DNA of 38,670 bases, from NCBI GenBank assembly GCA_937924755.1, contig CALEVZ010000007.1, positions 1 to 38,670 on the forward strand. Direction: 5' to 3'. The position numbers and the translations under genes were made by a program. Numbering within the stretch: the first letter of the stretch is position 1; every line of letters starts with the position of its first letter. Positions 1 through 38,670 of the stretch are shown here, one piece after another. The notes beneath the pieces are model-generated. The model had not been told where the DNA came from and did no database searches. It was given only the letters and a program-made list of their open reading frames with translations. This DNA comes from an uncultured bacterium (GTDB lineage Bacteria; Acidobacteriota; Thermoanaerobaculia; Thermoanaerobaculales; Thermoanaerobaculaceae).

Positions 1-117
1 GGGCCCCCCCTCGCGCCGCGAGTCAAGCCCGACGGCGCTCGATCCTCACCCCCTCCCTTGTTTCGCCGGCCCCCCGGCCGCGCTTCCCGGCTCCAGCCCC
101 TTGGCCCCGCTTGACGC

Positions 118-134
118 GCCGACGCGGCTTTTTT
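118..134 (+). terminator. possible weak intrinsic terminator
   Basis: A short GC stem (GCCG, loop ACG, CGGC) at 118-128 is followed by six T residues at 129-134. It could end a plus-strand transcript entering from the left of the window. The stem is only four base pairs, so support is weak. The remainder of 1-294 holds no gene I can support. It contains one imperfect inverted repeat (ACTCC...TGTC at about 172-185 against GACAGGAGT at about 218-226) downstream of the first gene. Confidence 0.25.
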
Positions 135-294
135 GACACGGAGACTCACACGGGTCCGGGGTGGAGACGGGTACTCCTGCCTGTCCGGGTGGGGGGTGAC
201 CATGGCCAGACAGGAGTGTCCGGCCTCCCGCGGTTGCGGCACCGACACCGACACGGACGGCGCGCGAAGGTTGGGGGAGGGGTTCCTTGGCGGG

Positions 295-1605
295 TTAGGG
301 GTGGGCCGCGAGGAGCCTCTCGGCGGCGGCGGCGCCCGCCCGCACCGCATAGTTTTGCCCCCGATCCTCGGGGTAGATCTGGGCCATGCAAGAGTGATAG
401 AGCCCCGGCCATGGGGTGGCAAAGGGCGGGAGAGCCCGGGAGTACATGGGAGGCACAACCGGTTGGGCGTAGGCGGCGCGAAACACGTGGCGCGCCAGTA
501 CCCAGGAGTCGTCGAAGGCGGGGTTGAGGCGCTGGAGGAAGGGGCGGTAGAGCGCCCACAGCTCGCCGTCCCGCATGGCCCAGGCAGGGGCGCTGGGGAA
601 GAGGTATTTGGAGAGGTACACGATGACCCGGCCGCCGTAGCGCTGGGCGGAGATGTAATTGGTGTGCTCGATGACTCCCCCGAAGGGGAAGGTCGAATCG
701 GCGATGTTGAGCCAGTAGTAGGGAGTGAGGGAGCGGGTGAGCTCCATGACCATGCAAAGGGCGGCGGTGCCCTCCAGGGGGGCGAGGAGCTGCCGGTAGT
801 TGTCGGGGAGGGCGGGGCCGGCTGCCTGGAGCAGCTCCTCGGGTGAGCCGGTGAAAAGCACCAGGGGGAAGTCGAACTCCTGCCGGCGCACGGTCAAACG
901 GATCGCACCCGCTGCGGGGGCGAGCCGGCGCACCGGGCTGGCCAGATGGAGGGCGACCCCCAGCCGTTCCAGTCGCCCGACCAGGGCATCCACCAGCCGC
1001 CCGAAGCCTCCCCGCATGTAGCCGAGTCGTTCCCCCATCCCCGAGGGGGAGCGAGAGCGGCCCCGCAGGTAGACCTTGCGCCACAGCCACGCCATGGACA
1101 CGGCGCTGGCGCGGTCGGCGAACTTCTGCTCCAGCAGCGGGCCCCACACCGTTTCCCAGACAGCCGTGCCGGCCCACCGCTGGATCCAGTCGGCGGCGGT
1201 GACGCGCTCGAACTCGGCCAGGTTGTCCCGGTGCCGTAGGTATAGGGTGGTGAGGGCGAAACGCACCTTGGCGGGCCAGGGGAGGGGACGAAAGCGCAGG
1301 AGCGAGGCTGGGGTGCCGAAATCCCACAGCCGCCCGCGGCAGTACATGCCCATGCGCGAAGGGAGCCACTCGATCGTGGGGCCGAGCCCCAGCTCCTCTG
1401 CGAGCTCTACGTAGTCGGTGTCAGTGGTGAACAGGTGGTGGTAAAAGCACTCCAGGGGCTCCCCTCCCACTTCGAACATGGCCACCAATCCGCCGGGGGC
1501 GGGCCAGCGCTCGAACACCTCCACCTGCCAGCCGGCTTGGGCCAGGCGATAAGCTGCCACCAGGCCGGTCAATCCGGCGCCGACAATGGCGCAACGCTGC
1601 GTCAC
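295..1605 (-). CDS. FAD-dependent oxidoreductase, amine oxidase / protoporphyrinogen-oxidase-like fold
   Basis: 436 residues with a GTG start. The N-terminus carries a Rossmann dinucleotide-binding motif (GAGLTGL, residues 10-16) followed by an acidic beta-2 end (VEVFER) and the GG of the flavin amine-oxidase family. A His-His pair (FYHHLF) follows in the substrate side of the fold. The C-terminus (YPEDRGQNYAVRAG) matches the FAD-closing segment of the family. Relatives are annotated as NAD(P)/FAD-dependent or protoporphyrinogen-oxidase-like and often sit beside polysaccharide or lipid-glycan genes. The substrate cannot be read from sequence. It is divergent from the GT-C-like gene at 1701, with 95 bases between them. 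A role in modifying a sugar, polyprenol or carotenoid is possible but unproven. Confidence 0.8.
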   Translation of the reverse strand: MTQRCAIVGAGLTGLVAAYRLAQAGWQVEVFERWPAPGGLVAMFEVGGEPLECFYHHLFTTDTDYVELAEELGLGPTIEWLPSRMGMYCRGRLWDFGTPASLLRFRPLPWPAKVRFALTTLYLRHRDNLAEFERVTAADWIQRWAGTAVWETVWGPLLEQKFADRASAVSMAWLWRKVYLRGRSRSPSGMGERLGYMRGGFGRLVDALVGRLERLGVALHLASPVRRLAPAAGAIRLTVRRQEFDFPLVLFTGSPEELLQAAGPALPDNYRQLLAPLEGTAALCMVMELTRSLTPYYWLNIADSTFPFGGVIEHTNYISAQRYGGRVIVYLSKYLFPSAPAWAMRDGELWALYRPFLQRLNPAFDDSWVLARHVFRAAYAQPVVPPMYSRALPPFATPWPGLYHSCMAQIYPEDRGQNYAVRAGAAAAERLLAAHP

Positions 1606-1700
1606 GTCCCCATGCTAGCGCGCCCTGGGCGGTTGTATGGTAGCGCCCGGGCCGGTCATGATGCGCTCGGGCGTGGCCCCGCCCGCGGAGGACGACAGAG

Positions 1701-3221
1701 GTGAAGCGATTCCCTGCGCTGCTGGGAGCAGCCGTGGCGGCGATGATCGCGGTCTATCTCCCCGCGGTTCACCTGGAGCTGGTCGGAGACGACTATCAGT
1801 GGGTGCAGCACGCCCAGCGGGCGGTGCAGCGGCCGTCGCTTTTGCTGGCCGATCTGGATGGCTTTTTCCGCCCGGCAGGAACGTGGACGCTGGTGGTTGA
1901 CCGGCTGCTGTGGCCGTGGTCCCCGCCCGGCTACCACGTCACAAACCTTCTCCTGCACGCTCTGGCGACAGCCCTGCTGGGCGTGGCGGCACGCCGTCTG
2001 GGGGTGCCGCCCGGTGGGGCGGTGGTGGTGGGCGCGCTGTGGGGAATTTCCCCTTGGGCTGCCGATGCCGCCATCCACATCGCGGTGCGCTTCGACACGT
2101 TGCTGGTGGCTTCCTGGTGCCTAATGACGGCGGTCTGGCCGCGGGACGGGGAGTCCTGGCGTGGGGGCCGGCGCGCCGTGGCGACGGCGGCGATCGTTTT
2201 GGCGGCCCTGAGCAAGGAAACCTGGGTGGTCACCCCCGGCCTGGTACTGCTGCTGGATCTCGTCCACCGGCGGCAACGGGGGGTGGCGGCTTTTGTTCCA
2301 ACCGCTTTGGTCACCGCCGCGGTGCTGGTCTACAGCACGCTGCACGTGACGCTTCTGTCGTTGGGGCGCACCTACTTCGTGTGGGAGTGGGGACTTCTCG
2401 CCAAAATGCCGCAGCAGCTGGCGGCGTTCCTCCTGCTCACTCCCCACCAGGCGGCAGAGTTTCACTTCACACCCGCCGCCTTCGCGGCGATCCTGGCGCT
2501 GGGCGCAGCGCTGTTGGCGGCGTGGCGCACGCGGTCCCCAGTCATGGCGGTGGGGCTGGGTCTGTTGCTGCTACCGGCGCTGCCGACGCTGGGAACGCCG
2601 GTCTTGCCGCTGCGCTACGCGACCGCCTCGTACGCCGGCTTCGTGCTCGTCGTGGCGGGAGTGGCGGTGGAGCTGGGGCCCCGTCTGCCGAGCTCGCTGC
2701 GCCGTCCGGCGGCGGCGGCGGTGACCGCCGGGGCGCTGGCTCTGGCGGTGTGGGGCGGCGTGCGGGTGCGCCTGGAGCTGGAGGATGCGCGCGCCGTGTC
2801 CGACGCGCATGCCCGCCTGTTGCGGCAGGCGGCGGAAGTCGCCCACCAGGTTCCGGAAGGGGTGCCGCTGATCGTCCTTACTACGGACGGGGTGAGTCCT
2901 CTGGCCGACATCGCCGCTTCCCCCGTGGGCTGGAAGAAGCCTTTCTTCGTGCGCGGCAGCGACCCGGCCGGGCTGGTCGACAGCGCGGCGCTGCTGGCCT
3001 GGAGTCGTCGGGACCCGACCCTCGACGTGGTGCATCTGAGCGACTGGACGACGGCGCCGGCGCGTCGCCCGGGGCGCGTTCTCTTCTATTCGTGGGCGCA
3101 GGGGTTCAAGTGGGGCGACGCCTGGGTGGCGGATGCGGGAGCGCTCGCCACGGCGCTGCGTGCCCAAGGGGCAGGGGTGCGTCTGGTGCTGGCCTCGCAC
3201 CCGGCGGCCCAGGTCAGTTGA
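1701..3221 (+). CDS. polytopic membrane protein, GT-C (PMT/TMTC-like) glycosyltransferase candidate
   Basis: 506 residues, GTG start preceded by GGAGGA. The protein is highly hydrophobic with about ten membrane segments and a soluble C-terminal region from about residue 370. The first periplasmic loop has the acidic pair typical of GT-C enzymes (VGDDY, about residues 29-33). A segment with FFRP then GYHVTNLLLHAL resembles proteins related to PMT and TMTC O-mannosyltransferases. GT-C enzymes take sugars from polyprenyl-phosphate donors on the outer face of the membrane. Donor and acceptor here are unknown. Its 3' end overlaps the convergent helicase gene by 8 bases. It may belong functionally with the glycan genes at 26-37 kb, but nothing in the sequence links them directly. 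Confidence 0.7.
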   Translation: MKRFPALLGAAVAAMIAVYLPAVHLELVGDDYQWVQHAQRAVQRPSLLLADLDGFFRPAGTWTLVVDRLLWPWSPPGYHVTNLLLHALATALLGVAARRLGVPPGGAVVVGALWGISPWAADAAIHIAVRFDTLLVASWCLMTAVWPRDGESWRGGRRAVATAAIVLAALSKETWVVTPGLVLLLDLVHRRQRGVAAFVPTALVTAAVLVYSTLHVTLLSLGRTYFVWEWGLLAKMPQQLAAFLLLTPHQAAEFHFTPAAFAAILALGAALLAAWRTRSPVMAVGLGLLLLPALPTLGTPVLPLRYATASYAGFVLVVAGVAVELGPRLPSSLRRPAAAAVTAGALALAVWGGVRVRLELEDARAVSDAHARLLRQAAEVAHQVPEGVPLIVLTTDGVSPLADIAASPVGWKKPFFVRGSDPAGLVDSAALLAWSRRDPTLDVVHLSDWTTAPARRPGRVLFYSWAQGFKWGDAWVADAGALATALRAQGAGVRLVLASHPAAQVS

Positions 3222-5277
3222 CCTCGCCATCGTCGTCGGTGAGGAAACCGGGCAGGGCGTAGCGGCCCTCCACCGGCAAGGCCGGCGAGGTCTGGGTTGC
3301 CTCCACCTGCCAGCGCTGGTACAGGTGCCCGGGCAGCTCCGAGAGGAAGCGGGAGGGCTCCAGGATGACGTCCACCCGGTAGCGGTCTCGGGCCGCGAAG
3401 GGGTAACACAGGAGTAACGTATCTTTGGCCCGGGTGCAGGCCACGTAGAAGAGTCGCCGCTCTTCCTCCACGTCTTCCGCCCGCGCGGAGGGGAATCGAC
3501 TCTCGGCCAGCCAGACGACGAAGACCACGCGCCACTCCAGCCCCTTGGCCTGGTGCACAGTGGAGAGGGTGACTTTCTGTTTCTCGCCCTCTACCGCTGC
3601 CACGTCCTCTCCCGAAAGCTCGTTCATCAGCGTGACCTCGTCGAGGAACGCCGACACCTCCTCGTACCCGTCAGCAAACAAGGCCAGCTGTTCGAGGTCG
3701 TCCAGGCGCGAGGCGGCGTTGTCCAGGGTGGCCCGCACGTACTCCCGATACCATGAGCCCACCACCTCGCGAACCATCTCGCCCGGACGGGTGCGCATCC
3801 GCTCCAGCCGGCCGACCAGCTGCGCCAGCTCGCCGGCGGAATGGGCCGCCCCTGCCGGCAAGCCCGTCCCGGCAGGGTCGAGGTTCAACATGGCGTAAAG
3901 CGCATCTCCGGAGGCCCGCAACCGCTCCCACAGCCTGGCCACCAGCCGCTGTCCCAGGCGCGGCCTCAGCCTGGCCATACGGGTGAAGGCCACCTCGTCG
4001 GCGGGGTTGGCCACGAAGCGCAGGTGGGCGAGTACGTCCTTGACATGCCGCTGCTCGAAAAAGCGCAACCCCGAACGCACCTCGTAGGGGATGTTGCGGC
4101 GCGCCAGCTCGACCTCGATCTCTAGGGAGTGGGAGTGGCTGCGGTAGAGCACAGCCAGCTCGGCCAGGGGGATATCCTCATCGATCAGTTCCAAAATATG
4201 AGAGGCCACGAAGGCAGCCTGGTCTTCTGGGGAGGGTGCAGCGCACACCACCGGCAGCTCGCCGCCCTCCCGCAGGGCCCGCAGATTCTTTGGGAACTGT
4301 CTCTTATTGTGGGAGATGGAGGCGTTGGCCAGGTCCAGGATGGGAGGCAGCGAGCGGTAGTTGGACTCCAGGCGGAAGGTGGCGCAGTCGGGGTAACGTT
4401 CGGGGAACGAGAGGATGTTGGCAAACTCGGCGCCGCGAAAGGCGTAGATGGACTGGGCGTCGTCCCCCACCACGACGAGGTTGCGCCGCTCGCCCACCAT
4501 GGTATCGACGATGTCCGCCTGCAGCCGGTTGGTGTCCTGGTACTCGTCCACCAAAATATGAGCGAAGCGGGCTTGCAGCGCCCGCCGCGTGTCGGCGTGA
4601 CGGCGCAACAGGAGCAGCCAGTTGAGCAAGAGGTCGTCGTAGTCCATGAGGTTAGCGGCTCGCTTGCGTTCCAGATAGCGGCGGAAGACTTCGGCGATGG
4701 TATCAGTATCGGAGGCGAACTGGGGGAAGCGGGCCGGCACTACCTCGGCTAGGCTGCGGCCGGTGTTGATGCACAGGGAGTACAGCTCCACCAGCTGCGC
4801 GGCCCCTGGAAGCCGCCGGGCGGGGGGGGTGGGGACCACGTCTGCCAGGGCGGCCCCCATCAGATCCCGGGCGTCCTCCCGATCGAGGATGCCGTAGTTG
4901 GGCCGGTAGCCGATCTGTTCGGCCCAGCGTCGCAGCAGGCGGTTGCCCACCGAGTGGAACGTCCCGCCCATCACTCGACTGGCGTCCTGGCCCAGAAGCT
5001 TTCCGACCCGCTCCAGCATTTCCCGGGCGGCGCGGTTGGTGAAGGTGAGCAGGAGCACCTCGGTGGGGCTGACACCATCCTCCAGGAGGCGGGCGACGCG
5101 GTAGACCAGAGTGCGAGTCTTGCCGGAGCCGGCGCCGGCGAGAACCAACATCGGTCCACCCGGGTGCATCACTGCCTCGAGCTGCTCCCGGTTCAACTGG
5201 CTGGCGTAGTCGATTCGGCGCCGGGCCCCGGGGGCGGCCCGCAGGGCAACGCGCCGGGCAGAGGGTGGATGTGGCAT
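3214..5277 (-). CDS. ATP-dependent 3'-5' DNA helicase, UvrD/PcrA/Rep superfamily 1
   Basis: 687 residues. Helicase motifs appear in order: Walker A GAGSGKT at residues 48-54, motif Ia (LLLTFTNRAA), motif II DEYQD around residue 243, motif III (VGDDAQSIYAFRGA), motif IV (ESNYRS), motif V (STVHQAKGLEW) and motif VI (RRLFYVACTRAKD). This is a complete SF1A helicase of normal length, expected to unwind DNA in repair or replication-fork restart. The choice between UvrD, PcrA and Rep cannot be made by eye. A -10-like TATCCT lies 7 bases before the ATG and no Shine-Dalgarno sequence is seen, so the mRNA may be leaderless. The extra N-terminal 20 residues are basic and not part of the motif core. Confidence 0.95.
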   Translation of the reverse strand: MPHPPSARRVALRAAPGARRRIDYASQLNREQLEAVMHPGGPMLVLAGAGSGKTRTLVYRVARLLEDGVSPTEVLLLTFTNRAAREMLERVGKLLGQDASRVMGGTFHSVGNRLLRRWAEQIGYRPNYGILDREDARDLMGAALADVVPTPPARRLPGAAQLVELYSLCINTGRSLAEVVPARFPQFASDTDTIAEVFRRYLERKRAANLMDYDDLLLNWLLLLRRHADTRRALQARFAHILVDEYQDTNRLQADIVDTMVGERRNLVVVGDDAQSIYAFRGAEFANILSFPERYPDCATFRLESNYRSLPPILDLANASISHNKRQFPKNLRALREGGELPVVCAAPSPEDQAAFVASHILELIDEDIPLAELAVLYRSHSHSLEIEVELARRNIPYEVRSGLRFFEQRHVKDVLAHLRFVANPADEVAFTRMARLRPRLGQRLVARLWERLRASGDALYAMLNLDPAGTGLPAGAAHSAGELAQLVGRLERMRTRPGEMVREVVGSWYREYVRATLDNAASRLDDLEQLALFADGYEEVSAFLDEVTLMNELSGEDVAAVEGEKQKVTLSTVHQAKGLEWRVVFVVWLAESRFPSARAEDVEEERRLFYVACTRAKDTLLLCYPFAARDRYRVDVILEPSRFLSELPGHLYQRWQVEATQTSPALPVEGRYALPGFLTDDDGEVN

Positions 5278-5346
5278 CGCGGCGAGGATAGCGCAGCGCC
5301 CCTCCCGGGTTGCGACCGGCGCAGAGATTTCACACGCCGAGGCCGG

Positions 5347-5375
5347 TTGTCATGACTTGTGCACCCGCGTACAAT
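5347..5375 (+). promoter_or_regulatory. sigma-70-type promoter for nfnAB
   Basis: TTGTCA at 5347-5352, a 17-base spacer and TACAAT at 5370-5375. Transcription would start near 5382, giving a leader of about 85 bases before the GTG of nfnA. Both hexamers match the consensus at five of six positions. Confidence 0.6.
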
Positions 5376-5466
5376 GCCGCTGGCGCGGGGGGGCCGGCTC
5401 GTCGCCCAGTCGGGAAGCAGATGCCGCAGCGGCGCCTGCTCCCCGCGCTGGAAGAGAGGGGTCAGA

Positions 5467-6330
5467 GTGTTCACCATTCTCAAGAAGGAAGAGATCGGCC
5501 CCAAGTTCTGGCGCTTTCTCATCGCGGCGCCCGAAATCGCTCGTAAGCACCGTCCGGGTCAGTTCGTCATGGTGCTCATCGACGAGAACGGCGAGCGCAT
5601 CCCCCTCACTCTCGCCGACTCGGACGCCGAGGCAGGGACGATTACCCTGGTGGTGCAGGAGGTGGGCAAAACCACCATGCAAATGGGGGCCCTCCCCGAA
5701 GGCTTCCGCTTGATGTCGGTGGTGGGTCCGCTGGGTGCGCCCACCCACATCGAGAAGGTGGGGACCGTGGTGTGCGTGGGGGGAGGCGCCGGTATCGCCC
5801 CCCTGCTGCCCATCGCCCGGGGGATGAAGGCGGCTGGGAATCAGGTGATTTCGATTCTGGGCGGGCGAACCAGGGATCTCGTGATCCTGCGCGCCGAAAT
5901 GGAGGCGGCCTCCCACGAGGTGATTTACACTACCGACGACGGGTCCTTCGGGCGCAAGGGGCTGGTCACCCATGCCCTCACCGATCTGATTGCCGAGCGG
6001 GGGAAGCCCGATCTGGTGGTGGCCATCGGACCGGCGATTATGATGAAGGTGGTGTCGGACCTCACCCGCCAGCACGGCATCAAGACGCTGGTGTCCCTCA
6101 ATACCATCATGATCGACGGCACCGGGATGTGCGGCGGCTGTCGCGTCACCGTCGGCGACGAGGCCAAGTTCGTGTGCGTAGACGGCCCTGAGTTCGACGG
6201 CCACGCGGTGGATTTCGACCTCATGATGAAGCGCCTGCGCACCTACCTACCCGAGGAGCAGTTGGCGCGCGAACGCTACCTGCGCGCTGAACACACCTGC
6301 CAGGCGCTCAAGGGAGTGGACCATGCCTGA
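5467..6330 (+). CDS. nfnA: NfnA-type ferredoxin-NADP+ reductase subunit alpha (sulfide dehydrogenase / DHODH electron-transfer-like)
   Basis: 287 residues from the GTG at 5467. This start was chosen because homologues begin at this VFTILKKEE segment and GAGAGG lies just upstream; the open frame reaches back to 5359. The FAD domain comes first (PGQFVMV, RIPLTLAD), then the NAD(P)-binding domain (GGGAGIAPLLPIARGMK). The C-terminal [2Fe-2S] cluster region has C222, C225 and C237. In the NfnAB complex this subunit holds NAD(H) and FAD and works with NfnB in reversible bifurcating transhydrogenation between NADH, NADPH and ferredoxin. Its stop overlaps the nfnB start by 8 bases, which strongly supports a stable complex. 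Confidence 0.9.
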   Translation: MFTILKKEEIGPKFWRFLIAAPEIARKHRPGQFVMVLIDENGERIPLTLADSDAEAGTITLVVQEVGKTTMQMGALPEGFRLMSVVGPLGAPTHIEKVGTVVCVGGGAGIAPLLPIARGMKAAGNQVISILGGRTRDLVILRAEMEAASHEVIYTTDDGSFGRKGLVTHALTDLIAERGKPDLVVAIGPAIMMKVVSDLTRQHGIKTLVSLNTIMIDGTGMCGGCRVTVGDEAKFVCVDGPEFDGHAVDFDLMMKRLRTYLPEEQLARERYLRAEHTCQALKGVDHA

Positions 6331-7807
6331 GACCTTCGCCGGCCTGCCCGAGCTGCCCAAGAAAGATCGCCTCAAGATCCCCCGCCACCCCATGCCCGAA
6401 CAGGCGCCCGCCGAGCGCGTCCGCAACTTCTCCGAGGTGGCGCTGGGGTACACGCCGGAGACAGCCATCGAGGAGGCGCAACGTTGCCTTCAGTGCAAGG
6501 AGCAACCCTGCGTGGCGGGCTGTCCGGTGGGCATCGATATCCCTGCCTTCATCGACCTCATTCGCCGCGGCGACTTCGCCGGTGCCCAGGCCAAGATCAA
6601 GGAAACCAACACCCTACCGGCCATCTGTGGACGTGTCTGCCCGCAGGAGGACCAGTGCGAGCAGGTGTGCGTGACCGGCAAGAAGTTTAAGCCTGTGGCC
6701 ATTGGTCGGCTGGAGCGCTTCGTGGCCGACTGGGAAATGGCCTCGGGTGAGGTTGCCATGCCCGAGTGCGCCCCCTTTTCGGGTCACAAGGTGGCTATCG
6801 TGGGCTCCGGCCCCGCCGGCCTGACCTGCGCCGCCGAGCTGGCGCGCATGGGCCACAAGGTGACCATTTTCGAAGCCTTGCACAAGGCCGGGGGAGTGCT
6901 GGTGTACGGCATCCCCGAGTTTCGCCTGCCCAAGGCTATCGTGGACTACGAGATCGCCAACCTCGAGCGGATGGGGGTGGAGATCCGCACCTCCTTCGTG
7001 GTGGGCAAGACGGCCACCGTCCACGAGCTGTTCCACGAGATGGGGTACGACGCCATCTTCTTGGGCACCGGGGCAGGGCTGCCCTACTTTCTGGGTATCC
7101 CCGGGGAAAACTACATCGGCGTGCTCTCCGCCAACGAGTTCCTGACCAGGGTCAACCTCATGAAGGCTTACAAGTTCCCCGCCGCTGACACGCCCGTGCG
7201 GCTGGGCCGGCGGGTGGCGGTGATCGGTTCCGGCAACGTGGCCATGGATTGCCTGCGCTGTGCCAAGCGCCTGGGCGCCGAGGAGGTGATCTGCGTTTAT
7301 CGGCGCACCCGCGCCGAGTCCCCGGCCCGCGCCGAGGAGCTGGAACGTGCCGAGGAGGAGGGGATCGACTTTCGCTGGCTGTCGGCTCCCCTGGAGATCT
7401 TCGGCAACGAGGAAGGGTTCGTCACCGGGATGCGCATCCAACGCATGGAGCTGGGCGAACCCGACAGCTCCGGTCGGCGCCGGCCGGTGCCGATCGCCGG
7501 CTCCGAGTACGAGATCCCCATCGATACAGTGATCGTCGCGGTGGGCCAGGGGCCCAACCCGCTGGTGACCCGCACCACCCCGGGGCTGGAGCTCAACCGC
7601 CACGGCTGCATCGTGGTGGACAAGGAGACCCAGATGTCCTCTATCCCCGGAGTGTTCGCCGGGGGGGACATCGTCACCGGGGCGGCCACGGTGATCCTCG
7701 CCATGGGTGCCGGCAAGCAGGCGGCGGCGGCGATCCACCAGTGGCTGGGCAAACTGGAGCGGGGCGAGGTGTCCAAGCCATGGTTGGCGAGCCCGGCGGT
7801 GGCCTGA
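6323..7807 (+). CDS. nfnB: NfnB / homotetrameric glutamate-synthase-small-subunit-like NADPH oxidoreductase (GltA)
   Basis: 494 residues. Residues 40-110 contain cysteine motifs for two [4Fe-4S] clusters (CLQCKEQPCVAGC and CGRVCPQEDQC). Two nucleotide-binding folds follow: GSGPAGL for FAD and GSGNVAMDC for NADP(H). The C-terminal GGDIVTGAATVILAMGAGK closes the FAD site. The family includes GltA and NfnB. The adjacent nfnA makes the NfnAB reading (NADH-dependent reduced ferredoxin:NADP+ oxidoreductase) more likely than glutamate synthase, and no glutamate synthase large subunit is present here. The stop is 4 bases before the next GTG, so the B3/B4 gene is probably cotranscribed. Confidence 0.92.
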   Translation: MPETFAGLPELPKKDRLKIPRHPMPEQAPAERVRNFSEVALGYTPETAIEEAQRCLQCKEQPCVAGCPVGIDIPAFIDLIRRGDFAGAQAKIKETNTLPAICGRVCPQEDQCEQVCVTGKKFKPVAIGRLERFVADWEMASGEVAMPECAPFSGHKVAIVGSGPAGLTCAAELARMGHKVTIFEALHKAGGVLVYGIPEFRLPKAIVDYEIANLERMGVEIRTSFVVGKTATVHELFHEMGYDAIFLGTGAGLPYFLGIPGENYIGVLSANEFLTRVNLMKAYKFPAADTPVRLGRRVAVIGSGNVAMDCLRCAKRLGAEEVICVYRRTRAESPARAEELERAEEEGIDFRWLSAPLEIFGNEEGFVTGMRIQRMELGEPDSSGRRRPVPIAGSEYEIPIDTVIVAVGQGPNPLVTRTTPGLELNRHGCIVVDKETQMSSIPGVFAGGDIVTGAATVILAMGAGKQAAAAIHQWLGKLERGEVSKPWLASPAVA

Positions 7808-7811
7808 GCGG

Positions 7812-8465
7812 GTGAATCCCTTTCCACCCCCCACGCGACATGAGCTTCCGGGATGGCTGTTGTTCTGGGCGGCGCTGCAGGCGCGTGCCGGCGCCCACAC
7901 GCAACTGGCGGAGCTGCGCCGGGAAGTGGCGGCGAGAGCGCGCGCCAGTCACACCCTCGATCACCTGTCCGAGCATCCTAGGGTGGCGGCGTTACGTCGC
8001 CTCTACCGCCAGGCCGGGTGCGACCCCACCCGCTACCGACCCTCTTCGGAGGCGTTGCTGCGCCGCCTTCTCAAGGGGGAAGAGCTGCCCTCCATCCACC
8101 CTCTGGTGGACCTCAACAACTGCCTGTCGGCGGAGCTGGCGGTACCGGCTTGCGTCATGGATGTGCGCTTTCTCCGACCGCCCTTCGTGCTCCGCGCCGG
8201 CCGGCCGGGAGAGGCTTACGAGTCCCTGCGCGGCCCCTTCAACCTCGAGGGCAAACCTCTTCTGGTGGATGAGCTGGGCCCCTGCGACACCCCCATCACC
8301 GGCGGAGTGCGCGTGAAGGTGCGAGAGGACTCGCGCCAGGTGTGGCTCGTCGCCTACATGCCGGCCGAAGTGATGGCCGAGGAGCGCGCCGGCAGCGCGC
8401 TGGCGGCGCTGCTGGCACAGGCGCCGGTCGCCGAGGTGGAGGCCACCGGCGTGACCGGCCCGTGA
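7812..8465 (+). CDS. B3/B4 tRNA-binding-domain protein (PheT-like B3/4 domain)
   Basis: 217 residues from GTG 7812; the frame extends further upstream inside nfnB, but homology starts after this point. The core SIHPLVDLNN, LSAELAVPAC and GPCDTPITGG is the stand-alone B3/B4 domain, related to the editing region of phenylalanyl-tRNA synthetase beta chain. Stand-alone proteins of this family are thought to bind or edit mischarged aminoacyl-tRNA, but most are uncharacterised. It starts 4 bases after the nfnB stop, so it is likely the third gene of that operon. No functional link to transhydrogenase is obvious. Confidence 0.8.
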   Translation: MNPFPPPTRHELPGWLLFWAALQARAGAHTQLAELRREVAARARASHTLDHLSEHPRVAALRRLYRQAGCDPTRYRPSSEALLRRLLKGEELPSIHPLVDLNNCLSAELAVPACVMDVRFLRPPFVLRAGRPGEAYESLRGPFNLEGKPLLVDELGPCDTPITGGVRVKVREDSRQVWLVAYMPAEVMAEERAGSALAALLAQAPVAEVEATGVTGP

Positions 8466-8507
8466 GGGCGTGAACGGCCGCACTTTTGCCGGGCGGTGTG
8501 CGCGTTC

Positions 8508-9053
8508 TTACCCTCGGCGGCGACGTGCAGCCACGCGCCGCCACAGCCTCCGACAGCGCGCCGGCAGCTCGCCCACCCGTTCGTCCACGGCGCTCAGCAG
8601 GGCCGGGCGGGAGGGCACCAGCGCCAACACCTGCTCGATGTCCCACATGTCCTCGGGACCTCCGGCGCACAGCTTGAGTAGCACCAAGCCAAGCGCGTCC
8701 ACCACCGGTACGGGGTGGCCGGCGATTTCATGGGGCACCGCCTCGGCCACCACGCGACATTGCCAGCCCGCCTCGCCAACGATAACGTCCCGCGGCCGCT
8801 CCCCTTGCAGGTCCAGGCGAACGACGCCGGTGATGGGGTCGTGGGCGTTTCCCAGAGGCACGTCGGCCAGGCAATCCCGGGCGGTAAACCCTGCCCAGAA
8901 CTCCCTGCCCAGCCCCCGGCGCTCGGTGGTGAGCAGATCCAGGTCCTGGGTGGAACGGGCCGCCCCCAGCACCGCCAGGGCGGCGGCGACGATGACCGCG
9001 TGGTTCATCTCCCCTTGGTGGGCGAACGTGCTCACCTCGGCCAGCAGCTTCAT
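8508..9053 (-). CDS. nucleotidyltransferase-fold protein, AbiEii / MNT-like
   Basis: 181 residues. The segment GAARSTQDLDLL (residues 30-41) matches the Pol-beta-type nucleotidyltransferase signature, a Gly and Ser followed by Asp-x-Asp (D37, D39). A third acidic strand is likely at GVVRLDL. Members of this fold act as antitoxins (MNT), as AbiEii-type toxins that modify tRNA ends, or in housekeeping roles. The start overlaps the preceding 72-residue gene by four bases (ATGA), so the two are translationally coupled. The C-terminus is an arginine-rich tail. Function is unproven; a toxin-antitoxin or defence role is inferred from the two-gene layout and the fold only. Confidence 0.65.
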   Translation of the reverse strand: MKLLAEVSTFAHQGEMNHAVIVAAALAVLGAARSTQDLDLLTTERRGLGREFWAGFTARDCLADVPLGNAHDPITGVVRLDLQGERPRDVIVGEAGWQCRVVAEAVPHEIAGHPVPVVDALGLVLLKLCAGGPEDMWDIEQVLALVPSRPALLSAVDERVGELPARCRRLWRRVAARRRRG

Positions 9054-9268
9054 AGAGACTCCGCCAGGCAGCGGCAGGGCACCCGCCCCACCTGCCGTGC
9101 CCGGCGCAGCTGCCGTCTGCCCTCCTCGCGGCTGAGGCGGCGCGCCAGGCTGAACGTCTCGACATCCTCGTCGCCGAGTCGCAGGGCGAGCGCGACGCGC
9201 TTGGCAGCACTCAACGAGGCGAGCCGTTGGCGGTCCTCGAGTCGCATCGTATCCGCCACGGAAATCAT
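9050..9268 (-). CDS. small hypothetical protein, coupled partner of the nucleotidyltransferase
   Basis: 72 residues, strongly charged and helical in appearance, with many Arg and Leu (RLEDRQRL, AKRVALALRLGDED, LSREEGRRQLRRARQ). I do not recognise a family. It overlaps the nucleotidyltransferase gene by four bases and precedes it, the usual place for an antitoxin or small adaptor. A TATACT hexamer ends 6 bases before its ATG and no ribosome binding site is visible, so it is probably read from a leaderless mRNA. Real-gene status is supported by the coupling and promoter rather than by homology. Confidence 0.55.
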   Translation of the reverse strand: MISVADTMRLEDRQRLASLSAAKRVALALRLGDEDVETFSLARRLSREEGRRQLRRARQVGRVPCRCLAESL

Positions 9269-9274
9269 AAAGTC

Positions 9275-9280
9275 AGTATA
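9275..9280 (-). promoter_or_regulatory. -10 element for the small-protein/nucleotidyltransferase pair
   Basis: TATACT on the minus strand ends 6 bases before the ATG at 9268, so transcription would start at or next to the start codon. No good -35 is seen. The divergent intergenic stretch 9281-9443 also holds a perfect 6-bp stem with a TCGC loop (9314-9329) but no T tract. Confidence 0.5.
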
Positions 9281-9443
9281 GCGGACGGGTCCCGCGGCGC
9301 GGCCCTCGGGATGACGGCGTCGCCGCCGTGCGGGTCGACATTCTGATGTCTCCCGCGGGCGTGGTTCACCACGACGGAGTGCAGGGAATCACCACGGCGG
9401 CGCTCTTTGGCGTGACCGCACGGGCAGGGGAGCTCGCCAGCCG

Positions 9444-9472
9444 TTGCATGTGCCGGCGCGCACGTGCACAAT
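9444..9472 (+). promoter_or_regulatory. sigma-70-type promoter for sucC-sucD-ndk
   Basis: TTGCAT at 9444-9449, a 17-base spacer and CACAAT at 9467-9472. The start would fall near 9479, directly before the leader hairpin at 9480-9495 and the GAGGAGGGG ribosome site at about 9505-9513. Confidence 0.5.
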
Positions 9473-9479
9473 GCCACCC

Positions 9480-9495
9480 GCCGCCTCGAGGCGGC
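9480..9495 (+). promoter_or_regulatory. 5' leader hairpin of sucC
   Basis: A perfect GCCGCC / GGCGGC stem with a TCGA loop lies at the predicted 5' end of the sucC transcript, about 10 bases ahead of the Shine-Dalgarno sequence. A hairpin at the extreme 5' end could protect the mRNA from decay. There is no T tract, so it is not a terminator. Confidence 0.4.
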
Positions 9496-9518
9496 GAATC
9501 TGCGAGGAGGGGTTGCCG

Positions 9519-10676
9519 ATGAAGGTCCACGAGTACCAGGCCAAGGAGATCCTGGCGCGTTTCGGCGTGGCCATCCCGCGGGGGCGGGTGATCACCCGGG
9601 CGGAGGAGGCGCGAGGGGCGGCCGAGGAGTACGGGGGCAAGGTGGTGGTGAAGGCGCAGGTGCACGCCGGCGGGCGGGGGAAGGCGGGGGGGGTGAAGCT
9701 GGCGAAAAGCCCCGAGGAGGCGGTGGAGGCGGCCTCGCAGATCCTCGGCATGACGCTGGTCTCCAAGCAGACCGGCCCGGAGGGGCGGCTGGTGCGCAAG
9801 GCGCTGGTGGAGGAGGCGCTGGACATCGACAGGGAATTCTACCTGGGGGTGGTGCTGGACCGCTCGGTGGGGCTGCCGGTGATGATGGCCTCCCGCTTCG
9901 GCGGCATGGAGATCGAGGAAGTGGCGGCGGAGCACCCTGACGCCATCTTGAAGGAGCACTTCGATCCGGTGACCGGGATGGCCGCCTTCCAGTGCCGCAA
10001 GCTGGGGTTCGCTCTCGGGCTGCAGGGCGAGACCTTCAAGCAGTTCACCCGCTTCGTGGCGGCTTTGGCGCGGGCTTACAACGACACCGACGCCTCGCTG
10101 GCTGAGATCAACCCTCTGCTCATCACCGCCAAGGGCGATGTGCTGGCCCTGGACGCCAAGATGAACTTCGACGACAACGCCCTCTCGCGTCACCCGGACA
10201 TCGCCGCCATGCGTGACCTGGATGAGGAAGACCCCTTCGAGGTGGAGGCCTCCAGGTACGACCTCAACTACATCAAGCTGGACGGCTCCATCGGCTGCAT
10301 GGTCAACGGCGCCGGGCTGGCCATGGCCACGATGGACATCATCAAGCTGCACGGCGGCAGCCCGGCCAACTTCCTGGATGTTGGCGGCGGAGCGAGTCAG
10401 GAGCGGGTGGAGCAGGCGTTCCGCATCCTGCTCTCGGACCCGGCGGTGAAGGGCGTGCTGATCAATATCTTCGGTGGCATCGTGCGGTGCGACATGCTGG
10501 CCGCCGGGGTGGTGGCGGCGGCCAAGAAAGTGGGGCTTGCAATCCCCCTGGTGGTGCGCCTGGAGGGGACCAACGTGGAGGAGGGCAAGCGCATTCTTGC
10601 GGAGTCGGGGCTGGCCCTTGAGAGTGCGGACACCATGGCGGACGCGGCGGCCAAGGTGGTGGCCGCGGCGCAGTGA
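9519..10676 (+). CDS. sucC: succinyl-CoA synthetase (ADP/GDP-forming) beta subunit
   Basis: 385 residues from ATG 9519, chosen because family members start [12 protein letters not shown] and a strong GAGGAGGGG site precedes it. ATP-grasp domain features are present: [20 protein letters not shown], the acidic metal-binding EINPL and [11 protein letters not shown]. The C-terminal CoA-ligase domain follows ([21 protein letters not shown]). With SucD it interconverts succinyl-CoA and succinate with substrate-level phosphorylation in the TCA cycle. Length is normal. sucD follows after 15 bases. Confidence 0.97.
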
Positions 10677-10691
10677 GGGAGGAGGCGAGGG

Positions 10692-11567
10692 ATGGCCATC
10701 TGGGTTGATACCAACACGCGCGTGGTGGTGCAGGGGTTGACTGGCAAGGAGGGACAGTTCCATGCCGCCCGCTGCCGGGAGTACGGGACCAAGGTCGTGG
10801 CCGGGGTGACTCCCGGCAAGGGTGGCCAGGAGGTGGACGGGGTGCCGGTGTTCAACACCGTGGCCCAGGCGCGCGCGGCGACCGCGTGCAACGCCTCGCT
10901 CATCTTCGTGCCGCCGCTGCTGGCGGCGGACGCCATCCTGGAGGCGGCGGACGCCGGGGTAGAGCTCATCGTCTGCATCACCGAGGGGATTCCGGCGCGA
11001 GATGAGGTGTTGGTAAAGCGCTCCCTGGCCGGCAAGCCCACCCGCCTCATCGGTCCCAACTGCCCCGGCATCATCTCGCCCGGCAAGGCCAAGCTGGGAA
11101 TCATGCCGGCGCACATCCACCGGGAGGGGACGGTGGGAGTGGTGTCGCGCTCGGGAACGTTGACCTACGAGGCGGTGGACCAGCTCACCAAGCTGGGGCT
11201 GGGGCAGTCCACCTGCATCGGTATCGGGGGGGATCCGGTGCCGGGCACCAACTTCGTGGACGTGCTGGCGGCGTTCAAGGATGACCCCCAAACCGAGGCG
11301 GTGGTGATGATTGGCGAGATTGGGGGGTCCGCCGAGGAAGAGGCGGCGGCCTGGGTGCAGGCGCACCTGGCCAAACCGGTGGTGGCCTTCATCGCCGGCC
11401 AGACGGCCCCCCCTGGGCGGCGCATGGGGCACGCCGGGGCGATCATTGCCGGCGGCAAGGGAACCGCCAAGGAAAAGATGGATGCACTCTCGGCGGCCGG
11501 CATCCACGTGGTGGCCTCGCCGGCGGACATCGGTCTCACCATGGCTCGAGTCTTGGGGAGGGCGTGA
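10692..11567 (+). CDS. sucD: succinyl-CoA synthetase alpha subunit
   Basis: 291 residues. The CoA-binding N-terminus ([14 protein letters not shown]) is followed by the ligase domain with [11 protein letters not shown] and [10 protein letters not shown]. The phosphorylated histidine is H247 in [17 protein letters not shown]. It forms the alpha-beta enzyme with SucC. Its own ribosome site (GGAGGCGAGGG) lies just upstream. Transcription probably continues into ndk, which starts 80 bases downstream. Confidence 0.97.
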
Positions 11568-11647
11568 GGGTGGTCGAACTTCGCCCTCCGCGGGGACGCT
11601 CGCCGCGCCCCGCTGTTTTCGGTGTGGTTTCTTCAGGGAGGAAGGCA

Positions 11648-12064
11648 ATGCGTGAAGTGACGTTGACGATCCTCAAGCCGGACACGGTGGCGCGCCGCCG
11701 GGTGGGGCAGATCATCGCCCGGCTAGAAGAGGAGGGGTTCGAGATCGTGGCGGCCCGCCGCATCAAGCTCAGCGAGGAGCAGGCGCGGGCCTTTTACGCC
11801 GTGCACAAGGAGAAACCTTTCTACACCTCTTTGGTAGCGTTCATGACCGAGGGGCCGGTGTGGGTCATGGCGCTGGCCCGGGACAACGCGGTCGAACACC
11901 TGCGCAAGGTGATGGGGGCCACCGATCCGGCCAAGGCGGAGCCCGGCACCATTCGCGCTCTACACGGTACCTCCATCGAGCGCAACGCCATCCACGGTTC
12001 GGATTCGCTGGAGAACGCCCGCATCGAGGTGGGTTTCTTCTTCTCCGCCGCCGATCTCGTCTAG
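11648..12064 (+). CDS. ndk: nucleoside diphosphate kinase
   Basis: 138 residues from ATG 11648 (site AGGGAGGAAGG); the frame is open upstream but homology begins at MREVTLTILKPD. The active-site histidine is H116 in NAIHGSDS, and KPD, KEKPFY and MGATDPAKAEPGTIR are the usual nucleotide-site motifs. It balances NTP pools. Placement after sucCD fits channelling of the GTP or ATP made by succinyl-CoA synthetase and is seen in several phyla. Confidence 0.97.
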   Translation: MREVTLTILKPDTVARRRVGQIIARLEEEGFEIVAARRIKLSEEQARAFYAVHKEKPFYTSLVAFMTEGPVWVMALARDNAVEHLRKVMGATDPAKAEPGTIRALHGTSIERNAIHGSDSLENARIEVGFFFSAADLV

Positions 12065-12224
12065 GACGTCGGCTTTCACACGGTGTGGCCGGGTGGGCGC
12101 GGCGGCCCCGTCGGCCGGCCGTGGGCGGGACCACGCCGGGGTGTGATGGTGCCGGGACGAAACGGGTTTTTGCCAACAATTTACCACCGCACAGCAAGAG
12201 GCTCGTTCGTTTCATGACGCAATA
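12065..12224. other. intergenic region after ndk with inverted repeats
   Basis: No coding potential is evident. A short palindrome CACAC-G-GTGTG lies at about 12078-12088, and a distant GTGTGA at about 12141 could pair with TCACAC there. A run of five T residues occurs at about 12170. An intrinsic terminator for the sucCD-ndk operon is possible, but no single clean stem plus T tract is visible. Confidence 0.3.
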
Positions 12225-12253
12225 TTGACTGCTCGGCGGAAGGACGGTATGGT
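12225..12253 (+). promoter_or_regulatory. sigma-70-type promoter for the multiheme cytochrome
   Basis: TTGACT at 12225-12230, a 17-base spacer and TATGGT at 12248-12253. The start would be near 12260, about 49 bases before the ATG at 12309, which has a strong AGGGGGGGA site. Confidence 0.6.
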
Positions 12254-12308
12254 GGGAGTTGGTCAGGCGCGGACCGTGTGGATGAGGGCCTGGCCAGGGG
12301 GGGATCCC

Positions 12309-14291
12309 ATGAGACCTGACACGCTCTCACAGGTTCTTCGGTCGGCAGGATTCGTGCTGCTCGCCCTCTGGTGCGTCCTCGCCGCGCTGCCCGTCGCCGG
12401 GGCGAGCGACGAGGACTGCCTGATGTGCCACTCCCAGGCGGACATGTTCGAGGGCGCCGAGCAAGCGAAGCGGTACGTGGTGACCCACGAGAGCCTGCGC
12501 GGCTCGGTCCACGGTCCGCTGGACCTGTCGTGTACGGCCTGCCATGCGCCCATGGACTATCCGCACCCCGAGCAGCGTACGACCACCTGTTCACCGTGCC
12601 ATGAGGATGTGGAGAGGGTCTACGCCAAGAGCCTGCACGGCTACGCCCTGGCGCGGGGCAATCGGCGCGCCCCGACCTGTGCCAGCTGCCACGGCAACCA
12701 CGCCATCCTGCCATCCTCGAACCCCTCCTCGCCCACCCACAAGGTGCGTCTGCCCGGCACGTGCGCCTCCTGTCACGGGCAGGCGGGCCTGTTGACCGAC
12801 CAGCTGGTACGGCTGCCCCAGTCGTTCCAGGAGTACGCCCGTTCCGTGCACGGTCAGGGCACGACGCGGGGCGTGGCGGCGGCCGCGTCGTGTGCGGACT
12901 GCCACAGCGTGCACGACCTGAAAGGGGCGGCGGATCCCGCCTCCCCGATCAACCCCCTCAACGTCGCGAAAACGTGCGGCCAGTGCCACCCGGACATTCA
13001 GTTGGAGTACGACCGTTCGATCCACGGCCGGGCGCTGGCCGCCGGGATCCGCGACAGCCCTACCTGCACCGATTGCCACGGGGAGCACTTCATCCTCTCC
13101 GCCCGCGATCCCGACGCCCGCGTCTTCGGGGCCAGCCAGGCCACCGACACCTGCGGCCGGTGCCACGACGATCCCCTGATCATCGCCAAGTACGGTTTTC
13201 AGGAGGGGGTGGTGGGTTCGTACCTGGACAGCTACCACGGCTGGGCCAACCGGGCGGGGTACGGGCGGGCGGCGCGCTGCATCGATTGTCACACCGCCCA
13301 CGCCGTGCTGCCCAAGGCCGATCCGGAGTCGTCGATTTCCCCCGAACGAATCGTCTCCACCTGCGCCACCTGCCACCCGCGGGCGACCGCGAACTTTGCC
13401 GCTTCCTACGATCACCGGTCGGCCTCCATCGTGGCCAACCCGGTGAATCGGGCGATCCGCAGCATCTATCTTTGGCTCATCGCGCTCATCATCGGTGGCA
13501 TGGTGGTACACAATCTCTTCATTATCAATTACTTCATGATCAAGCGGCGCAAGGAACACACCGCCGCCGACAGCACGGTGACCCGCTTCACCATGAACGA
13601 GGTGGCGCAGCATCTGATCCTCACCGTAGCGTTCGTAGTGCTTGCGGTCACCGGCTTCGCGCTGCGCTATCCGGACACATTCTGGGTGCGGTTCCTCGCC
13701 GCCCTGGGGATGTCCGAGGGGGTGCGCGGCGACATCCACCGGGGCGCCGGCGTGGTGTTGATCTTGATCTCGTGCTATCACGCCTGGTACGTGCTGGCCA
13801 CTAAGCGGGGGCGGACCGAGTTCAAGGCTCTCCTGCCGAGCCGGAAAGATTTCACTGATCTGGTCGAGAACCTGCGGTACCACCTCTTCCGCTCGCAACG
13901 AAAGCCGCGCTTCGGGCGCTACGACTACTCCCAGAAGGCCGAGTACTGGGCACTGGTGTGGGGGACCATCCTCATGGCGGTCACCGGGCTGATCCTCTGG
14001 TTTCCGACGACGGCGGCGAAGTTTCTGCCCGCCCTGGCCATTCCCGCGGCGCAGACCGTGCACTACTACGAAGCTTGGCTCGCGACCCTGGCCATTTTGG
14101 TGTGGCACTTCTTCTTCGTCGTTTTCCACCCGGAGGAATACCCCATGAGCTGGACGTGGCTGACCGGCAAGATGAGCAGGAAGTCGGCCAAGGAGCACCA
14201 CGCCCTGTGGTACGAGGAGGAGCTGGCGGCCGCCGAGGAGACGGCGGCCGGCGAGGCTCGGGACCGCAGGACGGAGGATTCCGCCGGCTGA
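12309..14291 (+). CDS. 11-heme c-type cytochrome fused to a diheme b-type membrane domain (CbcL-like architecture)
   Basis: 660 residues from ATG 12309. A signal peptide or anchor (FVLLALWCVLAALPVAGA) leads the protein. Eleven CXXCH heme sites lie between residues 37 (CLMCH) and 356 (CATCH). From about residue 385 the protein becomes polytopic, with about five membrane segments. Histidines suited to b-heme ligation occur in VAQHLIL, DIHRGAG, CYHAWYV and VWHFFFV. This is the layout of an inner-membrane quinone:multiheme oxidoreductase such as Geobacter CbcL. The likely role is passing electrons between the quinone pool and periplasmic or extracellular acceptors. No terminal reductase gene is adjacent, so the partner is unknown. 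The C-terminus is a short acidic cytoplasmic tail. Confidence 0.88.
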   Translation: MRPDTLSQVLRSAGFVLLALWCVLAALPVAGASDEDCLMCHSQADMFEGAEQAKRYVVTHESLRGSVHGPLDLSCTACHAPMDYPHPEQRTTTCSPCHEDVERVYAKSLHGYALARGNRRAPTCASCHGNHAILPSSNPSSPTHKVRLPGTCASCHGQAGLLTDQLVRLPQSFQEYARSVHGQGTTRGVAAAASCADCHSVHDLKGAADPASPINPLNVAKTCGQCHPDIQLEYDRSIHGRALAAGIRDSPTCTDCHGEHFILSARDPDARVFGASQATDTCGRCHDDPLIIAKYGFQEGVVGSYLDSYHGWANRAGYGRAARCIDCHTAHAVLPKADPESSISPERIVSTCATCHPRATANFAASYDHRSASIVANPVNRAIRSIYLWLIALIIGGMVVHNLFIINYFMIKRRKEHTAADSTVTRFTMNEVAQHLILTVAFVVLAVTGFALRYPDTFWVRFLAALGMSEGVRGDIHRGAGVVLILISCYHAWYVLATKRGRTEFKALLPSRKDFTDLVENLRYHLFRSQRKPRFGRYDYSQKAEYWALVWGTILMAVTGLILWFPTTAAKFLPALAIPAAQTVHYYEAWLATLAILVWHFFFVVFHPEEYPMSWTWLTGKMSRKSAKEHHALWYEEELAAAEETAAGEARDRRTEDSAG

Positions 14292-14591
14292 CCCCGGCGT
14301 CCCGGCGTAGATCGACGGCGGGGTGCGGGGGTGGGGCCAAAGCGACACATAGGGCAGCGCCCTTGTGGCATCGGTCCGATTGGCGTTGTGAGGGATGTCT
14401 CCCCGCCTTCTCATTGAAATCTGGACTACCCCCTCGTCCCCTTCACCCAACAGTCACGACGCCTAAAAATGTCTTGGGAATGTCAGGACGGGGCGCCGAG
14501 TTTGCTGAGAAGGAGTGGGACGGCCGGTGCGCCGCGCGGCTGCGGCGAAGGGCAGCAAGGGCGCCGCCGGCCGTCAGGAGGGGGGTCGACC
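14292..14591. other. 300-base intergenic region upstream of lon
   Basis: No gene is supported here; an in-frame extension of lon from 14469 is open but has no homology. A candidate promoter (TTCACC 14442-14447, 16-base spacer, TAAAAA 14464-14469) is the best signal. A classical sigma-32 heat-shock promoter is not convincingly present. The strong ribosome site AGGAGGGGG precedes the lon ATG. Confidence 0.35.
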
Positions 14592-17048
14592 ATGAACGAC
14601 GTCTACACCATGCCGGTGGTGCCGTTGCGCGAGGCGGTGTTTTTCCCCGGGGTGACTGCGCCGCTGGGGGCCGGCCGGCCGGGCTCGGTGCGCGCCATCG
14701 AGGCGGCGCTGGCCTCCTCCGACCGTCACGTCTTCCTGCTGGCGCAGCGGGAAAACACCGAGGAGGTGCGCCCCGAAGGCCTGCACACGGTGGGCACGGT
14801 GGCGCGCATCGTGCAGTCGCAGCGCGGCCCTGCCGGGATTCAACTGATCGTGCACGGGGAGCGCCGGGCGCACGTGCTGCGCGTCGCCGAGTACGAGGGG
14901 TACCTCATCGCCACCCTGCGCGACGTGGAGGTGCCACCACTGGTGGATCCCACCGATGCCGGTTTCGTAGCGCTGCTCAAAGAGGTCCGGGAGCGAGCCA
15001 GGGAGCTTGGGGAGAAGCTCGGTCTGCCGCGCGAGGCGGTGCAGCAGTTCCTGGCGGAGTCGTCCGACCCGGGATCGCTTGCCGATCTGGTGGCGGCCTA
15101 CGTGGAAATGCCCCACGCCGAGCGGCAGGCACTGCTGGAGACCGCCGGGGTGGAAGAGCGACTGCGGGCGGTGCTGGTCCCCATGCAGCGACAGATCGCC
15201 GTGCTGGAGGCGCAGGCGGCGATCAAGTCCAAGGTGCAGCAGGAGGTGGGTGATCGCCAGCGGGAGTTTTTCCTGCGCCAACAGCTCAAGGCGATTCAGC
15301 AGGAGCTGGGTGAGGCGGGCGGAGGAGAGGGGCTGGAGGAACTCAAGGAGCGCCTGGCGGCGCTGGATCTGCCCGAGGTGGCCCGCAAGGAGGTGGACCG
15401 GGAGCTGGCGCGGCTGCAGCGGATCGGCGGGGAGGGGCAGGAAGCTCAGGTGATTCGCACCTTTCTCGAGACGGTGGCGGAGCTGCCGTGGAATGAGCGG
15501 TCGGAAGAGATCCTCGATCTTGCCCGGGCCGAGGAGGTGCTCGACGAGGATCACTACGCCCTGGGCGAGGTCAAGGACAGGGTGCTGGAGTTTTTGGCGG
15601 TGCGCGCTTTGCATGCCCGGCGGCAACGCCCGGACAATGACTCCCTGAAGGATGAGCGACAGGGTAGCGACGGCGGGACGGATGATGTCCAGCGTTCGCC
15701 GATCCTGCTTTTTGTGGGTCCTCCGGGGGTGGGGAAGACCTCGGTGGCCAGGTCCATCGCCCGCGCCATCGGGCGCACCTACGTGCGGGTGGCCCTGGGC
15801 GGCGCCCGGGATGAGGCCGACATCCGCGGTCACCGGCGCACCTACGTGGGAGCCATGCCGGGGCGGATCATCCAGGGGATGCGCCAGGCCGGCACCAGGA
15901 ACCCGGTGTTTCTCCTGGATGAGGTGGACAAGTTGGGGGTGTCCTTCCAGGGCGATCCCGCGTCGGCTCTTCTGGAGGTGCTGGATCCGGCGCAAAACGA
16001 TACGTTCACCGACCACTACCTGGGGATCCCCTTCGACCTCTCCGAGGTGTTATTCATCGCCACCGCCAACTACGTGCAAAACATCCCGGCCCCTCTGCTG
16101 GACCGCATGGAGGTGGTGGAGTTCTCCGGCTACACCGAGGACGAGAAGCGGGAGATCGCTTGGCGCTTCTTGATTCCGCGGCAGCAGCGGAGCGCCGGCC
16201 TGGAGGAGGGTCAGTTCGCCCTGGAGGAGGCGGCTCTGAATACGGTGATTTCCCGCTACACCCGCGAGGCCGGGGTGCGCCAGCTAGAGCGGGAGATCGG
16301 CCGGCTGGCCCGCAAGGTGGCCCGGCGGGTCGCCGGCGGAGGCGACTCGCCGGCGTGCCTTACCGCTGCCGATGTGGAGGCGCTGCTGGGGCGCCCGAAG
16401 GTGCGCCCCGAGCGGGCGGCGCGGGAGGACCAGGTGGGGATCGCCACCGGCATGTACTACACGCCGGTGGGGGGCGACATCATGTTCGTCGAGGTCTCCA
16501 CCATGCCGGGCAAGGGCGAGCTGGTGCTCACGGGGCAGCTGGGCGACGTCATGAAGGAGTCGGCCCGGGCGGCCTGGAGCTTCGCCCGCGCCCACGCCGG
16601 AGCGTTGCACATCGATCCGGAGGCGTTCACGCGCGACGTGCACGTGCACGTGCCGGCCGGTGCCATCCCCAAGGACGGTCCGTCGGCCGGAATCGCCATG
16701 GCGGCCGCCCTGGTGTCGGCGCTGTCGGGCAGGCCGGCGCGGCACGAGGTGGCGATGACCGGGGAGATCACCCTGGCTGGGCGGGTGCTGCCCATCGGCG
16801 GCCTCAAGGAGAAGATTCTCGGGGCGGTGCGAGCCGGAATCACGGAAGTGGTCATCCCGGCCGACAACGTCGCCGATCTCGCGGATTTGCCCGAGAAGGT
16901 GCGGGATTCGCTGGTGGTGCACGCCGTGGAAGAGTTGGGCGAGGCCCTCGCCGTGGTCCTGCGGGGGGGGAGCTTCGCCTCCGGTCGTCTGCTGTTCGAC
17001 GGGCAGCGGCCGGAGGACGTGCCGCCGCTTTCGGTTCGCGCCCACTGA
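14592..17048 (+). CDS. lon: ATP-dependent protease La (Lon)
   Basis: 818 residues from ATG 14592. The substrate-binding LON domain ([16 protein letters not shown]) opens the protein, followed by a coiled-coil region ([19 protein letters not shown]). The AAA+ module carries Walker A GPPGVGKT at 376-383 and Walker B FLLDEVDK. The C-terminal protease domain has the Ser-Lys dyad S698 (DGPSAG) and K741 (GGLKEK). It degrades misfolded and regulatory proteins. About 25 hydrophilic residues ([19 protein letters not shown]...) sit just before Walker A, where most Lon proteins have only a short linker; the rest is standard. Confidence 0.97.
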
Positions 17049-17098
17049 GCGCGAAAACCGGAGTCGAACCCAACTGCAGTTTGCCAGCCGAGCTCGGG

Positions 17099-17104
17099 CA
17101 TAAT
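17099..17104 (+). promoter_or_regulatory. -10 element for the DUF3187-like gene
   Basis: CATAAT ends 8 bases before the ATG at 17113. No Shine-Dalgarno sequence is present, so the message would be leaderless or nearly so. No well-spaced -35 is visible. Confidence 0.45.
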
Positions 17105-17112
17105 GCCGGGTC

Positions 17113-18174
17113 ATGTTGCGGACAACGGCCTCCCTGCTCCTGATCACGGCCGCCGCCCAGGGCGGCCCCCCTCTCCCCACCAGCGGCGCGCCGCCGGATC
17201 CGATGCGGCTCGCCTCCGCCCCCGCCTCCCTGGATGAGCTGGGCTTTGCGGCACCGACCGGGTGGGCCGCTGAGGTAGCTCTGGCGTACTTCAATCTGTG
17301 GAACGGGACTTGGCACACCGGCACCATCCACAAGGAGTTCGGTCTCCTGGGGACACCGCTGCAGGCGTGGGAGCTGCGCACCCTGGAGGAGCGGCACCCC
17401 GCCGACGCCATCCACCGCTTCGACGTGGAGGGGTGGGTGGGCGCCGTGACGGTGATCCGAAAGCTTTCCCCCGGGCTGGTGCTGACCGCCAGGGTGCCGT
17501 GGCTGGTGGTGGGCTCTCCCCACTGGGACAGCCTGTCGTCGCGATTCCACCGCGCCGTCGGGCTCGACCAGGCGCGCCGGGACTGGTTCCCGCGCGGGGG
17601 AAGCATCGTCTACGCCCACTACCAGGGGGCCACCATCGAGGCCTGGGAGGAGCAAAACGGCAGCCGACTGGTTGATGCGACTGTCGCCGTCAGCGGCCCG
17701 GTGGGCGAATTTCTCGGGGCGTTGCACCGCTGGAGCGTGGTGGTGCAGGCGCCGACCGGCGAGCGCGGAACCCTCGCCGGCAGCGGCGGGTGGGACGGCG
17801 GCCTGCGCTGGGGGGCGCAGTGGTCGGGGGAGCGGCATCGGCTGACGGTTGCCGCTGGTTACACCTGGCTGGACGGCGGTGGCAGGTTGCTGGGCGCCCG
17901 CCGCAGCAACATCGCCTACGCCCAGGTGGTGGGAGCCCGCCGGCTGGGCGAGAACAGCTGGTTGGAGGGCAGCGCCCGCGTTGACAGCTCCCCCCTGGCA
18001 GGGTTCAGCCCGTCGGCGGTGGGACGCGAGGCGGTGGTGATCACCCTGCGACTGGCGCGGCGACTGGGTACCAAGGGGTGGGGGTCCTTCGAGCTGGGGG
18101 AGAACCTGCCCAAGTTCGGGGCAGCACCTGATTTCACCCTGGGGCTCGGGGTGACTTTCGCTTTGGGGGAGTGA
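17113..18174 (+). CDS. DUF3187-like outer-membrane/periplasmic protein
   Basis: 353 residues. A short hydrophobic N-terminus (MLRTTASLLLITAAAQG) looks like a signal peptide. The rest alternates hydrophobic and polar residues with many aromatic and glycine residues (SIVYAHYQGATIEAWEEQNGS, LTVAAGYTWLDGGGRLLGAR) and ends in a phenylalanine-containing strand (TLGLGVTFALGE), as in outer-membrane beta barrels. Overall it resembles DUF3187, a family of unknown function. It stands between lon and the HerA-like ATPase on the same strand. No ligand or enzyme motif is seen. Confidence 0.6.
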   Translation: MLRTTASLLLITAAAQGGPPLPTSGAPPDPMRLASAPASLDELGFAAPTGWAAEVALAYFNLWNGTWHTGTIHKEFGLLGTPLQAWELRTLEERHPADAIHRFDVEGWVGAVTVIRKLSPGLVLTARVPWLVVGSPHWDSLSSRFHRAVGLDQARRDWFPRGGSIVYAHYQGATIEAWEEQNGSRLVDATVAVSGPVGEFLGALHRWSVVVQAPTGERGTLAGSGGWDGGLRWGAQWSGERHRLTVAAGYTWLDGGGRLLGARRSNIAYAQVVGARRLGENSWLEGSARVDSSPLAGFSPSAVGREAVVITLRLARRLGTKGWGSFELGENLPKFGAAPDFTLGLGVTFALGE

Positions 18175-18334
18175 GCGGGGGACCGCAGCTGGACCGGCCA
18201 GGCGCCGGGTGAGGAAGAGTTTTCGCGCCCCTCGGCGGCGAAAGCCCTCCGGGGGGGGCTTCGCTTTCGAGGGTGGTGAGGGGCGGCGGGGGAGCCGGCA
18301 CTGGTCGGCGCTAAGCTACGCCGGAGGAGGGGCC

Positions 18335-20755
18335 ATGCAGCCGTACGAGAAGCTCGGCGCGTTTTACCTGGGGCGTCTGGTGGATACGGGTAGCTGGACG
18401 ACCCGGCCGGACGTGCTGCTTTATGACGAGCGGGACCTCACCACCCACGGCGTCTGCCTGGGGATGACCGGCAGCGGCAAGACCGGCCTGGGTTTGGGTC
18501 TGATCGAGGAGGCGGCCATCGACGGGATTCCCGTGCTGGCCATCGACCCCAAGGGCGACCTGGGGAACCTCATGCTGACCTTCCCTGAGCTGCGCCCGGA
18601 GGATTTCCGCCCCTGGGTGGACCCCGCCGACGCGGCCCGCCAGAATCTTTCCCCGGATGAACATGCCGTCCGCATCGCCCAGCGCTGGCGGGAGGGGCTG
18701 GCTCAGTGGGACCAGGACGGGGAGCGCATCGCGCGCCTCAAGGCGGCGGCCGACGTGGTCATCTACACCCCCGGCTCCAGCGCTGGCCTGGGGGTGAACG
18801 TGCTGCGCTCCTTCTCGGCGCCGGCGGCGGAGGTGCTGGACGATGCTGAGGCGCTGCGCGAGCGCGTCAGCGCCACGGTCTCGGGCCTGCTGGGTCTTTT
18901 GGCGATCGATGCCGACCCGGTACGCAGCCGCGAGCACATCCTGCTGGCTAACCTGCTGGAGCGGGCCTGGCGAGGCGGCCGGGACGCCGACCTCGGATCG
19001 TTGATCCGCGAGATCCAGACGCCGCCCTTCGAGCGTGTCGGGGTCCTGGATGTGGAGACGTTTTTCCCGACCCGGGAGCGCATGGCGCTGGCGTTGTCCC
19101 TCAACAACCTCTTGGCCTCGCCGGGGTTTGCCGCCTGGGTGGAGGGTGAACCGCTGGAGGTGCCGCGCCTGCTGTGGACCCCCGACGGGCGACCGCGGGT
19201 GGCGATCCTGTCGGTGGCTCACCTGTCGGACAGGGAGCGGATGTTCTTCATCACCCTCCTGCTCAACGAGGTGGTGGCGTGGATGCGCAGCCAGGCGGGC
19301 ACCACCTCGCTGCGGGCGTTGTTGTACATGGACGAGGTGTTCGGCTTTTTGCCGCCGGTGGCCAACCCGCCCTCCAAGCTGCCGCTGCTGACCCTGCTCA
19401 AGCAGGCCCGCGCCTTCGGCCTGGGGGTGATGCTGGCGACCCAGAACCCGGTGGATCTGGACTACAAGGCGCTGTCCAACGCCGGGACGTGGTTTCTGGG
19501 TCGCCTGCAGACCGAGCGCGATGTGGCGCGGGTGCTGGATGGCCTACAGGGCGCCACGGCGGCGACGGGGGCGGGCTTCGATCGGGCGGGCATGCAGGCT
19601 CTCCTGGCCGGGCTGCGCAAGCGGATGTTCGTGATGCACAACGTGCACGAGCGGCAGCCGGTGGTTTTCGAGACCCGCTGGGCGATGTCCTACCTGGCCG
19701 GTCCCCTCACCCGGGCGCAGATCCAGACGCTCATGGCCCCCCGCAAGGAGGAGAGGAAGGCTGCCCACGACGCCGCCGGCGCCCCTCGACCGGAGCTCCG
19801 GCCGACCTCGACTCGCCCTGTGCTGCCGCCGGAGGCCGCGGAGGGCACCGTTCGACCGACGCGCTTCGGCGGCGTTGGTGGCGCCGCGCTGTACCGCCCA
19901 GCCCTGTTCGGCGTGGCCCGGGTGCGCTTTGCCGATCGCGCCGCGGAGCTGGACCTCTGGCAGGAGGTGAGGTGCCTGGCCCTGTTGGACGAGGAGACGG
20001 TGGAGCAACCCTGGGAAGGGGCGCGGCCGGTGGACCGGGAGCTGCCGCTGGAGAGGGGGGCGCCGACCGCCGGGGAGTTCGCTGCGCTGCCGGCGGTGGC
20101 GGCGCGGGCCGCCAGCTACCCCAGGTGGAGCAAGGAGCTGGCAGATTTCCTCCACCGCCGGCACACCCTGCGTCTGTACCGCTGCCCGGCGGTGAAACTG
20201 GTTTCCCGGGTGGAGGAGGGGCGAGGGGAGTTCATCGCCCGCGTCCGCCTGGCGCTCAGGGAGGTACGGGATGGGAAGCTGGCGAGGCTCCAGGCCCGCT
20301 ACTCGCCGCGGCTCGCCGGCCTGCAGGAGAGAATCCGTCGCGCCGAGGAGCGCATTCGCCGGGAGGAGGGGCAGCTCAGGCAGCAGAAGGTGCAGACGGC
20401 GATTTCGGTGGGAACGACGGTGCTAGGAGCGCTGTTCGGGCGCAAGGCGATTTCCGCCTCCACCGTGGGGCGAGCCACCACGGCGGCCCGCGGTGTGGGG
20501 CGGGCGGCGCGGGAGCGGGAGGACGTGGAGCGCGCCCGGGAAGAGAGGGCCCGCCTGGAGGCGGAGTTGGCGGCCCTGGAGGCGGAATTCGAGGGGGAAG
20601 TGGCACGTCTCGAGGATCCCCGGGCAGACCTCGATCAGCTCATCGAAGAAGTGGAGATCCGTCCTCGCAGGACCGACATCACCGTGCTGCGCCTGCAGCT
20701 GGTCTGGACGCCCTGGGCGCCGCAGGCATCGGGGAGCCTCGAACCTCTTTTCTAA
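18335..20755 (+). CDS. HerA/DUF853-like ATPase with C-terminal coiled coil
   Basis: 806 residues from ATG 18335 (site GGAGGAGGGG); the frame extends upstream to 18209 without homology. Walker A is GMTGSGKT (43-50), followed by AIDPKGDLGNL. Walker B is LLYMDEVFGF with D333-E334. An arginine and sensor region follows (LATQNPVDLDYKALSNAGTWFLGR). This is the HerA/FtsK-type P-loop core found in DUF87 and DUF853 proteins, which form hexameric DNA pumps. The C-terminal third (about 640-780) is a charged heptad-rich coiled coil interrupted by a hydrophobic stretch (TAISVGTTVLGALFG). Its role is unknown. No NurA-like nuclease or defence partner is adjacent, so a defence-system assignment is not supported. 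Confidence 0.8.
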   Translation: MQPYEKLGAFYLGRLVDTGSWTTRPDVLLYDERDLTTHGVCLGMTGSGKTGLGLGLIEEAAIDGIPVLAIDPKGDLGNLMLTFPELRPEDFRPWVDPADAARQNLSPDEHAVRIAQRWREGLAQWDQDGERIARLKAAADVVIYTPGSSAGLGVNVLRSFSAPAAEVLDDAEALRERVSATVSGLLGLLAIDADPVRSREHILLANLLERAWRGGRDADLGSLIREIQTPPFERVGVLDVETFFPTRERMALALSLNNLLASPGFAAWVEGEPLEVPRLLWTPDGRPRVAILSVAHLSDRERMFFITLLLNEVVAWMRSQAGTTSLRALLYMDEVFGFLPPVANPPSKLPLLTLLKQARAFGLGVMLATQNPVDLDYKALSNAGTWFLGRLQTERDVARVLDGLQGATAATGAGFDRAGMQALLAGLRKRMFVMHNVHERQPVVFETRWAMSYLAGPLTRAQIQTLMAPRKEERKAAHDAAGAPRPELRPTSTRPVLPPEAAEGTVRPTRFGGVGGAALYRPALFGVARVRFADRAAELDLWQEVRCLALLDEETVEQPWEGARPVDRELPLERGAPTAGEFAALPAVAARAASYPRWSKELADFLHRRHTLRLYRCPAVKLVSRVEEGRGEFIARVRLALREVRDGKLARLQARYSPRLAGLQERIRRAEERIRREEGQLRQQKVQTAISVGTTVLGALFGRKAISASTVGRATTAARGVGRAAREREDVERAREERARLEAELAALEAEFEGEVARLEDPRADLDQLIEEVEIRPRRTDITVLRLQLVWTPWAPQASGSLEPLF

Positions 20756-20770
20756 CCGATAGCGCGCGAG

Positions 20771-20776
20771 TATACT
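20771..20776 (+). promoter_or_regulatory. -10 element for the GAF-HD-GYP gene
   Basis: TATACT ends 10 bases before the ATG at 20787. The leader would be four bases or less, and no ribosome binding site is present. Confidence 0.5.
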
Positions 20777-20786
20777 GCGTCTCAGC

Positions 20787-22628
20787 ATGTTCACACCGGT
20801 CAGCGTTACTCCGGGGGTTCGCAGTGCCGTCGGCGGCGAGGTGCGACCCATCGAGCCCGGTTGCGCCAGCCCCGGGCCGATCCTCGTCACCACTGCGGCG
20901 GAACTTTGCGCCTGGCGCGGCGACGACCTGGCGGAAACTCTGGTGGTGTGTCTCGGCAGGGGGAATCGGGGAGGGCCGGTGCCCTTCCTGGAGCTTCCCG
21001 AGGATGCGCCACCGACGGTGGTCGGCGTGGCGCTGGAGGCGGCGGCGAGAGCGGCGGAGCTGGCCTCGGCGGTGCGCTCGCGTCACCGGGAACTGGTGGG
21101 GCTGGGGGTGGCGCTGGGGGCCGAGCGAAACCTCGCCACGCTCCTGGAGCGCATTCTCGGCACGGCCCGGCAGTTGGGGCGGGCCGACGCGGGATCGCTG
21201 TACCTCCTCGAGGAGCACGCCGGCGGACGGTTCTTGCGCTTTGCCGTGGCACAGAACGACTCGGTGCCGGCGTTCCCAGCGGCGGCACCGCTGCCCCTGG
21301 ATTCCTCCTCCCTGGCGGGGCACGTGGCCCTCAGCGGCGAGAGGGTGAACCTGGCCGATGTGCGGCAACTGCCCGCCGATACCCCGTTTCGCTTCAACCC
21401 TGCCTTCGATCAGGCATCGGGCTACCACACCCGTTCCCTGCTGGCGGTGCCCATGGTGACGCGGGGGGGCGAGGTGGTGGGGGTGATCCAGCTGATCAAC
21501 CGCAGGAGAGACCAGGGCCCTCCCATCACCTCCCCGGAGGTGGCGGCCGAAAGGGTTATCCCCTTCGACGCCGAAGACGTGGAGCTGGTCTCGGCGCTGG
21601 CGGCCCACGCTGCCGTGGCCATCGAGAACGCCCGCCTGGTGGAGGAGGTGGAACGTCTGTTCGAGGGGTTCGTGCGTGCCTCGGTGCGCGCTATCGAGCA
21701 GCGCGACCCCACCACCTCTGGCCACTCCCAGCGGGTGGCGGCGTATACGGTCGGCCTGGCGCGGGCGTTGGAGCGCCACCCACCGCCGGGCTACCGGGGG
21801 GTGCGCTTTTCGCCCCACGAACTCACCCAGCTGCGCTACGCCGGGCTGTTGCACGACTTCGGCAAGGTAGGGGTGCGGGAGGCGGTGCTGACCAAGGCTA
21901 AGAAGCTGGCTCCGGATCGCCTGGCGGTGGTGCTGGAACGCTTTCGCCACGCCCTGCGGGCGCGGGAAGTGGAGGTGCTGCGCACGCTCCTGGCCAGGCT
22001 GGTGGAGGGAGGTTCGGCTCTTACACGGGAGATCCTCCAGGAGGCTGACGAGGCAATCGCGCGCATCGCCCACGAGCTGGACGGGGCTTTGCTCGCGGTG
22101 CTGTCGGCCAACGAGCCGCTGGTCCTCCCGGGCCAGCCGCCGGCCGACCTGGCAAGCCTGGCGACCATGACCTTCCCGGGCACCGATGGCGAGCGGCTGC
22201 CGCTCCTCATGCCCGAGGAGCTGCGCGCCCTGGCGGTGACGAAGGGCTCCCTGGATGAGGAAGAACGGCGCGAGATCGAATCCCATGTGGTGCACTCCTA
22301 TCAGTTTCTCATCACCATTCCGTGGCCCAAACGCTTCGCGCGCATCCCCGAGATCGCCTACGGGCACCACGAGCTGCTGAACGGGCGTGGCTATCCCCGC
22401 CGGCTTTCGGCCCCCGATGTGCCCCTGGAGGCGCGCATGATGACCGTGTGCGACATCTACGACGCTCTGGCTGCCGGGGACCGGCCGTACAAGCGGGCGC
22501 TGCCCCCCGAGCGGGCGCTGGACATCCTCACCGAGGAGGTGCGGACCGGGGCGTTGGACGGGGACCTGGTGGAGGTGTTCATCGCTGCCCGGGTGTACTC
22601 CCGCGCCAGTGCCGGTGAGCCGTGGTAG
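20787..22628 (+). CDS. GAF-domain HD-GYP phosphodiesterase (cyclic-di-GMP class)
   Basis: 613 residues. Residues about 1-100 are unassigned. A GAF sensor domain (about 110-285: LLERILGTARQL through SLLAVPMVTRGGEVVGVIQLIN and AAHAAVAIENARLVEEVE) is joined by a helix to an HD-GYP domain. Metal ligands are visible: HSQRV, the HD pair H356-D357 (LLHDFGKVGV), H527-H528 and GYP at 535-537 (HHELLNGRGYP), then DIYDAL. About 105 residues are inserted between the HD and GYP halves, as in a known subgroup of the family. Expected activity is hydrolysis of c-di-GMP under control of a small ligand bound by GAF. Its own leaderless promoter suggests separate expression from the HerA-like gene. Confidence 0.9.
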   Translation: MFTPVSVTPGVRSAVGGEVRPIEPGCASPGPILVTTAAELCAWRGDDLAETLVVCLGRGNRGGPVPFLELPEDAPPTVVGVALEAAARAAELASAVRSRHRELVGLGVALGAERNLATLLERILGTARQLGRADAGSLYLLEEHAGGRFLRFAVAQNDSVPAFPAAAPLPLDSSSLAGHVALSGERVNLADVRQLPADTPFRFNPAFDQASGYHTRSLLAVPMVTRGGEVVGVIQLINRRRDQGPPITSPEVAAERVIPFDAEDVELVSALAAHAAVAIENARLVEEVERLFEGFVRASVRAIEQRDPTTSGHSQRVAAYTVGLARALERHPPPGYRGVRFSPHELTQLRYAGLLHDFGKVGVREAVLTKAKKLAPDRLAVVLERFRHALRAREVEVLRTLLARLVEGGSALTREILQEADEAIARIAHELDGALLAVLSANEPLVLPGQPPADLASLATMTFPGTDGERLPLLMPEELRALAVTKGSLDEEERREIESHVVHSYQFLITIPWPKRFARIPEIAYGHHELLNGRGYPRRLSAPDVPLEARMMTVCDIYDALAAGDRPYKRALPPERALDILTEEVRTGALDGDLVEVFIAARVYSRASAGEPW

Positions 22629-22647
22629 ACGAGGCGTGCCGCTGTTG

Positions 22648-23307
22648 TCAGAGGAGTCGCCCCGTGCCGAAAATGATCAGCGCGGCGCCCAGCAGGGTGA
22701 TGGCCATGCCCATGACCCTCACCACGGCCCGTTCACCGCGCGGGGAGAGCAACGCCCGGCCGCGGCGAAGAGCCCACAGCAGAGGGATGTACCAAGCGAT
22801 GACCCCGCCGATCAGGGCCGCCAGCATCCACGCCAGGCCCGGCGTGCCGTGGGCACGGGCCACCTCCACGAAAGCTAGCCCGGCGGTGACCCACCAGATC
22901 CAGTAGTGGGGGTTCGCGGCCGAGACCACTAGTCCCAAGGCGAAGTACCCCAGCGCCCGGTGCGGCTCTCGGTGCAGCCGGGGTCGCATGTGGTCGGCGG
23001 GAAAACGCCGTCTCAAGGAGGCCACTCCGCCCCACAGGAGCACCAGCCCGCCGATGATCTCGACCAGCGGCAGGGCGCCGATGCGGCGCAGGACGGGACC
23101 GGCCCCGGCCGCCAGAGAGGCGAACAGCGTCGCGTCCAGCACTGTGGTGCCCAGGAGAAACCAGGCCGCCGCGGCCAGGCGCCGGTCCAGAGCGAGGTGG
23201 GTGGCGACGATGGTGATGGGCCCGGGGATGGCCACCGTGGCCAGCGAGACAATGAACCCCACCGCCACCAGGGCGGGGAAGGGCAGCGGGAGGGTCAGGC
23301 CGTTCAC
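22648..23307 (-). CDS. LysE-family exporter
   Basis: 219 residues, GTG start. Six hydrophobic segments fit the LysE/RhtB fold, with the N-terminal signature IPGPITIVATHLAL and the central AANPHYWIWWVTAG characteristic of the family. It exports amino acids or similar small molecules; the substrate is not deducible. GTGA overlap with the upstream adenosine-specific kinase gene shows translational coupling. It is convergent with the HD-GYP gene, with 19 bases between stops. Confidence 0.88.
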   Translation of the reverse strand: MNGLTLPLPFPALVAVGFIVSLATVAIPGPITIVATHLALDRRLAAAAWFLLGTTVLDATLFASLAAGAGPVLRRIGALPLVEIIGGLVLLWGGVASLRRRFPADHMRPRLHREPHRALGYFALGLVVSAANPHYWIWWVTAGLAFVEVARAHGTPGLAWMLAALIGGVIAWYIPLLWALRRGRALLSPRGERAVVRVMGMAITLLGAALIIFGTGRLL

Positions 23308-23792
23308 GCCCCCAGCTTGTAGCCGATCCGCCGAAGGAAGGTGATGCGAGCCAGCTCCTCCGCCTCCGATTCCACCCCCTTGGGGGACACGCCATCCACG
23401 ACCCCGAGGATGGCGCGGCCCCCAGCACTCTCGATTAGCACCACCTGGGTGGGGTTGGCGGTGGCGCAGAAGATCCGGCAGACCTCGGGGACGTTCTTGA
23501 TGGTGTTCAAAATATTGATGGGGAACCCGCCTTCCATGAAGATGAAGAAGCTGTGGCCAGCACCCACCGCCAGAGCGTTGCGAGTGGCCAGCTCCACCAG
23601 GGCGGGGTCATTGCCGCTGCGCCGCACCAGAGCCGGCCCCGAGGCCTCACAGAAGGCGAGCCCGAACCTCATCTGGGGGGCGGTGGTGACGATCGCCTCG
23701 TGCAGGTCCTCGACGGTCTTGATGAAGTGCGACTGGCCGAGGATGAAGTTGGTGGTTTCGGGTTTTTCCACGGGCACGAACATCAGCTCCAT
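23304..23792 (-). CDS. adenosine-specific kinase family protein (PF04008)
   Basis: 162 residues with a good AAGGAGGT ribosome site. The sequence matches the compact adenosine-specific kinase (DUF355) family throughout: NFILGQSHFIKTVEDLHEA, GLAFCEASGPALVRRSGND and GHSFFIFM. The family is best known from archaea and thermophilic bacteria, where a member binds AMP/adenosine. The physiological role is not established. It is coupled to the LysE exporter by a four-base overlap and follows the degenerate peptidase gene by 36 bases, so the three form one likely operon. Confidence 0.9.
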   Translation of the reverse strand: MELMFVPVEKPETTNFILGQSHFIKTVEDLHEAIVTTAPQMRFGLAFCEASGPALVRRSGNDPALVELATRNALAVGAGHSFFIFMEGGFPINILNTIKNVPEVCRIFCATANPTQVVLIESAGGRAILGVVDGVSPKGVESEAEELARITFLRRIGYKLGA

Positions 23793-23828
23793 GGGGACCT
23801 CCTTGCGCTGAACCAGGAAAGGGTACCA

Positions 23829-26018
23829 CTACGGGATCACGGGCCCGGCCAGGGCCACCGCCATCGAAGCCACGGCGCGGGCCAGCAGGACCATGAGCTC
23901 TGGTGAGGTGGTGGCCACATCCACCTCCGCCGGCAGATCGGTTTCTGGAGCCCCGGGAGGAGGGCTCCAGGTGCGGAGGGTGACCGCGGGCACGCCGCGA
24001 TGCTGGGCGACTGCGGCACCGCTGTGGGAGGCGGCATGACCTTCGCCCGGGCGCTGCGCCAGCCCCTGATCGCGCAAAGCGCGCAGGACGGCGGCAGTCA
24101 CCGTCGGCGGGTTCGCCTCCCCCTCCACCGTGACGGTGGTGTGGTGAGGGTAGGCCTCGGGGGTGCCGACCCCGTCCAGCTCGATCCAGGCGCTGACGCG
24201 CCCCTCTAGCTCGTCCAGCAGCGCCCGCGCCCCCGCTGCGCCGTGCGTGCCGCCGGCCAGCAAGGCCACCACCACCGGGGCGCGACGGCGGCTGCGGGCG
24301 ATGGCCCCGGCCGCCTCCAGAGCCACCGCCACCCCCGAGGCGTTGTCATGAGCACCCAGGGCGTGGAAATAGGCATCGTCGATGTGGGTGCGGGTGGCGT
24401 CCCAGTGGGCAGCCACCACCACTGGCCAGCGGCGAGGGTCGGCGCCGGGCAGCTCGATGAGGACGTTGGACCATTCCTGAGTGACCCGCGTGGGGGTGAC
24501 CCGCAGGAAGCTCTGGCGGCGAGCGGGGAGAGAGCGATCGGCCGCCTCGGCGAGGAGGAAGTCGGCGACCCGAACGGCGGCGGGCGCCCAGGCGTAGCGC
24601 GTGGTGAGGGAATCGCCGCGGGCGGTGGCCCGCTCTCCGGTGAGGCGACCCATGAGGGTGGCGAGGCTGGCGAGGGCGCTGGTGCCACCGTCGGGAAAGC
24701 GGGAGGAGAGCAGGCGCCTGAAGTCCTCGGTCATGGCCAGACGCGACAGGCGTGGAACCCAGCCGAACCCCCAGTGCAGGGCGACCTGCCGGCGGTCGAA
24801 GGTGGGCGAGGCGGCGGGCAGCGGCAGCACGGCGACCACCACTTCCTCCCCCGGGCGCAGCTCGGCGACGTCCAACTGCGCCTGCCCATCGGCGTCGAAG
24901 ACCAGCGGCAGTTCCACGTCGGGCCCACGCGGGCGCAGGAGGACCGCCCGGCCAACCCATCTCACCTCGGGCTGGCCCTGGAGGGTGAGAGGGTTGGATT
25001 TGTCGCTGCTGGGCCGCAGCTGCAAGTAGACGGGGAAACCCACCGAGACCGGGAGGTTACCGGCGGAGGCCCGGGAGGGATCCAAGAGGGCGTCCAGCTG
25101 ACGTGGGGGGTGAACGGTGCGGAAGGAAAACCTCCCATCCGTCAGGTGAGGGTCAGCGAGCCAGGCTGCCATGGCGGCGTCGGCGAGCATCGCCGCCGCG
25201 CTGCCGGCGACGCCGGTGGCCCGGCTCACCTCCTCCCACGCCGCCCAGCCCTCGGCGGGGCTGGTAGCCAGTGCGGCCAACCCGTCTTCCCCGCCGCGCT
25301 CGCGCAGGTAGTGCAGAGCCAGCAGCCATAGACCAGGGGGGCGATGCCCTGGTAGATCTTTTTGCCCCAGGCGAGGTTCTTCCCCCCACAGCAGACGCGG
25401 GCCCGTCAACCTGCAGTGGTAGGGCGCGTAAGCGGCGATGGCCCGCGCCCACGCCGTCTCGGCAGGGTCGCGGGCGTAAAGCAGCAGTTCGGCGTAGGCG
25501 ACGGCCAGCTCGGCGACGTTGTCCCGGCGGCGGTTACCGGCGAAGCCCAGGTCGGTGTAAAGGATTTCAGCCTCGTTGGAGTGGAAACCGTAGCGCCAAG
25601 CAACCTCGCCGGGCAACTGGTTGAAGCGCCAGAACTGCGTGGCTCCCCCGGCCATGCGGGTGATGAGGACAATGACGGCACCATTGCCGTCAACGTCCGG
25701 AGGCGGTCCGAACACGGCGGTGAGGCAGGGGTGAATGACGCTGTCGAAGGCCGCCACCAACTCATCGACGGCGAGGTTCTCCGAAGCGACCGCCGGGGTG
25801 AATCCTTCCTCCCGGTAGACGAGGAGGTGGGTTCCGCGGGCCAGCAGGTTCGCGCGCACCCGTACCTCCACAGGATGCCCGCCCGGGCCGGGATCGGGGC
25901 GCCAGAATTCCCGCTCCTGGAGGGCGGCAAGCGACGGGAGGGGGAGCAGCAGCAACACTCCCCCCATCAGCCGGGGTGCCAGGCGCGGGAGGAGGGTGAG
26001 ACGGCCTGACCAGGGCAT
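23829..26018 (-). CDS. secreted protein with degenerate M30-like and M28-like metallopeptidase domains
   Basis: 729 residues from the ATG at 26018; an upstream in-frame extension lacks any signal or homology. A signal peptide (LMGGVLLLLPLPSLA) leads the protein. Residues about 80-210 resemble the M30-type metallopeptidase region (FGPPPDVDGNGAVIVLIT, SNEAEILYTD), but where HExxH is expected there is YAELL. The C-terminal region (about 500-729) is M28-like: H538 and D540 (AHWDA), D558 (HDNASG) and a later Asp (ELDGVG) are kept. The paired catalytic and zinc-ligand glutamates of the GEExG motif are replaced by G590-T591. The middle third is beta-rich and unassigned. It is therefore likely a binding or scaffold protein rather than an active peptidase. 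First gene of the minus-strand operon with the adenosine-specific kinase and LysE. Confidence 0.72.
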   Translation of the reverse strand: MPWSGRLTLLPRLAPRLMGGVLLLLPLPSLAALQEREFWRPDPGPGGHPVEVRVRANLLARGTHLLVYREEGFTPAVASENLAVDELVAAFDSVIHPCLTAVFGPPPDVDGNGAVIVLITRMAGGATQFWRFNQLPGEVAWRYGFHSNEAEILYTDLGFAGNRRRDNVAELAVAYAELLLYARDPAETAWARAIAAYAPYHCRLTGPRLLWGEEPRLGQKDLPGHRPPGLWLLALHYLRERGGEDGLAALATSPAEGWAAWEEVSRATGVAGSAAAMLADAAMAAWLADPHLTDGRFSFRTVHPPRQLDALLDPSRASAGNLPVSVGFPVYLQLRPSSDKSNPLTLQGQPEVRWVGRAVLLRPRGPDVELPLVFDADGQAQLDVAELRPGEEVVVAVLPLPAASPTFDRRQVALHWGFGWVPRLSRLAMTEDFRRLLSSRFPDGGTSALASLATLMGRLTGERATARGDSLTTRYAWAPAAVRVADFLLAEAADRSLPARRQSFLRVTPTRVTQEWSNVLIELPGADPRRWPVVVAAHWDATRTHIDDAYFHALGAHDNASGVAVALEAAGAIARSRRRAPVVVALLAGGTHGAAGARALLDELEGRVSAWIELDGVGTPEAYPHHTTVTVEGEANPPTVTAAVLRALRDQGLAQRPGEGHAASHSGAAVAQHRGVPAVTLRTWSPPPGAPETDLPAEVDVATTSPELMVLLARAVASMAVALAGPVIP

Positions 26019-26048
26019 GGGAAAAGCGTAGCACGGCGCTCGCGATGC

Positions 26049-26054
26049 TAGAAT
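26049..26054 (+). promoter_or_regulatory. -10 element of the YYY/Agl23 glycan operon
   Basis: TAGAAT ends 9 bases before the ATG at 26064, in the 45-base gap to the divergent peptidase-like gene. No Shine-Dalgarno sequence is visible, so the five-gene operon probably begins as a leaderless mRNA. Confidence 0.45.
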
Positions 26055-26063
26055 CGGCGGCGC

Positions 26064-28109
26064 ATGAAGCTCCTCATGCTGGCCGTGGTGTGGTACGTGG
26101 CGGTGGCCGCTGCCGGGCTCGCCACCTGGGGAGCGCTGCGGCGCGTCGGCATCGGCGCCGGCGCCAGTTGGGCGGTGGCGCGCCCGGCGGGGTGGGTGGG
26201 AGCGGGCTTCCTCGCCTGGATGGCCGGGGTGGCCGGGTTGTCCCACTGGTGGTGGGTGGCGCTGGGGGTGTTGCCGGTGCTGGCGCTGCTGGGATGGCGC
26301 TCCTGGCGGGGGGTGGCACCTGGCAGCCTAGTGGACGTGGAGCTGGTGGGGGCAGCGGCCTTCCTGCTGCTGGCCTGGCTGCGGGTGCCGGTGATGGCCA
26401 TCCAGGGCACGGAGAAGCCCATGGACCTGGCCATTTTGGCCACTCTCATGCGCCCTGGCAGTTTCCCCCCCGGCGATCCCTGGCTGGCGGGGGAGGCCCT
26501 GCCGTACTACTACTGGGGATTCGTGCCCTGGGTGGCGCCCGCCAAGCTCCTGGGGCTGGCTCCGGACGTGCTCTATAACCTGCTCGTTCCCACCCTGGCC
26601 GCATTGACGTCGCAGCTGGCCTGGGCGGTGGCGCGCAGCCTGGGGGGCAGCCGCCGCAGCGCCGGGCTGGCGTCGTTCCTGGTGGTGTTCGCCGGTACGC
26701 CGGACGGTTGGCGCCAATGGTTGGGGGGGACCCCCCTGGTCGATCTCAACCTGTGGGAGTCGAGTCGGCAAATCCCCGGCACTATCACCGAGTTCCCCCT
26801 GTTTACCTTCCACCTGGGCGATCTTCACCCCCACCTGCTGGCCACTCCGCTGGTGCTGCTGGCCCTTTTCTTCGCGCGGAGCTGGGCGTGCACGGGTATG
26901 CGGCCGGCGCTGGCCATCCCCATGGTAGCAGTGGCGTTTGGAGCGGCGGCGGCGGCCAATCCGTGGTGTGCCCTGCCCACAGGGGTAGCGATTCTGCTGC
27001 TGGTGGTGGCGCGAGAGGAGGCGTTTTTGGATCCCCGTCGGCGGCAGGGGCTGCTGGTGTGGTTGCAGGTGGCCGCTGCCGGGGTGGCCGGGTGGGTGCT
27101 CTTCGCTCCCTTTTGGCTCAACTTTTCGCCTCCGACCTCGGGGCTCGGATGGGTTGGCCATGGCACCCGCTGGGACCATCTGCTGCTCTTTCTCGGTGCC
27201 GCGTTGCTGCCGCCCCTTCTGGTGGCCTGGGAGGTGGTGCGGCGTTGGGGGGGCTTTGCCGCCTCCCGGCGGCAGCTGGCCGTGGCCACCTGGGTGGCGG
27301 CCAGTACGGTGGTGGCCGCCTTGACGGGCAAGCCGGGGCTGGCCCTGGGGCTGGGGATCGCGACCGTGTTGCTGGCCGCCGCGGTGCCGGGACGACGGCG
27401 ACGGGGGCGGCCGGTGTGGGTGCTCACCGCGGTGGCGGTGACTCTGCTGGTGGCTATGGAGGTCATCTATTTCAAGGACCCCTATGGTGCCGAGTTCTTC
27501 CGCATGAACACGGTGTTCAAGGCCTCGCACCAGGCGTTCACCCTGTTGGCGGTGGCGGCGCCGGTCCTTCTGGGTTGGCTGCGCCGCCGCCGGCCAAGGC
27601 GGGCGATCGTGGCCGCAGCTTTGGTGGTGGCTGCCGGTCTGCCGCATCTGGCGGTGTTGGGGTGGCGCTCGGGTCCGAGTTTGCCTCCCGAGTGGAGCGG
27701 CCTCACCTGGATGGCCCCGGGGGAGCGAGAAGCGGCCCGCTGGCTCCACCGGCAGCCCCCCGGGGCGGCCCTGGTCGAGGCGGTGGGAGATGCCTACTCG
27801 GACGCGGCGCGCATGTCCGCCGCCTCGGGGGTGCCGGCGGCGCTGGGCTGGGAGAACCACCAGCTGGTGTGGCGGGGGGACTCTATCCGCCCCGAGATCG
27901 AACGGCGGAAGCTGCTGATCGCCAGCGTTTTCACCTCGGGCAACGCCACCGCCGTTGCTACCGCGGCCCGAGAGTTGGGCGCCCGCTTCATCGTCGTGGG
28001 CAGCAAGGAGCGGCAGGTCTACCCGCCCGGGGGGCTGGAGGCGGCCCGCCAGGCGGGGCGGGTGGCGTTTGCCGCGGGAGAGGTCGAAATCATCGAACTT
28101 CATGAATAA
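26064..28109 (+). CDS. DUF2298 / Chlor_Arch_YYY membrane protein, single-domain type
   Basis: 681 residues, almost entirely membrane segments. Signature motifs of the YYY family are visible: EKPMD (117-121), FPPGDPW (134-140), YYYWG (148-152), then IPGTITEFP with GDLHPH, and RMNTVFK about residue 480. A soluble C-terminal portion of about 140 residues follows (EREAARWLHRQPPGAALVEAVGD...). The family is described from archaea and Chloroflexi with no known function. It shares the multi-pass layout of GT-C glycosyltransferases, and the acidic residues of EKPMD, DPW and GDLH are plausible catalytic or metal-binding sites (inference). It overlaps the next gene by 8 bases and heads the five-gene operon. 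Confidence 0.85.
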   Translation: MKLLMLAVVWYVAVAAAGLATWGALRRVGIGAGASWAVARPAGWVGAGFLAWMAGVAGLSHWWWVALGVLPVLALLGWRSWRGVAPGSLVDVELVGAAAFLLLAWLRVPVMAIQGTEKPMDLAILATLMRPGSFPPGDPWLAGEALPYYYWGFVPWVAPAKLLGLAPDVLYNLLVPTLAALTSQLAWAVARSLGGSRRSAGLASFLVVFAGTPDGWRQWLGGTPLVDLNLWESSRQIPGTITEFPLFTFHLGDLHPHLLATPLVLLALFFARSWACTGMRPALAIPMVAVAFGAAAAANPWCALPTGVAILLLVVAREEAFLDPRRRQGLLVWLQVAAAGVAGWVLFAPFWLNFSPPTSGLGWVGHGTRWDHLLLFLGAALLPPLLVAWEVVRRWGGFAASRRQLAVATWVAASTVVAALTGKPGLALGLGIATVLLAAAVPGRRRRGRPVWVLTAVAVTLLVAMEVIYFKDPYGAEFFRMNTVFKASHQAFTLLAVAAPVLLGWLRRRRPRRAIVAAALVVAAGLPHLAVLGWRSGPSLPPEWSGLTWMAPGEREAARWLHRQPPGAALVEAVGDAYSDAARMSAASGVPAALGWENHQLVWRGDSIRPEIERRKLLIASVFTSGNATAVATAARELGARFIVVGSKERQVYPPGGLEAARQAGRVAFAAGEVEIIELHE

Positions 28110-31100
28110 CCAGAAGTGGCTGCTGCTTCTGGTGGTTTTATGGGGGGCGGCGCTGCGCCTGGGCGGGGTGGGGTGGGACGGCTACACCTACCAGCATCCC
28201 GACGAACGCTTCCTGCTCATGGAGGTGCTGAAACTCCAGGCCCCCACCTCGCTGGGCGAGGCCCTCGACCCCTGGCGGACCCCCGCCAACCCCAACAACC
28301 ACGGGACGGCGTTTTACGTCTACGGCACCCTGCCGCCCCAGCTCATCCGCGCCGTCACAACTCTCTTTGGCCTTGCCCAGCTGGACGAGCTTCTCCCCGC
28401 CGCCCGCCTACTGACCATCTTCATGGACCTGGTGGGAATGGTGCTGCTCGTGGCTCTGGCCAAACGGCTGGCCGGGCCGCGCGGGGCGCTCCTCGCCGGG
28501 GTGTTGTACGCCAGCGCGCCACTTTTGGTGCAGCAGGCCCGCTTCGCCACCGTGGACGTGTGGGGGACCACCCTGGTGCTGGCGGCGGCCTGGGAGGTGG
28601 TGGGGCGGCCGGTCACCCTCGGGAGAGTGGCGCGAGCGGGCCTCTGGGTGGGTCTGGCGGCGGCCTGCAAACCGAACCTGCTGCTAGCGTTGCTCGTTCC
28701 GATGGTGGCGCTGGGGGTGTCCGCCTGGCAACGACGGCAGACGTTGGGACGGACCGCGGCGTGGACGCTGGGGGCGGCGATGGCGCTGGGTGCTGCCGCC
28801 CTGCTCGCGGTCAAGGTAGCCGATCCCGGCCTGTTCGCCGGTGTTTTCTCGCTCCACCCCAACCCCCGCCGTCTGGCGGCACTGCAGCAGTTGGCCTACT
28901 TCTTCGCCGGCGGCGGGCAATACCCCCCCAACCTGCAGTGGGCCGACCGCCTGCCCGTGCTGGAGCCCCTCGCCAACCTGCTGATCTGGGGCACCGGGCC
29001 GCTGCTGGGGATGGCCGTGGTGATGGGCGTGGGAGGAATCGCGGCAAGGGCGGTGCTGGGTGAGGTTCGCTGGTGGCCGCTGCTGGCGTTGCTGCTGCCC
29101 GGGCTGGTCTGGCCGCTCACCCGTTTCGTCTGTTCGGTTCGCCACCTGGAGCCGGTGCTGCCGCTGGCGGTGCTGGGTGCCGGGTGGTGGCTGGCACGCC
29201 GGCGATCGTGGCTGCGCGCGGCGGTGGTGGGCGGCACCATGGTTTGGGGGTTGGGGTGGGCGTCCATTGGTTGGCGGGAGCACACCCGCCTGGAGGCCAG
29301 TCGGTGGCTGGAGGCCAACCTTCCCCCGGGGACCATCGTCACCAGCGAGTACTGGGATGACGCGCTGCCGGTGGGACGCAACCACGGGCTACTGCAGCTC
29401 ACCATGCGGGTGTTCGACCCCGATACCCCGCACAAAAGGGAAGCCATGTTGGCGGCACTGGAGCTGGCGGATGCGGTGGTGCTGGCGAGCCAGCGCGGGG
29501 TGGGATCCATTTGCAGGGTGCCGGACGCCTACCCCCTGACCTCGGAGTACTACCACCTGCTGTTCTCGGGGGCGCTGGGATTTCGCCAGGCGGCGTTCTT
29601 CACTCGCCGGCTGGGGCCGCTGGCGGATCTGAGAGCGGAAGAGAGCCTGTCGGTTTACGACCATCCGCCGGTGTGGGTGTTCACCAAAACCCCCGAGTAC
29701 TCCCCCGAGCTGGCGCGGGCGCTGCTGGAGCGGGTCAGCCTGCCCCCGTCGACGCGGTGGCACACCGGAGCGCTCCAGGCGCGGGGAATTCCTCCGTACC
29801 TGGAGCGGTGGCAGGAGCGGGGTGCGCTACCCCGCCGCCTGGGCGGCGCGAGGTGGGAGATGGCGGCGGCCGTGCTGCTCTGGGTGGCCGCCATCGAAGT
29901 GCTGGGCCTGCTCGCCGGAGGGGTGGTTCGACGTCTGGTTCCTGTTGCCCCGGATGGGGGTTGGGGCGTGGCGCGCTGGCTGGGTCTCACCCTCGCCGGT
30001 GTGGGGTGGCTGTGGTGCGGCTGGGCAAGTCTGCCCGGGTGGAACCGCTGGCTCCCGGGGCTGGTCTTGGTGCTGGCTTTTCCCTGGGCGGTGGCGGAGG
30101 CGCGCCGGGCGTCGCGGCAGCCCGCCTGGTGGATCAATACCGCGCTCGTGTGGGGGGTGTTCGCGCTCTTTTTAGGGCTTCGCCTGGCCAACCCGGAGAT
30201 TCACTGGGGCGAGAAACCCATGGATTCGGCTCTGCTGCACGGCATCCTGCGCAGCGAACGGTTTCCTCCCGTCGATCCTTGGTTTGCCGGTTCGCCTCTC
30301 AATTACTATTTCTTCGGCCTCTTGCCGCACGCCTTCCTCGCCCGCGCCCTGGGCATCGCACCGACGGTGGCCTATAACCTCATCGCCGCCACGGTGCCCG
30401 CCCTGACCGCAGGGGCGGCGGCCTCACTCGGCTGGCTGCTGGCCGGGCGCGCGGTCGGGGCCGTGCTGGCGGTGGTGGCCACCCAGCTTTCCGGCAGCGC
30501 CGCGGCGCTCTTCCGCTTTCGCGAGCTGGTCCTCGATCCCTCGTTCGCTGGCTTCTGGGCAGCCTCCCGGGTCATTCCGGATACCATCAACGAGTTTCCC
30601 GTCTGGACGGCGCTCTTCGGCGACCTTCACGCCCACTTTCTAGCTTTCCCCGGCTTCCTGGCAGCCATCTGGGCGGCGAGCCTGGTGGCCACCCGCCGCC
30701 TGCGCGGTCGGCGGGCCGCCGTGCTGGTGGGGGGGGTCTGTGGCATCCAGGCCATGAGTAACAGCTGGGAGATTCCAGGGCTCGCCGGGGTGGCGCTGCT
30801 GTCCTCATTGAGGCTTTCGGCGGGGGCGCTCGACCGACGTCTGGTCGACAGACTTCGCTTCCTCGTGGGCGCCCTGGCGGCGGCGACGCTGGTGACGCTG
30901 CCGTGGTGGCTCTCGGTGCTGCCCGCCGCGGGGGGGGTGAGCTGGACAACCGGCTCGAGGCTCCAACCGGCCCACCTGACTGAGCTGTTCGGGGTCGCTG
31001 GCGCCCTGGCGCTGGTGGCCGCCGCCGCCACGCTGATGTCGAGGCCGAAGGGGGGACACCCGCGCTGGGGGTGGATTCTGGTCGCCGGCGGGCTGGCGGC

Positions 31101-31770
31101 GCTGGCGGCGCCCGAGGTGGTGACGGTGGGGGATCGCATGAACACGGTGTTCAAGATCCACTTGCAGGCCCACCTGCTGCTGGGGGCGAGCCTCGGGGGC
31201 ATGGTGGGCGGCCTGCTCGGTGAGTTGCGAGGGTGGCGACGCGGTGTGGTGGCGTTGGGGGTGGCGCTGGCACTGGGGTGCGGTCTAATCACCACGTACG
31301 GGTGTGCGGCCTCGATGCTGGAACTGCGCCCCGTGGCGGGGCCCCGTCCCACCCTGGACGGGGGCGCCTACCTGGCCAGCACGGCGCCTGAGCGGCGAGA
31401 GGTACTTGCGGCGCTGGCAACGTTGCCGTACGGTGCCACCGTGTACGAACTGGCAGGGCCACCCTACCCCGAGTCGCTGCGGGTACCCATGTTCACCGGC
31501 TTGCCGGTGCCGGTCGGGTGGCGCTACCCCCTGTGGCAGCACCGGCACTCCTTCGCCGAGATCGATCTGCGCCTGCGGGATGGGGAGCAGCTGGCGGCCG
31601 GCGACAACCCGGCGCTGGTGCAGGCGCTGACCCGCAGGTATCGGGTGACCGCGGCGGTGGCCTGGGCGGGGGAGCGGCCGGCCCTGGTGGATCTGCCTGG
31701 GTGGCAGGAGTTGGCGCGGAGCGGGAGGGCCGCCGCGTGGCAGGCGTCCCTGCCGGGAGGGGAGCGATGA
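28102..31770 (+). CDS. GT39-like glycosyltransferase region fused to a second DUF2298 / YYY domain
   Basis: 1222 residues from ATG 28102. The N-terminal half (about 1-600) is a PMT/GT39-like GT-C module: an early periplasmic loop with HPDER (32-36), about ten membrane segments and a soluble tail (TSEYWDDALPVGRNHG...). From about residue 620 a second polytopic unit follows with the YYY motifs EKPMD (704-708), FPPVDPW, NYYFFG, IPDTINEFP, GDLHAH and RMNTVFK. So the protein joins the two families that are usually neighbours in one chain. It lacks recognisable TPR repeats, unlike other long YYY proteins. It overlaps the first YYY gene by 8 bases and the Agl23 gene by 4. Confidence 0.82.
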   Translation: MNNQKWLLLLVVLWGAALRLGGVGWDGYTYQHPDERFLLMEVLKLQAPTSLGEALDPWRTPANPNNHGTAFYVYGTLPPQLIRAVTTLFGLAQLDELLPAARLLTIFMDLVGMVLLVALAKRLAGPRGALLAGVLYASAPLLVQQARFATVDVWGTTLVLAAAWEVVGRPVTLGRVARAGLWVGLAAACKPNLLLALLVPMVALGVSAWQRRQTLGRTAAWTLGAAMALGAAALLAVKVADPGLFAGVFSLHPNPRRLAALQQLAYFFAGGGQYPPNLQWADRLPVLEPLANLLIWGTGPLLGMAVVMGVGGIAARAVLGEVRWWPLLALLLPGLVWPLTRFVCSVRHLEPVLPLAVLGAGWWLARRRSWLRAAVVGGTMVWGLGWASIGWREHTRLEASRWLEANLPPGTIVTSEYWDDALPVGRNHGLLQLTMRVFDPDTPHKREAMLAALELADAVVLASQRGVGSICRVPDAYPLTSEYYHLLFSGALGFRQAAFFTRRLGPLADLRAEESLSVYDHPPVWVFTKTPEYSPELARALLERVSLPPSTRWHTGALQARGIPPYLERWQERGALPRRLGGARWEMAAAVLLWVAAIEVLGLLAGGVVRRLVPVAPDGGWGVARWLGLTLAGVGWLWCGWASLPGWNRWLPGLVLVLAFPWAVAEARRASRQPAWWINTALVWGVFALFLGLRLANPEIHWGEKPMDSALLHGILRSERFPPVDPWFAGSPLNYYFFGLLPHAFLARALGIAPTVAYNLIAATVPALTAGAAASLGWLLAGRAVGAVLAVVATQLSGSAAALFRFRELVLDPSFAGFWAASRVIPDTINEFPVWTALFGDLHAHFLAFPGFLAAIWAASLVATRRLRGRRAAVLVGGVCGIQAMSNSWEIPGLAGVALLSSLRLSAGALDRRLVDRLRFLVGALAAATLVTLPWWLSVLPAAGGVSWTTGSRLQPAHLTELFGVAGALALVAAAATLMSRPKGGHPRWGWILVAGGLAALAAPEVVTVGDRMNTVFKIHLQAHLLLGASLGGMVGGLLGELRGWRRGVVALGVALALGCGLITTYGCAASMLELRPVAGPRPTLDGGAYLASTAPERREVLAALATLPYGATVYELAGPPYPESLRVPMFTGLPVPVGWRYPLWQHRHSFAEIDLRLRDGEQLAAGDNPALVQALTRRYRVTAAVAWAGERPALVDLPGWQELARSGRAAAWQASLPGGER

Positions 31771-33293
31771 CGCGACGGGAAAAAGCCTGCTGGTTGGCGC
31801 TGCTGGTCCTTGCTTTGGTGCTGCGGGTGTGGGACCTCGGCGAACGGCCGCCCCACCACGACGAGGCGGTGCACGGGCACTTTTCCCACGAGCTGTTGGT
31901 CAAGGGGAGCTACCGTTACGACCCCACCTACCACGGGCCGCTGCTGTTCTTCGTCACCGCCGGCATCTTCGGCCTGTTGGGAGAAAACCTGGTGACGCTG
32001 CGCCTGTATCCGGTGATCGCCGGGGTGTTGCTGGTGGCGGTGCCCCTGCTGCTGCGCCGTCGCCTGGGGGCACGGGCGGCGCTGTGGACCGGCCTCATCC
32101 TGGCCATCTCGCCGTCCTTCTTGTATTACTCCCGCTTTGCCCGCGAGGACCTTCCGGTGAGCTTCTTTACCCTGGCGGCGGTGGCGCTGTTCCTGCTGGT
32201 GCGGCGGGGGCAGTGGCGGGCGCTGCCGTGGGCGGGGGCGATGCTGGCCGGCCACGCCATCTCCAAGGAGACTATCTATGTTCTCGCGCCGCTGTGGGCG
32301 GTGGGGGTTTTCGGGGTACTGCTGCACCTGAGGCTGGGCCCGGCGTTTCGCCGCTCGGTGGCCTGGCTGGAGCGCCACGCCGCCCCGGCGGCCACCGCCG
32401 TGCTGGTGTTCGTGATCATCACCCTGACCTCCTTTACCGTGTTCTTCATTCACCCCGAGGACGTGGCGTTCCCCCTGAAGGCGTTCCAGTACTGGTACCA
32501 TCAGCACACCATCCAGCGGGTCGGGGGGCCGTGGTTTTACCACCTGCCGCGGCTTGCCCTGTACGAGTTTCTCATCTTGGGGGCGGCCCTCGCCTGGGTG
32601 GTGCGGCGCCGCGGCCGCTTGCATAGCGTCGAAGTGTTTCTGCTGTGGTGGGGGCTGTCCTCCCTGGCCATGTACGCCTACCTGGGGGAGAAGGTGCCGT
32701 GGCTGTTGACCCACCAGATCTTGCCCTTCGTCCCCCTGGCGGGGATGCAGCTTGCCCGCACCTTCTCGCCGCGGGGGAAGCCGTGGTCGCGGGCCATGGC
32801 CGCGGTTGGCTTGGCGGCCACCGCCTGGTCGGCGGTGGCGGTAACCTATCTGTTCCCGGCGACGACCACCTCCTCCGACCGGGCCGAGTTGTTGGTGTTC
32901 GTGCAGACCACCCCCGAGGCGGGGGCGCTGGCGCGGGAGGGGATGGCGCTGGGGGCCAGCGGTGAAAGCCCCGCGGCGGCGGTCTCCGGGGAGGCCACCT
33001 GGCCGCTGGCCTGGCAGTGGCTGGGCATCCCGGTGTACTGGGACATCCCCAAGGGGGGTATGCGCCCACCCCTGGTGGTGTGCGATCCGGACAGGCAGGA
33101 CCAGGTGGCGGGCAACCTGGGAGCGGGGTACCGCTTCCAGCGTATCCCGCTGCGCGCCTGGTGGGTGGAGGAGTGGAGCCAGGCGTCGGTGGGCAAGGTG
33201 GTCCGGTGGTTTTTCACCCGCATCACCTGGTCGCCGGTGGGGGCCAGCGACGTGGTGGTCTTCCGACGCACCGACGGCGGGGAGGGGCCGTGA
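31767..33293 (+). CDS. Agl23 / TIGR03663-family membrane protein (PMT-like N-terminus)
   Basis: 508 residues from the ATG at 31767 inside an ATGA overlap. The invariant features of TIGR03663 are present: DE at residues 32-33 (HHDEAVHGHF) and HGP at 56-58 (TYHGPLLFF), with conserved arginines in the following segments (YYSRFAREDLP). About nine membrane segments precede a soluble C-terminal part. The family is annotated as flippase-activity-associated protein Agl23 and occurs in the same genomes as YYY proteins, often as neighbours. A GT-C transferase or lipid-linked sugar handling role is likely; the biochemical activity is not established. It is followed by a GTGA overlap into the DPM1-like gene. 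Confidence 0.88.
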   Translation: MTRREKACWLALLVLALVLRVWDLGERPPHHDEAVHGHFSHELLVKGSYRYDPTYHGPLLFFVTAGIFGLLGENLVTLRLYPVIAGVLLVAVPLLLRRRLGARAALWTGLILAISPSFLYYSRFAREDLPVSFFTLAAVALFLLVRRGQWRALPWAGAMLAGHAISKETIYVLAPLWAVGVFGVLLHLRLGPAFRRSVAWLERHAAPAATAVLVFVIITLTSFTVFFIHPEDVAFPLKAFQYWYHQHTIQRVGGPWFYHLPRLALYEFLILGAALAWVVRRRGRLHSVEVFLLWWGLSSLAMYAYLGEKVPWLLTHQILPFVPLAGMQLARTFSPRGKPWSRAMAAVGLAATAWSAVAVTYLFPATTTSSDRAELLVFVQTTPEAGALAREGMALGASGESPAAAVSGEATWPLAWQWLGIPVYWDIPKGGMRPPLVVCDPDRQDQVAGNLGAGYRFQRIPLRAWWVEEWSQASVGKVVRWFFTRITWSPVGASDVVVFRRTDGGEGP

Positions 33294-34231
33294 GCTGCGA
33301 GCTGTCGGTGGTGGTGCCGGTGTTCAACGAGGAGGGGAACATTCCCGAGCTGTACCGCCGTCTGGTGCCGGTACTTGAGGGGTGCGTCGCCTCGTTTGAG
33401 GTGGTGTTCGTGGACGATGGCTCCCGGGATCGCTCCTGGGAGCTGGTGCGCGACCTGGCCGGCCGCGACGGGCGAGTGCGCGGCCTGAAATTTTCCCGTA
33501 ATTTCGGGCATCAGATGGCCTTCGCGGCGGGGCTGGAACAGGCGCGAGGGGAGGCGGTGGTGATCATGGACGCCGACCTCCAGGATCCCCCGGAGGTGAT
33601 CCCCGAGCTGGTGGGGCGCTTTCGGGAAGGCTGGGACGTGGTGTACGCCCAGCGCCGCCGCCGGGAGGGGGAGAGCGCCTTCAAGTTGTGGACCGCCAAG
33701 GCGTTTTATCGACTGTTGCGGCGCATCACTCCGGTGGACATCCCCCTCGATACGGGCGATTTCCGTCTCATGAGCCGGCGGGCGGTGGACGCCTTCCGAC
33801 GGCTGGGGGAGCGGCACCGCTTCACCCGCGGGCTGGTGGCCTGGCTCGGCTTCCGCCAGACGGGGGTGCTCTACGACCGCGCCGCCCGCCACGCCGGGGA
33901 CACCAAGTACCCTTTGCGCAAGATGGTTCGCTTTGCCATTGACGCGATTACCTCTTTCTCCCACGTGCCGCTGCAGCTGGCCACTTGGCTGGGGTTTGCT
34001 GTTTCGGCCTTCGCCTTTGCCTACATCCTGGTCGTGCTGGTGCTCAAGGTAGTGGGGATCTCTTGGCCGGGGTACACCTCCCTGATGGCGGCGATCCTTT
34101 TCCTCGGGGGGGTGCAGCTGGTCATGATCGGCCTGCTGGGGGAGTACCTGGGGCGGGTGTACGACGAGGTGAAGCGCCGCCCCCTCTATCTGGTGCAGGA
34201 GGAGGTGGGGGGCGGGACGCGGGGTGAGTGA
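33290..34231 (+). CDS. GT2 glycosyltransferase, DPM1/polyprenyl-phosphate sugar synthase type with C-terminal membrane anchor
   Basis: 313 residues from GTG 33290, chosen for the GTGA overlap and because homology starts at SVVVPVFNEE. GT-A motifs are VDDGS (D42-D43) and the DxD in MDADLQDPPE (D94-D96), with TGDFRLM later. Two membrane helices near the C-terminus (about 225-290) are followed by a short cytoplasmic tail. This is the layout of DPM1/GtrB-like synthases that move a sugar from a nucleotide donor to polyprenyl phosphate. It would make the lipid-linked donor used by the GT-C-like proteins next to it. Overlaps the GT4 gene by 8 bases. Confidence 0.9.
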   Translation: MSCELSVVVPVFNEEGNIPELYRRLVPVLEGCVASFEVVFVDDGSRDRSWELVRDLAGRDGRVRGLKFSRNFGHQMAFAAGLEQARGEAVVIMDADLQDPPEVIPELVGRFREGWDVVYAQRRRREGESAFKLWTAKAFYRLLRRITPVDIPLDTGDFRLMSRRAVDAFRRLGERHRFTRGLVAWLGFRQTGVLYDRAARHAGDTKYPLRKMVRFAIDAITSFSHVPLQLATWLGFAVSAFAFAYILVVLVLKVVGISWPGYTSLMAAILFLGGVQLVMIGLLGEYLGRVYDEVKRRPLYLVQEEVGGGTRGE

Positions 34232-35396
34232 GCCGCGGCTGGCGCTGGTTGGGCCCTCCTGGCCCTTTCGCGGCGGCATCGCCCGCACCACCACCGAGCT
34301 GGCCGCCGAGCTGGAGCGACGGGGGACGTTGGCCGCCTTTCTGACGCCCCGGCGGCAGTACCCGGGGTGGCTGTACCCGGGGGGCGGCGACCGCGACCCG
34401 GCAGCCTGCCCTCGCCTGGGGGTGGCGCACCGCTGCTTTGCGGTGCTCGAGCCGTGGACGTGGAGGGGATTACGGCGTCGGCTACAAGCTGCCTCTCCCA
34501 CGGCGCTGATTCTCCCCTACTGGACCTGGGCGTGGGCACCTCTGCACGTCTATCTCTTGCGCCGCTGTGGTTACCCCGCCGTCGCGGTGGTGCACAACCC
34601 CGCCGACCACGATTCCTCTCCTTGGCAGCGCCGGGTGGCCGGGGCGGTGCTGCGCCGTTGCCGGGGTTTCCTGTGCCACGCCCAGGAGGTGGCCGACGCG
34701 GTGCGGGAGGCCTATCCCGGTCGGCCGGTCACGGTGCACCCATTACCGGCCATGGCCGGTGGGCATGCCGACCGCGACGTGGCGCGGCGACAGCTGGGGG
34801 TGCCCGACGGGACCGTGGCGGTCCTCTGCTTCGGCCTCATCCGCCCGTACAAGGGGATCGACGTGCTGCTTGAGGCGGTGGCACAGCTTCCGGGGGACCC
34901 GCCCCTGGTGGTGTTGCTGGCGGGGGAGCCCTGGGGCGGGGAAAGGGCGGTGCTGGAGCGGCGCCTGGCTGCTCCGCCCCTGGCCAGTCGGGTGCGGGCG
35001 CACCTGGCCTGGGTGGCTGAGGAGGAGGTGGGGTGGTGGGCGGCAGCGGCGGATGCCGCAGTGCTGCCGTACCGGCGGGCCACCGGGTCGGCGGTGGCGG
35101 CTCTCATGCTGGGGTACGGTCTGCCCCTGGTCGCCAGCCGGGTGGGAGGGCTGCCGGAGGTGGTGGAGGATGGGTTCAACGGTATCCTCGTACCCCCTGG
35201 GGATGCCGCAGCCCTGGCGGCCGCCCTGCAGCGACTGGCGGTTCCGGAGGTGCGGGAGCGCCTGGCGACCGGTGCGCGGGCCGTCGCCGCCCGCTGGAGC
35301 TGGGGCTCCTACGTCCAGAGGCTGGAAGCCATCGTCGGTGAAGTTCTTACGCGATGGGTGGGAGGGGGGGAAGCCACCACACCACGCGCCCGATGA
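34224..35396 (+). CDS. GT4-family (GT-B fold) glycosyltransferase
   Basis: 390 residues, GTG start. The N-terminal glycine loop is GPSWPFRGGIARTT, the hinge lies at CFGLIRPYKGIDVLLEA, and the donor-site region is ATGSAVAALMLGYGLPLVASRVGGLPEVVEDGFNG. It would use a nucleotide sugar on the cytoplasmic face to extend a lipid-linked glycan or a related acceptor. It is the last gene of the overlapping operon that starts at 26064. Its 3' end overlaps the convergent repressor gene by 50 bases, so strong expression of one could interfere with the other. Confidence 0.88.
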   Translation: MSEPRLALVGPSWPFRGGIARTTTELAAELERRGTLAAFLTPRRQYPGWLYPGGGDRDPAACPRLGVAHRCFAVLEPWTWRGLRRRLQAASPTALILPYWTWAWAPLHVYLLRRCGYPAVAVVHNPADHDSSPWQRRVAGAVLRRCRGFLCHAQEVADAVREAYPGRPVTVHPLPAMAGGHADRDVARRQLGVPDGTVAVLCFGLIRPYKGIDVLLEAVAQLPGDPPLVVLLAGEPWGGERAVLERRLAAPPLASRVRAHLAWVAEEEVGWWAAAADAAVLPYRRATGSAVAALMLGYGLPLVASRVGGLPEVVEDGFNGILVPPGDAAALAAALQRLAVPEVRERLATGARAVAARWSWGSYVQRLEAIVGEVLTRWVGGGEATTPRAR

Positions 35397-36030
35397 GGGT
35401 CTGAGACAACGGCTCTCCGGAGCGCAGTCGTACCGCCCGGGGCAGGTAGGCGGGGTTATCGGAAAGGAGGATGAGTACCCGGGCGGCGGCGTCCAGCACC
35501 ACCCGTTTGACGGTGCACCCGACCTCCCCTCCCAACTCCTCGCGCACGGCGTAGATGCCTCGGGGTGTCACCCCCCGCAGGGGGGCGCGGTCGACTAGGA
35601 CCGTGGCGCCGGGGGGAATGGTATCGGCCATGGAGTCCTGGGTAAGGCCCAGGCGCACCAACACGGCGTGCCGCGCCTCCACCCCCAGGGTGTGGAGCAG
35701 CGCCCGGGGCAGGGCCTCCACCCGTTCCACGCGGTCGGCCATGAGGGCCGGCGGGCCGGCGGCGATGGTGTCCGCCACCAGGGGGACCGCCGCCAGCTCA
35801 GCGGCGGGAGCGACGGAGGGCGGATCCAGCAGCTCTCCCGCCGTTACCCCCAGGGAGGAGGCCAGCCGCTGCACCGTCGTTACCGTGGGGGTGGACTCCC
35901 CCCGCTCGATCTGGGCCACGAAGTTGCGGGAGAGACCGGCCCTGGCAGCCAGCTCCTGCTGCGCCCACCCCCGCTCTCGCCGCAGCTCCCGCAGCCGGGC
36001 CCCCAGGGTGTGCGGGAAAAGTTGACTCAT
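35347..36030 (-). CDS. XRE-family helix-turn-helix repressor with LexA-like S24 peptidase domain
   Basis: 227 residues. The N-terminal XRE helix-turn-helix (about 8-65, QQELAARAGLSRNFVAQIERGES) is joined to an S24 domain. The serine is S133 (QDSMADTIPPG) and the lysine K175 (TVKRV). An Ala-Gly pair, A91-G92 (TIAAGPP), sits where LexA and CI-type repressors cleave themselves. All elements for RecA-stimulated self-cleavage are therefore present. No prophage genes surround it, which argues for a chromosomal stress regulator. A -10-like TAGATT ends 9 bases before the ATG, and a TTGA-N12-TCAA repeat covers the start codon, consistent with autoregulation. Confidence 0.88.
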   Translation of the reverse strand: MSQLFPHTLGARLRELRRERGWAQQELAARAGLSRNFVAQIERGESTPTVTTVQRLASSLGVTAGELLDPPSVAPAAELAAVPLVADTIAAGPPALMADRVERVEALPRALLHTLGVEARHAVLVRLGLTQDSMADTIPPGATVLVDRAPLRGVTPRGIYAVREELGGEVGCTVKRVVLDAAARVLILLSDNPAYLPRAVRLRSGEPLSQTLIGRVVWWLPPLPPIA

Positions 36031-36041
36031 ATCGTTATCAA
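36022..36041 (-). promoter_or_regulatory. candidate repressor operator, TTGA-N12-TCAA
   Basis: Read on the minus strand, TTGATAAC begins the site and GTCAA ends it; the start codon lies inside. The same arms and spacing occur at 38198-38217 before the RecA-like gene, with 13 of 20 identical bases. Function as an operator is inferred. Confidence 0.4.
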
Positions 36042-36045
36042 TCTA
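36040..36045 (-). promoter_or_regulatory. -10 element for the XRE-S24 repressor
   Basis: TAGATT on the minus strand ends 9 bases before the ATG at 36030 and overlaps the stop codon of the upstream membrane protein gene. No Shine-Dalgarno sequence is seen. Candidate only. Confidence 0.35.
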
Positions 36046-37647
36046 GCGCGAGGAAGAAGGAAAGTCCAGCGATACTGGGTCGCCTGGGGTGGGCCGGTCC
36101 CGCACCCAAATCAGGTCCCGGCGGATATCGAAGGACCGCGGCGACGGGTGGAGCAGCAACACCGGCCGGTACAGCTCGGCCAGGGCGGGCGCCCGGGCCG
36201 CCTCGGCGCGGGCCGCCCGGTATGCCTCCTCGAGGTCCTCGCTCTGGGAAAGCGGGCGGCCCGGGACAACGACGGCGCACCCTTCGGCCACCGCCTCGGG
36301 CAACCCCCACAGGGTGTGCCCCGGGGTGACTCCCCCCTGTCGCTGCACCCGCGTGTTCAGGCCGTACAGGTCAAAGGTTGGCAGTCCGCTGGCGTAGGGA
36401 ACGGCTCCGGCGGGGCCCACCGCCAGACGGGTGCCAGCGGGCAGGTGGTCCTTCAGCCAGGCCCCGAGCGCCTCCCACCAGCGGCACTGCACCCGGTGGG
36501 TGGCCATGGCACGCCAGAGGTCCCCGGGCCGGGCTCTCCCTGGCTCTTCCCAGGGGGCCAGGCGCCAGGCCGCCGTGGCCACCAGCAGCGCTGCCGCGAC
36601 CACCTGCACCCGGGAGGACGACCAGCTCAGGGCCACCGCCAGCAGGACGAGCAGCGGCAGGAGGTAGCGGCTGGCGGGCATCCAGTCGCCCCCCCGCGCC
36701 ACCACCAGGACGGTCCACCCCAGCACGGGCAGGAGGACAGGGAGCGCCTCCCGGTGCCGTCGCCAGATGGCCGGCAGGGCCAGCAGCAGGGGCCACCACT
36801 CCAGCAGTCCCCGCAAAAAGTAGCGGATCCCCGCCTCTGGTCCCGCCGCGGCGGTGACGCCCTTGACCAGGGCGGCGTGGGGAACGGGGCTGCCGTAGTA
36901 GAGCAGGCGTGCGGCGGCCAAGGCGGCGATGACAGTGGCGGCGCCGGCCACGGCAGCGCGGGCCGCCCTGGGCAGTCCCCCCCAGAAGGGGACGGCTAGG
37001 GCAGTGAGAACCAGGCTTTCCGGCCGCACCCCCGCCCCCAGCGCGCCGCCGGCGGCGGCGAGTCCCGGGGTGCGGCGGGCCAGGCCTGCCGCCAGCAGCC
37101 ACAGGGCCATCCCCCAGGCGGCGGTTTCCAGGCCGCTGGCGGCGTAGAGCGCCGGCGTGGCCAGAGCGGCCCAGGCCACAGCCACGGGGGCGGCGGAGCC
37201 GGGGGCAAGACGGGCGGCGGCGGCCCCCGCCAGGAGCACCGCGACGGGGGCCAGGGCCAGGGACAGCAGGCGGCCGGCCACGCCCGGTTCCAGGCGGGCC
37301 AGCCGGCTGACCCCCGCAACGGCGGCGATCCAAACTCCTCCGGAGGCCCCCTCTAGTCGTTCACCGGGGTTGAACACGGGGCCGTGGCCGGCTGCCAGGT
37401 GGGCGGCGTAGCGAAACTGGATGTAGGCGTCGTCCACCAGGCCGTCGCCGGCGAGGGCGAGGGCGATGGCGGCGAGGGCGGCCACTGCCACGGCGTGGGT
37501 CTGCCTGCGGCGGGGGAGGAGGAGGGCCGCCACCAACAGCCCCGAGGCCGTTGCCCACCACGCCCAGTGGGGGACGAGGGGCGGCAGGAGGGTGGCCACG
37601 GGGGCATGACTCTCCACCCAGGCGGGTGGGATCATTACCTGTTCCAT
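36043..37647 (-). CDS. GT-C-type polytopic membrane glycosyltransferase candidate
   Basis: 534 residues. After one N-terminal membrane segment, the motif DDAYIQFRYAAHLAAGHG then FNPGERLEG is the first-loop signature of a GT-C family related to arabinofuranosyl- and mannosyltransferases; the acidic pair is D72-D73. About eleven more membrane segments follow, then a soluble C-terminal region from about residue 380. It is expected to use a polyprenyl-phosphate sugar donor on the outer membrane face. It lies 12 bases upstream of the repressor gene on the same strand. A TAGGGT hexamer 6 bases before the ATG is a weak leaderless promoter candidate. A second ATG lies 15 bases further in. Confidence 0.72.
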   Translation of the reverse strand: MEQVMIPPAWVESHAPVATLLPPLVPHWAWWATASGLLVAALLLPRRRQTHAVAVAALAAIALALAGDGLVDDAYIQFRYAAHLAAGHGPVFNPGERLEGASGGVWIAAVAGVSRLARLEPGVAGRLLSLALAPVAVLLAGAAAARLAPGSAAPVAVAWAALATPALYAASGLETAAWGMALWLLAAGLARRTPGLAAAGGALGAGVRPESLVLTALAVPFWGGLPRAARAAVAGAATVIAALAAARLLYYGSPVPHAALVKGVTAAAGPEAGIRYFLRGLLEWWPLLLALPAIWRRHREALPVLLPVLGWTVLVVARGGDWMPASRYLLPLLVLLAVALSWSSSRVQVVAAALLVATAAWRLAPWEEPGRARPGDLWRAMATHRVQCRWWEALGAWLKDHLPAGTRLAVGPAGAVPYASGLPTFDLYGLNTRVQRQGGVTPGHTLWGLPEAVAEGCAVVVPGRPLSQSEDLEEAYRAARAEAARAPALAELYRPVLLLHPSPRSFDIRRDLIWVRDRPTPGDPVSLDFPSSSR

Positions 37648-37742
37648 CGGCGTACCCTACCACGGTCCCGTTCCTTGTAGTGGCGAGTTTTTCGCGGCGG
37701 CGGGACGGGCTGCAGGGGTGCCGAACGGGTGGGGAGGGTAGG

Positions 37743-38105
37743 TTACTGCCGGAACAGGAGCCCGAGGATGGCCAGCAGGGTGGTGAACTGAATGCCCACC
37801 ACTTACCAGAAGCGGGTCAGGAGCTCCTTGAAACGGCCCTCCCAGCGCTCCTCCAGAGCGTTGAATCGGGCTTCCCTGCGCTCCTCGAGGGTAGTGAGCC
37901 GGGCCTTACACCGTTGATCGAGGGTGGCGAGGCGAGCCTCCCATTTCTGGTCGAGAAACTTGAGCTGATCTTCGACGCGCTCCAGGTGATGGGCGATTTC
38001 CCCCGGCTGCCCGGAGAGGTGCTGGGTAAAGCGCTCCTGACTCTCCTTCCAACCCTCCAGGTAGGCCAGGCGCTGCAGCACCTCCTCCATGGGGATGGCG
38101 GCCAT
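37743..38105 (-). pseudogene. coiled-coil protein with C-terminal membrane anchor interrupted by an in-frame stop
   Basis: Starting at ATG 38105 or 38090 (a longer frame from 38204 is open), the protein is a charged heptad-rich helix (VLQRLAYLEG, VEDQLKFLDQKWEARLATLDQR, LEERREARFNALEERWEG) ending LLTRFW then TAA at 37803-37805. In the same frame, directly after the stop, 19 codons read VVGIQFTTLLAILGLLFRQ followed by TAA at 37743-37745. Many small bacterial coiled-coil proteins end in exactly such a membrane helix. The first TAA thus appears to be a nonsense mutation, a sequencing error or a readthrough site. The soluble product alone (100 residues from 38105) could still be made. Function unknown. 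Confidence 0.6.
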
Positions 38106-38197
38106 GAAGCATGAATGGCACACGGCAAGGATGTGGCAGGAAGCTGTGGACAGGGATGGGGTTGGGCATCCCATCCGGGTGATGGCGAAATGCAGTA

Positions 38198-38217
38198 TTG
38201 ACAACTAAAAATTTCAA
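38198..38217 (+). promoter_or_regulatory. candidate operator, TTGA-N12-TCAA, overlapping the -35
   Basis: The inverted repeat starts at the -35 hexamer (TTGACAAC) and ends TTTCAA. It matches the site over the XRE-S24 repressor start in arm sequence and spacing. A bound repressor would block the promoter. A direct repeat TATTGAC also occurs here at 38196 and 38229, 33 bases apart. Confidence 0.4.
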
Positions 38218-38226
38218 AAATAAAAT
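38198..38226 (+). promoter_or_regulatory. strong sigma-70 promoter of the RecA/ImuA-like gene
   Basis: TTGACA at 38198-38203, a 17-base spacer and TAAAAT at 38221-38226, in a markedly AT-rich island of about 50 bases. A second overlapping promoter is possible (TTCAAA 38213-38218, 17-base spacer, TATGAT 38236-38241). The leader to the GTG at 38275 contains GGGGGAG at 38261-38267. Confidence 0.7.
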
Positions 38227-38274
38227 ATTATTGACTATGATAGTGGTCTCAGTGCTGAAAGGGGGAGACACACC

Positions 38275-38670
38275 GTGGCGGCCGATGCGCTGACGGCCGC
38301 CGCGGGGGTCTCGGGGCAGGAGCTGCTGCACCGCCTGCGGGAGGGCACGGCCCGCTGGGTGCGCCGGGAGCGGGAGCGCCTGCGGGTGGACGCCGGGGCG
38401 CCGGAGCTGAACCGCTGCCTGGCGGGGGGGTGGCCCGCAGGGAAGGTGGGGGAGGTGGTAGGGGCCCCCTCCTCGGGGCGCACCACGGCAGCGGTGGCGG
38501 CGGTGGCGGCGGCCACCCGACGCGGGGAGATGGCGGCGTGGGTGGAGGCGGGAGACGCCTTTGATCCCCCATCGGCGGCCGCCGCCGGGGTGGACCTGCA
38601 GCGGGTGCTGTGGGTGCGGGTGCAGGGGGCGGAGGGGGCGGTGCGGGCCGCCGAGATCGTGCTGGAGGCG
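38275..38670 (+). CDS. RecA-fold protein, ImuA-like (partial, runs off the window)
   Basis: The first 132 residues are present, from GTG 38275 with GGGGGAG eight bases upstream; no stop before the window end. The segment LAGGWPAGKVGEVVGAPSSGRTT (two parts: residues 49-60 and 61-71) is the RecA-like core start. At residues 63-70 the P-loop reads GAPSSGRT, so the Walker lysine is arginine (R69). Further family motifs are ATRRGEMAAWVEAGDAFDP and AGVDLQRVLWVRV. This pattern fits RecA paralogues of the ImuA group, which work with ImuB and DnaE2 in SOS mutagenesis. Those partners would lie beyond the window. The strong AT-rich promoter and candidate operator suit a damage-inducible gene. Confidence 0.75.
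   Translation, partial: MAADALTAAAGVSGQELLHRLREGTARWVRRERERLRVDAGAPELNRCLAGGWPAGKVGEVVGAPSSGRTTAAVAAVAAATRRGEMAAWVEAGDAFDPPSAAAAGVDLQRVLWVRVQGAEGAVRAAEIVLEA

Follow-up and report, generated by a model that had tools for sequence, protein, structure and literature searches.

Does a gene that exceeds the Pfam cut-off for Peptidase_M28, and is thus countable as a peptidase, encode an active one? The question is raised by one open reading frame in the window, the whole stretch of Thermoanaerobaculaceae DNA analysed here (38,670 nucleotides), whose product is unlikely to be a peptidase. The initial annotation described a secreted protein with two metallopeptidase-like domains, both apparently lacking catalytic residues, and proposed that two independent losses reflect selection for a non-enzymatic role. 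The features of the locus are as follows.

23829-26018, minus strand: whole gene, one open reading frame for a fused pseudo-M30/pseudo-M28 protein of 729 amino acids
25926-26018, minus strand: N-terminal hydrophobic signal-like segment, residues 1-31 (from the sequence; pLDDT <50; orthologue N-termini are hydrophobic too)
25119-25925, minus strand: M30-like core, residues 32-300, catalytic residues all lost (profile match to and superposition on lugdulysin, 7bb8)
24699-25118, minus strand: beta-rich middle part and linker, residues 301-440 (DSSP; the lugdulysin match runs to residue 360)
23832-24698, minus strand: M28-like domain, residues 441-729 (Pfam and structural superposition)
25680-25697, minus strand: DVDGNG, residues 108-113 (aligns with lugdulysin DVDNNG; missing from the g4 orthologues)
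25557-25580, minus strand: SNEAEILY, residues 147-154 (aligns with lugdulysin SNHSEIFY)
25488-25502, minus strand: V173-A-Y-A-E177, the HExxH column (HELEH in the intact relative L084, by alignment to it)
24399-24407, minus strand: H538-W539-D540, HxD motif (invariant in 16/16 members)
24345-24347, minus strand: D558, bridging-ligand position (Asp in 15 members, Glu in 1)
24246-24251, minus strand: G590-T591 at the catalytic/ligand Glu-Glu position (family alignment and comparison M28 loci)
24174-24182, minus strand: E613-L-D615, with E613 a family-specific invariant and D615 the Zn2 ligand position (Asp/Glu)
24024-24026, minus strand: H665, family-specific invariant His in the loop preceding RGxP
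23304-23792, minus strand: adenosine-specific kinase (PF04008), next gene downstream (10/10 examined loci)
22648-23307, minus strand: LysE-type translocator, third gene in the conserved order

The computed folds, losses, family-wide conservation and purifying selection are best explained by a non-hydrolytic, exported double pseudopeptidase that binds via a rebuilt M28 pocket and whose M30 half is structural, a reading that we consider probable. The signal-like N-terminus indicates that the 729-residue protein is probably exported, and it would be located outside the cytoplasm, either secreted or periplasmic. One bacterial protein would then combine two unrelated peptidase folds, both catalytically dead, and yet be preserved as a trait specific to the family. 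The best-known dead metallopeptidases are eukaryotic (the transferrin receptor, dead ADAMs and carboxypeptidases). The novelty is that two dead peptidase folds are fused and that one metal site has been lost selectively. A literature search, with most subscription journals outside its coverage, found no paper on the window protein, and a 2024 review of inactive metallopeptidases mentions neither M28 nor M30 (PMC11266112).

Folds of the two halves

The C-terminal half is a member of M28 as a homologous family, by both profile and fold. An HMM alignment to PF04389 (Peptidase_M28), proposed as a check in the initial annotation, covers residues 518-681 with E=1.1e-14 and 55 bits, above the curated cut-off of 21.3; a weak M20 match overlaps it. 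We built an AlphaFold2 model of the window protein with the orthologue alignment as input (mean pLDDT 80.9). Residues 439-728 of this model superpose on M28 enzymes (6zeq, Z 26.6; 1amp, Z 25.2), and the fold is common to the M28/PF04389 aminopeptidases (Vibrio/Aeromonas AAP 1amp, LapA 6ica and BSAP 6hc6, Z about 25-26). The modelled M28 half also superposes on the transferrin receptor (3kas, Z 25.1) and on type II glutaminyl cyclases (Z about 24-25). Transferrin receptor 1 is a known non-enzymatic M28 homologue; unlike the window protein, it is a eukaryotic receptor with other inserted domains and no M30-like domain.

The first 500 residues have no Pfam match, PF10460 is not among the Pfam matches of the whole protein at E up to 1, and only weak partial matches were found in PHROGs and NCBIfam. 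A PF10460 profile search of the phylum gave no matches, but control genomes were equally without matches, which makes the result uninformative. A 15-member orthologue profile compared with solved structures matches lugdulysin in its N-terminal part (E=3e-7), and the match recurs when the N-terminal half alone is searched. In the model, residues 31-360 superpose on lugdulysin (PDB 7bb8, M30) with a Z of 23.7 over 289 residues (rmsd 3.5). DVDGNG and SNEAEILY, both pointed out in the initial annotation, are present at residues 108-113 and 147-154, and both align with lugdulysin segments (DVDxNG and SNxxEIxY in common). This half therefore has the M30 fold of lugdulysin and hyicolysin. In contrast to lugdulysin, it is without HExxH and the third ligand, is fused to an M28-like domain and has no PF10460 match. 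The two metallopeptidase-like domains first proposed are thus borne out by Pfam PF04389, the lugdulysin profile match and the superpositions of both halves.

A remodelled M28 site

We describe the M28 site by the numbering of the Vibrio/Aeromonas aminopeptidase, in which we take Zn1 to be bound by D117, E152 and H256, Zn2 by H97, D117 and D179, and E151 to be the base. The HxD and HDN motifs noted at the outset are present (H538-W-D540 and H557-D558-N559), and H538, D540, D558 (Glu in one member) and D615 (Asp or Glu, with Glu in several members) are retained across the family. The window protein thus keeps the HxD, bridging Asp and Zn2 Asp positions of M28 aminopeptidases. None of the 16 family members has the Glu-Glu pair; its place is taken by Gly plus one of Tyr, Phe, Thr, His and Cys, which confirms the reading of G590-T591 in the window protein. 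In a profile alignment, 19/19 other M28 loci of the class retain the pair, a few of them being overlapping fetches of one gene; the 19 loci were chosen without any pattern requiring Glu-Glu, avoiding circularity. A further loss was overlooked in the initial annotation: 16/16 members also lack the C-terminal Zn1 ligand His (YHxPxD), and no His is conserved in the region.

By alignment, the M28 half has lost the putative general base and two Zn1-only ligands, the base Glu and Zn1 ligand Glu as well as the C-terminal Zn1 ligand His that an active M28 peptidase carries. The predicted Zn2 set of His, bridging Asp and Asp/Glu (H538, D558, D/E615, with D615 in the window protein) is intact. The M28 half thus represents a natural loss of one metal site with the other kept, and offers a direct test of a lone Zn2 half-site. 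In two M28 relatives with an intact Glu-Glu pair (L047 and L054), the Zn2 Asp is replaced by Glu (NLEAR), so that a site complete in other respects tolerates either Asp or Glu in this column.

The protein has an M28 fold with replaced catalytic residues, and the replacement is conserved among orthologues. This places it with the non-peptidase M28 homologues, an established kind with more than 550 members in MEROPS by 2014, few of them characterised (PMC4000134). One of these, CA_C2195 of Clostridium acetobutylicum (DUF4910), is likewise a bacterial M28-like protein with missing peptidase residues and one modelled zinc (PMC4000134). It differs in that the catalytic Asp and Glu are replaced by Ser and Pro, zinc is bound by two His and one Asp, and it has extra DUF2172 and wHTH domains and no M30-like domain (PMC4000134).

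W539, E613 and H665 are invariant in the 16-member family and were not seen in the comparison M28 sequences. We scored conservation by weighted Jensen-Shannon scores and compared stretches with their circular shifts. Conservation is higher in the M28 metal-site loops than in the remaining M28 domain, at a value reached by 0.4% of the shifts; the loops were defined by the known M28 site and the H665 stretch was included once H665 was known to be invariant, making this test descriptive and not an independent proof. The M28 half would therefore combine the M28 fold and the Zn2 ligand set with a rebuilt conserved pocket (W539, G589-G590, H592/Q, E613 and H665). This pocket, with or without one metal, most likely binds a ligand without hydrolysing it. 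The ligand could be a partner protein, an amino-acid-like group or the N-terminus of a peptide, and the protein may bind peptides or the envelope, as the initial annotation had suggested.

The strongest rival is a repurposed M28 enzyme, in which one metal at H538, D558 and D/E615, and E613 and/or H665 as new acid/base residues, would carry out a non-aminopeptidase reaction. The polar conserved pocket (H538, D540, D558, E613, D615 and H665) fits such a changed enzymatic site as well, given the selective retention of the Zn2 ligands, the invariance of D540, E613 and H665 and the unusual conservation of the pocket loops. One-zinc M28 homologues with other chemistry are known, namely the glutaminyl cyclases (PMC7948796), and GPAA1 has been modelled as a one-zinc member, the favoured model having the site-1 His missing (PMC7522609). 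However, the known one-zinc members hold Zn1-site ligands instead, which in glutaminyl cyclase are Asp159, Glu202 and His330 (PMC7948796). Type II glutaminyl cyclases share the M28 fold and keep the Zn1 site (Asp, Glu or Asp, and the C-terminal His) together with the Glu base, whereas the window family, having lost the Glu-Glu pair and the C-terminal His, keeps the opposite set. The base Glu is missing in all 16 members, and two of the would-be ligands vary, D558 being Glu in one member and D615 Glu in several. We regard a repurposed enzyme as unlikely. A one-metal site of a kind new to the M28 superfamily, formed by the Zn2 ligands alone with E613/H665 on a dead M30 scaffold and serving new chemistry or metal-dependent recognition, is doubtful as well.

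Distribution and gene neighbourhood

Among the 99 relatives searched, orthologues were detected in 15 of the 16 other Thermoanaerobaculaceae genomes (31-48% identity); in genomes of the sister family and elsewhere in the class, only the M28 domain is matched. The family sample therefore comprises 16 sequences (the window protein and 15 orthologues) from one bacterial family, with an effective number of about 8. A single-sequence search of public genome contigs found no relative of the window protein; an alignment search of the same contigs found five family members and one Bacteroidales M28 match. Within its own genome the protein has one full-length match and one partial match, the latter to an ordinary, intact M28-PDZ paralogue (L002).

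This paralogue raises the possibility that the window protein, as a pseudopeptidase, serves as regulator or escort of an active peptidase in its own cell, with L002 as an example of such a partner. Pseudopeptidases are known to control active cousins (PMC11266112), but the conserved gene order contains no peptidase gene, and we consider this role improbable next to ligand binding by the rebuilt M28 pocket. In 10/10 examined loci, the pseudopeptidase gene is followed by the adenosine-specific kinase and the LysE translocator genes, and it is flanked by opposite-strand glycosyltransferase genes in 8/10. The kinase and the translocator offer no direct hint of a ligand.

The adenosine-specific kinase (PF04008) was not found at E<=1e-20 in seven genomes free of the pseudopeptidase, namely G001 and six from the sister family, in a search run without a positive control. 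Elsewhere in the window, at positions 26064-31770, two genes for DUF2298 membrane proteins stand in tandem, ahead of PMT and GT2 genes; the second of the pair seems to carry a fused PMT_2 glycosyltransferase domain. One frame at 12225-14291 combines multihaem cytochrome c motifs with a cytochrome b561-type membrane domain. Two long minus-strand frames (9366-11648 and 36043-37647; 760 and 534 amino acids) have no Pfam match at 1e-5 and represent putative genes only.

The former M30 site and selection on the gene

The register of the HExxH motif is ambiguous from the family alone and was set by an intact relative, L084. This locus (genome G314, from another lineage of the phylum) is the sole other relative of the M30 half in 396 phylum genomes (E=2.4e-11). 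In the reverse search of 395 genomes, L084 matches, apart from itself, only one orthologue of the window protein (E=1.5e-10), making the two closest relatives within the phylum in both directions. The M30-like region of L084 is intact (LAHELEHLLQWRLDPGEQTWVNEG, i.e. HELEH...NEG), and LAHELEHLLQWRLDPGEQTWVNEG aligns gap-free, from LA to W, with LAVAYAELLLYARDPAETAW of the window protein. In this ungapped register, the HExxH column is V173-AYA-E177 and the third ligand position is A193. Unlike the window protein, L084 keeps HELEH...NEG and has a MAM domain and no M28 domain. Positions 2-1627 of L084, in a distant genome of the phylum, encode this M30-like peptidase, which is intact and whose MAM domain is InhA-like.

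Judged against L084, HExxH and the third Glu are lost in all 15 family members that have the M30 region, and the window protein has V173-AYA-E177 and A193 in place of HELEH and NEG. The loss of the motif put forward in the initial annotation thus stands, but its register does not: YAELL (residues 175-179) was rejected as the HExxH column, which lies two residues earlier. The losses are shared by orthologues in both halves, in 16/16 members for M28 and, for M30, in 15/15 of those that have the region. Evidence that would overturn the loss, according to the initial annotation, was an orthologue in which HExxH is intact. L004 (genome G002; frame 1495-3636, minus strand) only seems to qualify; it reads FHELLH, an exact HExxH string that is displaced, with the third ligand missing. 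We rejected its HELLH as a marker of the HExxH column, as it lies three residues C-terminal to the column set by L084.

With this motif in L004, and FHxLLH in the g5-genus members with an M30 region (HxxxH), the M30 half might still be a zinc peptidase in some members via a shifted motif. The motif lies three residues past the ancestral column, however, the conserved third Glu ligand is missing, the Glu of HExxH occurs in one member only, and the window protein is without either His; we find such activity very hard to credit. In our preferred reading, the M30 half (residues about 31-400), its zinc site wholly lost, would act as a structural module. The former M30 helix shows no excess conservation (value reached by 70% of circular shifts).

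Judged from the family alignments, both losses are fixed in every member and would hence have arisen on or before the family stem branch. Their order or linkage is unreadable for the same reason. The initial proposal of two independent losses as a selected non-enzymatic state thus holds for the shared losses and for purifying selection; independence of the losses is unproven, as both lie on or before the stem. Nei-Gojobori dN/dS is 0.09-0.38 in every domain across seven orthologue pairs, a rough estimate for G+C-rich DNA with some pairs near saturation, and argues for a gene that is maintained and not decaying. Decay of a former peptidase toward a pseudogene, for which the missing catalytic residues and the poorly conserved former M30 site might speak, is contradicted by these values and by a reading frame that stays open and a gene order that is conserved across genera, and is the least credible reading.
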